A DNA stretch of 64,000 nt from Actinomadura opuntiae (GTDB lineage Bacteria; Actinomycetota; Actinomycetes; Streptosporangiales; Streptosporangiaceae). The position numbers and the translations under genes were made by a program. This document shows positions 1-64,000 of the stretch, piece after piece. Position 1 is the first letter of the stretch, and each line of letters starts with the position of its first letter. The DNA lies in assembly GCF_030283205.1 (NCBI RefSeq), contig NZ_JASNWF010000001.1, forward strand, positions 601,649 through 665,648. Reading direction: 5' to 3'. The notes below the pieces were generated by a model. The model ran no database searches. It saw only the letters and a list, made by a program, of their open reading frames with translations, and was not told the origin of the DNA.

Positions 1-1
1 C

Positions 2-481
2 GAGTGGGTCCGCTGGGGCGGCGAGGCCATCAACTGGGGCCCCGGAGAGAGCCGCATGCGCTGGTCGGCGTCCTCCCACGACCTGGGCGCCGGGTCGCCC
101 GGCCGCAGCGACCGCGACCTCGCCGACCTGCGCGCCTCGGTCGCGTACCAGCGCGAACGCGGAGAGATCGACGAGGACTACGTGCAGCACGGCACCGGCA
201 CCGACAGGAGCCTCATCGCGATCGCCAAGGCCCTGGACGCCGCCCGCCTCCAGGGCGGCCACGACCACGGCGGCCACGACCACGAGCGCGGCCCGGTGCA
301 CGCCGACTGGGGCGCCGACCCGCGCTCCCTCGAACACCCCGACGAGCGCACCGACGATTTCGCCCACGTCCCGGGCGCCGGACGCGCCTGGAAGAAGGGC
401 GACCCGATCCCGGCCCCGATCCTGTCCAGCCGTCCCGTCCGCAGCCGCACCGCCGGTCGCTGGAACGGCGACGGCATGTGA
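2..481 (+). CDS. C-terminal part of an unrecognised protein
   Basis: The frame is open from the window edge and stops with TGA at 479-481, so the start lies outside the window. About 159 residues are visible. They are hydrophilic, with no membrane segment, and carry a short His-rich stretch (GGHDHGGHDH, near nt 256-285) that could bind metal, although this is only a composition argument. A Trp/Gly-rich stretch (WVRWGGEAINWGPG) opens the visible part. The codon usage is typical for the region and the frame is intact. I do not recognise the family. The next gene starts 57 bp downstream on the same strand with its own ribosome binding site. Confidence 0.6.
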   Translation, partial: EWVRWGGEAINWGPGESRMRWSASSHDLGAGSPGRSDRDLADLRASVAYQRERGEIDEDYVQHGTGTDRSLIAIAKALDAARLQGGHDHGGHDHERGPVHADWGADPRSLEHPDERTDDFAHVPGAGRAWKKGDPIPAPILSSRPVRSRTAGRWNGDGM

Positions 482-538
482 CCGCGCAGTGGCCGCTTCT
501 GAGTGGCGGCCGACGATCGAGCCCGGAGGTACGTCGCC

Positions 539-1208
539 ATGATTCCTGAGGACCCCGCGATGGACCTCGCCGACGACTACCGCGAGGCCGGCTTCGGCGG
601 ACGACTCGGCCCCGGCGACAGGCCGGCCCTCCTCGTCGTCGACCTGGTGCGCGCCTACCTCTCCCCCCGAGAGCCCTCTGTACGCCGCGCCCGCACCGGC
701 GATCGTCGGCCGTGTCACCCGGCTGGTGCGCTCCGCCCGCGAGCACCGCCACCCGGTGGTGTTCACCTACGTCTCGTTCAAGCCCGGCGGCGTGGACGGC
801 GGCCTGTTCTACCTCAAGGTGCCCGCTCTGCGGCTCTTCGACGAGGGGTCACCCTGGGGGCTGCCGCCGGACGAACTCGTCCCGGAGCCGGGCGACCTTA
901 CCGTGCGCAAGCAGTACCCCAGCGCCTTCTTCGGCACGCCGCTCGCCAGCACTCTCACCGCGCTGCGCATCGACTCCGTCGTGATCACCGGAGTCAGCAC
1001 CAGCGGCTGCGTCCGGGCCACCGCCGTGGACGCGCTGTGCCACGGGTTGCGGCCGACCGTCGTTGCCGACGCGGTCGCCGACCGGGACCCGCGCCCGCAC
1101 GAGGCCGCGCTGTTCGACCTCGGCGCCAAGTACGCCGACGTCCACGACACCGACGAGGTGCTGGACCGGTGGGCCACGGGGATCCGTCGCCCTGGAGCGG
1201 CACGATGA
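539..1208 (+). pseudogene. isochorismatase-family amidohydrolase, frameshifted
   Basis: Isochorismatase-like cysteine hydrolases such as N-carbamoylsarcosine or maleamate amidohydrolases cleave small amides with an Asp-Lys-Cys triad. ATG 539 follows a GGAGGT at 525-530. The first 44 codons read to the VVDLVRAYLSP strand that carries the catalytic Asp. The reading frame is then lost in a C6 run at 663-668, and the family sequence resumes one frame over (ESPLYA..., then VRKQYPSAFFGT with the Lys and STSGCVRAT with the Cys) and runs to TGA at 1206-1208. Removing one C would restore a protein of about 222 residues, a normal length. It is either a recent pseudogene or a homopolymer sequencing error. 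All three catalytic residues are otherwise present. Confidence 0.8.
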
Positions 1209-1448
1209 AAGAGCACTGTTTCCAGTGGGAGGACCGCCGTGCGGCGCGCGGGGCTGACCGGGGTCTGCAACGCCTTCCCGGACGCGGATGTGCCGCCGAC
1301 GAACGCGGCGGTGTTCGGTGAGATCGGCAAGGCCGAGGGTCTGCCGGAGCTGACCTGTCGCGCCGAGATCAAAACCGCCGGTGGCGCCGGTCACGTCCGC
1401 ACGCCTGGGCGCGGCCAGCTTCACGTTCGCGCACTGAGGCGTCGAGTT

Positions 1449-1496
1449 GCGGCGTGTCGCCCTTATGAGGACACGGTCATAAGGGTGACACGCCGC
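1449..1496. terminator. bidirectional terminator hairpin; rest of 1209-1514 featureless
   Basis: A 19-nt arm (GCGGCGTGTCGCCCTTATG, 1449-1467) pairs with 1478-1496 with one G-T mismatch around a loop of about ten bases. It lies between the + strand gene ending at 1208 and the minus-strand gene ending at 1515, where a terminator for both is expected. There is no U-tract, which is common in high-GC actinomycetes. From 1209 to 1448 I see only short open frames and no recognisable gene. Confidence 0.75.
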
Positions 1497-1514
1497 ACGT
1501 CGATGAGCCTGCGG

Positions 1515-2435
1515 TCAGCGGACGTGCTGGACCGTCACGGCCGGGTCGACGGCGTCGCCGACGCCCCACAGCCAGACACCCGACCACACGTCCCCGAGGA
1601 CGGTGCGCAGGAACATCGCGCTCCAGCGCGCGGACGCCTTGACGCTGGTCTCCTGGGTCACCGTCTGAGCGGACGGGTCGGGAGCGGCCCCCGCCGGGTT
1701 CTGCGCGTCGGTGATCCCGTAGTGGTTGGCACCGGTCACGGCCACCAGCATCTTCGGCGGCGCTTGGATCGCGTCGTAGGTGCCCTGCGCCGCCGCGGGC
1801 GCCGCCAGGCCGTCCGCGGTCCCCTGCACGAGGGCGACCGGGACGGTGTTGGCGACGGGCGGGTTGCCGGAACCGCCGGGCGGGCTGTTGTTGGTGCCGA
1901 AAAAGGCCGCGCCCTTCAGTTCGGCGGGCTTGGCGGCGGGCGTGGCGCAGAACGGCGGAGCGCAGGCGCCCGTGGTGAGGGCGAGCCCGGCCGCGCCGCC
2001 GAAGGAGTGGCCGAGCAGGACGAGTGAGCCGGTGTCGAGCCTGCCCTTGAGCGGTGAGGCGGCACGCGCGTCCTCGTCGCGGGCCCACGCGACGGTCCAT
2101 GACGCTTGGGCCTCTTCGGGGAACAGGCCGCTCTGCCCGTAGATGACGCGCCGGTGGTCGGGCACGACGACCACGAATCCGTACCCGGTGACCGCGCGGG
2201 CGTACGCGGAGTACGCGGACCTGCTCACGTTGGCGCCCTGCAGCAGCAGCGCCACCGGGAGGTCGGCCCTGATGCCGGAGGCGGCGGGGGCGTAGACGTC
2301 CGCCGGGTCGCCGTTCACGGTGGTCACGAAGGCGATGGGCGCGTCCTCGTCGGCTGCGGCCGAGGCGGCCGGGAGGACGGCCGTGACCAGCGCGAACGCG
2401 GCGGCCACGGCCGTCGTCGCGCAGACCGTCCTCAC
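1515..2435 (-). CDS. secreted alpha/beta hydrolase, chlorophyllase-like fold
   Basis: An exported esterase-type alpha/beta hydrolase of 306 residues. A Sec signal peptide covers about residues 1-27 (hydrophobic AVAAAFALVTAV, cleavage near ASAAA). The nucleophile elbow GHSFGG puts Ser at about 144, with a likely acid in GTADG (about 208) and His in GANHYG (about 238). The layout (LLLQG oxyanion strand, GHSxGG, short cap) matches the chlorophyllase/dienelactone-hydrolase group that also holds cutinase-like polyesterases. The substrate is unproven. GTG 2435 overlaps the stop of the preceding gene (GTGA), so it is translated as the last gene of the surface operon running from 9041. It could release phytol or methyl esters outside the cell if the chlorophyll hypothesis is right, but another ester is possible. 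Confidence 0.8.
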   Translation of the reverse strand: MRTVCATTAVAAAFALVTAVLPAASAAADEDAPIAFVTTVNGDPADVYAPAASGIRADLPVALLLQGANVSRSAYSAYARAVTGYGFVVVVPDHRRVIYGQSGLFPEEAQASWTVAWARDEDARAASPLKGRLDTGSLVLLGHSFGGAAGLALTTGACAPPFCATPAAKPAELKGAAFFGTNNSPPGGSGNPPVANTVPVALVQGTADGLAAPAAAQGTYDAIQAPPKMLVAVTGANHYGITDAQNPAGAAPDPSAQTVTQETSVKASARWSAMFLRTVLGDVWSGVWLWGVGDAVDPAVTVQHVR

Positions 2436-3103
2436 GAGCGGCCCTTGCGGCGGCGCGGGAGGATCAGCAGGGCCGCGCCACCGACCATCACCAGTGCCGA
2501 GGCGACCAGCGCGTAGGTCGGCAGGCCGTCGGGGCTGCCGGTGTACGGCAGGCCCCCGTTGCCGCCGGATCCCCCGCCGCCCGAACCACCGCCCGAGCCG
2601 CCGCCGGACCCACCGCCGGACCCACCGCCGGACCCACCGCCGGAGCCGCCGCCCGGGCTCCCGCCGCCGGCGAAGGTGAGCGGGACCTCGGCGCTGTTCG
2701 GGCCCTGGTTGCCCGGCGCGGTGACGGCGATGACGCAGGCGCCCGCCTTCGCCGTGCAGGTGGCGCCGCCGGCCTTGGCCACGAGCTTGAGCTTGGCGTC
2801 CTTGGACTTGGCCTGGGTCACGAAGTTGCCCTGGGCGTCGGAGGCCCCGACGATCGCGCCCCCGGTGCTCTGCGCGGCGCAGTCGGTGGGCAGCTTCGGC
2901 CCGGGCTTGCACTCGCCGAGGGTCACGAAAGTCTCGTTGGGGGTCAGGCCGGTCACCTGGACGGTGATCGTGTCGCCGGCCTTGACCCCGCTGGTCTTGC
3001 TGGCGGTGATCTTCGGTGCGGCCAGCGCGGGCGGTGCGAGCGCGAGCACGCAGGCGCCGGCGAGTGCGGCGACGGCGCCGGCGCGCCTTCTCATTCGGGA
3101 CAC
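2432..3103 (-). CDS. LPXTG-anchored neocarzinostatin-like surface protein
   Basis: A cell-wall protein of 223 residues. After a signal peptide (about 1-29, ending ALAA) comes one neocarzinostatin-type beta-sandwich domain (about 30-145) with two Cys pairs. A Ser-Gly spacer of repeated SGGG units follows, then a textbook sorting signal: LPYTG at about 185-189, a hydrophobic helix and the basic tail RRRKGR. A sortase should cleave after Thr and join it to peptidoglycan; the class E sortase at 9229 is the obvious partner. Neocarzinostatin apoproteins hold aromatic chromophores in the cleft of this fold, which suggests ligand capture, but ligand and binding are inferred. GTG 3103 is chosen because GGAG lies 8-9 bases upstream; ATG 3094 and ATG 3124 are alternatives. 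Confidence 0.85.
   Translation of the reverse strand: MSRMRRRAGAVAALAGACVLALAPPALAAPKITASKTSGVKAGDTITVQVTGLTPNETFVTLGECKPGPKLPTDCAAQSTGGAIVGASDAQGNFVTQAKSKDAKLKLVAKAGGATCTAKAGACVIAVTAPGNQGPNSAEVPLTFAGGGSPGGGSGGGSGGGSGGGSGGGSGGGSGGGGSGGNGGLPYTGSPDGLPTYALVASALVMVGGAALLILPRRRKGRS
2578..2660 (-). repeat. 12-bp tandem units coding a Ser-Gly spacer
   Basis: Imperfect copies of a 12-base unit (CCGCCGGACCCA on the + strand) encode repeated SGGG in the LPXTG protein. This forms a flexible stalk between the binding domain and the wall anchor. Such an array can change length by slippage, so stalk length may vary between strains. The same DNA gives a spurious proline-rich frame on the + strand. Confidence 0.8.
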
Positions 3104-3120
3104 GGGCGTTGCTCCTTCGG

Positions 3121-3711
3121 TCATCTGCTGCGGCGTTGGACGACGGTGACGGCGGCTCCGGCGAGCACGAGCAGGCCGGCGGTGGCGGCCCAGAGCGGCG
3201 TCGACGGGCCGCCCGTGCCGGGTTCCGCGCCGGCGGCGGGCGCCGCGGACGTCCGGACGGCGGCGCCGCCCTTGAACGGCGAGCCCTTGAAGCCGACACG
3301 GACGATCGCGCTGTTGGCGGCGACGACGGCGGGCGGGACGGTGCCCGGCAGCGGACCGGCGCCGATGACGCACTGGCGGGTCATGCAGTCGAGGCCGTTG
3401 AACCTCGGGCGGGCCTTCAGCCTGACCTCGGGGAGGTCGCCCTTGGCGTCGATGTTGACGAAGGTGGCGCCGCCGCCGAGGTCGCAGTCCTTGAGCCCGT
3501 TGGTGTAGCCCTCCCGGCACATCCCGACCGCCACCGACTTCAGCCCGGGGCTGAACCCGCTCCCGGTGACGGTGATCGGCTCGCCCTCGGTGAGGTCGGT
3601 GGAGCGGCTGACGCGGAGCTGTGCCGGTGCCGCCGTCGCCGTTCCGGGCGGCGCGAGCGGAAACGGCGCGAGCGGGGACAGCGCCAGCGCGGCGAGCGCG
3701 ATCGCGATCAC
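3121..3711 (-). CDS. membrane-anchored neocarzinostatin-like protein
   Basis: A 196-residue exported protein with a short hydrophobic signal (about 1-28). One neocarzinostatin-family domain follows, with the motif VTGSGFSPG and two Cys pairs (GMCREG...KDCD and GLDCMTRQCVIGAG), the disulfide pattern of neocarzinostatin and its relatives. A Pro/Ala/Thr-rich linker and one C-terminal membrane helix (about 168-190) with the tail QRRSR complete it. There is no LPXTG, so it stays in the membrane. GTG 3711 overlaps the previous stop (GTGA) and has GGAGGT about nine bases upstream. It is the second of three such proteins in the operon. A role in binding an extracellular aromatic ligand is inferred from the fold alone. 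Confidence 0.8.
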   Translation of the reverse strand: MIAIALAALALSPLAPFPLAPPGTATAAPAQLRVSRSTDLTEGEPITVTGSGFSPGLKSVAVGMCREGYTNGLKDCDLGGGATFVNIDAKGDLPEVRLKARPRFNGLDCMTRQCVIGAGPLPGTVPPAVVAANSAIVRVGFKGSPFKGGAAVRTSAAPAAGAEPGTGGPSTPLWAATAGLLVLAGAAVTVVQRRSR

Positions 3712-5534
3712 TGGGCGGGACCTCCGGTGCTTCGGGCCACCGGTGGCCGCCGGGAGCCGCCGGGCGCCGGGACGGGGACTTCGGTGACGCAGCCGGGCTC
3801 GACGGTGTAGGCGCGGCGGGCCAGCGCGAGCGTCTCCGGTGCGGCCGGACCGGCGACCACCACGGCGGTGCCGGTGGCGGAGAGCCGGCGCAGCACCGCG
3901 GGGACGGCCGCCGCGCACGGGCCTCCCGCGAGACCGTCCACCAGCAGGAGCCGGGGCCGGATGAGCAGCGCCTCGGCCAGCGAGAACAGGCCGCGTTGCG
4001 CGCCGGTCAGCGTTCCGGCGGGTGCGGCGGCGAGCTCGCGCAGCGGGGGGAAGACGTCCAGGACGGAGCGCGCGGCGGCGTCGGGATCGGCGTGTCCGAG
4101 CGCGCGGGCGCGTGCCGCCAGCCCGGCCGCGACCGGCAGCCCGGCGGGGACGCGCAATTCGGGGCCGGCGAGGTGGCACAGTCCGAGGCTCGTCCGCTGC
4201 CCGGCGTCGAGCGCGGTCAGGTCGGCGCCGCCGAGCGAGACCGTGCCCTTGCACGGCGTGCGACCGGCCAGTGCGGCCAGCAGCACGCTCGCGCCGGTGC
4301 CGGACAGCACGATGGTCTCCCCCGCGTCCATCCGGAGACCGACCCGGTACAGCCGGACCGGGCCGCGCGGCACCGACAGCGCCCGGACGTGCAGGAACGG
4401 TGGCGGCTTCGCGGTCTGCGGGCCGCGCAGGCGCAGCGCCAGCAGTGCGCCCAGGATCGGCGGCAGCGCCGTCAGCGTCAGCGCGGTGCCCTCGGCGAAG
4501 GTCCCGCGCAGCGCGGCGGCGCAGCCGTATCCGGCCAGCCCGCCGGCCGCGGCGGCGGCGCATGTGAGACCGGCCGCCGCCAGATGGCGCGGTTCTGGCA
4601 GCGGCCGGAGAACGGTGGTGTCGAGGGCGGCGAACGTCAGGCAGGCCGCGGTCAGGGCGACGGTGAACCCGGCCGCGAGCGTGACCGGTCCGGGAGCGCT
4701 CGCCATCAGCATCGGCGCGGCCGCCGCGGCGAGCAGCAGCCAGGGGACGGTCTGCGCGGCGCGGGCCGTCGGGCGCCCGACGACGACCAGCGCGACCGCC
4801 GGAAGCAGTGCCCAGGCCAGGTACCGGACGGGTGCGGCGCCGATCAGGTTCCACCGGAAGGTGAGCAGGCGCAGCCCGCCCATGAGCGGTGCGCTGGCGG
4901 CCCATCCCGTGAGCAGGTAGACGGGCAGGGCCGCCCGGACGTCGCGCTCGGCGAGCACGTCCCGCACCCGGGCGACGCGACGGCCGGACGCGGCGGCCGG
5001 CGCGTGCGGGACAAAGGCAACGGCCGCGGCGAAAACGGCGGCCGCAACCCCGGCGATGACGAGCGCCATCCCCGGATCGGCGGCCCAGAGCGTCGCGATC
5101 CACGCGGCCGCAGCCAGGCCGACGAGCGCGGCGGCCTGTCCCCCGGCGGGGCCGCCGGACGTCCGGAGCGCGCCCGCTCTCGGCGCGGCGAGCAGCGGAG
5201 CCGCGAAGATGCCGGCGGCCATCAGGGCGGTGGCGAAGACGGGGACGGCCGGGACCAGCCCCGCCAGCGCGACGGCGGCGCCGGCGAGAGCACCGCCGGC
5301 GGCCACCACCCGGTACGGACGCAACCGTCCGGACAGCCACAACGCCGGAACCAGTGCCGCGCAGGCAAGGATGAGCGCGGTGAGCGCCATATAGGTCACG
5401 GCCTCGCCGGGGACCTGCACGACGCCGCCGAGGGCATCTGCAAGGAGCAGCACGGTGCCGCCTGCTAGCGGTCCGGCCGCGGCCACCGCGAGTTGGCCAG
5501 CGGCGGCGCCGCGCGGCGCTCGCCGGGTCGTCAT
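3708..5534 (-). CDS. polytopic membrane protein with degenerate ABC-type ATPase domain
   Basis: 608 residues. The first 400 or so are hydrophobic and predict around a dozen helices arranged like a major-facilitator or ABC permease. The last 190 resemble a LivF/LivG-type ABC ATPase but are degenerate. The Walker A position reads SGTGASVLL with no Lys, the signature reads LTGAQRG instead of LSGGQ, and after the Walker B Asp (LLLVDGLAGG) the catalytic Glu is Gly. ATP hydrolysis is therefore unlikely, and the domain may be structural or regulatory. ATG 5534 overlaps the previous stop by four bases, so it is co-translated with the surface proteins on both sides. A transport or sensing role for whatever these proteins bind is an inference. 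Confidence 0.7.
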   Translation of the reverse strand: MTTRRAPRGAAAGQLAVAAAGPLAGGTVLLLADALGGVVQVPGEAVTYMALTALILACAALVPALWLSGRLRPYRVVAAGGALAGAAVALAGLVPAVPVFATALMAAGIFAAPLLAAPRAGALRTSGGPAGGQAAALVGLAAAAWIATLWAADPGMALVIAGVAAAVFAAAVAFVPHAPAAASGRRVARVRDVLAERDVRAALPVYLLTGWAASAPLMGGLRLLTFRWNLIGAAPVRYLAWALLPAVALVVVGRPTARAAQTVPWLLLAAAAAPMLMASAPGPVTLAAGFTVALTAACLTFAALDTTVLRPLPEPRHLAAAGLTCAAAAAGGLAGYGCAAALRGTFAEGTALTLTALPPILGALLALRLRGPQTAKPPPFLHVRALSVPRGPVRLYRVGLRMDAGETIVLSGTGASVLLAALAGRTPCKGTVSLGGADLTALDAGQRTSLGLCHLAGPELRVPAGLPVAAGLAARARALGHADPDAAARSVLDVFPPLRELAAAPAGTLTGAQRGLFSLAEALLIRPRLLLVDGLAGGPCAAAVPAVLRRLSATGTAVVVAGPAAPETLALARRAYTVEPGCVTEVPVPAPGGSRRPPVARSTGGPAQ

Positions 5535-6646
5535 CGCACCTCTCCCCCGGGCAGGGCGAGGAAGCGATCCAGCGCTTCGACGTCGACGGCTTGCAGGGTC
5601 TCGCCGCTCCGGCGTTCGAGATAGCCGATCAGCTCGTCGCGGTCGACCATGTACGCCCCGGACGGCGACGGCGCCACCGAGTCGAGGTAGCCGATGACGT
5701 CGGCGAGCTCCACCGCGGGCGCGGTGCGCGGGGCCACCTGCGGGTGAGCCGCGGCCACGGTGGCGTGTGCCGGGCGCCCGGACGCACCGCGCCGGCGGCG
5801 CCGCGCCCCGGCCCAGCGGCCGAGCGTCAGCCGGATCCCGACGAGCAGCAGCAGCGCGGCCAGCGCGTTCACCCCGAGCAGTCCCCACGGGTAGGCGTTG
5901 AAGCCGGTCGTGAACGGGACCGAACCCGCGTACCGGCCGCCGACCACGAAGTGGCCGAAGGCGGCCGGGGGCAGCACCACCGGGATCCGGTACGTGGCGG
6001 TCTGGCCGGGCCGCAGCGTGCCGGTCTTCGGAGCGTCCAGCGGGCTGTCCGGGGTGTCGTCGGGTCCCCAGCCGACCACCAGCGGGGCGTTCTCGATGGG
6101 GTCGGCGCCGGAGTTGCGGATCCGCAGCACCAGCGTCCGCCGCGGCCGGCCGCCGAAGAGCTCGCCGCGGTCCGGGCTCCCCGTGATCTCCAGGCCGACC
6201 ACGTCCGCGCGGACCGGTGCGGCGCCGCGGTCGATCCGCGCGGTCGGGTGCCCATCGACGGCGAACGGCGCGGTGGCGGTGACCGGCGCCCCGAGCGTGC
6301 CCGGAAGGGTGCCGGCGCGGACGACGCACGGGCACGCGGAGGGCGGCTCCCCCACGGTGAGGCCCGCCTCGAACGTCCCGGCGGGGGCGACCATCGCGAT
6401 GACGGCGTGCTCGGTGTCGCAGTCCGCCGAGCCGTGCACCGCGTCGGCGCCGCAGATCTGGACCTGGACGGTCGTGCCGGGCGTCCACGCGCTGCCGCGC
6501 ACCCATGCGGTCGTGCCCGCGGCGGCCTTGCCGGGCTGGACGCTCACGCCGGGCCGCGCCGTCCGGGCGGCGGCGACGGCGGGGGCGGGCTGGCCGCACA
6601 GGGCAGCGGCGGCGGCGAGGAGCACGGCGACCGACCGGAGCCTCAC
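5531..6646 (-). CDS. neocarzinostatin-like domain protein with membrane anchor
   Basis: 371 residues: a signal peptide (about 1-27), a neocarzinostatin-like domain (about 30-130) with VQICGAD and ACPCVV Cys motifs, and a beta-rich CARDB/alpha-Gal-NEW3-like domain (about 140-235; LRIRNSGADPIENAPLVV). One membrane helix (about 240-262) follows, then a basic cytoplasmic tail of about 105 residues. GTG 6646 overlaps the upstream stop (GTGA). The second domain suggests assembly with the DUF916-type partner encoded just upstream. The ligand is unknown. It is the largest of the three neocarzinostatin-like proteins here and the only one with a sizeable cytoplasmic part. Confidence 0.75.
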   Translation of the reverse strand: MRLRSVAVLLAAAAALCGQPAPAVAAARTARPGVSVQPGKAAAGTTAWVRGSAWTPGTTVQVQICGADAVHGSADCDTEHAVIAMVAPAGTFEAGLTVGEPPSACPCVVRAGTLPGTLGAPVTATAPFAVDGHPTARIDRGAAPVRADVVGLEITGSPDRGELFGGRPRRTLVLRIRNSGADPIENAPLVVGWGPDDTPDSPLDAPKTGTLRPGQTATYRIPVVLPPAAFGHFVVGGRYAGSVPFTTGFNAYPWGLLGVNALAALLLLVGIRLTLGRWAGARRRRRGASGRPAHATVAAAHPQVAPRTAPAVELADVIGYLDSVAPSPSGAYMVDRDELIGYLERRSGETLQAVDVEALDRFLALPGGEVR

Positions 6647-7665
6647 AGGAAGACCCCCGTCTCGCGCGAGGCCAGGCCCGCGCGTTCCCGCCAGCGGCGG
6701 ATCAGCCGGGGCAGCACGGACCACAGGGCGAACACGATCCCCGCGAGGGTGAGCAGCGCCGGCCAGGGCACCGCGGTGAAGCGGGTCTGCGCGCGGACGT
6801 CGATGCCGCCGGCGGTGACGAGCTCCACCCGCACGGTGACGGCGTCCAGCGCCGGCGGGTCGTCCCAGGGCAGCGTGATCTCGGTGCGCTCGCCCGGCAG
6901 GATCTCCGGGAGGCGCCGGTCGGGCCACTGCTTGATCTCGTGGCCGAACACGCCCGTCGCGCGGACCCGGGCGGTCGGCGAGATCCGCTGGTTGCCGGTG
7001 TTGACGACGGTGTAGCGGATCGTCCCTCGCTCGTGCCGCGCGAACGGGACGAGCGGCTCGGTGCGGGCGACGCCGAGGCCGTCGGCGCGCAGGCCGGGCG
7101 TCAGCGGCCCGGCGACGCGCAGGTAGACGCGTGCGCCCACGGCGCGTCTGATCCCGACGCGGGCGCCGCCGCTGCGCTGGATGTTCTCGATGGCAATGTT
7201 CAGCGCGACGATGCCGCCGATGTGTTCGCCGGGGGTGGCGTTGCCGGGGACCTTCAGCGTGAACGGGATCTCCTTCGCGCCATGCGCGGGGATCTTCGGG
7301 GAGGAGGACTTCAGGGAGATCCAGGCGCCGACGTCCTGGGGCTTCTCCTCGGGCGGGCGCAGGGCGAACCCGGCGTCGCGGGGGGTGTTGTAGGCGTCGG
7401 CCCCGTACACCCGGAAGGTGATCGGCACACCGGTCAGGTTGCTGATCCGCACGGAGTCCCGGACGGTCGCGCCGGGCGGCGCGTCGAAGGCGAACGCGGG
7501 GCGCGCGGCCGGGGCGCCACTGCGATTCGCGGGTTCCACCGACCAGGCCCCGTTCCCGGTCGCGCGGCCCGGCGCGGCGGCGGCCGGGCCGGGCGCGGTC
7601 ACCGCGGCGGCCAGGCCGGCCGCCGCGGCCGCGGCGGCGGCGGCGATCCGGTGTCGGGGGCTCAT
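6643..7665 (-). CDS. DUF916-type WxL-interacting surface protein
   Basis: 340 residues with an Ala-rich signal peptide (about 1-32), a DUF916/WxL-interacting-protein domain (about 40-170; SNLTGVPITFRVYGADAYNT and VGAWISL are typical), and a second beta domain (about 180-290). A C-terminal membrane helix (about 298-320) and a basic tail complete it. In Firmicutes such proteins bridge WxL proteins and peptidoglycan. Here the WxL-like partner is encoded directly upstream, 56 bp away. ATG 7665 is preceded by an AGGTGACC. The predicted role is anchoring or scaffolding of a surface complex. Confidence 0.8.
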   Translation of the reverse strand: MSPRHRIAAAAAAAAAGLAAAVTAPGPAAAAPGRATGNGAWSVEPANRSGAPAARPAFAFDAPPGATVRDSVRISNLTGVPITFRVYGADAYNTPRDAGFALRPPEEKPQDVGAWISLKSSSPKIPAHGAKEIPFTLKVPGNATPGEHIGGIVALNIAIENIQRSGGARVGIRRAVGARVYLRVAGPLTPGLRADGLGVARTEPLVPFARHERGTIRYTVVNTGNQRISPTARVRATGVFGHEIKQWPDRRLPEILPGERTEITLPWDDPPALDAVTVRVELVTAGGIDVRAQTRFTAVPWPALLTLAGIVFALWSVLPRLIRRWRERAGLASRETGVFL

Positions 7666-7721
7666 CGGTCACCTCGGGGTCGGGCCGGGCGGTGGGCGCC
7701 CGGCCGCGGGGGTCGGGACGG

Positions 7722-9041
7722 TCAGGACAGCGTGAGGGTGAGGACGGCGGTGTAGCGGCCGGCGCCCGTCGCGGCGGGGACCTTGAGGTTGACGCCGGCC
7801 CCGGCGCCGAACGTGCCGCCGACGATCCGCCCGGCCCCGTCGGGCGCGCTGCACAGCGTCGCCGCGGTGGTGGTGTCGAGCGGCCCGGCGCTGCCGGGCG
7901 TCACGGTGCTGGAGCCGGACGCAGCGGTGCAGGCCGGTGTCCAGGTGAGGTTCCCCGCCGGGATCTTCGTGCCGGCCGCGGAGGCGAAGTCGGTGAGCGT
8001 TCCGGTGAGGGACCAGCCCGTGGTGCCGCCGCGCGCGTCGATGACCTGCACCTTCTTCAATGATCCGGTGGCGGTCTGGTCGGAGCCGTTAAGGGTGACC
8101 GGGGTGAGGTCGACCTCGCCCGGCTCCTGGGACATGGTCAGCGGCCCGCCGTCGACGGTCAGGTTGATCTTCTGCTCGCCGCACCCGTCCGCGGACTTGC
8201 CGGAGCACTGGCCGGTGGGCGGCTGCGTCTTCGCGGTGACGGTCAGCGGCACCGCCCTGCGCACGGTGCCCTGCGTGACCACGATGGTGCGGGCGCCGGC
8301 CGCGGCGGATCCGGCGACGGTCGCCGACGCGGTGAGCTTTCCGGCGGCGTCCACCGAGGCGGTCACGCCGGTGAGGTCGTCGGCCTTGCAGGCGGCGCCG
8401 TTGGCGTCGCACAGGGCGATGCCTACGGCGCCGGGCCGCCAGCCGGAGCCGGTGACGCCGACGGTTCCGCCCTGGACGACGGTGGACGGGCTGACCGAGG
8501 CACCCGGCCCGCCCTCGCCGACGCTGATCGTCGCGAGCGTCGCGGGGGTCTGCTTGGGCGTGCAGGTGATGGTGGCCTGCGCGCCCGCGTCGGCGACGAT
8601 CGTCAGGCCGCCCGGGGCGAGGTCCACCTCGCCGGTGCCGCTCAGGGCGAGGGCTCCGGTGGCCTCGCCGATCGGGATCGCGCCGTGCGCGGGCACCGGC
8701 CCGGTCCGCTTCGGCGCCTTGATCGGCACCGTCCCGGACTGCGCCCCGGAGACGGTGAGCGTCCCGGACGTGGTCCACGAGTCGATCGGCAGCGGCGCGA
8801 CTCCGGGCAGGTCGGAGAAGTCGGCCTTGACGGTGACCGTGTCACCGGCCTTCGCCGAGGCCGGTGCGGTGACGGTCACGGTCGCGTCGTAGTCGAACAC
8901 CGTGCTGAAGATCGTGCACCGGTAGGGGACCCGTCCCGCGGCGGCGTGCGCGGCGCCCGCCGCGGCCACCGGCACCGAGACGGCGCCCGCCGCGGTGACG
9001 ACCGCGGCCGCTCCGCGCAGGGCCGTGCGTGTGCGTCTCAT
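7722..9041 (-). CDS. WxL-like secreted cell-wall protein, first gene of surface operon
   Basis: 439 residues. A signal peptide (about 1-37) precedes a beta domain with an early Cys pair, a middle neocarzinostatin/IPT-like beta-sandwich (about 165-260; TGSGWRPGAVGIALC), and a C-terminal WxL-like domain. That domain carries GWSLTGTLTDF, NLTWTPAC and the terminal strand YTAVLTLTLS; the final W of the classical second motif is Leu here. WxL domains bind peptidoglycan without a covalent link. ATG 9041 has GAAGGAG about 12 bases upstream, a rather long spacing. A perfect GTTTCCC-ATA-GGGAAAC operator lies about 40 bp upstream, so this gene is the likely control point of the operon down to 1515. Confidence 0.75.
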   Translation of the reverse strand: MRRTRTALRGAAAVVTAAGAVSVPVAAAGAAHAAAGRVPYRCTIFSTVFDYDATVTVTAPASAKAGDTVTVKADFSDLPGVAPLPIDSWTTSGTLTVSGAQSGTVPIKAPKRTGPVPAHGAIPIGEATGALALSGTGEVDLAPGGLTIVADAGAQATITCTPKQTPATLATISVGEGGPGASVSPSTVVQGGTVGVTGSGWRPGAVGIALCDANGAACKADDLTGVTASVDAAGKLTASATVAGSAAAGARTIVVTQGTVRRAVPLTVTAKTQPPTGQCSGKSADGCGEQKINLTVDGGPLTMSQEPGEVDLTPVTLNGSDQTATGSLKKVQVIDARGGTTGWSLTGTLTDFASAAGTKIPAGNLTWTPACTAASGSSTVTPGSAGPLDTTTAATLCSAPDGAGRIVGGTFGAGAGVNLKVPAATGAGRYTAVLTLTLS

Positions 9042-9081
9042 CGTGCGTCGCCGCTCCTTCCGCGGACCGCTGCGCGGTCTC

Positions 9082-9127
9082 GTTTCCCATAGGGAAACTG
9101 AGTTTCGCAACATGGAGACAGCGAAAC
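9082..9127. promoter_or_regulatory. operator palindromes in the WxL operon/sortase divergent region
   Basis: Positions 9082-9098 form a perfect 7-bp-arm palindrome, GTTTCCCATAGGGAAAC. A second inverted repeat, GTTTCGC/GCGAAAC, spans 9102-9127. The GTTTC-N7-GAAAC spacing is the same as at 11568, 11645 and 18349, so one regulator probably reads all of them. A weaker half-matching site (GTTTCCCTGTGGAAGG, 9197-9212) lies just before the sortase start. IclR-family proteins such as KdgR bind similar GAAAC/GTTTC dyads, and an IclR gene lies 1.6 kb away. Confidence 0.7.
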
Positions 9128-9228
9128 CGCTTCGGAGCGGCCCTGTCAAGGGGCGGGCGCGGGTGGCGGCGGAATCGTTTCACACAGGGGATCGCCGTTT
9201 CCCTGTGGAAGGGTTACCGTTCCCGACC

Positions 9229-9891
9229 ATGCGCACGGTGCTGCGAAGCCTGGCCGAGCTGGCGATGACGGCCGGCCTCGTCCTCGGCCTGTTCGTCGCC
9301 TACCTGTACTGGGGAACCGGCGAGTACACCCATCGGCAGCAGGGCGACCTGCACGACGAGCTGGAACGGCGCTGGAACGCGGCGCGGGCGCACAGGCTCG
9401 CGGCGGACGAGCCGCGCCGGGAGAGGAGCGGCGCCGTTTCCGCGCCCGCCGACGGGCAGGCGTACGCGCTGCTGCGCATCCCGAAGTTCGGATCGTCCTA
9501 CGAGTACACGGTGGTGCAGGGCACCGGCGCGGCCGACCTGCGCAAGGGGCCCGGGCACTACCCGGGCACGGCGGACCCCGGCGAGATCGGCAACATGGCG
9601 ATCGCCGGTCACCGCACCACCTACGGCGCCCCGTTCCGGCGCAACGACGAACTGGCGCGCGGGGACGAGATCCTCATCGACACCGCGACCACGACGTTCG
9701 TCTACAGGGTGACGAGCCGCACCGTGGTACGCCCGAGCCGCACGGACGTCGCCGCGCCCGTCCCGGAGCACGCGGGGGTGCGGCCTCGCAAGGCGATGCT
9801 CACGCTCACCACCTGCCATCCGGAGTTCTCCGCCGCCTACCGGCTGGTCGTTTTCGCCGAGCTGGCGGGACGGCGGCCGCGCGCCGCCTGA
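9229..9891 (+). CDS. class E sortase
   Basis: A membrane-bound transpeptidase of 220 residues that attaches LPXTG-type proteins to the wall. It has a short cytoplasmic N-terminus, one membrane helix (about 10-28) and the sortase beta-barrel. Catalytic residues are visible: His128 in AIAGHRTTY, Cys196 in TLTTCHPEF and Arg205 in AAYRLVV, the class E pattern. ATG 9229 has a GGAAG upstream. It is divergent from the surface operon, which encodes a protein with an LPYTG signal, so enzyme and substrate are probably co-regulated by the shared operator region. Class E enzymes often prefer LAXTG; the substrate here has Pro. Confidence 0.9.
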   Translation: MRTVLRSLAELAMTAGLVLGLFVAYLYWGTGEYTHRQQGDLHDELERRWNAARAHRLAADEPRRERSGAVSAPADGQAYALLRIPKFGSSYEYTVVQGTGAADLRKGPGHYPGTADPGEIGNMAIAGHRTTYGAPFRRNDELARGDEILIDTATTTFVYRVTSRTVVRPSRTDVAAPVPEHAGVRPRKAMLTLTTCHPEFSAAYRLVVFAELAGRRPRAA

Positions 9892-9930
9892 ACCCGATCC
9901 CCGTGTTACCGTCTCCCACGCCGGAACGAT

Positions 9931-9947
9931 GTTTCCAAAATGGAGGA
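9931..9947 (+). promoter_or_regulatory. partial GTTTC operator overlapping a ribosome binding site
   Basis: GTTTC followed seven bases later by GAGGA is a weak match to the GTTTC-N7-GAAAC operator. It covers ATG 9940 and the GGAGGAGG at 9942-9949. That overlap is one reason to prefer GTG 9955 as the start of the next gene. Confidence 0.35.
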
Positions 9948-9954
9948 GGCGGTC

Positions 9955-10662
9955 GTGGGGCCGCACGCGCACGGCTGGTGGATCCTGCTGCACCTGGTGC
10001 TCTTCGTCTTCTGGCTGGGCGGCGACCTCGGGGTGTTCTACTCCAGCCGGTACGTCCTCAAGCCGGACCTGACCCCGGCCGCGCGCGCCACCGCGCTCAG
10101 CGTGATGAGCGGGCTAGACCTCGGCCCGAAGGTCTGCCTGGTGCTGTTCCTGCCGAGCGGGGTGACGCTCATGGCGCTGGACCCGCACGGCGCCGAACTG
10201 TTCGGCGCGCCCGCCTTCACCTGGTGGCGGGTCGCGCTCGTGTGGGTGTTCGCGCTGGCCTGGCTCGCCGCGACCGTCGCCGACCACCGCACGCACGGGC
10301 GCTTCCCTTGGGTGCGGCGCGCCGACTGGGCGGTCCGGATCGTGCTCATCGCCGCGCTGGCCGCCGTGGCCGCCTACACGCTGCTCGCCGCCCGGCCGTT
10401 CGGCGTCGCCACCGAGCCGCGCTGGCTGGGCGGCAAGGTGGCGCTCTACACCGCCGCCATCGCCTGCGGGCTCGGCATCCGCCTCACGCTGCGCCCTTTC
10501 GGGCCCGCGTTCGGCGCGCTGATGAGCGGCGGCTCCACACCGGAGATCGAACGCGCGCTCAGGCGCTCGGTGAACGGCTGCCTGCCCTACGTCTTCGGCA
10601 TCTGGGCGGCCGTCCTGGGCGCCGCGGCACTCGGGGTGTTCAAGCCCGGCGCCGACCTGTGA
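9955..10662 (+). CDS. integral membrane protein, CopD/DUF2269-like
   Basis: About 235 residues with roughly six membrane helices. The opening HGWWILLHLVLFVFWLGGD, with two His on helix one, resembles CopD or DUF2269-type membrane proteins that may bind haem or metal. That is weak family evidence. GTG 9955 has an ideal GGAGGAGG six bases upstream; ATG 9940 lies inside that site. It is 63 bp after the sortase gene on the same strand and may be co-transcribed, or have its own promoter near the partial operator at 9931. Its function is unknown. Confidence 0.65.
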   Translation: MGPHAHGWWILLHLVLFVFWLGGDLGVFYSSRYVLKPDLTPAARATALSVMSGLDLGPKVCLVLFLPSGVTLMALDPHGAELFGAPAFTWWRVALVWVFALAWLAATVADHRTHGRFPWVRRADWAVRIVLIAALAAVAAYTLLAARPFGVATEPRWLGGKVALYTAAIACGLGIRLTLRPFGPAFGALMSGGSTPEIERALRRSVNGCLPYVFGIWAAVLGAAALGVFKPGADL

Positions 10663-10695
10663 CCCGTGAACCCGGCGCCACCCGCTCCCGCCGCG

Positions 10696-11517
10696 TCACC
10701 CGCTGTGGCCGAGCGCGCCGGACAGGCGCGCCGCCGCCTCCACCAGCGGCGGCGCCAGCTCGGCCATCCGCGGCTTGAACCGCGACAGCGGACCGGCCAC
10801 GCTCAGCGCGGCGATCACCCGGCCGTCGTGGTCGAAGACCGGCGCGGCGATCGAGGCGGTCCCCTCCTGCCGCTCGCCCTGCGAGGTGGCGTAGCCGCGC
10901 TTGCGGACCGCCGCCAGCTCCTTGCGCAGCCGCGCCTCGTCCACGATCGTCCGGTCGGTCAGCGCCTCCAGCCCGTGCCGGCCGATCAGCCCGTCGACCT
11001 CGGCCTCGTCGAGGAAGGCCAGGATCGCCTTGGACGAACTGCCCGCGTGCAGCGGGTACGGGATGCCGAGGCTGACCTCCACCCGCAGCTCGTGCGGCGG
11101 GACGACCTGGTCCACGTACAGCCGGGTGTCGCCGCGGCGGATCGACAGCGTGGCGGTCTCGCCGAGCTGCTGGGCGAGGCGGCGCAGTTCGGGGGCGGCG
11201 AGCGCGCGCAGGTCCATCCGGGCCAGGTAGGCGCGGCCGAGCGCGATCGCGGCGTGCCCGAGGGCGTACCGGCGGGTCACCGCGTCCACGCTGATCAGGT
11301 CGCGGCTGCGCAGCGCGGTCAGGATCCGGTGCACGGCGGCCTTGGTCAGCCCCAGCTCGGTGGCGATCTCGGTCACCCCGAGGTCGGGCCGGCCGCTGCG
11401 GCCGAACAGCAGCAGGACGTCCATCGCGCGCTCCACGGCGGCGATCGACCGGCTCTGCCCCTCGCCGTCCTCGGCGGGCGAGGCGGGGGCGCTCTGGGAG
11501 GTCGCACTACGCGACAC
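10696..11517 (-). CDS. IclR-family transcriptional regulator
   Basis: 273 residues: an N-terminal winged helix-turn-helix (about 27-90; TEIATELGLTKAAVHRIL) and a C-terminal IclR effector domain (about 100-265; VSLGIPYPLHAGSSSKAILAF). IclR proteins bind a small aromatic or aliphatic acid and act as repressor or activator. Its start faces an inverted repeat with perfect 8-bp arms (11564-11584), and the same dyad precedes the operon at 11677, the secreted hydrolase at 18390, the catabolic operon at 19501 and the surface operon at 9041. It is the best candidate for the shared regulator, including of itself. The effector is unknown. Confidence 0.9.
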   Translation of the reverse strand: MSRSATSQSAPASPAEDGEGQSRSIAAVERAMDVLLLFGRSGRPDLGVTEIATELGLTKAAVHRILTALRSRDLISVDAVTRRYALGHAAIALGRAYLARMDLRALAAPELRRLAQQLGETATLSIRRGDTRLYVDQVVPPHELRVEVSLGIPYPLHAGSSSKAILAFLDEAEVDGLIGRHGLEALTDRTIVDEARLRKELAAVRKRGYATSQGERQEGTASIAAPVFDHDGRVIAALSVAGPLSRFKPRMAELAPPLVEAAARLSGALGHSG

Positions 11518-11563
11518 GGCGGTTCCTTCCGACGGACCGGGCTCAGCCGCAGTCTAGGCCATC

Positions 11564-11584
11564 GCGTTTCCCTTGCGGAAACGC
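11564..11584. promoter_or_regulatory. IclR-type operator, autoregulatory site
   Basis: Perfect inverted repeat with arms GCGTTTCC and GGAAACGC around five bases. Within it GTTTC and GAAAC are separated by seven bases. It lies 47 bp upstream of the iclR-type start at 11517 and about 93 bp upstream of the operon start at 11677. Confidence 0.75.
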
Positions 11585-11644
11585 TCGTCACCGATCGGGG
11601 CGTTGACACCCGCTCCACGCCATCGTTACCGTCAGCGGTACAGT

Positions 11645-11661
11645 GTTTCTTTAAGTGAAAC
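11645..11661. promoter_or_regulatory. IclR-type operator before the oxidative operon
   Basis: GTTTCTTTAAGTGAAAC is a palindrome with the common 7-base spacer, ending 15 bases before GTG 11677. At this position a bound regulator would block transcription or initiation of the five-gene operon. Confidence 0.75.
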
Positions 11662-11676
11662 GAAGGGCGCGGTGCC

Positions 11677-12924
11677 GTGGCGGTCGACGCACAGACCTTC
11701 CGGGCGGTGCTCGGCCAGTGGCCGACGGGCGTCGCGGTGGTCACCACGACCGCCGAGGACGGGTGGCACGGCATGACCGCGGGCTCGTTCTGCAGCGTCA
11801 GCCTCGACCCGCCGCTCGTCCTGGTCTGCCTGGCCCGCGGCATCCGCACGCACGGGCTCATCGAGCGCAGCGGCGTGTTCGCCGTGAGCTTCCTCGGCAA
11901 GGACCACGCGGCCATCGGGCACCGGTTCGCCGGCCGCGAGCCGGGCGACCGCTTCGCGCGCGGCACCTGGACCGCCGCGCCCACCGGCGCGCCGGTGCTG
12001 GCGGAGGCGCTCGGCTGGCTCGACTGCCGGGTCGCGCACGCCTACCCCGGCGGCGACCACACCATCTTCGTGGGCGAGGTGCGCGCCGCGGAGACGCCCC
12101 GCCGCACCGCGCCGCTGCTGTTCCACTCCCGCGCCTGGGGCCAGCTCGCCGACCCGCTGCCCGACGAGGTGACGATCGCCGACACCGGGCTCGCCGCCGC
12201 GCTGCACCGCAGGCTCACCGTCTCCGGCACCGCGCCCGCCCGCGTCACCAGGGCCGGCGCCGCGCGGCTGCTGGACGCGGTCCGCGCGGCGGGCGTCCGG
12301 GTCCGGCTGCCGCTCCCGCCCGTCCCCGGCTGCGGCGGCCCGGCGGGGCCGCCGTGGTCGGCGCTGGTCGAGGACGCCGCCTGCCTGGCGCGGGTACCGC
12401 ACGGCTCCCCGGTGACGGCCGAGATCGCCGACGGGCCCGACGCGCCCCGGCTGATCGCCGCCGCCCGGGCGCGCGGGCTGCCCGTCACGGGCCGGGTGGG
12501 CGACGTCTTCGATCCCGCCCGGCAGGCCGCGGTGCTCGCCGCCGTCGACCGGCTGCTCGCCGCCGGCTGCACCGAGATCGCGCTCGACGAGGGCGCCGCG
12601 GCCGCCTCCCCGCTGGTCGTCCGCAACGTGCTGCAGGAGGCCGTGGCGCTGGCCCGGCCGGTGCCCGTGCGGGTGCGGCTGCGCGAGGCGCGCGGCCTCG
12701 GCCTGGCGAACGCGCTGACCGCGATGAAGAGCGGCGTGCGCGGCTTCGACGTGACGCTCGGCGGGATCGACGGCGGCCTGTGCGCGGAGGGCGTGCTGTT
12801 CCTGGCCGCCCGGCTCGGCGTCGCCACCCCGACCGACCGGGCCGCCCTGGTGGCCGCCGCCACGGACCTGGAGGCGCTCTGGGGTTCGGCCCTGCCCGGC
12901 CGCACCTACCGGACCGCGTCCTGA
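11677..12924 (+). CDS. flavin reductase fused to a degenerate HMG-CoA-lyase-like domain
   Basis: 415 residues. Residues 1-165 form a flavin reductase-like domain of the HpaC/HsaB type (FRAVLGQWPTGVAVVTT, GMTAGSFCSVSLDPPLVLVC), which supplies reduced FMN or FAD to a partner oxygenase. Residues about 190-405 look like half or more of a DRE-TIM/HMG-CoA-lyase barrel (ARGLGLANALTAMKSGVRGFD, then a GG-rich loop). The metal-binding His-x-His of lyases is replaced (VRLRE), and the GGxGGCP loop is altered, so lyase activity is doubtful. GTG 11677 begins 15 bases after an operator. The acyl-CoA-dehydrogenase-fold protein next door may be its oxygenase partner. This domain pairing is unusual. Confidence 0.75.
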   Translation: MAVDAQTFRAVLGQWPTGVAVVTTTAEDGWHGMTAGSFCSVSLDPPLVLVCLARGIRTHGLIERSGVFAVSFLGKDHAAIGHRFAGREPGDRFARGTWTAAPTGAPVLAEALGWLDCRVAHAYPGGDHTIFVGEVRAAETPRRTAPLLFHSRAWGQLADPLPDEVTIADTGLAAALHRRLTVSGTAPARVTRAGAARLLDAVRAAGVRVRLPLPPVPGCGGPAGPPWSALVEDAACLARVPHGSPVTAEIADGPDAPRLIAAARARGLPVTGRVGDVFDPARQAAVLAAVDRLLAAGCTEIALDEGAAAASPLVVRNVLQEAVALARPVPVRVRLREARGLGLANALTAMKSGVRGFDVTLGGIDGGLCAEGVLFLAARLGVATPTDRAALVAAATDLEALWGSALPGRTYRTAS

Positions 12925-12947
12925 CCAGCCTGAAGGGAACCAGCCCG

Positions 12948-14231
12948 ATGACCCAGCCGACGACGCTGACCGGTGAACGGCTCGTCGAGACGATGACCGA
13001 TGCCGAGCGGGACCGCGCCGGGCGCGTGGAGGCGGTGCTGCCGCGGCTGCGCGAGGCGGCCGCGGCGGCCGACGCCGACGCCGCGTTCCCCGCCGGGCAC
13101 GTCGCGCTGCTGCGCGAGGCCGGGCTGCTCGGCCTGGTGGTGCCCGCCGAGTACGGCGGGCTCGGCGGCGGCCTGCGCGACCTGGCCGCCGCCACCTACG
13201 CGATGGGCACCGCCTGCCCGTCCACGGCGCTGTCGTACTTCTTCCACAACACCAGCGCCTCGCGCGGCCTGCTGCCGCTGGAGGCGGTCGAGGCCGGCCT
13301 GTTCAGCGGCGACGTCGAGGTCAAGCCCGTGCGGGCGTTCGCCGAGAAGGTGCTGAGCCGGATGGCCGCCGGGACGTGGATGGCCAACTTCGCCAGCGAG
13401 GAGGTGAAGTCGTCGAGCGCGAACATCGCGATCGCCACCACCGCCACCCCGGCCGACGGCGGCTGGCGGCTCAACGGCGTGAAGTCGTTCGGCTGCGCGA
13501 CCGGCGTCGCCGACACCTACCTGGTGACCGCGCGGCTCGACGGCACCTCCGGCGCCGACGGCCTCGCGCTGTTCCTGGTGCCGCGCGAGGCTCCGGGTGT
13601 CGCCTCCCGGCAGCCGTGGAACGGGCTCGGGATGCGGGCGTCCAACAACCACGGCGTGACGCTCACCGACGTGTTCGTCCCGGCGGACGAGGCGCTGACG
13701 GTGCCCGGCGCGTTCGCGCGGATGCTGCGGATGAGCCGGGGCAGCTTCGTCGGCAACCAGCTGGCCATCTCGGCCTGCTACCTGGGCGCGGCGCAGAACG
13801 TCTACGACTTCGCCGTCGAGCGGCTCACCCGCCGGACGTTCGCCGACTCCGGGCGGCCGATCGCGTCCTCGCCGATGCACCAGGTGATCATCGGCGACAT
13901 GACCGAGCGGCTGGAGACGGCCTACCTGTGGATCCGCCGCCAGCTGGAGCTGGAGACCTCCGAGCCGCCCCTGCGCCCCAAGCCCGAGGTCTACGCGCAG
14001 TGGCGGATCGCCAAGGGCGACGTCGCCGAGGCGTGCTTCCAGGTCGTGCTGGGCGCGTTCAAGGCGTGCGGCACCTCGGCGGCCACGATGGACGGCGTCA
14101 TCGGCCGGGCGCTGCGCGATCTCGCGATGGGCCTGGTGATGACGTTCCCGGCGGAGCGGGGCAGGCTCGAGGCCGCGCAGATCGTGACCGAGAGCAAGGA
14201 GAACGAGTTGTTCGCGAGCGTCCCGCAATGA
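12948..14231 (+). CDS. acyl-CoA dehydrogenase-superfamily flavoprotein
   Basis: 427 residues with the three-part acyl-CoA dehydrogenase fold: an N-terminal helical domain (LREAGLLGLVVPAEYGGLGG, about 60-80), a beta domain (about 140-260) and a C-terminal helical bundle. Either it oxidises an acyl-CoA, or, like HsaA and DszC, it is a reduced-flavin-dependent monooxygenase fed by the adjacent flavin reductase. The C-terminus lacks the usual catalytic-Glu/IYEGT segment of dehydrogenases (it reads RALRDLAMGLVMTFP), which slightly favours the second option. ATG 12948 follows an AAGGGA. The gene is 23 bp from the reductase and overlaps the aldehyde dehydrogenase by four bases. Confidence 0.8.
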   Translation: MTQPTTLTGERLVETMTDAERDRAGRVEAVLPRLREAAAAADADAAFPAGHVALLREAGLLGLVVPAEYGGLGGGLRDLAAATYAMGTACPSTALSYFFHNTSASRGLLPLEAVEAGLFSGDVEVKPVRAFAEKVLSRMAAGTWMANFASEEVKSSSANIAIATTATPADGGWRLNGVKSFGCATGVADTYLVTARLDGTSGADGLALFLVPREAPGVASRQPWNGLGMRASNNHGVTLTDVFVPADEALTVPGAFARMLRMSRGSFVGNQLAISACYLGAAQNVYDFAVERLTRRTFADSGRPIASSPMHQVIIGDMTERLETAYLWIRRQLELETSEPPLRPKPEVYAQWRIAKGDVAEACFQVVLGAFKACGTSAATMDGVIGRALRDLAMGLVMTFPAERGRLEAAQIVTESKENELFASVPQ

Positions 14232-15676
14232 GCCCGCCGCACCGCGACCTCGTCGCAGGGACCTGGGCCGCGTCGCCCGAGGACGGCCCCGCCTTGGAGG
14301 ATCCGGCCACCGGCGAGCAGGTCGGTCCCGCCGGGGTCACCGGCGGCGAGCGGGTCGAGCTGGCGCTGGCCGCGGCCGAAGAGGCGGCGGCCGGCTGGGC
14401 CGCGCGGCCCGCCGCCGAGCGCGCCGCCCTGCTGGACGCGGTCGCCGATGCCCTCGAACCGGTGACGGGCGAGATCGCGGCCCTGGAGGCATCGGCGACC
14501 GGCGTCCCGATCCGCCAGACGACCCCGCTCGCAATGATCGTGTCGGGGTCGTTCCGGCTGGCCGCCGAGCAGCTGCGCGGCGGGCTCGACGCGACCTTCA
14601 CCCGCGAGGACGGCCGCACCGCCGAGGTGCGTCGGCTGCCCTGGGGCCCGGCCCTGTGCCTGGTCCCGTGGAACGCGCCCGCGCCGATGGCCGCGCACAA
14701 GGTGGCCAACGCGCTCGCCGCGGGCTGCCCCGCGATCCTCAAGCCGAGCGAGTACGCACCGTACGGGAGCCAGCGGTTCGCCGAGGTCGTCGCGGACGTG
14801 CTGGCCGGCGGCGGCGTGCCGGGCGGGGTCTTCCAGCTCGTCCACGGCGACGGCCGCACCGGTGCGCGGCTGGCCGCCGACCCGCGGATCCGCGCGGTCT
14901 CCTTCACCGGCGGGGTGGTCGGCGGCGCGTCCGTCGCCGCCGCCTGCGCCGCCGGGATCAAGCCGGTGCAACTGGAGCTGGGCGGCAACAACCCCCTGGT
15001 CGTCATGCCGGACGCCGACACCGGGCGGGCCGCCCGCGCCGCCGTCGACCTGCTCACCACGCTCAACGGCCAGTGGTGCCGGGCGCTCGGCCGGCTCATC
15101 GTGCCCGAAGGCCGCCAGGGCGCGCTCCTCGACGCGATCGGCGAGCGGCTCGCGGCGCTGCGCGCGGGTCCGCCGCTGGACGAGGCCACCGACCTCGGTC
15201 CGCTGGTCCACTCGCGGCACCGCGACCTCGTCGCCGCGCGGCGCGACGCGCTCGGGGGCCGGATCCTCTCCACGACAAAAGTGCCGGACGAGGGCAACTA
15301 CCTGGCCCCCGCGCTCGTCACGGGCGTGGACCCGGGGGACGCCACCGAGGAGATCTTCGGGCCGGTCGCCACCGTCCACCCCTACCGGACGCTCGACGAG
15401 GCCCTGGCGCTGGCCAACGGCACCGCGTACGGGCTGGAAGGGTACGTGGCCGGCACCGACGAGGACGCGGCGCTCGCCGTGGCACGGCGCATCCGCGCCG
15501 GGGAGGTGAAGGTCAACGGGTCCAGCGTGCTGAGCCTGCACCTGCTCGCGCCCCGCCCGGCCTGGGGCGCGTCGGGGCTGGGCGAGGAGGGCACGGCCGA
15601 GACGCTGCGCTTCTTCACCAACCCGCAGGTCGTCGGCGTGGAGGACGGCTTCGCGCTGCACTCCCGGGAACCGTGA
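14228..15676 (+). CDS. aldehyde dehydrogenase family protein
   Basis: NAD(P)-dependent oxidation of an aldehyde to an acid. 482 residues, full length for the family. The cofactor region (LVPWNAPAPM, ILKPSEYAP, SFTGG), the catalytic Glu motif LELGGNNP and the nucleophile Cys in GQWCRALGR are all present. ATG 14228 overlaps the previous stop (ATGA) and the stop overlaps the next start, so it is tightly coupled within the operon. The substrate is unknown. If chlorophyll is de-esterified outside the cell, phytenal is one candidate, purely by inference. Confidence 0.85.
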   Translation: MSPPHRDLVAGTWAASPEDGPALEDPATGEQVGPAGVTGGERVELALAAAEEAAAGWAARPAAERAALLDAVADALEPVTGEIAALEASATGVPIRQTTPLAMIVSGSFRLAAEQLRGGLDATFTREDGRTAEVRRLPWGPALCLVPWNAPAPMAAHKVANALAAGCPAILKPSEYAPYGSQRFAEVVADVLAGGGVPGGVFQLVHGDGRTGARLAADPRIRAVSFTGGVVGGASVAAACAAGIKPVQLELGGNNPLVVMPDADTGRAARAAVDLLTTLNGQWCRALGRLIVPEGRQGALLDAIGERLAALRAGPPLDEATDLGPLVHSRHRDLVAARRDALGGRILSTTKVPDEGNYLAPALVTGVDPGDATEEIFGPVATVHPYRTLDEALALANGTAYGLEGYVAGTDEDAALAVARRIRAGEVKVNGSSVLSLHLLAPRPAWGASGLGEEGTAETLRFFTNPQVVGVEDGFALHSREP

Positions 15677-16815
15677 TGGCACCGGTGCTGGTGGCCGGGG
15701 CGGGGCCGGTCGGGCTCACCGCCGCGCTCGTCCTGGCGCGCCGCGGCGTTCCCGTCACCGTGCTGGAGGCGGAGCCGGAGCTGGCCGCCGAGTCGCGCGC
15801 GTCCACGTTCCATCCGCCGTCGCTGGAGATGCTGGACGGGCTCGGCGTGCTGGACCGGCTGCTGGAGCGCGGCCTCGTCTCCCGCACCTTCCAGTACCGG
15901 GACCGGCGCGGCGGTGTCATCGCCGAACTGGACCTGTCGGTGCTGTCGGGCGACACGCCGTACCCGTTCCGCGTGCAGTGCGAGCAGAGCAAGCTCACCC
16001 CGATCCTGCGCGACGAGGTTCTGGACGCGGGCGGCGAGGTGCGGTTCGGCGCGGCCGTGCGGACGGTGCTGGCGCACGGGAGCGGCGTGGAGGTGACGAC
16101 CGCGCGCGGCGAGCGGTTCCGAGGCACCTGGCTGATCGGCGCGGACGGCGCCGGATCGGCGGTGCGGCGCTCCCTCGGCGTGGAGTTCGCGGGCATGACC
16201 TACCCCGAGCGGTTCCTGGTCGCCTCGACCGCGACCGCCGTCGAGGACCTGCTGCCCGGCATCGCCGCGGTGAACTACGTCTTCGACCCCGGCGAGTGGC
16301 TGGTGCTGCTGCGCACCCCCGACCACTGGCGCGTCCTGTTCCCGACCCCGGAGGGCACGCCCGACGCACGTGAACTGATTCGGCTGCCGGAACGGATGCG
16401 CGGGATCGCCGACGCTCCATGGGAGGTCGCGCACGCCAGCCTGTACCGCGTCCACCAGCGCGTCGCCGGGACGTTCCGCGCCGGGCGGGTGCTGCTCGCC
16501 GGGGACGCGGCGCACGTCAACAACCCGCTCGGCGGGATGGGGATGAACAGCGGCATCCACGATGCCGTCCTGCTCGGCGGCGCGCTCGCGGAGGTCCTGG
16601 GCGGCAGACCGGAGGCGGCACTCGACGCCGTCGCGGCGGCGCGCCGCGATACGGCGCGGTCGTTCGTGCGGCGGATGACCCACGGCAACTGGGAGCGGAT
16701 GCGCGATCCGGCCGGCTACCACGACGAGCTGCGGAGGCTGGCCGCCGATCCCGCCGAGGCGCGGCGGCACCTGCTGCGCACGTCGATGATCGCCTCGCTG
16801 CGGGACGTCGCCTGA
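15676..16815 (+). CDS. FAD-dependent class A monooxygenase
   Basis: 379 residues of the PHBH/UbiH-like family, which hydroxylate aromatic or enol-like rings with NAD(P)H and oxygen. Visible motifs: the dinucleotide fold GAGPVGL at residues 8-14, the DG motif LIGADGAGSAVRR and the GD motif VLLAGDAAHVNNPLGGMGMN. At 379 residues it lacks the long C-terminal thioredoxin-like domain found in the 530-550 residue hydroxylases later in the window. Starts and stops overlap both neighbours (TGATG). Confidence 0.85.
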   Translation: MAPVLVAGAGPVGLTAALVLARRGVPVTVLEAEPELAAESRASTFHPPSLEMLDGLGVLDRLLERGLVSRTFQYRDRRGGVIAELDLSVLSGDTPYPFRVQCEQSKLTPILRDEVLDAGGEVRFGAAVRTVLAHGSGVEVTTARGERFRGTWLIGADGAGSAVRRSLGVEFAGMTYPERFLVASTATAVEDLLPGIAAVNYVFDPGEWLVLLRTPDHWRVLFPTPEGTPDARELIRLPERMRGIADAPWEVAHASLYRVHQRVAGTFRAGRVLLAGDAAHVNNPLGGMGMNSGIHDAVLLGGALAEVLGGRPEAALDAVAAARRDTARSFVRRMTHGNWERMRDPAGYHDELRRLAADPAEARRHLLRTSMIASLRDVA

Positions 16816-18242
16816 TGCCCGCCGGCGAGATCGTCCGGGAGAACCCGGCCCGGCCGGAGGAGGTCGTCGGCAGGGTCCCGGTGGCGGACGCGGCGGAGGT
16901 CGACCGGGCCGTCCGGGACGCCGAGGCGCGGCAGCGCGACTGGTGCCGCGTGCCGGTCGAGGAGCGGGCCGCCGCGCTGCTGCGGGCCGCCGAGGCCGTC
17001 GACGCGATGCCCGGCGTCGCCGAGCTGTTGGCCCGCGAGTCCGGCAAACCGGTCGCCGACTGCGCCGGGGAGATCCGGTTCGCCGCCTCCTACCTGCGCT
17101 GGGCCGCCGAGCACGCCCCGGCGGCGTACGCCGACCGGGAGACCGACGACGCCGCCGGACGGCTCGTCCTGCGGCACCGCCCGTACGGCGTGGTCGCGGC
17201 CATCACCCCGTGGAACGCGCCCATCATCCTCACCCTGCTCAAGGCGGGGCCCGCGCTGGCGGCGGGCAACACGGTCGTGGTCAAGCCGTCGCCGCTCGCG
17301 CCGCTCGTGGTCGGCCGCGTGCTGGAGGCGTTCCCGCCAGGGCTCGTCCGGGTCGTGCACGGGGGCGCCGCGACGGCGCGGGCGCTGGCCGGGCATCCCC
17401 GCGTGCACCGGGTCGCGTTCACCGGCGGCGCCGAGGCGGGCCGCGCCATCGGGACGGCCGCAGCCAAGGCGATCACCCCGGTGCTGCTGGAACTCGGCGG
17501 CAACGACCCGGTCGTGCTGCTGGACGACGCGGACCTCACCGACGCGGCGATGGACCGCCTCGTCATGGCGTCCTTCGCCACCGCCGGCCAGGTCTGCATG
17601 GCCGCCAAGCGTCTGTTCGCCCCGAGGTCGCGGCTGGCCGAGGTCCGTGACGCCTATGTCGCGGCGGCGCAACGGACGCTGGTGCTAGGCGACCCCCTGC
17701 ACCACGGCACGACGGTCGGCCCGGTCATCTCGGCCGACGCCGCCGACCGGGTTCGGGGGCTCGTCGCCGATTCGGGGCGGCGGGGCGGCACCGTCGCGGA
17801 GCTGGGCGCCGTGCGGATCGAGATGGAGCGCGGGTATTTCGTCCGGCCCTCCCTGGTCACGGACGTGGACGACGACGCGCCGGTGGTCGCCGGGGAGCAG
17901 TTCGGCCCAGTCGTACCGCTGCTGGCCTACGACGACGAGGACGAGGTGGTGGAGCGCGCCAATGCCGGCGACCTCGGTCTCGGCGCCTCGGTATGGTCGG
18001 CCGACGAGGACCGCGCGTTCGCGTTCGCCCGCCGGTTCGAGGCCGGCTTCACGTTCGTCAACACCCACAACCGCACCGGGATGGCGCTGCGCGCGCCGTT
18101 CGGCGGGGTGAAGCGCAGCGGGCACGGCCGCGAGTACGGCGCCGAGGGCCTGCTGGAGTACGTGCAGACCTGCGCGATCCACGCACCCGCCGCGTTCCGC
18201 GCGGGCGGCACCGGGATGAGCGCGGGCGCGTATCCCTCGTGA
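16815..18242 (+). CDS. second aldehyde dehydrogenase of the operon
   Basis: 475 residues with the complete aldehyde dehydrogenase motif set: ITPWNAP, VVKPSPLAP, AFTGGAEAG, catalytic Glu in LELGGNDP and Cys in GQVCMAAKR. It is clearly a different subfamily from the one at 14228, whose Cys motif is atypical, so the operon probably oxidises two aldehydes, or one enzyme acts on a semialdehyde. It is the last gene of the operon; the following operator and a new promoter separate it from the secreted hydrolase. Confidence 0.88.
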   Translation: MPAGEIVRENPARPEEVVGRVPVADAAEVDRAVRDAEARQRDWCRVPVEERAAALLRAAEAVDAMPGVAELLARESGKPVADCAGEIRFAASYLRWAAEHAPAAYADRETDDAAGRLVLRHRPYGVVAAITPWNAPIILTLLKAGPALAAGNTVVVKPSPLAPLVVGRVLEAFPPGLVRVVHGGAATARALAGHPRVHRVAFTGGAEAGRAIGTAAAKAITPVLLELGGNDPVVLLDDADLTDAAMDRLVMASFATAGQVCMAAKRLFAPRSRLAEVRDAYVAAAQRTLVLGDPLHHGTTVGPVISADAADRVRGLVADSGRRGGTVAELGAVRIEMERGYFVRPSLVTDVDDDAPVVAGEQFGPVVPLLAYDDEDEVVERANAGDLGLGASVWSADEDRAFAFARRFEAGFTFVNTHNRTGMALRAPFGGVKRSGHGREYGAEGLLEYVQTCAIHAPAAFRAGGTGMSAGAYPS

Positions 18243-18344
18243 CCGCCCGTCGCCGCACCGTCCGGCGCATCGTTACCCGATCGCGGCGCCGCCCCATTGC
18301 CTTCCCGGCCCCCGAGGTGCTTAATAAGGGGGCCATATTGGAAA

Positions 18345-18369
18345 CTCTGTTTCCATAGAAGAAACAGAG
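18345..18369. promoter_or_regulatory. IclR-type operator before the secreted hydrolase
   Basis: Perfect 9-bp arms CTCTGTTTC and GAAACAGAG flank seven bases, the longest dyad of the set. It ends 20 bp before ATG 18390 and so overlaps the expected promoter/leader. Confidence 0.78.
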
Positions 18370-18389
18370 TGGTTGCCTTCGGAGGCAGC

Positions 18390-19370
18390 ATGCGCGCCGT
18401 CCACGCCGTCCGGACCCTCGCCGCGACCAGCGCCGCCACCCTCGCCCTGACCGCCCTCGGCCCCCTCTCCCCCGCCCACGCCGCCGCCACCCGCGTCCAG
18501 ACCACCGTCGAGATCCGCTGCGCGTTCACGATCCTCAACCAGAGCGCGGACTGGTACTTCCCCGCCGGCGCGCCGCAGGGCCTGGTGTGGCTCCAGCACG
18601 GCTTCGCCCGCTCCAACGACAACGTCGCGGACCTGGCGTCCAAGTACGCCGCAGCCGGTTACCTCGTCTTCGCCCCCACCCTCCCCACGGCGAACCTGTA
18701 CGGCTGCACCCTGCAGAACCTCGGCAACAACACCGACTTCCTGGGCAACGTCGCCGACCTGTTCGCCAAGATGTCCGACCCGTCCGACAAGCTCGGCCGC
18801 AGCTTCGCCAAGGCGAAGGCCCAGGCCGGACGGTCCGACCTCGCGCTGCCGGGCTCGCTGGTCTTCTCCGGGCACTCGGCCGGCGGCGAGGCCGTCAGCT
18901 ACGTGGCCGGGCGGCTGCGCAGCGACAGTCCGGCGGCGTGGGCGCGGCTGCGCGGCCTGGTCCTGCTCGATCCGGTGAAGTCGTTCATCGGGAACAACCT
19001 CGACACCGGGCTGAAGGCGGTCGACGGCACCGGCCGCATAGTCCGCACGATCTCCGGGCCCGACGGCACCTGCAACAACAGCGGCAGCGGGACGGACGCC
19101 GTCCAGGCCGACGTGCACGCCCCGTTCGTCGGCGTCCGGCTGACCGACGGCGAGCACACCGACGCCGAGGGCGCCAGTACCGACGCCGTCGGGACCCTCG
19201 CCTGCGGCACGCCGCAGGCGAAGAACGTCGAGGCCCTGCAGACGTTCGCGGTCGCCTGGGCGAAGGACGCCTTCAACGGCACGCAGACCGCCGCGTACCT
19301 GCCCGGCGGGTCGTATTACCAGAGCAGGCTCGGCTCCGGCCTGATCCAGACCCTGGCCGGAGCCTCCTGA
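18390..19370 (+). CDS. secreted alpha/beta hydrolase
   Basis: 326 residues. Sec signal peptide about 1-33 (ending AHAAA). The mature enzyme has VWLQHGFARS (oxyanion strand), and the elbow FSGHSAGGE places Ser at about 163. Four or more Cys residues suggest disulfides, as expected outside the cell. ATG 18390 has GGAGG five bases upstream. It stands alone between two operator-controlled operons and has its own operator. Its likely role is extracellular cleavage of an ester; chlorophyll or another lipid ester is possible. The substrate cannot be read from sequence. Confidence 0.82.
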   Translation: MRAVHAVRTLAATSAATLALTALGPLSPAHAAATRVQTTVEIRCAFTILNQSADWYFPAGAPQGLVWLQHGFARSNDNVADLASKYAAAGYLVFAPTLPTANLYGCTLQNLGNNTDFLGNVADLFAKMSDPSDKLGRSFAKAKAQAGRSDLALPGSLVFSGHSAGGEAVSYVAGRLRSDSPAAWARLRGLVLLDPVKSFIGNNLDTGLKAVDGTGRIVRTISGPDGTCNNSGSGTDAVQADVHAPFVGVRLTDGEHTDAEGASTDAVGTLACGTPQAKNVEALQTFAVAWAKDAFNGTQTAAYLPGGSYYQSRLGSGLIQTLAGAS

Positions 19371-19473
19371 CGCGTCCGCGTCCGGCGGACCGCCCGCCGG
19401 GTCCCGCGGCCGGAAGTTTCCGCCCGCGGGATCTGGCGGAGGGCGCGCCCCGATTGTAAAGTTTGGAAACAGC

Positions 19474-19490
19474 GTTTCGCTAGAGGAACC
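19474..19490. promoter_or_regulatory. IclR-type operator before the chlorophyll-catabolism-like operon
   Basis: GTTTC-GCTAGAG-GAACC keeps the 7-base spacing with one mismatch to GAAAC. It ends 10 bp before ATG 19501, directly upstream of GGGAGG. A GTTTGGAAAC dyad just upstream (19461-19470) may be a second half-site. Confidence 0.65.
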
Positions 19491-19500
19491 GGGAGGCCCG

Positions 19501-21135
19501 ATGGGTCCGGTCCGGGTGGCCGCCGTCCAGTTCGCGGTGGGCCCCGACGTCCCCGCCAACCTCGCCACCTGCCTGCGCATGGTGGACCGGGCGGTGGCCG
19601 AGGGCGCGCGCCTGATCGTCCTGCCGGAGTTCTGCAACCGCCTGTCCTGGTACGCCGACCGCGACGACGCCCGACGGCACGCCTGCGCCATCGGCGGCCC
19701 GTTCCTCACCGCCATCGCGGCCCGCGCCGCCGCGCACGGCGTCCACGTCAAGGCCAACGTGACGCTGGCCGGCGGCGACGGCCGGGTGACCGTGAGCAGC
19801 CTGCTGTACGGCCCGGACGGCGCGCTGCTCGGCCGCTCCGACAAGCTCACGCTGATGGGCGCCGAAGGCGACCACCTCGATCCGGGCACCGCCGCCGGCC
19901 CCGTCATCGCCACCCCGCACGGCCGGCTCGGCATGTACGCCTGCATGGAGGGCGTCACCAGCGACGTCCCCCGCGACCTGGCGGTGCGCGGCGCGCAGGT
20001 GCTGCTGAACAGCCTCAACTCGTTCGCCACCGACGAGGCGAGCCTGCACGTGCCGGTCCGCGCCGCCGAGAACCACGTGTGGGTGGTGGCGGCCAACAAG
20101 GTCGGCCCGCTGCTGCCCCCCGCCCTCCTGCCCGCGATCGCCGAGCGTCTCGGCGTCCCGCCGGACCTGCTGGACGGCGCGGGCGAGAGCCAGATCGTCG
20201 CCCCCGACGGGACAGTCGTCGCGAAGGGGCCGCGCACCGGCGAGGCCGTCGTCGTCGCCGACATCGACCCGTCGCTCGCCGACCGCAAGACCCGTCCCGA
20301 CGGCACCGACACGTTCGCGGCGCGCAGGCCGCGGTTGTACGCCCCGATCGCCGAGACGCCCCGCCCCCGCGCCGCCCCGCCGGGCGACGAGAAGGTGGAC
20401 GCGGCGGTCGTCCGCTCCCCAAAACTGGTGCGGCGGGCGGCGAAGGCGGGAGCCGAGCTGATCGTCCTGCCGGAGCTGGCGTTCGGTCCCGACGCCGATG
20501 CCGGCGCCGTCGTCGAGGAGCTTGCCGCCGCGCTCCACGGCACCACCGCCCATGCGGTGACCAGCGTGCGGGCAGGCGCCGCGCACGCCGCCTATCTGGT
20601 GAACGCGGACGGCCTGGCCGGACGCCAACCGCAACTGCACGCCAGTGCCCGGCACTCGGGCTGGGCGACGGAGTACGGCGAGCGGCTGGACGTCTTCACG
20701 CTCCCCTGGGGACGGCTCGCGCTCGTCACCGGCGACGACGCCCTCTACCCCGAGGTCTTCCGACTCGCCGCCATCGCCGACGCGGACGCCGTCGCGGTCC
20801 CGTTCACGCCCGCGCAGGACTGGGAGACCGCCCTCGGACTGCCCGAGCGCGCCGCCGAGAACCGGCTGAACGTCGTCGCCTCCGGACCGCGGGACGGCCT
20901 GATCCTGGCGCTCCCCACCGACTTCAGCCTCTGGACGTCGTGGCAGGGCCCGTTCGAGGGCCGCATCAGCCACCCCCTCGTCACCCGCGCCACCGAACCG
21001 CTCACCGTCGCGGCGATCCATCCCGCCCAGGCCGTCAACCGGCTCGTATCCAAGAACACCGACCTGGTCGGCGGGCGTCCCGCGCACGCGGTCGCCGCGC
21101 TGGCCGACGACGCACCGAGCGGAGCGCTCCGTTGA
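19501..21135 (+). CDS. tandem-domain nitrilase/carbon-nitrogen hydrolase
   Basis: 544 residues, about twice the usual length. Residues 1-290 are a complete carbon-nitrogen hydrolase domain with the triad Glu43 (LPEFCNR), Lys115 (SDKLTLM) and Cys148 (MYACMEG). Residues about 295-530 are a second copy that keeps the Glu (LPELAFG) but has Asp or Ala where the Cys should be (VTGDDALYPE), so it is probably non-catalytic. The family hydrolyses nitriles, amides or N-carbamoyl compounds. As first gene of a putative tetrapyrrole operon it may act on an amide or imide-derived fragment of pyrrole breakdown, which is inference. The operator and a GGGAGG support the start. Confidence 0.82.
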   Translation: MGPVRVAAVQFAVGPDVPANLATCLRMVDRAVAEGARLIVLPEFCNRLSWYADRDDARRHACAIGGPFLTAIAARAAAHGVHVKANVTLAGGDGRVTVSSLLYGPDGALLGRSDKLTLMGAEGDHLDPGTAAGPVIATPHGRLGMYACMEGVTSDVPRDLAVRGAQVLLNSLNSFATDEASLHVPVRAAENHVWVVAANKVGPLLPPALLPAIAERLGVPPDLLDGAGESQIVAPDGTVVAKGPRTGEAVVVADIDPSLADRKTRPDGTDTFAARRPRLYAPIAETPRPRAAPPGDEKVDAAVVRSPKLVRRAAKAGAELIVLPELAFGPDADAGAVVEELAAALHGTTAHAVTSVRAGAAHAAYLVNADGLAGRQPQLHASARHSGWATEYGERLDVFTLPWGRLALVTGDDALYPEVFRLAAIADADAVAVPFTPAQDWETALGLPERAAENRLNVVASGPRDGLILALPTDFSLWTSWQGPFEGRISHPLVTRATEPLTVAAIHPAQAVNRLVSKNTDLVGGRPAHAVAALADDAPSGALR

Positions 21136-21953
21136 AGGAAACCCCGGAGTCGAAAGAGACCCTTCGGCACGTCGAGCAGATGGTGGACGGCTCCCCCGTC
21201 GTCGACGTGACCGAGACCTTCCACCGCTACAAGACGATCCTCGCCGGGCTCAAGGCGCGGATCGACGCGCGGTTCGAGCTGGCACGCGACCCGTCCACCG
21301 AGGCCTTGGAGTCGTACGGGAACCCGCCCGAGAGCCCCGGCGGGAGCCTGGCCGCCTACAGCGGGCCCGAGGTCGACTGGATGGTCCACTCGTGGCTCGG
21401 CAACCCGGCGGCCGGGTTCGCCAACCTGCACCTGACGGTCTGGCTCGGCCCGCACGTCCGGGTGCCGCACCTGGGCATAGCGCTGCTGGTGTGGCCAGAG
21501 GGCTGGTTCTACGTCGACTCCGTGCCGCGCACCAACCTCCTGGCCGACGGCGCCTACTACGACGCGTACTACGAGCCGCTCAACAGCGGCTGGCTGGCGG
21601 TGCGGGAGGACAACCCGGAACTGGAGTGGTTCACCAGCCGGGCGGGGTTCATCCGGGCGAGCCTGTCCCCCACCGCGCACTGCTACTCGTTCCCCCGGTC
21701 GGACAAGAACATCGACCTGGTCGAGCGGCTGCTGACTGAGCACGTGGACCGCTGGCTCGGCTGGGTCGAGGCGGCCGAGCCCGTCCCCGACGCGGACTGC
21801 GCCGCGCTCGCCGCCGCCGACCTCGCCACCCGCCGCAACATTGCCGAACGCGACCCCGCGAACGTGATGGGCGTCCGCTACTTCGGGCAGGAGACCACCG
21901 ACCGCCTCGTCCGCGCCCTGTGGGGCGGCGACCGAGAGCTGCCCCGCCCGTGA
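21132..21953 (+). CDS. red chlorophyll catabolite reductase-like protein
   Basis: 273 residues from TTG 21132, which overlaps the previous stop (TTGA); ATG 21180 is an alternative. The order of motifs follows plant RCCR (ACD2): VDWMVHSWLG (about 81-90), an NLHLTVWLG strand, VPHLGIALLVWPEGWFYVDS, VPRTNLLAD, YYDAYYEPLNSG, then FIRASLSPTA (about 173-182) and the C-terminal RRNIAERDP...RYFGQETTDRLVRAL. RCCR is a ferredoxin-dependent bilin-reductase-fold enzyme that reduces the open-chain red chlorophyll catabolite made by pheophorbide a oxygenase. A PaO-like gene lies 950 bp downstream in the same operon. Similarity is judged from memory of the family; activity and the bacterial substrate are inferred. 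Confidence 0.8.
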   Translation: MKETPESKETLRHVEQMVDGSPVVDVTETFHRYKTILAGLKARIDARFELARDPSTEALESYGNPPESPGGSLAAYSGPEVDWMVHSWLGNPAAGFANLHLTVWLGPHVRVPHLGIALLVWPEGWFYVDSVPRTNLLADGAYYDAYYEPLNSGWLAVREDNPELEWFTSRAGFIRASLSPTAHCYSFPRSDKNIDLVERLLTEHVDRWLGWVEAAEPVPDADCAALAAADLATRRNIAERDPANVMGVRYFGQETTDRLVRALWGGDRELPRP

Positions 21954-22897
21954 ACGCGTCCGGCGGCACCGGCGTCCGGTCGATGTGGTGGTCGGCGGAC
22001 ACCGGCGGCACCGCGCCGTTCGGCACCGCGCACCTGAAGGTGTACTACCCGGCCCGCGCGGAGGGCACCGACGCCGAGCGGCTCTCCGGGGAGTTCCCGC
22101 CCGATCCGGCGGGCGCCCCGTACCCGGTCGTCGTGTTCTGCTCCGGCGTGAACGTCGAGCAGGCGGTCTACCGGCCGCTGGCGTCCGCCATCGCCGCCGC
22201 GGGCTTCGCCGTGGTGACGTTCGACCGGGTCGCGGAGCTTTTCGGCGGCCGGTACGGCCTCACCCCCGGCGTCGATCTGGACGCCGCACGGCCCGATGCC
22301 TACGGCACCCGGCCGACCTGCCCCGCCATTCCCGCCGTCCTCGACGCGCTCGGCGGGATCGACCTGCTCAAGGGGGCGCTCGACCTGGACCGCGTCGCGC
22401 TCGGCGGGCATTCGGCGGGCGGCACCGTGGTGCTCCAGTCGGCCCGGTTCATCCCCGGGGTCCGTGCCTGCTTCGCCTACGGGACGCACACCATGGTCGC
22501 CACCATGCTGGGTTGGCCCGCCGGCACCGTCCTGCCCGCGCAGGTCGACTGTCCGGTGCTGCTGGGCGTCGGCACGCGGGACGGCGTCATCATGGGCAGC
22601 TCCGACCGGTACGGCCAGGACGCCCCGTCCGACCCCGTCAGCCGCACCTTTACCGAGGCCCTGCACGACCCACGCGACCTGCTCGCCGTCGTGCGCGGCG
22701 CCAACCACTTCGCGGTCGCGGAGCCGGTCGACCCGACCGCCGCCCGCGCGTTCCTCGACCTGGAGCCCGAGACCGATCCCGCCGCGGCCCGCCGCGCCTT
22801 CACGGACCTGACCGTCGGCTTCCTGCGCGCCCACGTGCGCGGGGACGACGTGGCCCCGTCCGCCGACCCGACGCTCATCGACCTGCGGCGCCGATAG
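21950..22897 (+). CDS. cytoplasmic chlorophyllase/dienelactone-hydrolase-like enzyme
   Basis: 315 residues without a signal peptide. VVVFCSGVN forms the oxyanion strand, GGHSAGGTV places the nucleophile Ser at about 155, GTRDG is a probable acid and GANHFAV carries His. The sequence pattern is that of the chlorophyllase-like branch of alpha/beta hydrolases, and its sequence resembles the secreted enzyme at 1515. GTG 21950 overlaps the RCCR-like stop (GTGA), and the PaO-like gene follows 8 bp later. In this context removal of phytol or of the C13 methyl ester from a chlorin is a sensible guess. Confidence 0.75.
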   Translation: MNASGGTGVRSMWWSADTGGTAPFGTAHLKVYYPARAEGTDAERLSGEFPPDPAGAPYPVVVFCSGVNVEQAVYRPLASAIAAAGFAVVTFDRVAELFGGRYGLTPGVDLDAARPDAYGTRPTCPAIPAVLDALGGIDLLKGALDLDRVALGGHSAGGTVVLQSARFIPGVRACFAYGTHTMVATMLGWPAGTVLPAQVDCPVLLGVGTRDGVIMGSSDRYGQDAPSDPVSRTFTEALHDPRDLLAVVRGANHFAVAEPVDPTAARAFLDLEPETDPAAARRAFTDLTVGFLRAHVRGDDVAPSADPTLIDLRRR

Positions 22898-22905
22898 GAG
22901 CCACC

Positions 22906-24069
22906 ATGCTCAAGAACTTCTGGTACGCGGTCGAGTTCGCGGACCGCGTTTGCCGGGCCCCGAGGCGCGTGACATGCCTGGGCCAGGACTTCGTCCTGTA
23001 CCGCAAGCGCGACGGCGAGGTGGTGTGCCTGTCCGACCTGTGCGTGCACCGGGGAGCCGCGCTGTCGGCGGGCAAGCTGATCGGCGACAAGATCGCCTGC
23101 CCGTACCACGGGTGGCAGTACGAGCCGGACGGCGCGTGCAGCAGGATCCCCGCGAACCCGCCGGGACGCGGCATCCCGAAGAAGGCCCGCGTCGACTCCT
23201 ATCCCATCCGCGAGGAGTACGGGCTGATCTGGGCGTTCCTCGGCGACCTGCCGGAGCACGAGCGTCCGCCCATCCCGCACTTCCCCGAGCACGACGACCC
23301 GTCCTTCGCCACCGTGTACGTCGAGATGGTCATCGAGGCCAACTATGAGCGGACGTTCGAGAACGTCGTGGACGCCTCGCATACCCCGTTCGTGCACGGC
23401 ACCCGGTTCGGCAACCCGGACAAGCCGGAGATCCCCGACTACGAGATCGTCCAGGACGACTGGTCGGCGGTCGCCGACATCGGCCTCAGCCCGCCGCCCG
23501 CGAAGGGCCTGTGGTCGCGGCTCTACAAGGAGAAGCCGGAGGAGGTGCTGGTCACCAACGGCTGGTACCTGCCCAACATCGTGAAGCTACACGTCCGGCT
23601 GCCGTTCGGCGACATGATCCTCTACGACCACAACGTCCCTCTGGATCGGAACCGCACCCTCGTCAAGATCGTCGGGTACCGGAACTTCTTCACCGGCCGG
23701 TGGGCCGACCGCGACGCCCGCAAGCGGATCCGCAGCATCCTGCTGCAGGACAAGCCGGTCGTCCAGAGCCAGCGGCCGGAGCTGCTGCCCTACGACCTGG
23801 CCGACGAGCTGCACTTGCGCAGCGACTCCCTGCAGGTCGCCTACCGGCGGCGGCGCCGGCAGCTGATGGCCGCAGGCTGGTGGATCGGCGACGAAGCGCA
23901 CCTGCCGGTCAACGGCGCGCGCGGCAGCGCGACCGTGATCCCCTCCCCCGCCCGGCGGGAGGACCCGGAGCTGGCCCGCGCCTGGCAGCACCGCGCCCGC
24001 GGCGGCGACCCGGTCCCCGCGGATGCTCCCGCAGGCGAGAACACCGCCACCGAAGGAGAGAACGAGTGA
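22906..24069 (+). CDS. pheophorbide a oxygenase-like Rieske oxygenase
   Basis: 387 residues. An N-terminal Rieske [2Fe-2S] domain has CVHRG (Cys46, His48) and CPYHGWQY (Cys65, His68). A mononuclear-iron domain follows, with the N-x2-D-x2-H-x4-H motif (Asn153, Asp156, His159, His164; ENVVDASHTPFVH). The opening NFWYAVEF and the Rieske segment resemble the PaO/TIC55/chlorophyllide a oxygenase group. PaO opens the chlorin ring of pheophorbide a with oxygen and ferredoxin electrons. There is no membrane helix at the C-terminus, unlike plant PaO, so the protein would be soluble. No reductase or ferredoxin gene is nearby. The start has TAGGAG upstream. The Rieske assignment is firm and the ring-opening role is inference from neighbours. 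Confidence 0.82.
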   Translation: MLKNFWYAVEFADRVCRAPRRVTCLGQDFVLYRKRDGEVVCLSDLCVHRGAALSAGKLIGDKIACPYHGWQYEPDGACSRIPANPPGRGIPKKARVDSYPIREEYGLIWAFLGDLPEHERPPIPHFPEHDDPSFATVYVEMVIEANYERTFENVVDASHTPFVHGTRFGNPDKPEIPDYEIVQDDWSAVADIGLSPPPAKGLWSRLYKEKPEEVLVTNGWYLPNIVKLHVRLPFGDMILYDHNVPLDRNRTLVKIVGYRNFFTGRWADRDARKRIRSILLQDKPVVQSQRPELLPYDLADELHLRSDSLQVAYRRRRRQLMAAGWWIGDEAHLPVNGARGSATVIPSPARREDPELARAWQHRARGGDPVPADAPAGENTATEGENE

Positions 24070-24812
24070 GCGTGTCGCCGCCCAAGGCACTGAGCGACCG
24101 GACGCTGGCGGTGCTGGCCGGCGTCGAGAAGCTGGCGACGGTCCGCGAGAAGGACCTCATCAGCCCGATGTTCCCCGAGCCGGTCGGCGCGCTGACGGTG
24201 CTGCGCGGCGAGCGGATCGCCAAGGTCGTCCGCATCGGCCTGACCGTGGAGCAGATCGGCATGGACAGCCACATGATCTTCGCGTTCACCGGCGCGGACT
24301 CGGCCGTCCCGCACTTCACGCTCGACTCGGTGCGGGCCGACGGCTACCTCGCCTACCACATCGACCTCGTGCCGCGCGCCGACCTGGGCGCGCACCTGGA
24401 GTACGTCAACGCGGTGTTCCAGCCGCTCACGCCGGTGTACGAGGAGGTCCGGGAGCGGTTCGGCCCGTCCACGGCCGCGATCGGCCCGCGCCAGCACGCC
24501 ATGATGTCGCCCTGGATGCTCGTCGACCGGGCCGACGAGGAGCACTTCGCGGCGATGGGCGCCTACCTCGACCGCTACGTCGAGCACTGGCGCGACCTGC
24601 TGGTGAAGGACGTCCCCGACGACGTCCGCACCACGCTCGCCGACACCGACCTCGCCGCGCGCGACGCCCGCAACCGCGCCGCCCTGTTCAGCCCGGAGGT
24701 CGACCCGGTGTGGGGGAACGTCGCCCGGCTGCTCGGCGACGAACAGGCTGAGGAGTTGCGCGCCGAGCTGCTGACCAACGACCTGCCGGGAGGGGAGCGC
24801 GCCGATGCCTGA
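24066..24812 (+). CDS. second RCCR/bilin-reductase-fold protein
   Basis: 248 residues. It has the RCCR-like core VPHFTLDSV (about 81-89), YHIDLVPRADLG (about 97-108), an EYVNAVFQPLTPVYEE helix and MMSPWMLVDRADEEH, followed by a helical C-terminus. It is much diverged from the protein at 21132, so it is an old paralogue, not a recent copy. Either it reduces a later linear tetrapyrrole, or the two proteins form a heteromer. GTG 24066 overlaps the PaO-like stop (GTGA) with a GAAGGAGAG upstream, giving translational coupling to the presumed producer of its substrate. Confidence 0.7.
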   Translation: MSVSPPKALSDRTLAVLAGVEKLATVREKDLISPMFPEPVGALTVLRGERIAKVVRIGLTVEQIGMDSHMIFAFTGADSAVPHFTLDSVRADGYLAYHIDLVPRADLGAHLEYVNAVFQPLTPVYEEVRERFGPSTAAIGPRQHAMMSPWMLVDRADEEHFAAMGAYLDRYVEHWRDLLVKDVPDDVRTTLADTDLAARDARNRAALFSPEVDPVWGNVARLLGDEQAEELRAELLTNDLPGGERADA

Positions 24813-25755
24813 GCCCAGCGAGTGGCAGAGCCGGATCGAGGGCGAATGGCACGGCCGCCCGTCGCTGTTCGACGCCACCGGCACCTGGCGCGGATACGAG
24901 GACATCCGCCGGTCGTCGGTCTTCGAAGACGGCGTCACCACGTACTACATGGACGGCGGGCTGGAAGGCGGCGGTCCGCTCGCCGGACGGTTCCGCCTCG
25001 GCGCACCGTTCGCGTTCGGCGTCACCGACTCCGACAGCGACCGGGTCTACACCGGTCCCGACTTCCACGGCACCGGCCAGCCCTACGGCGGGTTCGTCGA
25101 CGCGCATTACTACGGCCCGGGCTGGCAGGCCGACCTCAACACCTGGAACCACGTCCTGCCGGACGGTGAAACGCAGGTGTATTCGTCCACGCTGTACCAG
25201 GGCTGGACGGTCGTGGGCTGCTTCAACGGCGTCTACAAGCGCAGTACCGACTACGACTCCAACGCCGAGACCAGGGACGCCATCGGCCGGTTCCTCACGG
25301 CCGAGACCCGCAACGGCCCGGTCCCCTACATCCTCCCGACCAAGCAGCGCGGGGCGTACAGCGGAACGTGCGAGTTGTGGGGGGCTGACCAGAAACCGGC
25401 CGGCGAGGTCACGGTCTCGATCGAGCTGCAACCCCTCGACCTGCTGCGCACCCGCCAGCACGTCACCTGGACCGGCGCCGTCGACCGGACCTACACCGTG
25501 GAGGCCCGGCGCGACGGGTTCCGCTCCTTCTACGAGGGCCCGGACGCCTGGGGCAACGCGCAGGCGTTCGGCCGGGCCAACTACCCCGTCCTGCACTTCA
25601 CCGACGTGTGGAAGGTCAAGGGACGCGAGTTCATGATCGACACGGCGCCGGGGATGAGCGCGGGCCGGACCCTCACCGTGGTGTACGAGCTGTTCAAGGG
25701 CAACGTCCTGGACGCCGTCCTGCACGGCGTCTTGACCTGGGAGGCCGCCGCGTGA
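24805..25755 (+). CDS. unrecognised beta-rich protein of the tetrapyrrole-type operon
   Basis: 316 residues, with no signal peptide and no membrane segment. It is rich in Trp, Tyr and Gly with alternating beta-strand patterns (GEWHGRPSLFDATGTWRGYE at the start, later YYMDGGLEGGG, LHFTDVWKVKG). The opening W-x-G motif and strand-rich body suggest one or two lipocalin-like barrels, a fold used for tetrapyrrole carriers and phycobilin lyases, but I cannot assign a family. It overlaps the preceding gene by eight bases with an AGGGGAG site and is followed by a GTGA overlap, so it belongs firmly to the pathway. Candidate roles: binding, transport or isomerisation of a bilin intermediate. Confidence 0.7.
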   Translation: MPEPSEWQSRIEGEWHGRPSLFDATGTWRGYEDIRRSSVFEDGVTTYYMDGGLEGGGPLAGRFRLGAPFAFGVTDSDSDRVYTGPDFHGTGQPYGGFVDAHYYGPGWQADLNTWNHVLPDGETQVYSSTLYQGWTVVGCFNGVYKRSTDYDSNAETRDAIGRFLTAETRNGPVPYILPTKQRGAYSGTCELWGADQKPAGEVTVSIELQPLDLLRTRQHVTWTGAVDRTYTVEARRDGFRSFYEGPDAWGNAQAFGRANYPVLHFTDVWKVKGREFMIDTAPGMSAGRTLTVVYELFKGNVLDAVLHGVLTWEAAA

Positions 25756-26531
25756 CCGGACCGGCGGTGGTCGTCACCGGCGGCACCCGCGGGATCGGTC
25801 TCGGCCTCGCGCGGGAGTTCCTGGCGCGGGGCGCCCGCGTCGCCGTCTGCGGCCGGACGCGCGAGTCGGTCGACAAGGCCCTCGCCGAACTCGGCGACGG
25901 CGCGGTCGGGGCGGTCTGCGACGTGGCCGACCGGGACCAGGTGCAGGCGCTCTGGGACGCGGCGGCCGAGGCGTTCGGGCGAATCGACCACTGGATCAAC
26001 AACGCCGGGGTCTCCACGCCGCGCCGTCCGCTCACCGAACTGCCCGCCGGGCAACTCGAGACCCTGGTGGCGGCGAACCTGCTCGGCGTGATGCACGGCA
26101 GCGCCGTCGCGGTGCGCGGGATGACCGCTCAGGGCGGCGGCACCGTCTGGAACATGGCCGGGCTCGGCAGCGACGGCCGCACCGTCCCCGGCCTGATCGC
26201 CTACGGGGCGACCAAGCGCGGCACCGGCTACCTCACCTCCGGCCTTGCCGAGGAGGTCCGGGACGGCCCGGTCAAGGTCGCGCACCTGTCGCCCGGCATG
26301 GTCGTCACCGACCTGCTGACCAGCGGCTACTCCCCCGACGAACTGGAGAAGGCCAAGAAGGTCTTCAACATCCTCGCCGACCGGGTGGAGACGGTGACGC
26401 CCTGGCTGGCCGACCGGGTGCTGGCCGGGACGAAGAACGGCGGGACGGTCGCCTGGCTCACCACACCCAAGATCGTGGGCCGGTTCCTGCTCGCCCCGCT
26501 GCGCAAGCGCGACCTGTTCGGTGCCTCATGA
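25752..26531 (+). CDS. short-chain dehydrogenase resembling chlorophyll b reductase NYC1/NOL
   Basis: 259 residues. Classical SDR features: TGGTRGIG (residues 9-16), WINNAG (81-86), Ser about 140, and Tyr151/Lys155 in YGATK. Beyond the generic fold, it follows the NYC1/NOL pattern: RxxESVD after the first strand, WINNAG, VWNMAGLGSDG in place of the usual SS motif, LSPGMVVTDLL, VFNILADRVETVTPWLADRV and a late LTTPKI. NYC1/NOL reduce the C7 formyl of chlorophyll b to hydroxymethyl, the entry step of plant chlorophyll b breakdown. GTG 25752 overlaps the previous stop. Family similarity is recalled, not computed; the substrate is inferred. Confidence 0.8.
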   Translation: MTGPAVVVTGGTRGIGLGLAREFLARGARVAVCGRTRESVDKALAELGDGAVGAVCDVADRDQVQALWDAAAEAFGRIDHWINNAGVSTPRRPLTELPAGQLETLVAANLLGVMHGSAVAVRGMTAQGGGTVWNMAGLGSDGRTVPGLIAYGATKRGTGYLTSGLAEEVRDGPVKVAHLSPGMVVTDLLTSGYSPDELEKAKKVFNILADRVETVTPWLADRVLAGTKNGGTVAWLTTPKIVGRFLLAPLRKRDLFGAS

Positions 26532-27142
26532 GCGACTACCCGCCCGCGCTCGCCGCCGAGGACTTCGTGCCGGTGGCGCTCACCGCGCTCGGCGTGGCGC
26601 TGCTGCGGCGCCGGCACCCGCTGGTGCCCACCGCCGCCGCACTGATCGTGGCGGGCGGGTTCGCCAAGGCCGCCTGGAAACTGATCGTCGCCCTGGACGG
26701 CCCGGACCTGCCCTGGCTGCACGGCGCACTGTTCCCGCTGCTCGCGACCGGCTTCACCGCGCTGGCGGTCGCGCTGTCGCGGGAAGCGGCCCGTCCGCCG
26801 CATCCCGCTGCGTTCGCGGTGCCGCTGGCGGCGGCGCTCGCGGCCTCGGCGGCGCAGCGCGACACCTGGCCCGCGATGGTCTGGACGATCATCGCGGTGA
26901 CCGTCGCCGCCGTCCTGCTGCTGCGGTCCGCCGCACGAGCGGGCGACCGGCTCGCGGCGACGCTCTTCGGCCTCTGGCTGGCCGGACAGTACGTGCTCGG
27001 CCCGATGGCGGCGCGGGCCGAGCAGTCCACCGCCTTGCAATGGACGGAGCAGTCCTGCAACACGCTAGCCCAGGCGGCCTTCGCGTTCGCCGCCTGGCGG
27101 CTCACCACGACGGCCCGGAGCGAGGAGGGAGTCGCCGCATGA
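26528..27142 (+). CDS. small integral membrane protein in the catabolic operon
   Basis: 204 residues with about six hydrophobic helices, no signal peptide and no recognised domain. Arg/Lys clusters between helices follow the positive-inside rule. It overlaps the SDR stop (ATGA) and the next start (GCATGA), so it is made together with the enzymes. It could be a transporter or a membrane docking site for enzymes that act on a lipophilic pigment. Nothing in the sequence decides this. Confidence 0.7.
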   Translation: MSDYPPALAAEDFVPVALTALGVALLRRRHPLVPTAAALIVAGGFAKAAWKLIVALDGPDLPWLHGALFPLLATGFTALAVALSREAARPPHPAAFAVPLAAALAASAAQRDTWPAMVWTIIAVTVAAVLLLRSAARAGDRLAATLFGLWLAGQYVLGPMAARAEQSTALQWTEQSCNTLAQAAFAFAAWRLTTTARSEEGVAA

Positions 27143-27882
27143 CGGACGCACTCGGCTGGCGGCGCAAGTTCGGCGTGATCGCACCGTCCACCAACACCAT
27201 CGTCGAACCGGACTTCCACCGGATGGGCGTCCCCGGTGTGACGTCCCACTTCTCCCGCATCCACATCCGCGATCAGAACATGGCCGGGGATGCGGGGATG
27301 GAACGGCTGCTGGAACAGATCCGCGACGAGATCGGTGCGGCCTGCGAGCGGGTCCTGACCTGCGAGCCCGACTACATGGTGATGGGCATGTCCGCCGAGA
27401 CGTTCTGGGGCGGCGTCGAGGGCAACAAGCAGTTCGTCAGGCAGATCCACGACATCACCGGGCTGCGGGTCGCGACCGGCGCCGAAGCGTGCGAGCGCGC
27501 CCTGAAGCTTTACGGGGCGCGGCGCATCGGCGTCGTCACCCCCTACCAGCCGGTCGGCGACGCCAACGTCCGCCGGTTCTTCACCGACATCGGCTTCGAG
27601 GTCGACCGGATCATCGGGCTGAAGTGCCCGACCGCCGTGTCGATCGCGCACGTCACCGAGGCCGAGCTGCGCACCGCGCTGCGCGCGCTGGCCGAGGGCG
27701 AGGTCGACGCCCTGGTCCAGTGCGGCACCAACCTGTCGATGGTCGCGACGGCGGACGAGGCCGAACGGTGGCTGGGCCTGCCCGTCATCGCCATCAACGC
27801 CGCCACCTGGTGGATGGCGCTCCGCGACAACGGCATCGACGACAAGGTGTTCGGCGCCGGCTCCCTGCTCCGCGACCACTGA
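27139..27882 (+). CDS. maleate isomerase/arylmalonate decarboxylase-family protein
   Basis: 247 residues of the Asp/Glu racemase superfamily. PSTNTIVEPDF at the N-terminus and QCGTNLSM with Cys195 at the C-terminus mark the maleate isomerase-AMDase branch. The first catalytic Cys of true maleate isomerases is absent: that loop reads GMSAETFWGG (about 83-92). Only one Cys remains, as in arylmalonate decarboxylases. So it may decarboxylate or isomerise a substituted malonate or maleate. Maleimide-type fragments are known oxidation products of tetrapyrroles, and the carboxylated C13 side ring of chlorins is a malonate-like acid, so either reaction could fit here; both are inference. Confidence 0.75.
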   Translation: MTDALGWRRKFGVIAPSTNTIVEPDFHRMGVPGVTSHFSRIHIRDQNMAGDAGMERLLEQIRDEIGAACERVLTCEPDYMVMGMSAETFWGGVEGNKQFVRQIHDITGLRVATGAEACERALKLYGARRIGVVTPYQPVGDANVRRFFTDIGFEVDRIIGLKCPTAVSIAHVTEAELRTALRALAEGEVDALVQCGTNLSMVATADEAERWLGLPVIAINAATWWMALRDNGIDDKVFGAGSLLRDH

Positions 27883-27889
27883 CCCGGCC

Positions 27890-28693
27890 ATGACCAACGG
27901 CGGCTACGTCGACACCGAGTGGGGCCAGGTCCACTACCGGATCAGCGGCGCCTCCGGCCCCTGGATCGCCCTGTTCCACGAATCTCCACTGTCCTCCCGC
28001 GTCTACGAGCAGGTACTGCCCCAGCTGGGCCGGCAGGCCCGCGCCGTCGCGTTCGACACCCCCGGCTACGGCGCGTCCGACCCGCCGCCCGGTCCCGACT
28101 TCGAGCTCCCCGACTACGGCCGCGTGCTGGCGGAGGCGGCGGCCCGGATCGGAATGGAGAAACCGGTCCTCGGCGGCGTGCACAGCGGGGCCTCCCTCGC
28201 GCTCGCGGCCGCCGCCCACCTCCCCCCGGCGGGCCTGATGCTGAGCGGCGTCCCGCTGTTCGACGCCGAGGAGCGGGCACGCCTCATCGCCGGCTGGACG
28301 CCCGAGGCGCCGTTGGACGACCGCGGCTCCCAGTTCGCCTGGGCCGTCGAACGCTACCTGCGCACATGTGGACCCGACCTCCCCGGCGAGCTGCTCCACC
28401 TGGCCGTGGTCGAGTTGATGCGGGTCGCGGACCGCTATGCATGGGGCTACCAGGCCGCGTTCCGGTACGACCCGTCCGAGGTGCTCGCCGCGGCGGACGT
28501 GCCGGTCCTCCTGCTGAACGCCGAATCAGACAGGCTCGCGGCCAAGGACGCCGCCGCCCTCGAGTTGGCGCGCGACGCCCGCCTCGTCGTCCTGCCGGGC
28601 CTGCCCGGCCAGCCGCATCTCCGGGCCCCCGCCGACTTCGCCGCAGCCCTGCTGGCCTTCGCCCAAGAGGTGAACAGGCTCGGCAGGAACTGA
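27890..28693 (+). CDS. alpha/beta hydrolase, last gene of the catabolic operon
   Basis: 267 residues, cytoplasmic. FHESPLSSRVYEQV follows the oxyanion strand, GGVHSGASLAL carries the nucleophile Ser (about 99), and a late His lies in GQPHLRAP. The cap region is small. It begins 8 bp after the previous stop, so it is part of the same transcript. It differs from the two chlorophyllase-like hydrolases in having an HSG elbow; a C-C bond or methyl-ester hydrolase is equally possible. After it 28694-28892 holds no gene I can recognise. Confidence 0.78.
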   Translation: MTNGGYVDTEWGQVHYRISGASGPWIALFHESPLSSRVYEQVLPQLGRQARAVAFDTPGYGASDPPPGPDFELPDYGRVLAEAAARIGMEKPVLGGVHSGASLALAAAAHLPPAGLMLSGVPLFDAEERARLIAGWTPEAPLDDRGSQFAWAVERYLRTCGPDLPGELLHLAVVELMRVADRYAWGYQAAFRYDPSEVLAAADVPVLLLNAESDRLAAKDAAALELARDARLVVLPGLPGQPHLRAPADFAAALLAFAQEVNRLGRN

Positions 28694-28892
28694 CGAACGC
28701 GGCCCCTGGACACGCCGGCGGCGTTACCAGACGGTTTTCGCGCGGGATCGGCCCGGCTACCCTCCACCGCGGCCGCGCCGACGGGCGCGAGGACGCCTCA
28801 GGCGGTCAAGCGGTATGCGGGGCCTTCCGCGCCGTTACTTTCGGCCCTTGGCGCACGGTGAACGCGACCGTGCTGGGGTTACCCGCCGCGGG

Positions 28893-29087
28893 CACTCCCC
28901 CACCGAACAGGCCGCCCTCAAAGTGCTCTACCTCGTCATCTGCCAACCATTGAAAGGCCGACCGAACATGACCGGCAGAACCTCCGAGCGGAAGGCAGCG
29001 CTGAACGCGCTGTCGCTGCACTACGGTGACCGCATCACCCTGAGCTGGAAGTCGATCACCACCTCACCCGCAGGCGCCCTCCATTAA
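28893..29087 (+). pseudogene. C-terminal remnant of an IS256-family transposase
   Basis: The frame reads SPTEQAALKVLYLVIC...NMTGRTSERKAALNALSLHYGDRI, the conserved end of IS256-type (mutator) transposases. The upstream catalytic DDE part is missing. It lies between the catabolic operon and the IS3/IS110 block, so this spot has collected insertions repeatedly. Confidence 0.7.
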
Positions 29088-29166
29088 ACGCTCTGACTGC
29101 TGATTGAAGCGCCCCGGGTCGGGTGGAGGCTCGTTTCCCTGAGAGACATCCCAGGGTGTTTGGCTG

Positions 29167-30351
29167 TCAAGTAGCGAGCTCTGTCCGGTGTGGCCAGGCG
29201 GTTGCTTCGTCGTAGGATGTGCCGGTCTTGAGACAGCCGTGCAGGATGCCGACGAGGCGGTTGGCGAGTTGGCGCAGGGCGGTGTTGTAGTCGGCGTCCC
29301 GGGCTCGTTGTTTGTCGTAGTAGGCGCGGGCGCCGGGTGAGACGTTGATCGCTGTGGACGCCTGGGTCATGAGCGCGTCGATGAGCCGGTCGTTGTGCAC
29401 GAACCGTGCAGCGACGACCTTCTTCTTGCCCGAGGCCCGGGTGATCGGGCTGGTGCCGGCGTAGTTCTTGCGGGCTTTGGCGGAGGCGTAACGGTCGGGA
29501 TCGTCGCCGAACTCTGCGAGCACCCGGGCGCCGAGGATTGCTCCCAGCCCTGGCTGGGAGGTGATGATTTCAGCGGCCGGGTGCTGCCCGAAATGAGCCT
29601 CGACTTCCTTGCGCAGAGTCGTGACCTGCTCGTCCAAAGACCTGAGGACGGCGACCAGGGCGCTGGTCGAGGCCGCGTAGGCGGCGGTGACAACCGCTGG
29701 CTGGCCCAGGTGCTTGGTTCGTAGCGCGGCCTGTATCCGCGCGGCCTTCTCGGCCACCTTGTGGCGGCGCGCCCGCTTGAGCACCGCGCTGATCTGGGTG
29801 ATGGTCAGCTTCGCTGCGGAGACCGGGTCAGGCGCCTTGGCCAGAAGTTCCAGCGCGTCCGGGGCGTCCAGATCCTCGAACGCCTTGAGGGCTGCGGGGA
29901 AGTAGTCCCTCAAGGCGTGCCGGAGCCGCTGAGTGTGGCGGGTGCGTTCCCAGATCAGCGTCTTGTGCATTCGCGCCACGACCTTGACCGCCTCGGCCTG
30001 CGCGGTATCCCCGGCGACGGGCCGCAACTGATGTGAGTCGGTGCGCACCATGTCGGCCAGCATGTGCGCGTCAGCGGCGTCGCTCTTGGCCCCGGACACG
30101 CCCAGCCGTTCGCGATAGCGGGCCGCCTGCAGCGGGTTGACTGCGAGCACCGTGTATCCGGCGGCGACCAGCGCCAGCACCCACGGGCCCCGGTCGGTCT
30201 CGATCCCGACAACCACCTCCGCATTCTCCTCGGCGGCGTCTCCGGCCTGCTCGGCGATCAGGGCATGCAGGCGCGTCATTCCCGCAGCGCCCTCCGGCAG
30301 CCGAGCCTTGGCCAGCCGCCGGCCCGAGGCGTCCATCACCTCGACATCGTG
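29167..30351 (-). CDS. IS110-family transposase, exon 2
   Basis: Main part (394 residues) of a DEDD transposase; exon 1 is 32512-32550. Joining the exons gives AETHHDVEVMDASG across the junction with the frame kept, for a total of about 407 residues, the usual length. Visible features: the RuvC-like DEDD residues (Asp in GDDWA from exon 1, Glu in VVGIETDRG, Asp in AKSDAADAHMLAD), a coiled middle, and a Transposase_20 domain with TSQPGLGAILGARVLAEFGD and YAGTSPITRASGK. If the intron splices, the protein is intact. Without splicing, translation could only begin inside exon 2 at GTG 30339 and would miss the first catalytic Asp. Confidence 0.85.
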   Translation of the reverse strand, partial: HDVEVMDASGRRLAKARLPEGAAGMTRLHALIAEQAGDAAEENAEVVVGIETDRGPWVLALVAAGYTVLAVNPLQAARYRERLGVSGAKSDAADAHMLADMVRTDSHQLRPVAGDTAQAEAVKVVARMHKTLIWERTRHTQRLRHALRDYFPAALKAFEDLDAPDALELLAKAPDPVSAAKLTITQISAVLKRARRHKVAEKAARIQAALRTKHLGQPAVVTAAYAASTSALVAVLRSLDEQVTTLRKEVEAHFGQHPAAEIITSQPGLGAILGARVLAEFGDDPDRYASAKARKNYAGTSPITRASGKKKVVAARFVHNDRLIDALMTQASTAINVSPGARAYYDKQRARDADYNTALRQLANRLVGILHGCLKTGTSYDEATAWPHRTELAT

Positions 30352-30415
30352 GTGGGGTCGGCACGGAGCGCGGTGACGGGATCTCTCCCGTTCCGTTTCT
30401 CCGTGCCGCCCTCCC

Positions 30416-30450
30416 GAACCGGACGTGCGAGTTGGCCCCGCATCCGGCTC
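30416..30450 (-). ncRNA. group II intron domain V
   Basis: A 35-nt hairpin that is the catalytic core of the ribozyme. It has the lower GAGCCGGA/UCCGGUUC stem with one G-U pair, the two-nucleotide bulge and the short upper stem-loop, placed some 65 nt before the 3' splice site with domain VI between, as in active introns. Confidence 0.8.
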
Positions 30451-30480
30451 TCCACAAGTCCCGTTGAGCTGTTGCCGTCT

Positions 30481-31911
30481 TCAGCGTGTGCTGGGCCAAG
30501 GAGATGGGATCTTCGTCCCTCGGGGGAGGTAGCGCGTGGTGACTACCGAGCCGGGGTTGAACAGGACGACTTGCCCATCGTGCGGCCACCAGCGGCCGTC
30601 GCAGAAGCGGCGACGCAGTTCCTTCCAGCCCGCGTTGGGGTATTTGCGCCTCAGCCACCCGAATACCTGACGCCAGACGATCATGCGCAGGTATTGGAAG
30701 GCGCGGGCGGAGACCCCGGGCCGGAAGTAGGCGGTCCAGCCCCGCAGCACCTGGTTGAGCTTGTGCAGCAGGACTGCCAGCGGCAGGCTCACGTTCATCC
30801 GGCAGATCGCCTTGGTCTTGGCCTTGATGGACCGGAGTGCCTTCTTGGCCGGGTAGTTGTAGACGTACTGCCGGTCGGTCCCTCGCTTCCGGTGGCGCTG
30901 GATGCGCCAGCCGAGGAAGTCCAGGCCCTCGTCGATGTGGGTGATCAAGGTCTTCTCCTCCGAAAGCCGCAGGCCGACGGTGGAGAGGACGTCCGCCACT
31001 TCGGGGAGCAGCGCCTCGGTGTGTTCCCGAGTCCCCGAAACCAGGATGACGAAGTCGTCCGCATACCGGATCAACCGGTAGTTGGGCAGCCCCTTCTGGC
31101 GTCGGGTCCAGCGCTGTTTCGTGGTCGAACGCGGCCCGCCCGGCGCCTGAGCGAAGTGCTCATCCAGGACCGACAGAGCCACGTTGGCCAGCAACGGAGA
31201 CAAGATCCCCCCTTGCGGGGTGCCGGTGACGGTCTCCTTGGACGTGCCGACCTCAGTGAGGATTCCCGCCTTCAGGAATGCCTTCACCAGCGCGAGCACC
31301 CGCTTGTCCCCGATCCGTCTGCGCACCCGGTCCATCAGGGCCGAGTGGGAGATCTCATCGAAGCAGGCCGTGATGTCGTCCTCCAGCACCCATTCGTAGG
31401 TCTTGGACGCCAGAAAACGGGTCTCGGCCATTGCGTCATGTGCCCGCCTGTTAGGCCGAAAGCCATACGAGCACGGAGCAAAGTCCGCCTCGAAGATCGG
31501 CTCCAGCACCAACTTCAAGGACGCCTGCACCACCCGGTCAGCAATCGTCGGAATCCCGAGCCGACGACGCTTCCGCGTCCCCGGCTTGGGAATCAACCGC
31601 TCCCGGACCGGCACGGGCCGAAAGCTCCGTTCCCGGAGTTGCTCACGCAACCCGGCCAGGAACTCCTCGGTCCCGATCCGCTCACGGACGAAGACGGCGG
31701 TCATCCCGTCGACCCCGGCCGAGCGTGCGCCCTTGTTGCCCGCTACCCGCTCCCAGGCCATCAGCAGAAACCCGGGATCGGTGACGAGGTTGAACAGATC
31801 GTCGAATCGACGATGAGGATCGTCGTTCGCCCAACGGTGCAGCTTGGTCTGGATCTCCAGTACCCGACGCTCGGCCTGCAACAGGCCAGACGGCAGATCA
31901 CTCGTATTCAC
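30481..31911 (-). CDS. ltrA: group II intron reverse transcriptase/maturase
   Basis: 476 residues. Reverse transcriptase blocks are visible: AGNKGARSAGVDGMT (about 58-72), RRLGIPTIADRVVQ, FRPNRRAHDA, TGTPQGGILSPLLANV and the active-site RYADDFVIL. A maturase (X) domain follows, with LRGWTAYFRPG and a GIIM-type C-terminus. No HNH endonuclease is present and the protein ends soon after the maturase part. It helps splice the host intron and copies it into new sites by target-primed reverse transcription. It is encoded inside domain IV of the intron. The large open frame on the opposite strand is a shadow. Confidence 0.92.
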   Translation of the reverse strand: MNTSDLPSGLLQAERRVLEIQTKLHRWANDDPHRRFDDLFNLVTDPGFLLMAWERVAGNKGARSAGVDGMTAVFVRERIGTEEFLAGLREQLRERSFRPVPVRERLIPKPGTRKRRRLGIPTIADRVVQASLKLVLEPIFEADFAPCSYGFRPNRRAHDAMAETRFLASKTYEWVLEDDITACFDEISHSALMDRVRRRIGDKRVLALVKAFLKAGILTEVGTSKETVTGTPQGGILSPLLANVALSVLDEHFAQAPGGPRSTTKQRWTRRQKGLPNYRLIRYADDFVILVSGTREHTEALLPEVADVLSTVGLRLSEEKTLITHIDEGLDFLGWRIQRHRKRGTDRQYVYNYPAKKALRSIKAKTKAICRMNVSLPLAVLLHKLNQVLRGWTAYFRPGVSARAFQYLRMIVWRQVFGWLRRKYPNAGWKELRRRFCDGRWWPHDGQVVLFNPGSVVTTRYLPRGTKIPSPWPSTR

Positions 31912-32511
31912 CAGCGAACCTCCTGGTCTTCCAGTCCTTCCACCACAGACTTGCTGGCTCCCTTCGCCATGCAGCCGGCTTTCCCGGCCTCGGACTACTA
32001 CGAAGCCTCCGCCCCGCCCGATGCCATCAGCAGACGTCGCGCCTGCCCTTCCACCGCGCTGGCTGCGCGGGGCGAGGGCGACACCGGACGGTTCCCACGT
32101 TCGTCACGAAGTCGATCGACGGGTGAGGCGTCCAGCTCTACCCCTGCGGCATCGCCACGACTACGCCGCAGACCTTCGTCGTGGCCTCCCCGAGGTGGTT
32201 CACATGGTCTCGGAGAGTTCCCCGCCCTCCCACAGCAGCGGGGACGCACCGCGCCCAGCCCATATCCGTCAGGTTTGAGCTGGTGGGCCGTTAAGGGGCG
32301 TCAGGCACTGGTTTCTCGCGTACACCTTCCCGTCTCGCTAACCGGACCCGCGCCGTCTGACAGTTCCAGCACGTCCCAGCGTTGTCGGGGCTGCTCCCAC
32401 CCTCCCCGGCGACTCCCGGCTCAGGCTGCCCCCAGCTTCACCCAGCCGCTGCGACGGCCAGGAGGCGAAGGTCTCTCACCTCCACTCAACTTCGCGCGCA
32501 TCGTGGCGCAC

Positions 32512-32550
32512 GTGCGTCTCAGCCCAGTCATCGCCAACGAACAGTCGCAA
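32512..32550 (-). CDS. IS110-family transposase, exon 1
   Basis: Thirteen codons from a TTG at 32550 encode LRLFVGDDWAETH, the N-terminus of IS110 transposases including the first catalytic Asp. GGAG lies six bases upstream of the TTG. The frame continues into exon 2 only after removal of the intron; unspliced, it reads on into intron sequence and stops at about 32476. Confidence 0.8.
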
Positions 32551-32804
32551 CCGTTTCTCCCGTCTCCACCCAGCACCGGTGAACAGCCCGCGGGAGAACC
32601 ATCTGCGACCTAATGAAGCAGTGCTCGCGTCACGAACGGACGGGCACGACATCCCAGCAGCGATCAACTCTCCCGGCCAACCGGCAGGGGCGCGATCTCT
32701 CATCAGGACTCGAAGTCCAGGATCGAGGAGTGCTCACCCACCAGCGGCTACCGAGCACCGAGTCTCTCCGATTACGACCCGGTGGCGCTCATTAGGATCG
32801 AGTC
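32551..32804 (-). other. IS110 left-end non-coding region and IS3 leader
   Basis: About 220-250 bp upstream of the split transposase hold no gene. In IS110-group elements such as IS621 this position encodes the bridge RNA, whose loops pair with target and donor DNA. I cannot fold or verify such an RNA here, but length and place fit. The last few dozen bases before ATG 32805 (from about 32770) should be IS3 leader. Confidence 0.45.
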
Positions 32805-33128
32805 ATGGCAGCTCAGTCCCCCTATCCGCCTGAGCTGCGCAGGCGGGTGGTCCGTATGGTCGCCGAGGTCCGTCCGGACTATCCCAGCGAGTGGTCGGCG
32901 ATGAAGGCGGTCGCGACCAAGCTGGGCGTCAAGCACGCTGAGACGGTGCGCAGCTGGGTGCGCCGGGCCGAGGTCGACACCGGTGTCCGGCAGGGAACCA
33001 CGACCGAGGAGTCTGTGGAGCTCAAGCGGCTCAAGAGGGAGAACGCCGAGCTGCGCCGGGCGAACGAGATCCTGAAGGCGGCGGCGGGTTTCTTCGCGGC
33101 CGGGCTCGACCGGCCACACAAGTACTGA
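32805..33128 (+). CDS. IS3-family transposase OrfA
   Basis: 107 residues: a helix-turn-helix of the transposase_8 type (PYPPELRRRVVRMVAE at the start, then SWVRRAEVDTG) and a C-terminal leucine-zipper helix (ELKRLKRENAELRRANEIL). OrfA binds the element ends. The OrfB frame is -1 relative to OrfA, as expected for the programmed -1 frameshift of IS3 elements. Confidence 0.9.
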   Translation: MAAQSPYPPELRRRVVRMVAEVRPDYPSEWSAMKAVATKLGVKHAETVRSWVRRAEVDTGVRQGTTTEESVELKRLKRENAELRRANEILKAAAGFFAAGLDRPHKY

Positions 33129-34050
33129 TCGCGTTTATCGACGCTTTCCGCAAGGTGTTCGGAGTCGAGCCGATCTGCCGGGTGCTGTCCGAGCACGGCA
33201 CCAAGATCGCACCGTCCACCTACTACGCCGCCAAGTCACGTCCAGCCTCGACCCGGGCCGTGCGTGACGAGTGGCTCAAGACCGAGATCACCCGCATCTT
33301 CGAGGCCAACTACCGGGTCTATGGCGCTCGCAAGGTCTGGCGGCAGCTTCAGCGCCAGGGCCACGTCGTGGCGCGTTGCACGGTCGAGCGGTTGATGCGT
33401 GAGCTGGGCCTGCACGGTGCCCGCCGCGGCCGCAAGGTCCGCACCACCGTCCGCGACGACGGGCACCAGCGGGCCACCGATCTGCTGCGCCGCGACTTCA
33501 CCGCCCCCAGCCCCAACCGCCGCTGGGTGGCCGACTTCACCCACGTGAGCACCTGGGCCGGCGTCGTCTACGTCGCGTTCGTGGTCGACATCTTCTCCCG
33601 CGCCATCGTCGGCTGGGCAGCGGCGACCAGCAAGCGCACACGCCTGGTGCTGGACGCCCTCGACATGGCGCTGTGGCGACGCGACCGAGCCGGACGACCG
33701 GTCGGGCCCGGCCTGGTGCATCACTCCGATGCCGGGTCGCCCAATACACGTCTTTCCGGTTCACCACGCACCTGGTCGACGCCGGGATCGACGCCTCCAT
33801 CGGCACCGTCGGCGACGCACTCGACAACGCGTTGATGGAGTCGGCGATCGGGCTCTACAAGACCGAGCTGATCAAACCGCGCGGACCATGGAAGAACCTG
33901 ACCGGCGTCGAACTGGCCACCGCCCAGTACGTGGACTGGTACAACACCACCCGGCTCCACGGTGAGATCGGCCACGTCCCACCCGACGAATACGAGGCCG
34001 CCTACTACCGCCAGAACCACACAGAACTGCAGGTCACAGCCACAACCTAG
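33128..34050 (+). pseudogene. IS3-family transposase OrfB, frameshifted
   Basis: The rve-type integrase domain is recognisable: ICRVLSEHGTKIAPSTYY, then the first Asp in WVADFTHV, the second in HHSDAGS, and the Glu in ALMESAIGLYKTEL. Immediately after HHSDAGS two extra bases (CC at 33740-33741) change the frame. The family sequence QYTSFRF resumes in the other frame and runs to 34050. DDE residues are split between two frames, so this copy is inactive unless a frameshift repairs it. Confidence 0.85.
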
Positions 34051-34148
34051 AGCCTCCACCGAAACCGGGGCGCTTCACCTGGCAGAAGAACCGAATTCCA
34101 TTACCTGCGACCGACCTGAGTCCCGACCGCCACCGCCCGGGCCCTGGG

Positions 34149-34416
34149 GTGGGTCACACCAGCATCTACCGGTACTTCTCCACCAAGGCCGTACTGCGGA
34201 AGCGGTCACGCGGTGATGGCTCGGCTGGTCATCATCGACGGCCTCGGCAGCAGCGATTTCAGCAGCGCCGTCCCGGACTCCACGGCGCGGGCCGTTGTCG
34301 ACGCCACGGCGGTCTCCCATCATCCCGCCCATGCCGCCAAATGGCGGCGGCCCGAGGCTGCTGCCGCACTGAACGATATCTGCACCCTGCTCATCAACGG
34401 CCTGGAACCCTGGTGA
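34149..34416 (+). pseudogene. remnant of a TetR-type regulator
   Basis: The frame opens with VGHTSIYRYFSTKAVLRK, the end of a TetR helix-turn-helix (recognition helix and the YRYFxTK motif). The frame then shifts near 34200 and continues with GHAVMARLVIIDGL... to AALNDICTLLINGLEPW and a stop, a plausible TetR C-terminus. The N-terminus is missing on the side facing the IS3 end at 34077. It may once have controlled the SDR gene 37 bp downstream. Confidence 0.5.
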
Positions 34417-34453
34417 GGAGTGCGTCCAGTTGTAGTACGGCAGGAGGACCATC

Positions 34454-35341
34454 TTGAGCTTCATCGTCATGACAGGTGCGACCGCCGGGCTCGGCGCGCA
34501 CGCCGTGCAGCGGCTCGCACGACCGGGCACCCAGGTGATTGCCGGTGCGCGCGGCGGAGGCGCTCCGCCGGCGGGCTGCCAGGTGCTGCCGCTCGACCTT
34601 GCCTCGCTTGAGAGCGTGCGCGGTTTCGCCTGCGCTGTGCGGTCGCAGGTGGACGGTGCCGGGATCGACGTGCTGGTCCTCAACGCCGGAGCCCAGTTCT
34701 CGCGCGATGACCGGCGCAGCGCCGACGGATTCGAGACGACCTTCGCCGTCAATCACCTCGCCCACTACCTGCTCGCGCGGTTGCTCCTGTCCGCCATGGC
34801 TGACACGGGACGGATCGTCCTCACCACGAGCGACACTCACGACCCCTCTGTCATCCCGTTCGGGCCCAAGAGGCTGGATGTGGGAGCGCTCGCGCATCCG
34901 CCGAGGCGGGGCAGCGGGTTGCGCGCCTATGCCGCCTCCAAGCTCTGCAACCTGCTGACGGCCCGGTCCCTGAGCGCGCTCGACGAGGTGAAGGACCGCG
35001 GCATCAGCGTGATCGCGTTCAACCCCGGCCTCACCGGGGGCACGGGGCTGCTCCGCGGCCAGACACGGGTGAGGCGCGCTCTTGCTCCGGCGGTCCTGCC
35101 GCTCGTCGGCGCGTTGCTCGGCAGATCCCATCCCCAGTTCCATGTCGGAACGCCGGAGCGCGCCGGCGAGATCTTGGCCGAGCTGGCCCTGGGGACGGCC
35201 GTGCTGCCGCCCGGCCGTGTCTACGCCTCGCTGGTCAACGCGGAACTCACCTTTCCCGATCCGTCCGAACTGGCACGCGACGACGCCGTCCGCGATCTTT
35301 TGTGGCGGGAGAGCGCGGCCATGGTCGGCCTACCGGCCTGA
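34454..35341 (+). CDS. short-chain dehydrogenase/reductase
   Basis: 295 residues of the plant-type SDR branch related to protochlorophyllide and retinol dehydrogenases. Visible are GATAGLG (about 8-14), LVLNAGAQ, the active-site YAASKLCN and FNPGLTGGTGLL. NAD(P)H-dependent reduction of a carbonyl is expected; the substrate is unknown. TTG 34454 is used because GGAGGA lies six bases upstream and the first strand begins directly after it. No direct link to the chlorophyll-type operon is seen beyond proximity. Confidence 0.8.
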   Translation: MSFIVMTGATAGLGAHAVQRLARPGTQVIAGARGGGAPPAGCQVLPLDLASLESVRGFACAVRSQVDGAGIDVLVLNAGAQFSRDDRRSADGFETTFAVNHLAHYLLARLLLSAMADTGRIVLTTSDTHDPSVIPFGPKRLDVGALAHPPRRGSGLRAYAASKLCNLLTARSLSALDEVKDRGISVIAFNPGLTGGTGLLRGQTRVRRALAPAVLPLVGALLGRSHPQFHVGTPERAGEILAELALGTAVLPPGRVYASLVNAELTFPDPSELARDDAVRDLLWRESAAMVGLPA

Positions 35342-35372
35342 TCTCCGACCGTCCGCGTTGCCGTCCGCGTTG

Positions 35373-35801
35373 TCAGGCATCCGGAGCCGACCGGTCCACG
35401 CGCCGGGTCTCGGCCAGCACGGCGTACAGCAGGCCGCCGATCAGCGCCGCGTTCTTGTGGAACTGGATGCGCTGGAGCTTGCGGGCCGTCGGGTCCTCGA
35501 TCTCCCAGAAGGCGTGCCCCGCCAGGGTCGTGGGAACGAGGGAGGCGGCGATCGCCATCGCCGAGAGCCGCGGTAGCACGCCGACGGCGAGCATGCCGCC
35601 CGCGACCGCCTGCACCGCCGCGTTGCCGCGGACGAGGAGCTCGTCATCGGCGGGCATCGGAGCGACCTTGCGGATCCTCGCGAGCAGGGGCGCCGCCTGC
35701 TGCACCCGGCCTCCGGGCTCGCGGACGGCGTCGGCTCCGAGGACGGCATAGGTCGAGCCGGTCAGGATGCGTGCGCTGGTGCGCATGAGTGCCGTGACCA
35801 T
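35373..35801 (-). CDS. DoxX-like membrane protein
   Basis: 142 residues with about four membrane helices and the DoxX/DoxD-like pattern (ARILTGSTYAVLGADA, QFHKNAALIGGLLYAV). Family members are small quinone- or redox-linked membrane proteins of poorly known role. ATG 35801 has AAAGGA upstream. It lies downstream of the amidohydrolase at 35871 on the same strand, separated by 69 bp, and is convergent with the SDR. Confidence 0.75.
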   Translation of the reverse strand: MVTALMRTSARILTGSTYAVLGADAVREPGGRVQQAAPLLARIRKVAPMPADDELLVRGNAAVQAVAGGMLAVGVLPRLSAMAIAASLVPTTLAGHAFWEIEDPTARKLQRIQFHKNAALIGGLLYAVLAETRRVDRSAPDA

Positions 35802-35870
35802 GACGTTGAGTCCTTTCTGGTCGTGCGATCGATCAGCGTCCCGAAAGGGAGGGCAACAGCCTCTCATCGA

Positions 35871-36830
35871 TCACAGCCGCAGGAGGCGCTCGGCGTTCTG
35901 GTGGGCGATTTTGGCTCGGTCGGGTTCGCTGATGGGTGCGGTGCGCAGGAATTCGGTGGCGGTGGGCATGTCCTCGAAGGGGTAGTCGGTGCCGAAGAGG
36001 ATGTGCTCGGGGCCGAGGGCGAGCAGGGCGCACAGCAGCGGCGGCGCGGAGCAGACCCCGCTGGTGGTGATGTAGAGGTTGTGGCGCAGGTAGTCGGAGG
36101 GGTTCTCGCGGGCCAGCTCGACGCCGTGGTGGTTGTGGAATCCCCAGCGTGAGTCGAGCCGCCACAGCACGTAGGGCAGCCCTTCGCCCATGTGCCCGAG
36201 CAGGAGCTTGGCCTCGGGGAAATCGTCGAACACGCCGCCGAAGATCAGCCGCAGAACGTGCGAGGCGGTGTCGGTGCCCCAGCTCCACATCGGCCCGATG
36301 AGCTCCGGATGCCCGGACATCACGTGCGCGACGTCGACACCGTTGGCCGGGTGCAGGTACAGCGGGACGTCCAGGGCCACGGCGGACTCCCACACCACGC
36401 GCAGAGTGGGGTCGTCGAGGTAGCGGCCCTGGGTGTGGGCGTTGACGAGGGCGCCGTGCATGCCGAGCTGCGTCACCGCGCGTTCGAGTTCCTTCGCGGC
36501 GGCCTTCGGGTCCTGCAGCGGGAGCGCGGCGAAGCCGGCGAACCGGGTGGGGTTCTCCGCGATCACCGTGGCGAGCAGGTCGTTCACGGCGGCGGCGCGG
36601 GCGACGGCGGTCGCCGGGTCCGGTTCGGCCTGGATGCCCGGCGAGTTCAGCGACAGGACCTGCATGTCCAGGCCGGCGTCGTCCATCGCCGTGAGGCGGT
36701 CTCCGGTGAGGTCGAGCAGGCGCTTGGACGCCTCCCGCCAGCGCTCCGGCTGCGCGATGGACGCCGATCCGGCGCCGTAGGCCGCCAGGTCGGCGGTGAC
36801 GAAGTGCTCCTCGAGACCGATCGTCCGCAT
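35871..36830 (-). CDS. amidohydrolase-2/decarboxylase-family protein, copy 1
   Basis: 319 residues of the ACMSD/gamma-resorcylate-decarboxylase group of metal-dependent TIM barrels. The opening MRTIGLEEHF carries the Glu/His metal ligands, PLYLHPAN and GHMGEGLPY further His, and GTDYPFED the Asp. Members decarboxylate dihydroxybenzoates or related acids without oxidation. Residues about 132-319 are nearly identical to the gene at 38560 while the N-terminal part differs clearly. It is divergent from the flavin hydroxylase at 36924, sharing the intergenic promoter region. HxNAERLLRL at the C-terminus is common to all copies here. Confidence 0.85.
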   Translation of the reverse strand: MRTIGLEEHFVTADLAAYGAGSASIAQPERWREASKRLLDLTGDRLTAMDDAGLDMQVLSLNSPGIQAEPDPATAVARAAAVNDLLATVIAENPTRFAGFAALPLQDPKAAAKELERAVTQLGMHGALVNAHTQGRYLDDPTLRVVWESAVALDVPLYLHPANGVDVAHVMSGHPELIGPMWSWGTDTASHVLRLIFGGVFDDFPEAKLLLGHMGEGLPYVLWRLDSRWGFHNHHGVELARENPSDYLRHNLYITTSGVCSAPPLLCALLALGPEHILFGTDYPFEDMPTATEFLRTAPISEPDRAKIAHQNAERLLRL

Positions 36831-36841
36831 CCCGTCTCCAA

Positions 36842-36884
36842 TTCACCATTGTGCATTGACTTTATTGATGGTGAAGCATACGGT
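36842..36884 (+). promoter_or_regulatory. promoter with palindromic operator, copy 1
   Basis: TTCACCAT (36842-36849) and ATGGTGAA (36868-36875) form an inverted repeat around a -35-like TTGACT (36856-36861). A -10-like TACGGT follows after 17 bp (36879-36884). The 60 bp at 36841-36900 align base for base with 42481-42540. It reads toward the hydroxylase operon at 36924 and may also silence the divergent gene. Confidence 0.72.
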
Positions 36885-36923
36885 CCGGCGGTGTCAAACC
36901 TTCGGGGAGATGAGGAGGGCCGG

Positions 36924-38579
36924 ATGACGGAGCCGGACACCGCGAACGGCGGCTCGGACGCGCAGGGGGAGGCGATGGTGGACGTCGCCGTGGTCGGCTA
37001 CGGACCCGTGGGCATGGCGGTGACGGCGTTGCTCGGGCAGGCAGGGCGTCGCGTGGTCGCTCTGGAGCGGTACGCCGGGCTGTACAACCTGCCGCGAGCC
37101 GCGACGTTCGACGACGAGACGATGCGCACACTCGCCCGGCTCGGTGTGGCCGAGCGCCTGCTGCCGAACCTTCGCGTGCAACGCACGTACGAATGGCGCA
37201 ACGGCGGCGGCGACCTGCTCATCGAGCAGCAGTTCACCGAGACCGGGCGCAGCGGGTGGGCCGAGTGGTACATGATGTACCAGCCCGATCTCGAGGAGGC
37301 CCTGGACGACGTCTGCCGATCGCTGCCGACGGTGCAGGTCCGGCATTCCAGCCCGGTCGTGGATCTGGAGCAGGACGGCGAAGGCGTCCTGCTCACCATC
37401 GAGGGCCCGCAGGGTACGGAGCGGATCGCCGCTCGATACGTCGTGGCCTGCGACGGTGGGAACAGCTTCGTCCGGCGACGTCTGGGCATAGGCCAGCAGG
37501 ACTACGGCTTCTCCGAACCGTGGATGGTGTGCGACTTCCGCTTCCGCCGCCCGGTGGACGTCCCACCGGCGCTGCAACTGGGGGATCCGCACGGCCCGAC
37601 GTCGATCATCTCGATCGGACTCGCGCACCACCGCTTCAGCTTCATGCTCGATTCCGAGGCCGACTTCGAGGTCGAGCGAGAGCCCGACCGCGTGTGGCGG
37701 CGAGTCGCCCGCCACCTCGGCCCCGACGACGCCGAGCTCATCCGGGTCGCCACCTACACCTTCCGCTCACTGATCTCCGACGACTGGCGGCGAGGCAGGA
37801 TCGTCCTGGCCGGGGACGCCGCGCACCAGATGCCGCCGTTCCTCGGCCAGGGGATGTGCTCGGGCATCCGCGATGCCCAGAACCTGGCGTTCAAGCTGGA
37901 CCTGATCCTGCGCGGCGTCTCGCCGGACGACCTGCTCGACACCTACCAGCGCGAACGCGAGCCGCACGTGCGGGCGGTGACCGAGAAGGGCATCGAGCTC
38001 GGGCACATGCAGACCATCCGCGACCCCGAGCGCGCGGCCGCCCGCGATCGGGAACTGCTGGCCCGGCGCGCCGCGGCTCGGGAATCCGAGACCTTCCGCT
38101 TCCCGGGACTGGCCGACGGTCTGCTCGCCAGAGACTCGGGCCCTGGCCGGGGCCTGCTGTCCGTGCAGGGCGTAGTGGACGACGGGAGCCGCCGCGACCG
38201 GCTCGACCAACTGGTCGGTGCCGGTTTCCACCTGATCGTCGACCAGGCCCTGCTCGCGCGCCTCGACCGGCCCGAGATCCTGGCCGCACTGCGGCGGGCC
38301 GGCGTGCAGGTCGTCGCCCCGGGCGAGCAAGCCGCCGAACACCCGGACGTGGCCGTGGTGCGCGACGTCCACGGCACCTACCGGCGCTGGTTCGCCGACC
38401 TCGGCTGCTCGGCCGCCGCCGTCCGGCCGGACTTCTATGTCTTCGGCACCGCCGGAGACGCCGATGCGACGACGGCGCTCGCACGAGAGCTGCTGGCGGT
38501 GGTGGGCGGACTGGCCACCGAACGAACCGACTCGACAACAGGAAGCTCGGAGGATCGGCATGCGGACCATCGGTCTTGA
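36924..38579 (+). CDS. FAD-dependent aromatic hydroxylase (MhpA-like)
   Basis: 551 residues, a class A flavoprotein hydroxylase of the 3-(3-hydroxyphenyl)propionate/resorcinol hydroxylase type. GYGPVGM (about 26-32), VACDGGNSFVRR, the GD motif VLAGDAAHQMPPFLGQGMCSG and a C-terminal thioredoxin-like domain (about 400-540, ending near VRPDFYVFG) are present. It adds a hydroxyl to a phenolic ring using NAD(P)H. ATG 36924 follows GAGGAGG; ATG 36975 is another possible start. Its end overlaps the next gene by 20 bp. Confidence 0.85.
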   Translation: MTEPDTANGGSDAQGEAMVDVAVVGYGPVGMAVTALLGQAGRRVVALERYAGLYNLPRAATFDDETMRTLARLGVAERLLPNLRVQRTYEWRNGGGDLLIEQQFTETGRSGWAEWYMMYQPDLEEALDDVCRSLPTVQVRHSSPVVDLEQDGEGVLLTIEGPQGTERIAARYVVACDGGNSFVRRRLGIGQQDYGFSEPWMVCDFRFRRPVDVPPALQLGDPHGPTSIISIGLAHHRFSFMLDSEADFEVEREPDRVWRRVARHLGPDDAELIRVATYTFRSLISDDWRRGRIVLAGDAAHQMPPFLGQGMCSGIRDAQNLAFKLDLILRGVSPDDLLDTYQREREPHVRAVTEKGIELGHMQTIRDPERAAARDRELLARRAAARESETFRFPGLADGLLARDSGPGRGLLSVQGVVDDGSRRDRLDQLVGAGFHLIVDQALLARLDRPEILAALRRAGVQVVAPGEQAAEHPDVAVVRDVHGTYRRWFADLGCSAAAVRPDFYVFGTAGDADATTALARELLAVVGGLATERTDSTTGSSEDRHADHRS

Positions 38580-39519
38580 GGAGCACTTCCTTACGCACGA
38601 GTTGGCTAGTCATGTGGCGCCTTCGGCTGCGATCGCCAAGCCCGCGGTCTGGGAGGACGCCTTCCGCCGGTTGCTCGATTTCACCGGTGAGCGTCTGGAC
38701 GGTATGGACCTGGCCGGCCTGGACGTGCAGGTCCTGTCCCTCATGTCTCCCGGGATCCACGCGGAGACCGATCCTGCGGCAGCCGTCACGAAAGCCGCGG
38801 CGGTCAACGACCTGCTCGCCACGGTCATAGCGGAGAACCCCACCCGCTTCGCCGGCTTCGCCGCCCTGCCGCTGCAGAACCCGAAGGCCGCGGCGAGAGA
38901 GCTGGAACGCGCCGTCACCCAGCTCGGGTTCTGCGGCGCCATGGTGAACGCGCACACCCAGGGCCGCTACCTCGACGACCCCACACTGCGCGTGGTGTGG
39001 GAGTCCGCCGTGGCCCTGGACGTCCCGCTGTATCTCCACCCCGCCAACGGTGTCGACGTCGCGCACGTGATGTCCGGGCATCCGGAGCTCATCGGGCCGA
39101 TGTGGAGCTGGGGCACCGACACCGCCTCGCACGTTCTGCGGCTGATCTTCGGCGGCGTGTTCGACGATTTCCCCGAGGCCAAACTCCTGCTCGGGCACAT
39201 GGGCGAAGGGCTGCCCTACGTGCTGTGGCGGCTCGACTCACGCTGGGGATTCCACAACCACCACGGCGTCGAGCTGGCCCGCGAGAACCCCTCCGACTAC
39301 CTGCGCCACAACCTCTACATCACCACCAGCGGGGTCTGCTCCGCGCCGCCGCTGCTGTGCGCCCTGCTCGCCCTCGGCCCCGAGCACATCCTCTTCGGCA
39401 CCGACTACCCCTTCGAGGACATGCCCACCGCCACCGAATTCCTGCGCACCGCACCCATCAGCGAACCCGACCGAGCCAAAATCGCCCACCAGAACGCCGA
39501 GCGCCTCCTGCGGCTCTGA
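38560..39519 (+). CDS. amidohydrolase-2/decarboxylase-family protein, copy 2
   Basis: 319 residues, the same family as 35871. ATG 38560 has GGAGGA six bases upstream and lies inside the end of the hydroxylase gene. Metal ligands: Glu/His in LEEHF, His in LYLHPAN, Asp in FGTDYPFED. The 3' 567 bp repeat those of copy 1 in inverted orientation. The N-terminal third, which forms part of the substrate pocket, differs (THELASHVAPSAAIAKP versus the other copy), so the two may act on different acids. It sits between two flavin hydroxylases in one operon, consistent with decarboxylation followed by hydroxylation of an aromatic acid. Confidence 0.86.
   Translation: MRTIGLEEHFLTHELASHVAPSAAIAKPAVWEDAFRRLLDFTGERLDGMDLAGLDVQVLSLMSPGIHAETDPAAAVTKAAAVNDLLATVIAENPTRFAGFAALPLQNPKAAARELERAVTQLGFCGAMVNAHTQGRYLDDPTLRVVWESAVALDVPLYLHPANGVDVAHVMSGHPELIGPMWSWGTDTASHVLRLIFGGVFDDFPEAKLLLGHMGEGLPYVLWRLDSRWGFHNHHGVELARENPSDYLRHNLYITTSGVCSAPPLLCALLALGPEHILFGTDYPFEDMPTATEFLRTAPISEPDRAKIAHQNAERLLRL
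38953..39519 (+). repeat. 567-bp inverted repeat with 35871-36437
   Basis: The 3' part of the amidohydrolase gene from CACACCCAGGG to the stop is nearly identical to the complement of 35871-36437, without indels. Identity ends sharply at the stop codon, and upstream the two genes differ at many positions. This points to gene conversion within the two coding sequences. The arms flank a 2.5-kb segment holding the promoter and the hydroxylase, so recombination between them could invert that segment. Confidence 0.85.
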
Positions 39520-39559
39520 GCGGGACCTGAACCTGTTCCATCGAGTGAGAGAGGGAATC

Positions 39560-41164
39560 GTGACCGACGACTTCGACATCGTGCAGATCGGCTGCGGCCC
39601 GGTCGGGCAGACTTTCGCCGCGCTGCTCGGACAGGCAGGGCACCGGATCGGAGTGTTCGAACGGTGGCCCGACCGCTATCCCCTGCCACGGGCCGGCCAC
39701 TTCGACCACGAGGTCATGCGGGTCTTCCAGTCGATCGGTATCGCCGACGAAGTGGAGAAGCGTGCGATCGCCCTTCCCGACTACGACTGGATCAACGGTG
39801 ACGGCCGGCTGCTGATGCGTCTGGACTGGAACGTGCCGACACCTTCCGGCTGGAAGTCGGACTACATGTTCTACCAGCCTCATGTGGAAGACGAGTTGTC
39901 GCGCGCCGTTCAGCGCCATGAGAACGTCTCGGTCCACATGGGCTGGGAGGCCGTGGAACTCGTCCAGCACACCGATCACGTGGAGATCACTCTTCGTGAG
40001 GGCCGCAGGGCGTCCGACGGCTGGCGGCCCACCGGCCGTACCCGCACCGTGAGGGGCGGACATGTCGTCGGAGCGGACGGTGCCGGCTCCTTCGTCCGGC
40101 GAGCATCGAACATCGACTGGGTCGATTTCGGGTTCTCCGAGGACTGGATGGTGCTCGACGTCCGACCGCACGATCCCGACATGGACATCGACATGCCCGA
40201 GGCGGCGCAGATCTGCGACCCGGCTCGCCCGGTGACGCTGTTCCGCTGGCTGGGTCGCGAACATTCCCGCTGGGAGTTCATGCTGCTGCCGGGCGAGTCC
40301 GCGGAGCAGATGGTCGCTCCCGACGTCACCTGGGACCTCCTCTCACGGTGGGGGCTGCACCCCGGTAACGCCGACATCGTCCGCAACACCGTCTACACGT
40401 TCCGATCACTGCTCGCGGAATCGTTTCAGCGGGATCGCGTCTTCCTCATCGGCGATGCGGCCCATCTGATGCCTCCCTTCATGGGGCAGGGCATGTGCTC
40501 GGGGATCCGAGACGCCGCCAATCTCGCCTGGAAACTCGACACGGTCCTCGAACGCATCACCGGCCCGTCTCTCCTGGAGACCTACAACTCTGAGCGCCGC
40601 CCCCACGCCCGCGAGCTGATCCTCGCGTCCATGGACCTCGGCAGGATCGTCTGCGTCGCCGACACCGAGGCGGCAGCACAGCGAGACCAGGCATTCCTGA
40701 GCGGGCAGGCACCGCCCCCGCCGACTTTTCCGATACTCACCGGCGGCCTCCTCCACCGCTCGGCCGCCGACGCGGTGGAGGCGCCGGCCGGGCAGCTCAG
40801 CGTCCAAGGCCGGGTGCTCTATGACGGTCGAGTCGGGCGCATGGACGACCTGCTCGGCAACGCGTGGACCTTGCTCAGCCGCAAGGCCGAACCTGAGAGC
40901 GCGCTCAACGGGGAGCAGCGACGCCTTCTCGAGGTCCTCGGCACCAGGTCGGTGCACGTGACCCGCGCGACCATGCCCGCCGACTCCGCTGCCGTCGACC
41001 TGGATGCCACCTATACGCGATGGTTTGCCACCCTGGACGCGGACGTCGTTCTTGTTCGTCCCGATCACCACGTCTTCGGGGCGGCCAAGGCCGATCGCCT
41101 CGGCGACCTCGTCGACGACCTGCGACGCCAACTGCCCATCCTGCTGGACACGGACGCCGCCTAA
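39560..41164 (+). CDS. FAD-dependent aromatic hydroxylase
   Basis: 534 residues, the same class as 36924 but clearly diverged: GCGPVGQ near the N-terminus, VGADGAGSFVRRAS, the GD motif FLIGDAAHLMPPFMGQGMCSG and a C-terminal thioredoxin-like domain ending with VRPDHHVFG. It is predicted to hydroxylate a phenol in the same pathway. GTG 39560 is preferred because GAGAGGGA lies just upstream; GTG 39545 would place that site inside the gene. It is the last gene before the terminator at 41216. Confidence 0.85.
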   Translation: MTDDFDIVQIGCGPVGQTFAALLGQAGHRIGVFERWPDRYPLPRAGHFDHEVMRVFQSIGIADEVEKRAIALPDYDWINGDGRLLMRLDWNVPTPSGWKSDYMFYQPHVEDELSRAVQRHENVSVHMGWEAVELVQHTDHVEITLREGRRASDGWRPTGRTRTVRGGHVVGADGAGSFVRRASNIDWVDFGFSEDWMVLDVRPHDPDMDIDMPEAAQICDPARPVTLFRWLGREHSRWEFMLLPGESAEQMVAPDVTWDLLSRWGLHPGNADIVRNTVYTFRSLLAESFQRDRVFLIGDAAHLMPPFMGQGMCSGIRDAANLAWKLDTVLERITGPSLLETYNSERRPHARELILASMDLGRIVCVADTEAAAQRDQAFLSGQAPPPPTFPILTGGLLHRSAADAVEAPAGQLSVQGRVLYDGRVGRMDDLLGNAWTLLSRKAEPESALNGEQRRLLEVLGTRSVHVTRATMPADSAAVDLDATYTRWFATLDADVVLVRPDHHVFGAAKADRLGDLVDDLRRQLPILLDTDAA

Positions 41165-41215
41165 CAGCCGGCGCACGGACGACGTCGAGTGGTCCGTGCA
41201 TGAATCACGGCGTCC

Positions 41216-41244
41216 GGGGCGGCCCTGCAGAATGGGGCCGCCCC
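41216..41244. terminator. terminator hairpin between convergent genes
   Basis: GGGGCGGCCC (41216-41225) pairs with GGGCCGCCCC (41235-41244) as a 10-bp GC-only stem with a nine-base loop. It lies between the hydroxylase stop at 41164 and the converging amidohydrolase stop at 41247, and can serve both. Confidence 0.75.
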
Positions 41245-41246
41245 CA

Positions 41247-42242
41247 TCACAGGCGTAGCAGGCGCTCGGCGTTCTCGTGTGCGATCTTGTGCTTGGCCTC
41301 CTGCGGAAGGTCGGCCTGCTCGAAGAAGGGCAGGACGCCCTCATTGCCGATGAACGGGTAGTCGACCGCGAAGACGATGCGCTCCAAGCCGACCACCTCC
41401 AGGCAGAATCGCAACTGCGCCTGGCTGAACATGCCGCTGGGAGCGATGTGGACGTTCTGCCGGAAGTACTCCTCGAAGGAGCGCTCCAGTTTGGTCGCGC
41501 GCTGGGGCAGCGCCTCGTTGATGCGGTCCAGGTAGAAGGGGATCATCTCGCCCCAGTGGCCCAGGATGATCTGAAGCTCGGGGTACCGGTCGAAGGTCCC
41601 GGAGTGGACCAGGTGAAGGAAGTGGACCGCGGTCTCCTGGTGCCAGCCCCAGGCGCTGGTCTGCAGGCGGGTGGCGACCACGGGTGACAGGCCGCCCAAG
41701 TAGTCGCTCTCGGTGATCGTGCGCGGCGGCACGCCGGGGTGCAGGAAGATCGGCACGTCGAGGGCGGCCGCCTTGGCGAGGATCGGGTCGAAACGCGGAG
41801 CGTCGAGGAACTCCCCGTCGGTGCGTCCCAGGATCATGGTGCCGACGAAGCCGAGTTCGCCGACGCAGCGGTCCAGCTCGTCGGCGGCGGCCCCGGGGAC
41901 GGCGGTCGGCAGGGCGGCGAAGGCGGCGAAGCGGTCGGGGTAGGCCCGCACCGCGGCGGCGGACCTGTCGTTGGCTGCGCGGACGACTTCGGGGGCGACG
42001 TCCGGCGGCACCTGCTGGGGGCCGAGGCAGGACAGCACCTGCATGGTGATGCCGCCTGCGTCCATGTCGGCGATCCGCCCCTCGGCCAGGTCCATCAGCA
42101 CCTCACCGGGAGGCGAGTAGGGCAAACCGGACGCCGGCGCGTACGCGGTTCCGAAATCGGGGCTCAACGCGGTCGCGGCAGGCGCGGCCGCCCTGCTGAC
42201 GGCCGGATCGACGAAGTGCTCCTCGAGAGCGATGATCTTCAC
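41247..42242 (-). CDS. amidohydrolase-2/decarboxylase-family protein, copy 3
   Basis: 331 residues. MKIIALEEHF at the start is the hallmark of gamma-resorcylate and 2,3-dihydroxybenzoate decarboxylases. Metal ligands: Glu/His in LEEHF, His in PIFLHPG, Asp in FAVDYPF. It is well diverged from the two other copies, and the region at 100-200 is different. GTG 42242 has an AAGGAA about eight bases upstream. It is divergent from the transporter at 42590, with a copy of the palindromic promoter between them. Confidence 0.85.
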   Translation of the reverse strand: MKIIALEEHFVDPAVSRAAAPAATALSPDFGTAYAPASGLPYSPPGEVLMDLAEGRIADMDAGGITMQVLSCLGPQQVPPDVAPEVVRAANDRSAAAVRAYPDRFAAFAALPTAVPGAAADELDRCVGELGFVGTMILGRTDGEFLDAPRFDPILAKAAALDVPIFLHPGVPPRTITESDYLGGLSPVVATRLQTSAWGWHQETAVHFLHLVHSGTFDRYPELQIILGHWGEMIPFYLDRINEALPQRATKLERSFEEYFRQNVHIAPSGMFSQAQLRFCLEVVGLERIVFAVDYPFIGNEGVLPFFEQADLPQEAKHKIAHENAERLLRL

Positions 42243-42401
42243 TGGCCGGTTCCTTTCGATGCCGCAGGCGGGCGGCAGGTCGTCGGGTGCTGTTGCCGGC
42301 TCTCCACGGCGATGCTGAACAGCCGGTCGGATGCGACGGTACGGGCTCGGGTGCCTGGCATCGCCGTCCCCCGGGACGTCCCACCGAAACGATGCGTGCA
42401 C

Positions 42402-42439
42402 AGGCGCAACAGGCGTTCGGCGTTCAGGTGGGCGTTCTG
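42402..42439 (-). pseudogene. C-terminal scrap of a fourth amidohydrolase
   Basis: The minus strand reads QNAHLNAERLLRL, the conserved end of the amidohydrolases at 35871, 38560 and 41247 (HQNAERLLRL, HENAERLLRL). No other part of a gene surrounds it. It lies next to the duplicated promoter, so an ancestral divergent amidohydrolase/promoter unit, arranged as at 35871-36884, was probably eroded here. Confidence 0.55.
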
Positions 42440-42481
42440 AGAGTCGGCCGTGGCGCGATGACCGGTCGACCATCGGGGGCT

Positions 42482-42524
42482 TTCACTATTGTGCATTGAC
42501 TTTATGGATAGTGAAGCATACGGT
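42482..42524 (+). promoter_or_regulatory. promoter with palindromic operator, copy 2
   Basis: TTCACTAT (42482-42489) and ATAGTGAA (42508-42515) flank TTGACT (42496-42501); a -10-like TACGGT lies at 42519-42524. The arms differ from copy 1 at one position on each side, and the pair of changes keeps the palindrome. It reads toward the transporter at 42590. Confidence 0.72.
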
Positions 42525-42589
42525 CCGTCAGTGTCAAACCCGGCGCCGACCCCGGCGCCACCGCACGGCAGAAGGCGGGAGTCTTTCCG

Positions 42590-43891
42590 ATGCACCTCAC
42601 CACTTCCGGTCCGCTGTCGCGCGGCGTCGCCGCCCGGCGCGCCCTGCTGCCCCTGACCGCGTGCTTCGCCGCGCTCGAGGGCTACGACCTCGCCTGCTAC
42701 GGGGTCACCGTCCCGTCCCTGCTCGGCCGTGCGGGCATCGGGGCCGACAAGTCCTCCGCCGGAACCGTCGGGTCGATGGTGGCCGTGGGGATGCTCGCCG
42801 GTGCGACGCTCGCCGCCGTGCTGGTCCGCAGGCTCGGCAGCCGCCGCCTCATCCTGGGCGGTGCCGCGCTGTTCTCCGCCGGCATGCTGATCTGCGCCCT
42901 CGCGCCGACGTTCACCATCTTCGGCATCGCCCGCCTGATCGTCGGAGCCGGGCTCGGAGTCGTCCTGCCGACCGTCACCGCCTACGTGGCCGATGTGTCG
43001 GCGCCGGGGCACGGCAGCCGCAATGTCGGGATCATGATGGCCGGCTATCCGGCGGGCGCGCTGCTCGCGCCGCTGCTGGGAACCGCGCTGCTGCCAGACG
43101 CGTCCTGGAGGTGGATCTATCTGGGCGGCGCGGTGCCGGTGCTGGCCCTGCTGCCACTGTCGGCCCGGCTGCTGCCGGAGAGTCCGGTGGCGCCCGCCCG
43201 CGACAGCGGCGAACCCGGCAAGGCGGGGGACCTGTTCGGACTGGGGCCGCTGCTCGCCCGCGGCGTGCGCATGGCGACGCTGCTGTTCTGGGTGATCTCG
43301 TTCTGCGGTCTCCTGCTGGTGTTCGGGATCAGCACCTGGCTTCCGTCGATCATGGTGGCGGGCGGCTATTCGCTCGGTTCCTCGCTGCTGCAGACCGCGG
43401 CGATGTGGGCGGGGGCGGGCGTCGGCATGGTCGCCGGCGGGCGGGCCGCCGACAGGATCGGCACCAAGCCCGTCGTGGTGATCGCCTTCCTCACCGGGGC
43501 CGCGGGCCTGGCCGGGCTGAGCGCGCGGCCACCGCTGTGGGCGCTGTTCGCCCTCATGTTCGTCAGCGGCCTGGGGTTCATCGGGTCCCAGGCGCTGGTC
43601 AACGCGCTCATCGTCACCCGCTACCCCCTCGCCCTCCGCGGGACCGGCATCGGCTGGGCCCTGTCGGCCGGACGGTTCGGCGCGATTCTCGGCCCGACGG
43701 CGGGCGGCTGGATCCTGTCCTCCGGCCTGTCCATCGAATGGAACTTCTACCTGTTCGCGGTGCCGGGTCTGCTCGGCGCGGCGCTCGCCGCGGTGGTCCC
43801 CGCCCTGCGGACGGGGGGCGCCGTCGCCGGCGGCCCCGGCTGTCCCGCCGACCGGGACCCAGGCCTCGACGGGCGCACGGCAACGCCGTAG
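42590..43891 (+). CDS. MFS transporter, aromatic acid:H+ symporter type
   Basis: 433 residues with twelve predicted helices, in the AAHS branch (BenK/PcaK-like). The early LEGYDLACYGVTVPSLL corresponds to the conserved DGxD-type helix-one motif. The loop-2 motif GRxxDRxGxR is only partly kept (VRRLGSRRLILGG), and the helix-8/9 loop has GGRAADRIGTKPV. It probably imports the aromatic acid used by the surrounding hydroxylases and decarboxylases. GAAGG lies upstream of ATG 42590, and the operator copy at 42482 should control it. Confidence 0.85.
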   Translation: MHLTTSGPLSRGVAARRALLPLTACFAALEGYDLACYGVTVPSLLGRAGIGADKSSAGTVGSMVAVGMLAGATLAAVLVRRLGSRRLILGGAALFSAGMLICALAPTFTIFGIARLIVGAGLGVVLPTVTAYVADVSAPGHGSRNVGIMMAGYPAGALLAPLLGTALLPDASWRWIYLGGAVPVLALLPLSARLLPESPVAPARDSGEPGKAGDLFGLGPLLARGVRMATLLFWVISFCGLLLVFGISTWLPSIMVAGGYSLGSSLLQTAAMWAGAGVGMVAGGRAADRIGTKPVVVIAFLTGAAGLAGLSARPPLWALFALMFVSGLGFIGSQALVNALIVTRYPLALRGTGIGWALSAGRFGAILGPTAGGWILSSGLSIEWNFYLFAVPGLLGAALAAVVPALRTGGAVAGGPGCPADRDPGLDGRTATP

Positions 43892-43916
43892 TCCGGCCGC
43901 CAGTAGGATTCCTGCC

Positions 43917-44741
43917 GTGCCAGACCAGCAGCACGTCCCCGAGGCGGCCGACGGAGCCGCAGCGGCTCCGGCGCGTCAGGGCATCCAGTCGGTCGAGCTC
44001 GCGATGACGGTCCTGCAGGCGCTCGAGGAGGGTCTCGGCCCGATGAGCCTGACACAGATCGCGGCCGCGAGCGCGATGGGGCCGAGCAAGGCCCACCGGT
44101 ACCTGGTGAGCCTCGCCAGGGTCGGGCTCGTCGCCCAGTCGCCCAGCACCGGCCTCTACGACCTGGGACCGGCGATGCGCCGGCTCGGGATCGAGTCGTT
44201 GCGCCGCATGGACGAGGTCGGTCTGGTGACCGAGCACCTTCCCGGCCTGCGGGACCGCACGGCCCACGCGGTCAACCTCGCCGTGTGGGGCGAGAACGGC
44301 CCGGTGATCGTGCGGTGGGAGTACGGTGCCTACGCGCTGCCCATCACCGTCCGTGTCGGGGCCACGATGCCCCTGCTGACCTCCGCGGTGGGCCGGGCCT
44401 TCTTCGCCTACCTGCCAGACACGCTCACCGGACCGGTGCTGCAAGCCCAGTTGGAGGCCGACGAGCAAGGCGTACCCGCGCAAGAGGAGATAGCGCGGAT
44501 CAAATCCGATGTGCTCCGTGACGGTGTCGCCGTCACCTCCGGCGGAGTGATCCCCGGGATCGCATCGCTCGCCGCCCCGGTGTTCACCGCGGGCGATTCG
44601 CTGCCTCTGGTCGTCGCGCTGGCCATGCCCGCCCGGGTGGTCACCGAGAAGGCCCTGGCCGACCTGGCCGCGGAACTACGGCGGTCGGCGCGGACCATGT
44701 CCGAGGAACTCGGGGCGTCCTGGCCGCCCGAAAGGCACTGA
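43917..44741 (+). CDS. IclR-family regulator of the aromatic cluster
   Basis: 274 residues: an N-terminal winged helix (about 22-85; SLTQIAAASAMGPSKAHRYL) and a C-terminal effector domain (VRVGATMPLLTSAVGRAFFAYL). GTG 43917 begins 25 bp after the transporter stop, so the two are co-transcribed. It is a good candidate to bind the palindrome at 36842 and 42482. It is only distantly similar to the IclR protein at 10696, in agreement with the different operator sequences near each. Confidence 0.85.
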   Translation: MPDQQHVPEAADGAAAAPARQGIQSVELAMTVLQALEEGLGPMSLTQIAAASAMGPSKAHRYLVSLARVGLVAQSPSTGLYDLGPAMRRLGIESLRRMDEVGLVTEHLPGLRDRTAHAVNLAVWGENGPVIVRWEYGAYALPITVRVGATMPLLTSAVGRAFFAYLPDTLTGPVLQAQLEADEQGVPAQEEIARIKSDVLRDGVAVTSGGVIPGIASLAAPVFTAGDSLPLVVALAMPARVVTEKALADLAAELRRSARTMSEELGASWPPERH

Positions 44742-44830
44742 TCCGCGCCCTGGACCAGGGCTTCGGGCCGATCGTCGCGAGCCGTCGGGAATCGGTTTCG
44801 CGTGCTCGCCCGTGCCGCCCTAGTGCTTGC

Positions 44831-44845
44831 TGTTATCACATATAG
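44831..44845 (+). promoter_or_regulatory. TGTTATCA-type operator, site A
   Basis: TGTTATCACATATAG within GCTGTTATCACATATAGC, an imperfect dyad. Near-identical sites occur at 49142, 59630 and 62507. The TATAG part may coincide with a -10 element for the hydrolase gene at 44959. Confidence 0.68.
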
Positions 44846-44958
44846 CGAATATCCTCCCAGCATCCGGGCTCCCGGCGTCGGGGCGTTGCGCGGCCGGGCC
44901 CGGCCAGGCCTTTTCCAAGACCTCGCTTCTCCCTCGTCCGCAGCCGCGCGGAGCGAGC

Positions 44959-45897
44959 ATGACCACCACACCCACCCCTGGCAGGAGGCCGATGATGGCC
45001 CAGCATCGCGAGACCCTGACCTTCGAGGCCGACGGGCACAAGATCACGGCGCTCACCGCCGGTTCCGCCGCCGACAACGGCAGGCCACTGATCGTCGCGC
45101 TGCACGGTGGCACCTACACCGCGCGCTACTTCGACGTGGCGGGAGCCGACCAGGGCTCGTTCCTGGACGTGGCCGGCCGCACCGGCTACCCGGTCGTCGC
45201 CTTCGATCGCCCCGGTTACGGCGGCAGTTCACCGCTCGATCCGGAGGACAACACCTTCGCCCGCCACGTGGAGCTGCTCGGGCCGGCCATCGAGCAGGCG
45301 GTCGAGCGCTTCGGCGCCGGCGGCGTGTTCCTCGTCGGCCATTCGATCGGAGGCATGATCGCTCTGATGATCGCCGCGGGCGACCCCGGCTTCCCGCTGA
45401 TCGGAGTGTCCGCCACCGGGATGGGTGCGGTCATCCCGCCGGGCGGTGCGGCCGAGGCGCTCGGCTCACTGCCCGCCGACCAGACGGTGGACCTGCCCTA
45501 CGATCAGCGGGACCAGGTGATGTTCGGGCCGGAGTCCACCTACAGCCCCGAAGGGCTGCGGCAGGCGCACGGCTCCTACGCCCCGGTACCCGTACGCGAG
45601 CTCGTCCAGGCACCGATGTGGCCGAAGGAACACCTGCCCAGCGTGGCACCGCGCGTCCGCGTCCCGGTGCACAACGCTCTCGCCGAGTTCGACGCCCTCT
45701 GGGCCAGCACCCCGGAGAACGTCGAGCGGTTCGCCGCGATGTTCACCGCGGCGCCGTTCGTGGACGCGAGCGTCGCCCGTGGAACCGGGCACTGCATCGA
45801 CCACCACACGCTCGGGTTCGCGCTGCATCTGCGCCAGCTGGCTTTCGCCGAGGAGTGCACCGCCTGGGCCGGGCGGAACGCCGAGAGCGCGCGCTGA
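44959..45897 (+). CDS. alpha/beta hydrolase (meta-cleavage-type)
   Basis: 312 residues. VALHGGTYTARYFD, FDRPGYGGSSP, the elbow VGHSIGGMIAL (Ser) and GTGHCIDHH (His) are present. Hydrolases of this group often split ring-cleavage products or aromatic esters. It overlaps the flavin hydroxylase start (TGATG). ATG 44959 has GGAG five bases upstream; ATG 44995 with GGAGG is an equally good start and would give 300 residues. With the extradiol-type dioxygenase at 62598 sharing the same operator, a meta-cleavage route is a reasonable inference. Confidence 0.8.
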   Translation: MTTTPTPGRRPMMAQHRETLTFEADGHKITALTAGSAADNGRPLIVALHGGTYTARYFDVAGADQGSFLDVAGRTGYPVVAFDRPGYGGSSPLDPEDNTFARHVELLGPAIEQAVERFGAGGVFLVGHSIGGMIALMIAAGDPGFPLIGVSATGMGAVIPPGGAAEALGSLPADQTVDLPYDQRDQVMFGPESTYSPEGLRQAHGSYAPVPVRELVQAPMWPKEHLPSVAPRVRVPVHNALAEFDALWASTPENVERFAAMFTAAPFVDASVARGTGHCIDHHTLGFALHLRQLAFAEECTAWAGRNAESAR

Positions 45898-47519
45898 TGT
45901 CCTCCGGCGAGAGCGGCCCTCCCCCGCGCAAGGAACAGGTCCTGATCGCCGGGGGCGGGCCGGTCGGCCTGGCGGCGGCCGTCGAACTCGGCAGGCGGGG
46001 CATCGGCTGCCTGATCGTCGAACCGCGTGCCGCCGTCTCCACCGCCCGGCCGCGCTGCAAGACCGTCAACGTCCGCACCATGGAGCACCTGCGCCGCTGG
46101 GGCCTGGCGGACCGGCTGCGCGAGCGCGCTCCACTGCCCGCCTCCTGGTCGCAGGACGTCGTGTTCTGTACCTCGTTGACCGGCCACGAGCTGTCACGTT
46201 TCACCGGAGTGCTCGGCCTCAGCCCCGAAGGCGACCGGTTCCCCGAGATCGGCCAGCAGGTCCCCCAGTACGTCTTGGAAGAGCTCCTCCGCGAGGCCGT
46301 CGACGGCCTCGACGCGTGCGACCTCCTGCTCGGCAGCCGGGTCGTCGCGGTACGGCAGAGCGACGATCTGGTCGACGTCACCGTCGAAGACGCCGCGGGG
46401 AACCGGAGCACGGTGGCCGCCGACTACGTGATCGGATGCGACGGCCCCCGCAGCGTCGTCCGCGAGCAGATCGGTGCCTCCTACAGCGGGGGCGAGGCGC
46501 TCCGGCCCAACTTCGGGATGGTCTTCGCATGTCCCGAGCTCTGGGGCCACGTGAAGCACGGGCCGGCGGTCCAGTACTGGGTCGTCAACCCGTCGGCGCC
46601 GGCACTGGTCGGCCCGATCGACCGCGAGGGGACGTGGTGGGCGATCGCCTTCGGCGTCGACCGCGAGACCGGTGAACGCCGGGCGCAGAGCATCATCGAC
46701 GGCCTGGCCGGTCGGCCGGTGCGGGCCGACGTGCTGTCCACCGACCCCTGGACGGCGCGGATGCAGATCGCCGACCGCATGCGCGACCGCCGGGTGTTCC
46801 TCGCCGGCGACGCCGCGCACCTCAACCCCCCGTTCGGCGGCCACGGACTCAACACCGGCATCGGGGACGCGGTGGACCTCGGCTGGAAACTCGCGGCCGT
46901 CCTGAACGGGTGGGGCGGGCCGGACCTGCTCGACAGCTACGAGAGCGAACGGCGTCCCATCCAGGAACGCGTCATCGGCGAGGCGACGGCGAACATGCGG
47001 GTGCTCTCGACCGAACTGCTCGCCGACAACCTCGATGACGGCGACGAAGCGGGCGCGGATGCACGCGAAGCGGCGGGCGCGCGCATCCAGGACACCAAGA
47101 AGGCGGAGTTCCACTCCCTCGACCTGGTCCTCGACATCCGCATCACCGCGTCACCCGTCATCTCCTACGGGCGGTCCACAGCCGACGGCGTTGGCTCACC
47201 CGGGGCCCGCTTGCCGCACCGCTTCCTCGAAGACGGCGGATCGCTCTATGACCTGCTCGGCAACGACCTGACCCTCCTGGTGCTCGGCGGCGCGGCGGGA
47301 GAAAGGGCGATCGAAGACGCGGCCGCAGCGCTCGGTGTCCCGCTGAAGACCGTCCGGCTGCCCGAGGTCTCCGGTGAGGGCCGAGCCCGGCCGAGGCTCC
47401 TTCTCGCGCGTCCGGACCAGATCGTGGCCTGGGCGGGAGACGAGGTTCCGGACGACGCCGCGGCTCTGATCGACATGGTCCGAGGAGGCGCGTGGGCCCG
47501 GAGCCCCGCACCCCACTGA
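45897..47519 (+). CDS. FAD-dependent aromatic hydroxylase
   Basis: 540 residues, the third long class A hydroxylase of the window. GGGPVGL (about 19-25), IGCDGPRSVVRE, the GD motif FLAGDAAHLNPPFGGHGLNTG and a C-terminal thioredoxin-like domain (about 420-530). The PRCKTVNVRTME segment near residue 50 is typical of the resorcinol/3-HPP hydroxylase subfamily. It is encoded as the second gene of a two-gene operon with the hydrolase, under operator site A. It likely makes a catechol or hydroxyquinol for ring cleavage. Confidence 0.85.
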   Translation: MSSGESGPPPRKEQVLIAGGGPVGLAAAVELGRRGIGCLIVEPRAAVSTARPRCKTVNVRTMEHLRRWGLADRLRERAPLPASWSQDVVFCTSLTGHELSRFTGVLGLSPEGDRFPEIGQQVPQYVLEELLREAVDGLDACDLLLGSRVVAVRQSDDLVDVTVEDAAGNRSTVAADYVIGCDGPRSVVREQIGASYSGGEALRPNFGMVFACPELWGHVKHGPAVQYWVVNPSAPALVGPIDREGTWWAIAFGVDRETGERRAQSIIDGLAGRPVRADVLSTDPWTARMQIADRMRDRRVFLAGDAAHLNPPFGGHGLNTGIGDAVDLGWKLAAVLNGWGGPDLLDSYESERRPIQERVIGEATANMRVLSTELLADNLDDGDEAGADAREAAGARIQDTKKAEFHSLDLVLDIRITASPVISYGRSTADGVGSPGARLPHRFLEDGGSLYDLLGNDLTLLVLGGAAGERAIEDAAAALGVPLKTVRLPEVSGEGRARPRLLLARPDQIVAWAGDEVPDDAAALIDMVRGGAWARSPAPH

Positions 47520-47535
47520 GCGAGCCTGGTGCGGC

Positions 47536-47553
47536 GGGCGCGGCCGCGCGCCC
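47536..47553. terminator. GC-rich hairpin between convergent genes
   Basis: GGGCGCG and CGCGCCC form a 7-bp stem with a four-base loop, 17 bases after the hydroxylase stop. It is short but well placed; no U-tract. Confidence 0.45.
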
Positions 47554-47799
47554 TCGGACCTGCCCGACCACGACGACCGCGACCAGTTCGTCATCGGCCT
47601 CGACCTGCTGCTGGACGTCTTGACCACGACCACGGACCGACGACCGCCTGCGTGTCACCGCGGCCGAAGAGCTTATCGGCCGCCGGCTCGGACGGGCGCT
47701 CCAGGCTCTCGTCCGATCGACGGACTCGGCCCGGAGCGCCCGCTCGCCGGACGCCCGGAGCACTTACCGACCGGCCCGGGTCAGGCCGGGGAGGTCCGG
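47554..47799 (+). pseudogene. possible TetR C-terminal remnant; otherwise empty
   Basis: One + strand frame reads DDRDQFVIGLDLLLDVL near 47575-47630, which resembles the final helix of TetR-family regulators. It lacks a start, a helix-turn-helix and a clear end. The rest of the 280-bp gap shows no gene. The call is tentative. Confidence 0.3.
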
Positions 47800-48996
47800 C
47801 TAGGCGGCCGGGGCGTACTCGATGCCACCGGCCCAGATGCGCTGGATGTTGCGGGTGGCGCGGATGTCGGCGATGGGATCACCATCGATGAGGATCAGGT
47901 CCGCTCGGCATCCGGGGGTGACGACTCCCCGGTCGTACAGGCCGAACGACCGGGCCGGCAGGACCGTCGCCGCCTGCAGCGCCTCGACGGTGCCGAGCCC
48001 GGCCTGGACGAGGAGCTCCAGCTCGTGGTGCAGGCTGGTGCCGAAGGCGGGCTGCACCGGAATCCCCTGCTTGTGATTGGAGTCGGTCCCGGCGAGGATC
48101 CGCACCCCCGCCTGGTGCAGGGCGATGACGCTGTCGCGCGCCGCGGCGTAACTCAGGCCGGGGATGCCCAGGGCGGCGAAGCCCTCCATCATGGTCAGGG
48201 TCGGGACCGACACGCGCCTGCCGGCGGCGTACCGTGCCGCCGTGGTGCCGGTCAGGGCGATGTCGAGCGGCACGTGGTGGATCATGTCGGCGCCGGCCAG
48301 CAGGGCCTCGTCGACCGCGGCGGACGAGGTCGCGTGCGCCATGACGAGCTTGCCGTAGGCGTGCGCCGCATTGGCCAACGCGTCGAGAGTGTCCTGGGAG
48401 AGGCCGGGAGTGTCCACGATGAGCTTGATGTAGTCCGATCCTTCGGCGACCCGGGCGGCGACGAACCGTCCGGCCTGGTCGGAGCCGGTCACCAGCTCGG
48501 ACTGGGGGAACCCGGGAAGCTGGCTCTCGAGACTGCCCGGCGCGACGGCGGGGATCCCGGCACTGCGGACATCGGTCAGTCCCGTGCGGTGCCGCAGCGA
48601 GTTCATCAGCGAGGGCGGCCAGCAGGCCATGTCCAGTGCGGTCGTCACGCCGTAGCCGGTCAGCTGCTCGAGGGTGCTGACGTCCTCCAGATGGACGTGG
48701 GCGTCGATCAGCCCGGGGAGCAGCGTCGCGCCCTTCGCGTCGATCGTCCGCGCGCCCAGCGCGCTGACGCCGATCCGCCCGTTGTCGATCACCACGGTCC
48801 GGGGCTCGGTGAGGGTTCGGCCGTCGAAGACGCGCGCGTTGGCGAGCGCGATCTTCTCGAGCGCGAGGGTGCCGGCGGCGTCCGCGGCCGCGGGGCGCGT
48901 CCGCAGCAGCGCGGGCGCGGCGGCTGCCGCGACGCCCGCAGCCGCCGCGTTCTTGACGAACGTGCGCCGCGTCCAATCGGTGGTGCTCATCGCCAT
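47800..48996 (-). CDS. Tat-exported metal-dependent amidohydrolase
   Basis: 398 residues. The N-terminus has a twin-arginine signal (RRTFVKNAAAAGVAAAA, about 10-26) ending near AAADA. The mature part is an imidazolonepropionase-like amidohydrolase: HVH in LIDAHVHLED, Lys in DYIKLIVD, His in VMAHATS and MIHHVP, and Asp in LAGTDSNHK, a binuclear metal site. Related enzymes cleave dipeptides, lactones or N-acyl compounds outside the cytoplasm. ATG 48996 has AAAGGA about four bases upstream; ATG 48990 is also possible. Operator site B lies 146 bp upstream. Confidence 0.85.
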   Translation of the reverse strand: MAMSTTDWTRRTFVKNAAAAGVAAAAAPALLRTRPAAADAAGTLALEKIALANARVFDGRTLTEPRTVVIDNGRIGVSALGARTIDAKGATLLPGLIDAHVHLEDVSTLEQLTGYGVTTALDMACWPPSLMNSLRHRTGLTDVRSAGIPAVAPGSLESQLPGFPQSELVTGSDQAGRFVAARVAEGSDYIKLIVDTPGLSQDTLDALANAAHAYGKLVMAHATSSAAVDEALLAGADMIHHVPLDIALTGTTAARYAAGRRVSVPTLTMMEGFAALGIPGLSYAAARDSVIALHQAGVRILAGTDSNHKQGIPVQPAFGTSLHHELELLVQAGLGTVEALQAATVLPARSFGLYDRGVVTPGCRADLILIDGDPIADIRATRNIQRIWAGGIEYAPAA

Positions 48997-49141
48997 CGTG
49001 TCCTTTCGGGGGGTGGGCGACAACTCGCGTGACGATTCGGCGGGCCGGATGACCTCACCTGACGGACCCGGCCTGCCTGCTTCGAGGTATCGATGGAGGG
49101 TCGGACCGGGGACGTCCGCACGCCGCCCTGAAGGTAGTCGT

Positions 49142-49155
49142 GATATTTGATAACA
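49142..49155 (-). promoter_or_regulatory. TGTTATCA-type operator, site B
   Basis: The minus strand reads TTGCTGTTATCAAATATC. It lies between the Tat amidohydrolase (start 48996) and the divergent transporter (start 49542), nearer to the former. It matches sites A, C and D in the core TGTTATCAMATAT. Confidence 0.65.
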
Positions 49156-49226
49156 GCAAGACCCGACTCGGAATCGGTTCTCGGCGCGCCGGTCGCCGTG
49201 CGGCGCTGGCTGTCGCGGCGCCCCTC

Positions 49227-49309
49227 AATAAGCATGTGGATTAGCCAACAGGACCCTCTTGACTCGCATCTGGGCTGCATGCATCATCTCCATAATCATC
49301 ATGCTTATT
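49227..49309. promoter_or_regulatory. AATAAGCATG inverted repeat in the transporter upstream region
   Basis: AATAAGCATG (49227-49236) and CATGCTTATT (49300-49309) are exact inverted copies 63 bp apart, in a stretch much richer in A and T than its surroundings. A TTGACT (49259-49264) lies between them, followed after 17 bp by CATCAT. A two-site operator with a promoter between is likely for the transporter at 49542. The remaining bases of 49164-49541 hold no gene. Confidence 0.5.
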
Positions 49310-49541
49310 TATGGGTTCCGGTGATGTTCCGCCGCCGACCCGTACCAGAAGAGCGTGCTCGCATGGCGAGTCGCGCCGCTCATTGCCCCGACCCTGGCCG
49401 CATCTCCGCGTGCCGGTCAGGAATTTTCGTCGAGCTCCCGCTACGCGACTCCTGCTTCATCCACCCCTGGCCGAGCCCGAGGTCTCCGGTGCCGCGCGCA
49501 CTGAGAAGACGAGAGCCGGCCCCGCCGCGCAAGGAGATCTC

Positions 49542-50804
49542 ATGACCACGACGCCCGTGCCCGCGCCCGCCACCGGGAGAGGGCAGACAGGTGTTCTGAT
49601 CCTCGGCTGTCTCGTCTTCCTCGTGGACGGCTACGACCTGTACTCGCTCGGAACCGTCGGTCCGAGCCTGCTCCACTACCAGGCATGGGGTGCCGGCTCC
49701 GGAACGCTCGGGATGCTCGGGAGCGTGACCGCGCTGAGCATGCCGTTCGGCTCGGTGCTGGCCGGCTGGGGAGCGGACCGCATGGGGCGCCGTACGCCGC
49801 TGGCCATCGCGATGGGCTGGATCTCGTTGTCGATGCTCGGCACCGCCATCGCGCCGACGCTCGCTCTCTTCGCCGCAGGACGCTTCTGCACCGGCCTCGG
49901 TATCGGTGCGCTCGCCCCCCTGGTCAGCGCCTACGCCACCGACGGGGCGCCGCCACGGCGCCGCACCCTGCACCTGGCCATCGTCCTCGGCTTCGTTCCC
50001 GTCGGAGGGTCCATCTCCGGGCTGCTCGGCCGACTGCTGCTGCCCGGCCTGCACTTCCAGTGGCTGTTCCTTTTCGGCGCGGTGCCCGCTCTGCTCGTCC
50101 CGGTGATCTGGCGGATGGTGCCCGCCGGCCGGACGGCCGACGCGGACACCGGCGAGGCCGGGCGCGAGCGGACGCGTCTCGCCGAACTGTTCGTCCCCGG
50201 CAGCCGGCGCGGCACCGTCCTGTTCGCCGTCACCTCGTTCATGAGCATGGTGCTGGTCTTCAGCACCACCTCATGGCTGCCCACGGTGATGATGAAGTCC
50301 GGTTACGACCTCAGTTCGTCGCTGGAGTTCTCGATCGCCTTCACCATCGGGGCGTCGGTCGGCGGCCTCGGCGTCTCGCTGCTGGCCGACCGCGGCCACC
50401 TCAAGTTCGTCACCCTGGGCAGCTTCCTGCTCGCCGCCGCGGCGCTGTACACGCTCAGCACACCGCAGCCGCGCCCGGTGCTGCTGGTGGTGTCCGCGCT
50501 TGCCGGTCTCGGGTCGCTGAACGGCCTGAACCTGCTGATCTCCTGCATGAGCGCGTTCTACCGGCCCCGGTTGCGCGGCACGGGCCTGGGCTTCGGGCTC
50601 GGTGTCGGGCGCATCGGCGCCATCGCCGGTCCCAGTTATGTCTCGGCTGTCACCGCCCTGGTCGCTTCCCCCAAGGCCGGTTTCGTTGCCTTCATGGTGC
50701 CCGCCGTGCTCGGCGCGGCGACACTGGCGCTCCTGCCGCGCAGGCTCTCCCCGCCCGCCGGGGATCCGGTCTCCGCCCCCGAGGCCGCCCCTGTCGTCCC
50801 CTAG
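49542..50804 (+). CDS. MFS transporter, aromatic acid:H+ symporter type
   Basis: 420 residues with twelve helices. LVDGYDLYSLGTVGPSLL gives the helix-one DGxD motif of AAHS carriers, and GWGADRMGRRTPLAI is the classical loop-2 motif. It is a probable importer of an aromatic acid or related substrate, separate from the one at 42590. AAGGAG lies upstream of ATG 49542. It ends exactly where the converging ROK kinase gene ends (50804/50805). Confidence 0.86.
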   Translation: MTTTPVPAPATGRGQTGVLILGCLVFLVDGYDLYSLGTVGPSLLHYQAWGAGSGTLGMLGSVTALSMPFGSVLAGWGADRMGRRTPLAIAMGWISLSMLGTAIAPTLALFAAGRFCTGLGIGALAPLVSAYATDGAPPRRRTLHLAIVLGFVPVGGSISGLLGRLLLPGLHFQWLFLFGAVPALLVPVIWRMVPAGRTADADTGEAGRERTRLAELFVPGSRRGTVLFAVTSFMSMVLVFSTTSWLPTVMMKSGYDLSSSLEFSIAFTIGASVGGLGVSLLADRGHLKFVTLGSFLLAAAALYTLSTPQPRPVLLVVSALAGLGSLNGLNLLISCMSAFYRPRLRGTGLGFGLGVGRIGAIAGPSYVSAVTALVASPKAGFVAFMVPAVLGAATLALLPRRLSPPAGDPVSAPEAAPVVP

Positions 50805-51728
50805 CTAGGCAGGGGTGGGAAATCCGAACTGAGCGGTCGGGAGGGCGCTGCGGGCTGCGCCCAGCAGTCCGGCGGAACGTCCGAGCCCGAACGGCACGAC
50901 GGTCAGCCGCCGTACATAGCCGAGGGTGAGGAAGCCTTCCAGGTGCCTGCGCAGCGGCGCGAAAAGCACCTCACCGGCGGCCGAGAGGCCACCGCCGATC
51001 ACGACGCGGTCCAGATCGCACAGCGTGGCCGTGGCGGCGATGCCGCGGGCCAGCGCGTGGGCGCCGCGGTCGAACGCGGCGAGCGCGATCGTGTGGCCAC
51101 GAGCGGCAGCGGCGGAGAGAGCGCGGGCGTCGGGCCCCGTCCATCCTTGACCGCGAGCCCACCTGACCATCGACGGCCCGCTCGCGTAGGCCTCAACGCA
51201 TCCCGTTCCGCCGCACGAGCACGGTGGACCGGCGGGGTCGGCGACGACGTGCCCGATGTGGGCGGCGTTGCCGCTCGGACCGAGATACACCTCGCCGTTG
51301 AGGACGAGACCACCGCCGATGCCCGTGGACACCACGATCCCGAGCATCGCCTCGACCCCCCGCCCCGCGCCGAGCCAGTGCTCGCCCAGCGCGGCCGCGA
51401 TGCCGTCCCCGACCAGGACGGACGGGACGCCGGGCATGATGGCGCCGACCAAGTCGAGCAGCGGGAACTCCCGCCACGCCGGGATGTTCACCGGGCTGAC
51501 GCGGCCGCGCGCGGGGTCGACCGGGCCCGCCGAGGCCAGCCCGATCGCGCGTGGTGAGGCGCCCTCGGCCACCGAGCCGAGCAGCTCGCGCATCGCCTCC
51601 TCGAGCAGGGGCTCGGTGGCGGGGGTGGCGACTTCGGACTGGCGGTGCACCTGTCCGTCGGCGCCCACGAGAGCGGCGCTGATCTTGGTGCCGCCGATGT
51701 CCGCCGCGAGTACGACGTCATGGTCCAT
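50805..51728 (-). CDS. ROK-family sugar kinase
   Basis: 307 residues. The phosphate-binding ADIGGTK (about 9-15), the zinc motif CSCGGTGCVEAYAS and the IGGGLSAAG region identify a ROK kinase, such as glucokinase or N-acyl-hexosamine kinases. It phosphorylates a hexose after uptake. ATG 51728 follows AAGGA. It is transcribed after the ROK repressor, 69 bp apart, and faces the sugar ABC operon at 53313, whose substrate it probably activates. Confidence 0.88.
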   Translation of the reverse strand: MDHDVVLAADIGGTKISAALVGADGQVHRQSEVATPATEPLLEEAMRELLGSVAEGASPRAIGLASAGPVDPARGRVSPVNIPAWREFPLLDLVGAIMPGVPSVLVGDGIAAALGEHWLGAGRGVEAMLGIVVSTGIGGGLVLNGEVYLGPSGNAAHIGHVVADPAGPPCSCGGTGCVEAYASGPSMVRWARGQGWTGPDARALSAAAARGHTIALAAFDRGAHALARGIAATATLCDLDRVVIGGGLSAAGEVLFAPLRRHLEGFLTLGYVRRLTVVPFGLGRSAGLLGAARSALPTAQFGFPTPA

Positions 51729-51797
51729 GAAGAGATCCTTGGTGTGCGAGCGGTGGGTGAGCGGCGCGCGGGCAGCGGAGGCGACGAACCGCTCCGG

Positions 51798-53039
51798 TCA
51801 GTCCTCCAGGAGCGCCGACAGCTGCGGCGAGTAGGTGGCGTGCAGGACGAGTGAGGCGGCGCCGACGACGGCGGCGTCGGGGCCGAGCGGCGAAACCGCG
51901 ACGTCCGCGACCCGGATGTGCCGTGACAGCGGTCTGGTCGCGAGGGCCTGGGCGACGGCGTCACGGTAGAGGGCCTCGACGCGCCTGATGCCGTGACCGC
52001 CCAGCACGATCAGGTCGACATCGGTGATGTTCGCGACGTTGACCGCGACGGACGCGACGCGTTCGGCGGCCTCGCGGATGACCGCGGTGGCCAGCGGGTC
52101 GCCCTCGGCGGCGGCGTGCCGCACCGCCGCGTGGTCGACGGTGCCGGGGTCGCGCTGGAAGGGCCTCTCCAGCGCACTGCCCGTTCCCCCCTCGGCGAGC
52201 CTGCGGTGCGTCTCGGTGGTGATGGCGGCGGGGCTGATCAGGCTTTCCAAGCAGCCGTGGTTGCCGCAGTAGCAACGCGGACCGTCCGGTTCCACGGAGG
52301 TGTGCCCGAACTCGGCTGCGTTGAGCGAGCCGCCCCGGTGGACCTGGTGGTTGAGGATCAGGCCGCCGCCGATGCCGGTGCCGAAGAAGAAGTAGGCGAA
52401 GTTGGCGACCCCGCGCCCGGCGCCCGACCAGCGTTCGCCGATCGCGGCGGCGGTAGCGTCGTTGTCCAGCGTCACCGGCAGGCCCGTGGCCTCGCTCAGC
52501 AGCTGCTTCATCGGCACGTGCGACCAGTTCGCGAGCTTGGGCGGCGCGACGACCATGCCTTGGTCCTGGTCGATCGGGCCGGGACTGGCCAGGCCGAGGC
52601 CGAGCACGCGTTCGCGCGGCACGGCCGCCTCGGCGAGCACGTGGCCGGCCAGGTCCGCCATGGCCGCGACGACCTCGGCGGGCTGCGCGCCGACCGGGGT
52701 CGGACTGCGCTTCAGCACGAGCGGCTGCCCGACCAGGTCGACGACCACGCAGGCGAGCCCGACCGGGTCGAAGTGCAGGCCGACCGCGCAGCCCGCGTCG
52801 CCGTTGATCCGCAGCCTCGTGCGGGGCTTGCCGAGCCCGGCGACGCGGCTGGAGCCGTCCTCCCGGACGATCCCTTCGGCGAGCAGCTTCTTCACGATCC
52901 CGGAGACCGTCTGCGGGGTGAGGCCCGTGCGCTCGGCGATCTCGGCACGGCTGATGCCGTCGGCGAGCTGGATCTGGTCCAGCACCACCGCACTGTTGTA
53001 GCGCCCCACCTTGGGAAGGTTCGTGCCTGCCTGCCGCAA
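51798..53039 (-). CDS. ROK-family transcriptional repressor (NagC/XylR type)
   Basis: 413 residues: an N-terminal winged helix (about 10-75; SRAEIAERTGLTPQTVSGIV) and a ROK domain with zinc motif CYCGNHGCLES and GHTSVEPDG. The kinase phosphate-binding loop is not conserved, so it is a sugar-sensing repressor. TTG 53039 is chosen because GAGGA lies seven bases upstream and homologues begin near this residue; GTG 53081 upstream would add a non-conserved tail. It is divergent from the ABC operon and likely binds the palindrome at 53102-53130. Confidence 0.85.
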   Translation of the reverse strand: MRQAGTNLPKVGRYNSAVVLDQIQLADGISRAEIAERTGLTPQTVSGIVKKLLAEGIVREDGSSRVAGLGKPRTRLRINGDAGCAVGLHFDPVGLACVVVDLVGQPLVLKRSPTPVGAQPAEVVAAMADLAGHVLAEAAVPRERVLGLGLASPGPIDQDQGMVVAPPKLANWSHVPMKQLLSEATGLPVTLDNDATAAAIGERWSGAGRGVANFAYFFFGTGIGGGLILNHQVHRGGSLNAAEFGHTSVEPDGPRCYCGNHGCLESLISPAAITTETHRRLAEGGTGSALERPFQRDPGTVDHAAVRHAAAEGDPLATAVIREAAERVASVAVNVANITDVDLIVLGGHGIRRVEALYRDAVAQALATRPLSRHIRVADVAVSPLGPDAAVVGAASLVLHATYSPQLSALLED

Positions 53040-53101
53040 CGAAGGTCCTCTCTTCCGACACCGGGCCCCTGCCAGCGCCAACAGTATTCTGGCCCCTGCC
53101 G

Positions 53102-53130
53102 TTGACTTTGTAAAACAATTGGATTTAAAG
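53102..53130 (+). promoter_or_regulatory. promoter/operator of the sugar ABC operon
   Basis: TTGACT (53102-53107) and TTAAAG (53125-53130) are 17 bp apart. The flanks ACTTT and AAAGT form an inverted repeat across the AT-rich spacer, as in operators of ROK repressors. A leader of about 180 bases (53131-53312) precedes the first gene; I found no riboswitch in it. Confidence 0.6.
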
Positions 53131-53312
53131 TGCCCCCGATGTAACCCGCGTCATACACGTGCGCCAACAGCGGGTCACGCTCGGCCCTCCTCAGGACCCG
53201 CACCCAGAGGCAAATCAAGATCATCGGAGATGTCGATGTCAGAGGCACGCCGCGTCCCCAAGAGACCGGACACGCGCAGTCCTGGCGGGCTGCGGGGCGG
53301 GGGGCATCGGGC

Positions 53313-54908
53313 ATGAACCCCGCGAAGGACTCAGTCCCCGCCAAAGGCTCCGCCACCGACGCGGAGACCGGCACGGTCCTGCTGGAGATGCGGTCGATCA
53401 CCAAGAGGTTCCCGGGCGTCACCGCCCTGGCCGACGTCAACCTGTCGGTCCGCACCGGTGAAATCCACGCGATCGTCGGCGAGAACGGCGCCGGGAAGTC
53501 GACCCTCATGAAGGTGCTGAGCGGCGTGCACCCGCACGGCACCTACAGCGGCGAGATCATCTATCGCGGCGAGGAGGTCAGGTTCGGCGACATCCGCGCG
53601 AGCGAGAGCGCCGGCATCGTGATCATCCATCAGGAGCTCGCGCTGGTGCCGGGAATGTCGATCACCGAGAACGTCTTCCTGGGCAACGAGATGCGCCGGA
53701 GCGGTGCGATCGACTGGAGGGGCGCCCACCACCGTGCCCTGGCGCTACTGAAACAGGTCGGCCTCAAGGAGGACCCCGACACGCTCGTCAAGGACATCGG
53801 CGTCGGCAAGCAGCAGCTGGTCGAGATCGCCAAGGCGTTCGCCAAGGACGTGAAGCTGCTGATCCTGGACGAGCCGACCGCCGCCCTGAACGAGGGCGAC
53901 TCGCAGCACCTGCTCGACCTGCTGCGCGAGTTCAAGCGGCAGGGCGTCACCTCGATCATGATCTCGCACAAGCTGAACGAGATCGCGGCGGTCGCCGATC
54001 GGATCACGATCCTGCGCGACGGGCGGACCATCGAGTCGCTGGACGTCGAGGGCGACGGCGTCGACGAGGACCGCATCGTGCGCGGCATGGTGGGCCGCGA
54101 GCTGAGCAGCCGCTACCCCGACCGCACCCCTGCCATCGGCGAGGTGTTCTTCGAGGTCCGTGACTGGACCGTGCGCCACCCCGTCTCCGCCGAGCGGCTG
54201 GTGGCCAAGCGCTCCAGCTTCAACGTCCGCCGCGGCGAGATCGTCGGCTTCGCCGGCCTCGTGGGCGCCGGCCGCACCGAGCTCGCGATGAGCCTGTTCG
54301 GTCGCTCCTACGGGATCTGGGAGGGCGGGCACGCCTACAAGGACGGCGATGAGATCCATCTGAAGACGGTCTCCGACGCCATCAAGCACGGTCTGGCGTA
54401 CGTGAGCGAGGACCGCAAAGAGATCGGGCTCAACCTGCTCGACGACGTCAAGTCCTCGATCGTCGCCGCCAAGCTGTCGAAGATCACTCAGCACGGAGTG
54501 ATCAACAAGTTCCGGGAACACGAGGTCGCCGACCAGTACCGCCGGAGCCTGCGGATCAAGACGCCCGCGGTCGACGTCGGCGTCACCACGCTGTCGGGCG
54601 GCAACCAGCAGAAGGTCGTCCTGGCGAAGTGGATGTTCACCGACCCGGACCTGCTGATCCTCGACGAGCCCACGCGCGGCATCGACGTGGGCGCCAAGTA
54701 CGAGATCTACGGGATCATCCAGCGGCTCGCCGACCAGGGCAAGGGGGTCATCGTCATCTCCTCCGAGCTGCCCGAGCTGATCGGCCTGTGCGACCGGATC
54801 TACACCGTGTTCGAGGGGACCATCACCGGCGAGGTGCCGCGCGGCGAGGCCGACCCCGAACTCCTCATGAAGCAGATGACCTCCAACAAGAAGCTGGCGA
54901 CGCCGTGA
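53313..54908 (+). CDS. sugar ABC transporter ATPase, two ABC domains
   Basis: 531 residues. It has two fused ABC domains as in XylG/GguA/MglA. Domain 1 (about 25-265) has Walker [11 protein letters not shown], a weakened signature VGKQQLVEI and Walker [12 protein letters not shown]. Domain 2 (about 280-520) has the degenerate Walker [10 protein letters not shown], signature LSGGNQQK and [12 protein letters not shown]. It powers import of a monosaccharide with the permease and binding protein that follow. ATG 53313 is the first of the operon; the permease start overlaps the stop (GTGA). Confidence 0.9.
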
Positions 54909-56206
54909 GCCGATACCAAGACCTGAAGAAGAGCCTTTTCGGGGGCACCCAGTCCAACGCCCGGCAGTTCGGCATGATCTTCACGCTGGTGGCGATCGTG
55001 CTGCTGTTCCAGGTCCTCACCGACGGCCTCACCCTGTCCTCGGGCAACCTCATCGGGGTCGTCAGCCAGTACTCCTACATCCTGATCCTGTCCATCGGCA
55101 TGCTGATGGTGATCGTCGCCGGGCACATCGACCTGTCGGTCGGCTCGGTCGCCGCGTTCACCGGCATCGTGGTCGCCAAGTCGATGTCGGAATGGAACCT
55201 GCCATGGCCGGCGGCGATCGCCTTCGGCCTGCTCGCCGGTGCCGCGATCGGCGCCTGGCAGGGCTTCTGGGTCGCCTACGTCGGAGTGCCGGCGTTCATC
55301 GTCACGCTGGCCGGGATGCTGCTGTTCCGCGGCGCCAACCAGTACATCGGCAATGCCGACACCGTGCCGGTGCCGGAAGGCTTCCGCAAGATCGGCGCCG
55401 GCTTCCTGCCCGAGGTCGGGCCCGACACCGGCTACAACAACCCGACCCTGCTGCTCGGCCTGCTGGCGTGCGTCGCGGTCGTGGTGCGCGAGTGGCGCGC
55501 TCGGCAGGTCCGGCAGCAGATGGGCGCGGACCTCACCCCGGTGTGGGTCTCGGCGATCCGCCTGGCCGTCATGCTCGGCGTCATCATCTTCGCCACGCTG
55601 CGCTTCGCCGGCGGGCGGGTCGGCACGAGCCTGCCGATCTCCGGCATCATCCTGGCCGTCCTGGTGATCGCCTACTCGTTCTACACCCGCAACACCGCCG
55701 GCGGGCGACACATCTACGCGGTCGGCGGCAACTCCCGCGCCGCCGAGCTCTCGGGCGTGAAACTCCGCCGGGTCAACTTCTTCGTGATGACCAACATGGG
55801 GATCCTCGCCGCACTGGCAGGAATGATCTTCGTGGCGCGATCGGCGGCGTCCGGCCCGCAGGACGGCCTGAACTGGGAGCTCGACGCGATCGCGGCGGTG
55901 TTCATCGGCGGCGCCGCGGTCTCGGGCGGCCTCGGCACCGTAGGCGGCTCCATCGTCGGCGGCCTGGTCATGGCCCTGCTGAACAACGGCCTCCAGCTCG
56001 AGGGCGTCGGCTCGGACCGGGTTCAGATGATCAAGGGTCTCGTGCTGCTGCTCGCCGCCGCGCTGGACATTCTCAACAAGAAGCAGGGCCGCTTCTCGGT
56101 CATCGGGTCGATCATGCGCCCGTTCCAACGCGGCGACGCGCCACCCGCGGACGTGACGTCGTCACCCGAGGACTCCACGGCCGGCAAGACCGCCATCACC
56201 GGCTGA
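54905..56206 (+). CDS. sugar ABC transporter permease
   Basis: 433 residues with about ten to twelve helices, of the XylH/GguB long-permease type. Conserved stretches: [43 protein letters not shown] and [15 protein letters not shown]. It forms the membrane channel for the ATPase encoded upstream. GTG 54905 overlaps that gene by four bases. The C-terminal 30 residues are hydrophilic and not conserved. Confidence 0.9.
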
Positions 56207-56319
56207 CCGGGCACGGCCGACCGAGCTCCGGCTGACCTGCCCCTTCCGGACAGGCTTCCGACCGCCACTGCCGCGGCAGGCAAACCCACCCCGCAGTAAC
56301 CGAGAAAGGTCACCCGACA

Positions 56320-57423
56320 ATGCGCTCCATCTTCACCAAGACCCTTGCGGTCGGCGCCGCAGCCATGCTCGCGCTCACTGCCGCGTCCTGCTCCAACGAC
56401 CGGGAGGGCTCCGGTAGCAAGGGCGGCGACGACAAGGGCTTCGCCAAGGACTCCCTCATCGGCGTGGCGCTGCCCGCCAAGACCTCCGAGAACTGGGTCC
56501 TCGCCGGCGACCTGTTCACCAACGGCCTGAAGCAGGCCGGGTTCAAGACCGACGTGCAGTACGCGGGCGCCTCGACCACGGTGGCCGACCAGCAGGCGCA
56601 GATCTCCTCAATGGTCACCAAGGGCGCGAAGGTGATCGTGATCGGCGCGACCGACGCCGCGCAGCTGTCCACCCAGGTGGCGCAGGCCAAGCAGTCCGGC
56701 GCGATCGTCATCGCCTACGACCGGCTCATCACCAACACCAAGGACGTCGACTACTACGTCGCGTTCGACAACCTCAAGGTCGGCCAGTTGCAGGGCCAGG
56801 CCCTGCTGGACGGCATGAGGAAGAAGAAGCCGAAGGGTCCCTACAACATCGAACTGTTCTCCGGCTCGCCGGACGACAACAACTCCGCGGTCTTCTTCAA
56901 CGGCGCGATGAGCGTCCTCAAGCCGGCCATCGACAAGGGCGAGGTCAAGGTCGGCTCCGGCCAGACCGACATCAAGCAGACCGCGATCCAGGGCTGGAAG
57001 GCCGAGGGTGCCCAGCAGCGCATGGACTCGCTGCTGACCTCCTCCTACAGCAAGAAGACCCTCGACGGCGTCCTGTCGCCGAACGATACCCTGGCCCGCG
57101 CGATCCTGACCTCGGTCAAGGGCGCCGGCAAACCGCTCCCGATCGTCACCGGCCAGGACTCCGAGGCCGAGTCGGTCAAGTCGATCATGGCCGGCGAGCA
57201 GTACTCCACCATCAACAAGGACACCCGCAAGCTCGTCGCCCAGACCGTGAACATGGTGAAGGCGCTGCAGGCGGGCACCAAGCCGCAGATCAACGACACC
57301 AACAGCTACAACAACGGTGTGAAGGTCGTCCCGGCGTACCTGCTCCCGCCGGTCATCGTGACCAAGGAGAACGCCGCCCAGGCGTATGCCACCGACCCCA
57401 AGCTCGCCCCGCTCACCAAGTAG
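56320..57423 (+). CDS. sugar-binding lipoprotein (ChvE/XylF-like)
   Basis: 367 residues. A lipoprotein signal with lipobox LTAASC (Cys about 24) anchors it to the outer face of the membrane. The mature part is a periplasmic-binding-protein-1 fold (ALPAKTSENWVLAGD, IGATDAAQLSTQ, VIAYDRLI, QDSEAESVKSI). The family binds xylose, glucose/galactose or arabinose. The order ATPase-permease-binding protein differs from the usual binding-protein-first order. The 113-bp gap after the permease may hold a stem allowing extra expression of the binding protein, but I see only a short CTGCCGCGGCAG dyad. Confidence 0.9.
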   Translation: MRSIFTKTLAVGAAAMLALTAASCSNDREGSGSKGGDDKGFAKDSLIGVALPAKTSENWVLAGDLFTNGLKQAGFKTDVQYAGASTTVADQQAQISSMVTKGAKVIVIGATDAAQLSTQVAQAKQSGAIVIAYDRLITNTKDVDYYVAFDNLKVGQLQGQALLDGMRKKKPKGPYNIELFSGSPDDNNSAVFFNGAMSVLKPAIDKGEVKVGSGQTDIKQTAIQGWKAEGAQQRMDSLLTSSYSKKTLDGVLSPNDTLARAILTSVKGAGKPLPIVTGQDSEAESVKSIMAGEQYSTINKDTRKLVAQTVNMVKALQAGTKPQINDTNSYNNGVKVVPAYLLPPVIVTKENAAQAYATDPKLAPLTK

Positions 57424-57518
57424 GCGGCTGAACGGTCCGGCGAGTCATCATCGGCCCGCCGGACCGTGCGACCTACCGCACCTCGAGCCACGCCCCCAGG
57501 AACCTCAAGCCGAACGAC

Positions 57519-58697
57519 ATGCACACTGGCACGCAGCTTCAGCTCCACCGGCTGGACAACCCCATTCGCGACTACGCCTGGGGCTCACGGACGGTCATCG
57601 CGGACCTGCAGGGCAGGCCTTCGCCCACGGCCGGCCCTGAGGCGGAGGTCTGGGTCGGGGCGCATCCGGCCGCGCCGTCCAGGCTCGCCGACGGGACCGA
57701 CCTGCTGACGGCGATCGAGGCGAACCGCGCCGGCCTGCTGGGCCCCGGACACGACCGCCTGCCCTTCCTGCTCAAGATCCTCGCGGTCGCCAAGCCACTG
57801 TCGATCCAGGTGCACCCCGACTCCGAGCAGGCCCGCCGCGGGTTCGCGCGCGAGGAAGCGCTCGGGATCCCACTCGACTCCGCCACCCGCAACTACCGCG
57901 ACGACTGGCCGAAGCCGGAACTGATCTACGCCGTCACCGCGTTCGAAGCGCTGTCCGGTTTCCGCGCGCCCGAGATCGCCGCGCGCCTGCTGCGGGCCCT
58001 GAACGGCACCCGGCTACGGCGCCTCGCGGACATCCTGGAGGAGGGCGGCCCCGAGGCGGCGCTGGGAGCGCTGAACGCCTGGCCTGCCGCCGATCGTTCC
58101 GCCCTGGTCGCGGAGGTACGCGACGCGGACGCGACCGACCCCGACCCCGCGCACCGAGCGGCGGCGATGATCGCGGCGGACCGCCCTGACGATCCGGGGG
58201 TGGTGGCCTCCCTGCTCCTCAACCTGAGTGCGCTGCAGCCCGGGCAGGCCCTCTACACCGCGCCGCGAACCATCCACGCCTACCTGCGCGGAACGGCGGT
58301 GGAGATCATGGCCTCCTCCGACAACGTGCTGCGAGGCGGCCTGACCGGCAAGCACATCGACAAGGCCGAACTCGCCGCGGTCACCGACTTCACCCCGACG
58401 CAGCCCGACGTGCTGGAGCCGTCCGTCCTGCCCACGGGCGAGGAGCTGTATCCGGCCCCTGCCGCGCAGTTCCAACTGACCAGGCTGCGCCCGCGCCCGC
58501 CCATCAGCATCCCGGTCCCCGGCCCCAGCGCGGTGCTCTGCCTCGAGGGCACCCTCAGCGTGGCGCGCGGCGGCGCCACCGAACTGCTCACTCCGGGCGA
58601 GGCCCTGTTCGTGCCCTACGAGGGCGCCGGCCCGCTGGTGATCGAAGGCGACGGTCTCGGTTTCCGGGCATCCGTCCCCGAAGCCGACCACCGGTGA
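57519..58697 (+). CDS. manA: mannose-6-phosphate isomerase, class I
   Basis: 392 residues. The N-terminal catalytic domain has DYAWGS, AEVWVGAHP, FLLKILAVAKPLSIQVHP (zinc ligands Gln and His) and KPELIYAVTAFEALSGFR (Glu ligand). TAPRTIHAYLRGTAVEIMASSDNVLRGG-type sequence carries the later His and the conserved Arg. It interconverts mannose-6-phosphate and fructose-6-phosphate with zinc. Its place after the ABC genes, with a ROK kinase nearby, suggests that the imported sugar is mannose or enters through fructose-6-phosphate. Confidence 0.9.
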   Translation: MHTGTQLQLHRLDNPIRDYAWGSRTVIADLQGRPSPTAGPEAEVWVGAHPAAPSRLADGTDLLTAIEANRAGLLGPGHDRLPFLLKILAVAKPLSIQVHPDSEQARRGFAREEALGIPLDSATRNYRDDWPKPELIYAVTAFEALSGFRAPEIAARLLRALNGTRLRRLADILEEGGPEAALGALNAWPAADRSALVAEVRDADATDPDPAHRAAAMIAADRPDDPGVVASLLLNLSALQPGQALYTAPRTIHAYLRGTAVEIMASSDNVLRGGLTGKHIDKAELAAVTDFTPTQPDVLEPSVLPTGEELYPAPAAQFQLTRLRPRPPISIPVPGPSAVLCLEGTLSVARGGATELLTPGEALFVPYEGAGPLVIEGDGLGFRASVPEADHR

Positions 58698-58870
58698 CGG
58701 AGACCGTCCCCTGTATGGATGGCCGGGGTGCCGGTGGGGCCGCTTGATCCCTTCGCGCCCCAGCGGGAACATGCGAATCTCGCTGCCGTCGTGGAGGCGA
58801 TCGGACCCACCCGCCGGCCGCGCCCCCACAACCTCACGGGGACAGAACACCTGCCGAGCCGAGACGGAGA

Positions 58871-59560
58871 TCAAGAGTGAGGCGTGTCCCCGAGGGCGCC
58901 GAGGGCGATCTGCTCGTTGCGGGACAGATGCTCTTCGATGCCGGCGGCGGCGGTGTCGGGATCGCGGCTGCGGAAGGCAGCGACGAGGTCGACGTGCGCC
59001 TTCCCGCGGCGTTCGTGCTCGGCGGGGTCTGGATCGAGCTTGCCGAAACCGATCCGGATGTAGCGTTCGCCGGCGCGCCAGAGCGTGGTCAGGGTCCGGA
59101 TGTCCCAGGTCGTCGCGGCGGGTGCCAGGAGCGCGAGGTGGAACGCGTGGTGCCCTTCGTAGATGTCGGCCATGCCGTGTTCCCTGATCCCGAATCCGGC
59201 GGCCTGCGCGTGCAGAGCGTCCAGTTCCTCGTCGGTCAGCAGGACGCACGAGCGCCTGGCGATCTCCGGTTCGAGGGTCCGCCGCAGCCGGTAGATCCCG
59301 TGCAGGTCGTCCAGGTCGAGCGGCGCGATGACGGTGCTGCGGCCGGGCCGCGAGATGACCAGGCCCTCGCTCTCCAGGATCCGCAGCGCCTCGCGGATCG
59401 GGATGAAGCTGATGTTCAGCATGCCGGCCAGCTCGCGCAGCGAGTACTCCTCGCCCGGGGCGAGCGTGCCGGCCAGGATCGCGCGGCGCAGTTCGTCGGT
59501 GGCCTGATCGACCACCGATCGGGACGTGATGGGGCGGACGGCCCCCCGTGGTGTCGCCAC
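58871..59560 (-). CDS. GntR-family regulator with FCD domain
   Basis: 229 residues: winged helix (about 14-80; SLRELAGMLNISFIPIREALRILESEGLV) and an FCD effector domain (about 90-215; EPEIARRS, HHAFHLALLAPA, EHERRGKAHVDLVAAF, EHLSRNEQ) with His residues for a metal or acid ligand. Such proteins respond to catabolic acids. GTG 59560 is preceded by AAAGGGA. It is divergent from the operon at 59659. The intergenic region has site C and a related TCAACTATAGCGA, so it is the best candidate for the TGTTATCA regulon. Confidence 0.88.
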   Translation of the reverse strand: MATPRGAVRPITSRSVVDQATDELRRAILAGTLAPGEEYSLRELAGMLNISFIPIREALRILESEGLVISRPGRSTVIAPLDLDDLHGIYRLRRTLEPEIARRSCVLLTDEELDALHAQAAGFGIREHGMADIYEGHHAFHLALLAPAATTWDIRTLTTLWRAGERYIRIGFGKLDPDPAEHERRGKAHVDLVAAFRSRDPDTAAAGIEEHLSRNEQIALGALGDTPHS

Positions 59561-59629
59561 GTCGGATCCCTTGTTTGCGGTGGGTAGGTCGATATCAACT
59601 ATAGCGATCAGCTACCCCGGCCTGGCATG

Positions 59630-59644
59630 CTATATGTGATAACA
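59630..59644 (-). promoter_or_regulatory. TGTTATCA-type operator, site C
   Basis: The minus strand reads TGTTATCACATATAG, identical to site A over 15 bases. It ends five bases before the GGAGGTGACC ribosome binding site of the next gene, so a bound repressor would block transcription or the initiation region itself. Confidence 0.7.
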
Positions 59645-59658
59645 CCCTGGAGGTGACC

Positions 59659-61989
59659 ATGACGAACGCGACGGCGCTGTCCCCGCCGCGCCCGGGAGCG
59701 GAACGCATCGATGCTCTGCGTCAGGTGGAAGAACGGGTGCTGTGGCTGTCCACCGCCATCATCGATCACGCCAACCGGAAACGGGCCAATCCCTCCGGTC
59801 TGAAGGTCGGCGGGCACCAGGCGTCCAGCGCCTCGATGGTGACGATCATGACCGCGCTGTGGTTCGGCTGCCTGAAGTCGGCGGATCGCGTGTCGGTCAA
59901 GCCGCACGCCTCGCCCGTGCTGCACGCGATCAACTATCTGCTGGGCGGCCTGGAGGAGGAGCACCTCACGACGCTGCGTGCCTTCGGCGGACTGCAGAGC
60001 TACCCGAGCCGTTCCAAGGACCCCGACGTGGTGGACTATTCCACGGGCTCGGTCGGCATCGGCGCGACGGCCCCGATCTGGGGTGCGCTGGCCCGCCGCT
60101 ACGTCGAGTCCAAGGGCGGCGGCCCCGGCACGGGACGGCAGTTCTCCCTGGTCGGTGACGCCGAACTGGACGAGGGCGCCTGCTGGGAGGCGATCCTCGA
60201 CCCCATGGTCGGCGAGCTCGGCGAGGTGTGCTGGATCGTCGACCTGAACCGGCAGTCGCTGGACCGCGTCGTGCCCGAGATCGGCGCGACCCGCCTGCAG
60301 GGCATGTTCGACGCGGCGGGCTGGCAGGTCATCACGGTCAAGTACGGCCGCCTTCTGGAGGAGTTGTTCGCCCGGCCCGGAGGCGAGGCGCTCAGGCGAC
60401 GCCTGGACACGATGACCAATCCGGAGTACCAGCGGCTGCTGAGGTGCGCTCCGGAACAGCTGCGTGAGCGGCTGCCCGGGTCCGGGCCGGACTCCGCGGC
60501 GGTGCGGGGCCTGCTGGGCACCCTTCGGGACGACACCATCCACGCGGCGGTCCGCGACCTCGGCGGTCATGATCTGGACGCGCTCGGCGACGCGCTCGAC
60601 GCCATCGGCGACGACCGGCCGACCGTGATCTTCGCCTACACGGTGAAGGGGCATGGGCTGGCCAGCGAAGGGCACCCCCAGAACCACTCGTCGCTGCTGT
60701 CGGCCGAGCAGTTCGCCGCCCTGGCGGCCCGGGTCGGGATGTCGCCGGACGAGCCGTGGGCCCGTTTCGCCCCGGACTCGGCGGCCGGGCGGCTGTGCGC
60801 CGAGACCGCGCTGCGCCTGCGCAGGGAACCGGTCCCCGCGGGAGCGGTCGCGGCGATCCCGTCCGACATCGGCCGGACGCCGAGCGGCCGCACCACCACC
60901 CAGGCCGCGCTCGGCCGGACCCTGCTCGACCTCACCCGCGCAGCCCCTGAGGCGGCGCGGCAGGTTGTCACGCTGTGCCCGGACGTCAGCTCGTCCACCA
61001 ACCTGGGCGGTTGGGTCAACAAGGTCGGTGTCTGGTCGGCGCGCGAGCGGCGGGACTGGTTCGACGACGACCCCGAGACGATCCTGCACTGGCGGGAGCG
61101 CCCATCCGGTCAGCATCTGGAGCTGGGCATCGCCGAGACGAACCTGGTCGGGTTGCTCGGCGAGCTCGGCGCGACCTGGAGCCGCTGGGGACGCCCGTTG
61201 CTGCCGATCGGGGTGCTCTACGACCCGTTCGTCGAGCGGGCGCTGGAGCCTTGGTCGTTCGGCATTTACGCCGGCGGCCAGTCCATTCTCGTCGGCACGC
61301 CGTCCGGCGTCTCGCTCGCCCCCGAGGGCGGCGCTCACCAGTCGATCACCACCCCGTCGGTCGGGTTGGAGCAGCCGGGTTGCGTCACCTATGAGCCCGC
61401 CTTCGCCATCGACGTCGAATGGACGCTGCTGGCCTCGCTGGCCCGGCTCGGCCGCCCGGACGGCACGTCGGCCTATCTGCGGCTGTCTACCCGGCCAGTG
61501 GACCAGTCCCTGGCGGGCGTCCCGGACGACCCGGCGGCCCGGGAGCTGCGGCGCCGCCAGGTCGTCGCAGGGGCGTACCCGATACGCCGCGCCGAGGGCG
61601 CACCCGCGGTGACCATCGCGGCCATGGGCGCCCTCCTGCCCGAGGCGCTGGCCGCGGCCGACCGGCTGACGGCGTCGGGCGTGCCCGCCGACGTGGTGTG
61701 CGTGACCAGTCCAGGACTGCTGTTCGAGGCGCTGCAGAACCGGTCGGGCCAGGGCGAGGGGCCGAGCTGGATCCTGGACGCCGCCTTCCCCGCGCACCGG
61801 AGCTCCCCGCTGGTCACCGTGCTGGACGGGCATCCTCACACGTTGGCCTTCCTGGCCGCTGTCAACAATGTTCGCGCGCGCCACCTGGGGGTAACCCGGT
61901 TCGGCCAGTCCGGCGACCTCGACGAGGTGTACCGCCACCACCGCATCGACACCGACAGCATCGTGGCGGCGGCCCTCGATCTGCGCTGA
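59659..61989 (+). CDS. 2-oxoacid dehydrogenase E1-like/transketolase-family protein
   Basis: 776 residues with the three domains of a homodimeric E1 or transketolase. The thiamine-diphosphate part has KVGGHQASSAS, GDAELDEGACWEA with a later Asn (DLNRQSLD) for Mg-TPP, and VKGHGLASEGHPQNHSS. The pyrimidine domain has HLELGIAETNLVGLLGELG. It is shorter than AceE (about 890) and has no E2 or E3 next to it; the E2 at 63358 is a core-metabolism gene in its own unit. It may decarboxylate a 2-oxoacid from aromatic ring cleavage. ATG 59659 follows GGAGGTGACC; GTG 59653 lies inside that site. Confidence 0.8.
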   Translation: MTNATALSPPRPGAERIDALRQVEERVLWLSTAIIDHANRKRANPSGLKVGGHQASSASMVTIMTALWFGCLKSADRVSVKPHASPVLHAINYLLGGLEEEHLTTLRAFGGLQSYPSRSKDPDVVDYSTGSVGIGATAPIWGALARRYVESKGGGPGTGRQFSLVGDAELDEGACWEAILDPMVGELGEVCWIVDLNRQSLDRVVPEIGATRLQGMFDAAGWQVITVKYGRLLEELFARPGGEALRRRLDTMTNPEYQRLLRCAPEQLRERLPGSGPDSAAVRGLLGTLRDDTIHAAVRDLGGHDLDALGDALDAIGDDRPTVIFAYTVKGHGLASEGHPQNHSSLLSAEQFAALAARVGMSPDEPWARFAPDSAAGRLCAETALRLRREPVPAGAVAAIPSDIGRTPSGRTTTQAALGRTLLDLTRAAPEAARQVVTLCPDVSSSTNLGGWVNKVGVWSARERRDWFDDDPETILHWRERPSGQHLELGIAETNLVGLLGELGATWSRWGRPLLPIGVLYDPFVERALEPWSFGIYAGGQSILVGTPSGVSLAPEGGAHQSITTPSVGLEQPGCVTYEPAFAIDVEWTLLASLARLGRPDGTSAYLRLSTRPVDQSLAGVPDDPAARELRRRQVVAGAYPIRRAEGAPAVTIAAMGALLPEALAAADRLTASGVPADVVCVTSPGLLFEALQNRSGQGEGPSWILDAAFPAHRSSPLVTVLDGHPHTLAFLAAVNNVRARHLGVTRFGQSGDLDEVYRHHRIDTDSIVAAALDLR

Positions 61990-62007
61990 CGTCGCGGAAG
62001 GGAAACC

Positions 62008-62466
62008 GTGAACGACACAGAGAATCCATGCCTGATGTGCGAGATGGAGCAGGCCCGCGATACCGCACGGGTGTTCAGCGATCCCTTGTGGGCCGCGGAG
62101 ATCGTCCCGGGATACGAGGTGCCCGGCTGGTTCATCCTGCGGGCCAGGCGCCACGCCGATCTCATCACCGGTCTCGACGACGCGGAACTGGTCACCTTCG
62201 CCCGGCGCGCGAGGGATCTGGTCGCGGCCGTCACCGAGGCCACCGGCGCGCCGGCCACGTACCTGCTGGTCTTCGGGGAGAACCACCGGCACTTCCATAC
62301 GCTGATAGCGGCCCGCGGTGACCACGTCCCGGCCGATCGGCGCAACGGCGACATCCTCAAACTCCGTACCGAGCAAGCCGATCCCGAGGCGGCCGCCCGG
62401 CTGCTGCCGGCCGTCCGGCAGGCCTACGGGCGCCTCGTCCGTACCGACGGCACCGAGGTCGCCTGA
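62008..62466 (+). CDS. HIT-family hydrolase
   Basis: 152 residues. CLMCEM near the N-terminus may bind zinc. The HIT triad appears as HRHFHTLI, a short form of H-x-H-x-H. HIT proteins hydrolyse nucleotide-phosphoryl bonds, for example AMP-linked acids or dinucleoside polyphosphates. GTG 62008 has GGAAGGGA upstream, 18 bp after the E1-like gene, so the two are co-transcribed. Its part in the pathway is unclear; it may be a housekeeping passenger. Confidence 0.8.
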   Translation: MNDTENPCLMCEMEQARDTARVFSDPLWAAEIVPGYEVPGWFILRARRHADLITGLDDAELVTFARRARDLVAAVTEATGAPATYLLVFGENHRHFHTLIAARGDHVPADRRNGDILKLRTEQADPEAAARLLPAVRQAYGRLVRTDGTEVA

Positions 62467-62506
62467 TGCGCCCGCGGGATCGGGAGAATGACCAGTTCAC
62501 CCTTGC

Positions 62507-62521
62507 TGTTATCAAATATAG
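62507..62521 (+). promoter_or_regulatory. TGTTATCA-type operator, site D
   Basis: TGTTATCAAATATAG within CTTGCTGTTATCAAATATAG. The same 9 leading bases as site A (CTTGCTGTT) are present. It lies 77 bp upstream of the dioxygenase ATG, and TATAGT within it could be the -10 element. Confidence 0.7.
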
Positions 62522-62597
62522 TAACTATTGTGTGCCTTGCGTCACAGCCCGAGCCGGCCGGTGATCGATCCGCCGGCGCACCGAGGAGGACCCTGCG

Positions 62598-63167
62598 ATG
62601 CCGACCCCGAAATTCGCGCACGTCGTGTTCCAGACCGGCCAGCCAGCTGCGATGCGCGACTGGTACTGCACCGTCCTGGACGGGCACGTGGTCTACGAGG
62701 ACGACGCCCTGACCTTCATCACCTTTGACGAGGAGCATCACCGGATCGCGCTGCTCAATCCCCCCACGCCGCTGGAGCGCAAGAGCCCCACCACCGCTTG
62801 TATGCACCACGTCGCCTACACCTTCGACGACCTCGACGGCCTCCTGGACCGGTACGTGCTCCTGCGCGACCAGGGGATCACGCCCGCCGTGTCGATCGCG
62901 CACGGCGTGACGACGTCGATGTACTACCGGGACCCGGACGGCAACTTCGTCGAGATGCAGATCGACAACTTCACCGAGCCCGACGACGCCACGCACTACA
63001 TGCACGGCCCGGAGTACGCCGCCGACTCGGTGGGACCGGCGTTCGACCCCGAGGAACTGCTCAAGGCGCGGAAGTCCGGCGCCACCGTCGAAGAGCTCAC
63101 GAACCGCTCCTGGTCCTTGCATGCAGAGCTGCCGGATCCGATGGGCGTGCTCATGGGGGCGCACTAG
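62598..63167 (+). CDS. VOC-family extradiol-type dioxygenase
   Basis: 189 residues. Two beta-alpha-beta-beta-beta units of the vicinal oxygen chelate fold are present. Metal ligands are visible: His7 in KFAHVVF, His in MHHVAYTF (about 73) and Glu in DGNFVEMQ (about 121), plus a YYRDPDG motif typical of BphC/catechol-2,3-dioxygenase relatives. It would open a catechol-like ring next to the hydroxyls using Fe(II). GAGGA lies upstream of ATG 62598. Operator site D ties it to the hydroxylase/hydrolase operon 17 kb away. Some homologues of this size have other VOC functions, so ring cleavage is probable, not certain. Confidence 0.8.
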   Translation: MPTPKFAHVVFQTGQPAAMRDWYCTVLDGHVVYEDDALTFITFDEEHHRIALLNPPTPLERKSPTTACMHHVAYTFDDLDGLLDRYVLLRDQGITPAVSIAHGVTTSMYYRDPDGNFVEMQIDNFTEPDDATHYMHGPEYAADSVGPAFDPEELLKARKSGATVEELTNRSWSLHAELPDPMGVLMGAH

Positions 63168-63213
63168 GCTTCAAGGCACGAAAAAGACCTCGGTTCTATC
63201 CGAATCGTGAAAG

Positions 63214-63249
63214 GGGTCGGCGACGCGGATTCGGCCGCGTCGCCGACCC
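63214..63249. terminator. strong terminator hairpin
   Basis: GGGTCGGCGACGCGG (63214-63228) pairs perfectly with 63235-63249 over 15 bp with a six-base loop. It lies 46 bp after the dioxygenase stop and separates the accessory genes from the E2 gene. Confidence 0.85.
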
Positions 63250-63357
63250 GAATGCTGTCCAGGCTGAATGAGATAGGTCGCCTCGCCGGCAAGCCGTTGC
63301 ACGTGCACGGCTGAACAGCCGCGCACAGTAATTTTCTCGAAGGAGTCGCTGAGAGCC

Positions 63358-64000
63358 ATGCCGGTCTCCGTCACTATGCCCCAGCTCGGCGAGAGCGTCA
63401 CCGAGGGCACCGTCACCCGCTGGCTGAAGAAGGAGGGTGAGCGCGTCGAGACCGACGAGCCGCTTCTCGAAGTGTCGACCGACAAGGTCGACACCGAGAT
63501 CCCTTCACCCGCCTCGGGCATCCTGACCAGCATCACCGTCGCCGAGGACGAGACCGTCGAGGTCGGTGCCGAGCTGGCCGTCATCGGGGACGAGGGCGAC
63601 GCCCCGTCCGGCGGCGGCGCGCAGGAGGCCCCGGCCCAGGAGTCCCAGGAGCAGGAGGCCCCCGCGCAGGAGGCCTCCGCGCAGGAGGCGCCGGCGCAGG
63701 AGGAGTCCGCCCCGGCGCAGCCCGAGCCCCAGCAGCAGGCCCAGCAGCAGCAGCAGGCGCCGCCGCCGGCCGCGTGGCCGCCGCCCGCGCAGCAGCAGCC
63801 CGCCGCCCCGCCGGCGCCCGCGCCGGCCCAGCAACAGCAGCAGCAGCCGCCCGCGCCGGCCCCGGCGTCCCAGCAGCCCGCCCAGCAGCAGGCCCAGCAG
63901 CCGGCCGCCGAGACCGCGCCCGCGGGCGAGGGCCCGTACGTCACGCCGCTGGTGCGCAAGCTGGCCGCCGAGCACGAGGTGGACCTGTCCGCGGTGAAGG
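63358..64000 (+). CDS. sucB: 2-oxoacid dehydrogenase E2 (dihydrolipoamide succinyltransferase), N-terminal part
   Basis: The window ends in the gene; 214 codons are visible. Residues 1-76 form a lipoyl domain with the lipoylated Lys in [11 protein letters not shown] long linker rich in Ala, Pro, Gln and Glu (about 80-190) follows; its repeats AQEAPAQE and QQQ runs make it very flexible. It ends with the start of a peripheral-subunit-binding domain ([17 protein letters not shown]). The family carries acyl groups between E1 and CoA in pyruvate or 2-oxoglutarate dehydrogenase. The symbol is the common actinobacterial one; AceF-type use is equally possible. AGGAG lies upstream of ATG 63358. Confidence 0.85.

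What the first reader, a model, noticed from the sequence alone, without database searches (positions are those of the whole stretch)
19501..28693. Ten-gene operon resembling the plant chlorophyll (PaO/phyllobilin) breakdown pathway
Seen: ten + strand genes with almost every stop and start overlapping, beginning with an operator at 19474. Known: in plants, NYC1/NOL reduces chlorophyll b, chlorophyllase or pheophytinase removes phytol, the Rieske enzyme PaO opens the ring, and RCCR reduces the red catabolite. Products resembling NOL (25752), chlorophyllase (21950), PaO (22906) and RCCR (21132, 24066) all sit in this operon. A nitrilase, a maleate/malonate-type enzyme and an unknown beta-rich protein could process the linear tetrapyrrole or its pyrrole fragments. 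Inference: a bacterial chlorophyll, pheophorbide or bilin catabolic system. I know of no characterised bacterial operon of this composition. No Mg-dechelatase (SGR) and no ferredoxin were found in the window.
Basis: partly seen in the sequence, partly recalled or inferred. Interest (0 to 1): 0.97.

Follow-up and report, generated by a model that had tools for sequence, protein, structure and literature searches.

The report
Bacterial chlorophyll-type pigment breakdown regulon
This actinobacterium carries a gene set, kept in the same order in many related bacteria and marked by a shared short DNA site (a likely switch), that includes two relatives of a plant enzyme family named for chlorophyll breakdown, and it would likely let the cell take apart chlorophyll-type pigments as food, for which our literature searches found no described bacterial gene system.

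Summary
Ten + strand genes (19501-28693) are tightly packed; 7 of 9 junctions overlap. The operator is real: it lies within 250 bp upstream of the first gene in 76 of 76 testable relatives (shuffles 0.85%), and its exact form occurs three times in the 10.5-Mb genome, all in this window.

21132 passes the RCC_reductase Pfam cut-off. 24066 has the same fold (pLDDT 93.5; Foldseek ranks 1-23 all RCCR or bilin reductases). 24805 is a double-barrel lipocalin resembling DUF3598/BFA1. Eight genes keep their order in 72 of 80 loci; rccA-Rieske-rccB-lipocalin also occurs beyond the class. The set is larger than reported: IclR gene, monooxygenases, two aldehyde dehydrogenases, secreted hydrolase, WxL/sortase surface genes.

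The plant comparison is only partly right: the Rieske enzyme is not PaO-type, the chlorophyllase and NOL labels are generic, and the step order is unproven. Best reading: a predicted IclR-controlled regulon that likely degrades an exogenous tetrapyrrole, most likely chlorophyll-derived, to small acids. No activity has been tested. Ten literature searches listed no described bacterial equivalent.

The parts
19465..19479 (.). Operator GGAAACAGCGTTTCG before the core operon
   Evidence: A site within 250 bp upstream of nit in 76 of 76 loci, at -31 to -60 in the 19 printed loci that have nit; one of only 3 exact sites in the genome
18340..18354 (.). Perfect operator palindrome before the secreted hydrolase gene
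9093..9107 (.). Operator between the divergent WxL surface gene and the sortase gene
   Evidence: the same arrangement in relatives G047 and G038
10696..11517 (-). IclR-family regulator, predicted to bind the operators
   Evidence: Pfam IclR_C 159.5 bits; an IclR homologue in 36 of 80 loci, flank-limited
11677..12924 (+). Flavin reductase fused to HMGL-like lyase domain
   Evidence: 34 of 80 loci, flank-limited
12948..14231 (+). Acyl-CoA-dehydrogenase-fold protein, likely flavin-dependent monooxygenase partner of the reductase
   Evidence: 52 of 80 loci
14228..15676 (+). Aldehyde dehydrogenase A
   Evidence: 64 of 80 loci
15676..16815 (+). FAD_binding_3 monooxygenase
   Evidence: 65 of 80 loci
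16815..18242 (+). Aldehyde dehydrogenase B
   Evidence: 71 of 80 loci
18390..19370 (+). Predicted secreted serine hydrolase (signal-like N terminus, GHSAGG motif)
   Evidence: Sequence; no Pfam or PDB hit; relatives in 34 of 80 loci
19501..21135 (+). nit: tandem carbon-nitrogen hydrolase; residues E43, K115, C148 of domain 1 conserved
   Evidence: CN_hydrolase 150.2 bits; conservation at 97% or more of 76 rows; 78 of 80 loci
21132..21953 (+). rccA: RCC-reductase family protein
   Evidence: PF06405 40 bits over cut-off; 30 of 30 members of A6 hit PF06405; PDB RCCR E 1.4e-14
21950..22897 (+). abh1: alpha/beta esterase-like hydrolase (GHSAGG; S155, H253 conserved)
   Evidence: 76 of 80 loci
22906..24069 (+). 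Rieske non-haem iron oxygenase with VanA_C domain
   Evidence: C46/H48/C65/H68 and D156/H159/H164 conserved; 79 of 80 loci
24066..24812 (+). rccB: second, divergent RCCR/bilin-reductase-fold protein
   Evidence: 78 of 80 loci
24805..25755 (+). Two-barrel lipocalin of DUF3598/BFA1 fold, predicted bilin carrier
25752..26531 (+). Short-chain dehydrogenase/reductase
   Evidence: 78 of 80 loci
26528..27142 (+). Predicted small membrane protein
   Evidence: Sequence; 54 of 80 loci, between SDR and amd in 49 and right after amd in 5
27139..27882 (+). amd: arylmalonate decarboxylase/Asp-Glu racemase superfamily enzyme with a single active-site Cys195
   Evidence: PF17645 72.4 bits; C195 in 79 of 82, first Cys position M84/S85 in 82 of 82; 77 of 80 loci
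27890..28693 (+). abh2: alpha/beta hydrolase, lineage-specific accessory
   Evidence: 6 of 80 loci
7722..9041 (-). WxL-domain surface protein, next to an operator
   Evidence: PF13731 32.5 bits
5540..7665 (-). WxLIP-like protein and a further surface protein
   Evidence: tblastn to regulon neighbours of G047; WxLIP_PGBD hit in the relative is below the cut-off
9229..9891 (+). Sortase
   Evidence: PF04203 112.8 bits
669..1208 (+). Isochorismatase-family hydrolase, 57% to a protein whose gene has an operator in G080
1..481 (+). C-terminal part of a DUF4437 cupin that begins left of the window

Best explanation
The ten genes are the core of a conserved actinobacterial gene set with two RCCR/bilin-reductase-fold proteins, a Rieske oxygenase and a predicted two-barrel lipocalin, which likely degrades an exogenous tetrapyrrole, most likely chlorophyll-derived, under a predicted IclR-type repressor. 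Shown: the families, the conserved gene order, and the site that marks the set; the two folds rest on confident models. Inferred: (1) the surface WxL proteins and the secreted hydrolase would capture and de-esterify the insoluble pigment outside the cell; (2) abh1 would remove a remaining ester inside; (3) the Rieske enzyme would oxidise or open the macrocycle or bilin; (4) rccA and rccB would reduce successive bilin intermediates with electrons from a ferredoxin encoded elsewhere; (5) the lipocalin would hold the hydrophobic bilin between steps; (6) the two-component and FAD monooxygenases would cut the bilin bridges, and the aldehyde dehydrogenases would oxidise the formyl ends; (7) the CN hydrolase, with isochorismatase-type or amidohydrolase partners, would open the pyrrole lactam or imide rings; (8) amd and the HMGL- or CitE-type lyases would finish the substituted dicarboxylates to central metabolites. 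The order of steps 3 to 8 is a proposal.
Confidence: 0.5

Rival explanations
1. The regulon degrades haem-type bilins (biliverdin, bilirubin, urobilin) or phycobilins taken from the environment, not chlorophyll. The two reductases saturate the bilin and the oxygenases cut it.
For: The fold is shared with bilin reductases. rccA also hits Fe_bilin_red weakly (21 of 30 members). rccB has both acidic positions, D87 and D213, in 82 of 82.
Against: rccA scores over the RCC_reductase cut-off and under the Fe_bilin_red one. No PF01126 haem oxygenase in the genome. Conserved esterase-like hydrolases would have no ester to act on in haem bilins (recalled chemistry).
Confidence: 0.17
2. The substrate is phyllobilins, the colourless bilins that plants leave in leaf litter, so the macrocycle is already open. 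The Rieske enzyme hydroxylates the bilin and abh1 demethylates it, like plant TIC55 and MES16 (both roles recalled).
For: The Rieske enzyme is not PaO-type; abh1 is conserved (76 of 80 loci); CN-hydrolase and amidohydrolase-type genes are present.
Against: Reductases would be less needed on already reduced phyllobilins (inference). The same core occurs in 1-1.7 Mb genomes, which look unlike leaf-litter soil bacteria, though their habitat was not established.
Confidence: 0.15
3. The cluster makes a bilin-derived natural product or pigment and is biosynthetic.
For: Actinomycete hosts; rccA clustered with oxygenases and an SDR; the ACAD-fold neighbour is distantly like PigA and RedW.
Against: No polyketide or peptide synthase or carrier protein among the window proteins scanned; aldehyde dehydrogenases, CN hydrolase, isochorismatase and CitE/HMGL lyases point to catabolism; core genes also occur in 1-1.7 Mb genomes.
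Confidence: 0.06
4. The RCCR-fold proteins act on a non-tetrapyrrole heterocycle, and the cluster is an ordinary aromatic or alkaloid catabolic operon.
For: Rieske, FAD and two-component monooxygenases and amidases, partly as in the riboflavin pathway (passages of PMC12746152). The fold also occurs in a chain of the FtsHi motor complex.
Against: Two separate paralogues keep the fold (two sides of one branch, SH-aLRT 99), and the enzyme families of this fold named in PMC13193486 bind tetrapyrroles.
Confidence: 0.1

Closest known systems
Plant PaO/phyllobilin pathway (chlorophyll breakdown)
   Same: RCCR-family reductase, a Rieske oxygenase and an esterase-like hydrolase together; rccA is an RCC_reductase-family protein.
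   Different: The Rieske enzyme is not of the PaO family; two RCCR-fold proteins instead of one; a lipocalin, monooxygenases, dehydrogenases, amidases and lyases that could degrade further; one gene cluster with its own operator.
Ferredoxin-dependent bilin reductases and pre-PcyA gene clusters of heterotrophic bacteria (PMC10151467, passages)
   Same: Same fold; found in non-photosynthetic bacteria.
   Different: Pre-PcyA-related clusters carry bilin-binding globins, V4R and iron-sulfur proteins; this one carries a Rieske oxygenase, a two-barrel lipocalin and catabolic enzymes. The words Rieske and actinobacteri- do not occur in that main text.
RCCR homologues of symbiotic Nostoc and Anabaena (PMC2716323, 12 of 17 passages seen)
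   Same: Bacterial RCCR-domain proteins; in Nostoc two genes side by side.
   Different: No catabolic cluster is described in the passages read; cyanobacterial hosts.
DUF3598 protein Npun_R4044 (2o62) and BFA1 (5yvf)
   Different: 13% and 9% identity; no DUF3598 hit in Pfam among 35 members scanned.
Riboflavin (vitamin B2) catabolic pathway (PMC12746152, 12 of 13 passages seen)
   Same: Gene set that dismantles a heterocyclic cofactor with a Rieske oxygenase and hydrolytic steps to small acids.
   Different: Different substrate and enzyme set; no RCCR-fold protein in the passages read.

Membership tests
RCC reductase (PF06405), protein 21132 | Score over the Pfam gathering cut-off | tested here: met
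   40 bits, cut-off 24.9; the only match in the genome
RCC reductase (PF06405), protein 21132 | C-terminal catalytic Asp (AtRCCR Asp291, role recalled) | tested here: met
   D241 by counting along the alignment; D in 87 of 87 rows
RCC reductase (PF06405), protein 21132 | Glu154 of AtRCCR (role recalled) | tested here: not met
   Ala117 in 84 of 87, so the plant activity itself is not claimed
RCC reductase (PF06405), protein 21132 | Reduces red chlorophyll catabolite with ferredoxin | not testable with these tools
   needs an enzyme assay
RCC reductase (PF06405), protein 24066 | Score over the Pfam cut-off | tested here: not met
   Window protein has no PF06405 hit at E<=1; 29 of 34 members of A3 hit it at E<=1, best 3.4e-6
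RCCR/bilin-reductase superfamily, protein 24066 | Fold | tested here: met
Ferredoxin-dependent bilin reductase (PF05996), protein 21132 | Score over the Pfam cut-off | tested here: not met
   18.9 of 31 bits
Pheophorbide a oxygenase (PaO) | PF08417 PaO domain | tested here: not met
   0 of 24 members; 0 in the genome, controls rang in 2, over the cut-off in 1
Rieske non-haem iron oxygenase | CxH/CxxH cluster ligands and mononuclear iron ligands | tested here: met
   C46, H48, C65, H68, D156, H159, H164 each conserved in 97% or more of 82 rows; PF00355 79.6 bits
Chlorophyllase (PF07224), protein 21950 | Score over the Pfam cut-off | tested here: not met
   24.4 of 26 bits over 40 residues
NYC1/NOL chlorophyll b reductase, protein 25752 | Closer to NYC1/NOL than to other SDRs | not tested
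   Generic SDR models among the families listed (25 of 228 shown); no plant sequence was at hand
Mg-dechelatase SGR (PF12638) | Presence in the genome | tested here: inconclusive
   0 hits, but no control rang
Arylmalonate decarboxylase family (PF17645), protein 27139 | Score over cut-off and active-site Cys188 equivalent (role recalled) | tested here: met
   72.4 bits, cut-off 25.9; C195 in 79 of 82
Maleate isomerase, protein 27139 | Two active-site cysteines (recalled) | tested here: not met
   First position is M84/S85 in 82 of 82
DUF3598/BFA1 two-barrel lipocalins, protein 24805 | Two-barrel fold | tested here: met
DUF3598/BFA1 two-barrel lipocalins, protein 24805 | Pfam sequence match | tested here: not met
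   None of 35 members at E<=1

The most novel reading that the evidence does not exclude
This is the first complete bacterial chlorophyll-mineralising regulon: actinobacteria bind and de-esterify the pigment at the cell surface, open it with a Rieske oxygenase outside the plant PaO family, reduce it with a pair of RCCR-type reductases passed along by a bilin-binding lipocalin, and convert the pyrrole rings through imides and substituted maleates to central metabolites. Plant RCCR would then have a catabolic bacterial sister family.
Probability: 0.4. Interest if true: 0.95.

Novelty: new variant of a known kind. Interest (0 to 1): 0.86.

Why it matters
Chlorophyll turnover is estimated at 1 billion tons a year (abstract start of PMC12930011 in the listing). 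Plant breakdown is described there as leading to phyllobilins, with late-stage steps often unclear (abstract starts of PMC5853334 and PMC12930011), and our searches listed no bacterial gene set for the later steps. If the reading is right, it names the genes of a global carbon and nitrogen flux, gives markers for metagenomes, offers enzymes that act on bilins, and shows a whole RCCR-family branch outside plants. The operator makes it directly testable: the inducer of one short operon should reveal the substrate.

Tried and rejected
PaO-type Rieske enzyme: rejected. Chlorophyllase by profile: below cut-off. Maleate isomerase: one of two cysteines missing. Haem-oxygenase-fed bilin route: PF01126 absent with working controls. 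Staygreen: nothing in the genome or the controls, so it counts neither way. Habitat of the small genomes (G127 genus): a protein search gave few usable names. PDB sequence searches for the lipocalin profile and the secreted hydrolase gave no hit. PF06405 over an even draw of the phylum matched 3 of 396 genomes, own included, and none of the 14 controls; the protein itself matched 18 of 198 relatives, own included. The two draws differ, so they do not measure the model's sensitivity. Exceptions to the eight-gene order, 8 of 80: L050, L059, L063, L064, L068, L082, L094, L118; L059 is a 5.7-kb contig, L094 and L118 lack most of the cluster. Residue counts use the window plus loci L034-L119, after dropping rows whose length differs by 60 or 80 residues or more; L034 and L113 look like the same locus twice. 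A tree of the Rieske enzyme or SDR with plant proteins was not made, no plant sequences at hand. The tree puts AtRCCR with rccA, but on a long branch that the tool flags as unsure. The literature library holds only open-licence papers, so absence from print is limited to it and to ten searches.
Full report
Observation. Searches confirm ten + strand genes from 19501 to 28693. Seven of nine junctions overlap by 4 or 8 bases; the two others have gaps of 8 and 7 bases. The window lies in a 10.5-Mb genome of 97.88% completeness. The best named match of rccA is Actinomadura nitritigenes at 95% identity. ARAGORN found no tRNA in the window.

Catalytic positions. Counting along the alignment, the plant Asp291 position (role recalled) corresponds to rccA D241, present in 87 of 87 rows, and the Glu154 position to Ala117, in 84 of 87. 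In rccB, D87 aligns to the Glu154 position and D213 to the Asp of the DP motif of tomato phytochromobilin synthase, two columns off the Asp291 position in the RCCR alignment; both are present in 82 of 82.

Other core enzymes. The Rieske protein has PF00355 and VanA_C, and none of 24 members hits PaO; the genome has no PaO domain while two control genomes rang, one over the cut-off. Its best solved matches include NdmA, SxtDIOX, SxtT, NdmB and DdmC. 19501 is a tandem CN hydrolase with E43, K115 and C148 of the first domain each in 97% or more of 76 rows. 27139 belongs to the arylmalonate decarboxylase family, with C195 in 79 of 82 and no first cysteine in 82 of 82. 21950 is a serine hydrolase with chlorophyllase similarity under the cut-off. 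25752 is a generic SDR.

Conservation. A scan of genome contigs gave 145 confirmed loci, the best 80 kept. Of these 80: rccA 80, Rieske 79, rccB 78, SDR 78, nit 78, amd 77, lipocalin 77, abh1 76, membrane protein 54, abh2 6. The eight genes other than the membrane gene and abh2 are complete and in order on one strand in 72 of 80, and rccA-Rieske-rccB-lipocalin in order in 76 of 80. The upstream genes aldehyde dehydrogenase B, FAD monooxygenase, aldehyde dehydrogenase A, ACAD-fold protein, IclR, flavin reductase-HMGL and secreted hydrolase are found in 71, 65, 64, 52, 36, 34 and 34; the 10-kb flank cuts these counts. Among 198 genomes of relatives, own included, 18 have rccA-type matches. Two genomes outside the class carry rccA, Rieske, rccB and the lipocalin next to each other at 44-50% identity, with nit in both (at the locus edge in one) and amd in one. 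In the genus of G127 (1-1.7 Mb genomes) 5 of 5 have Rieske homologues; its loci add an isochorismatase, HMGL lyase, PEP-mutase/isocitrate-lyase-type lyase and amd.

Regulation. GGAAACnnnGTTTCC with up to 2 mismatches occurs 5 times in the window, 1.08 expected. A site is within 250 bp upstream of nit in 76 of 76 loci for which a + strand nit start was found; mono-nucleotide shuffles of the same stretches give 0.85%. These loci are related by descent, so they are not independent. Of the 20 loci printed, 19 have nit, with the site 31 to 60 bp before its start. The exact form occurs 3 times in the genome, all in this window, and 0 times for the reversed control. In 11 relatives it occurs 2-7 times per genome; the reversed control occurs once in one genome and not in ten. 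Where L050 has the Rieske and lipocalin genes moved to the other strand, an exact site lies about 280 bp before the Rieske start (position worked out). Off-cluster sites in relatives precede conserved genes: a Rossmann dehydrogenase (six genomes), a CitE/HpcH-type lyase (three), an FAD oxidoreductase, a DUF4437 cupin, an isochorismatase, WxL surface proteins and sortase. Some off-cluster sites sit by unrelated-looking genes and may be chance. That the IclR protein binds the site is inferred from position.

Own genome beyond the operon. The left edge of the window and its flank hold the cupin, an isochorismatase-type gene, only a fragment of the dehydrogenase in two frames, and a CitE-type gene about 12 kb left of the window.

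Substrate. Enzyme families of this fold named in PMC13193486 bind tetrapyrroles (passage). No PF01126 haem oxygenase was found in the genome; controls rang in 3. The conserved esterase-like genes and the surface/secreted genes beside the operator suit an insoluble ester such as chlorophyll or pheophytin; this is inference. They now read 0.50, 0.17, 0.15, 0.06 and 0.10; the full mineralisation reading keeps 0.4 inside the first.

Literature. PMC2716323 (12 of 17 passages) says that the only cyanobacteria known then to have RCCR homologues are plant-symbiotic Nostoc and Anabaena. PMC10151467 (passages) uses RCCR as an outgroup and describes pre-PcyA clusters with globins. PMC12746152 (12 of 13 passages) is an analogue in which a gene set dismantles riboflavin. 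In PMC4950323 and PMC8219035 the few passages for the terms searched mention no bacterial breakdown of phyllobilins. Ten searches listed no paper that I could recognise, from title and abstract start, as one on a bacterial RCCR operon; several lists were capped.

Verdict. Real, conserved, marked by its own operator and larger than reported. The plant analogy is right for the reductase family, plausible for the general chemistry, wrong for the Rieske family and unproven for the rest.

Noticed in passing
window 29167-31911: A transposase-like ORF (29167-30339, -) and a reverse-transcriptase-like ORF (30481-31911, -) with an Rfam group II intron hit at 30352-30452 lie directly after the operon (the two ORF labels are from reading the sequence).
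   Followed up: no
window 1251-1434: Fragment of the regulon's Rossmann dehydrogenase in two frames; longer homologues sit next to operators in six relatives.
   Followed up: partly
window 5540-9891: WxL/WxLIP-like surface proteins and a sortase lie on either side of the operator at 9093, linking a surface complex to the catabolic genes.
   Followed up: partly
window 53313-57423: GguA/ChvE-like multiple-monosaccharide ABC transporter genes (GguA over its cut-off, ChvE under it).
   Followed up: no
window 49542-50804: MFS transporter resembling aromatic acid/H+ symporters, under the model cut-off; no link to the operon was tested.
   Followed up: no
window 29476-29557 and 33086-33214: Rfam hits Ms_AS-4 (antisense to the transposase-like ORF) and ALIL pseudoknot.
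   Followed up: no
L038, L039: A third, more divergent rccA relative (about 27%) in the small genomes G171 and G154, with no other operon gene found beside it (PF06405 hit for L038).
   Followed up: partly
L122:3615-5312: A hydantoinase B/oxoprolinase gene stands near the core cluster outside the class, fitting lactam hydrolysis.
   Followed up: no
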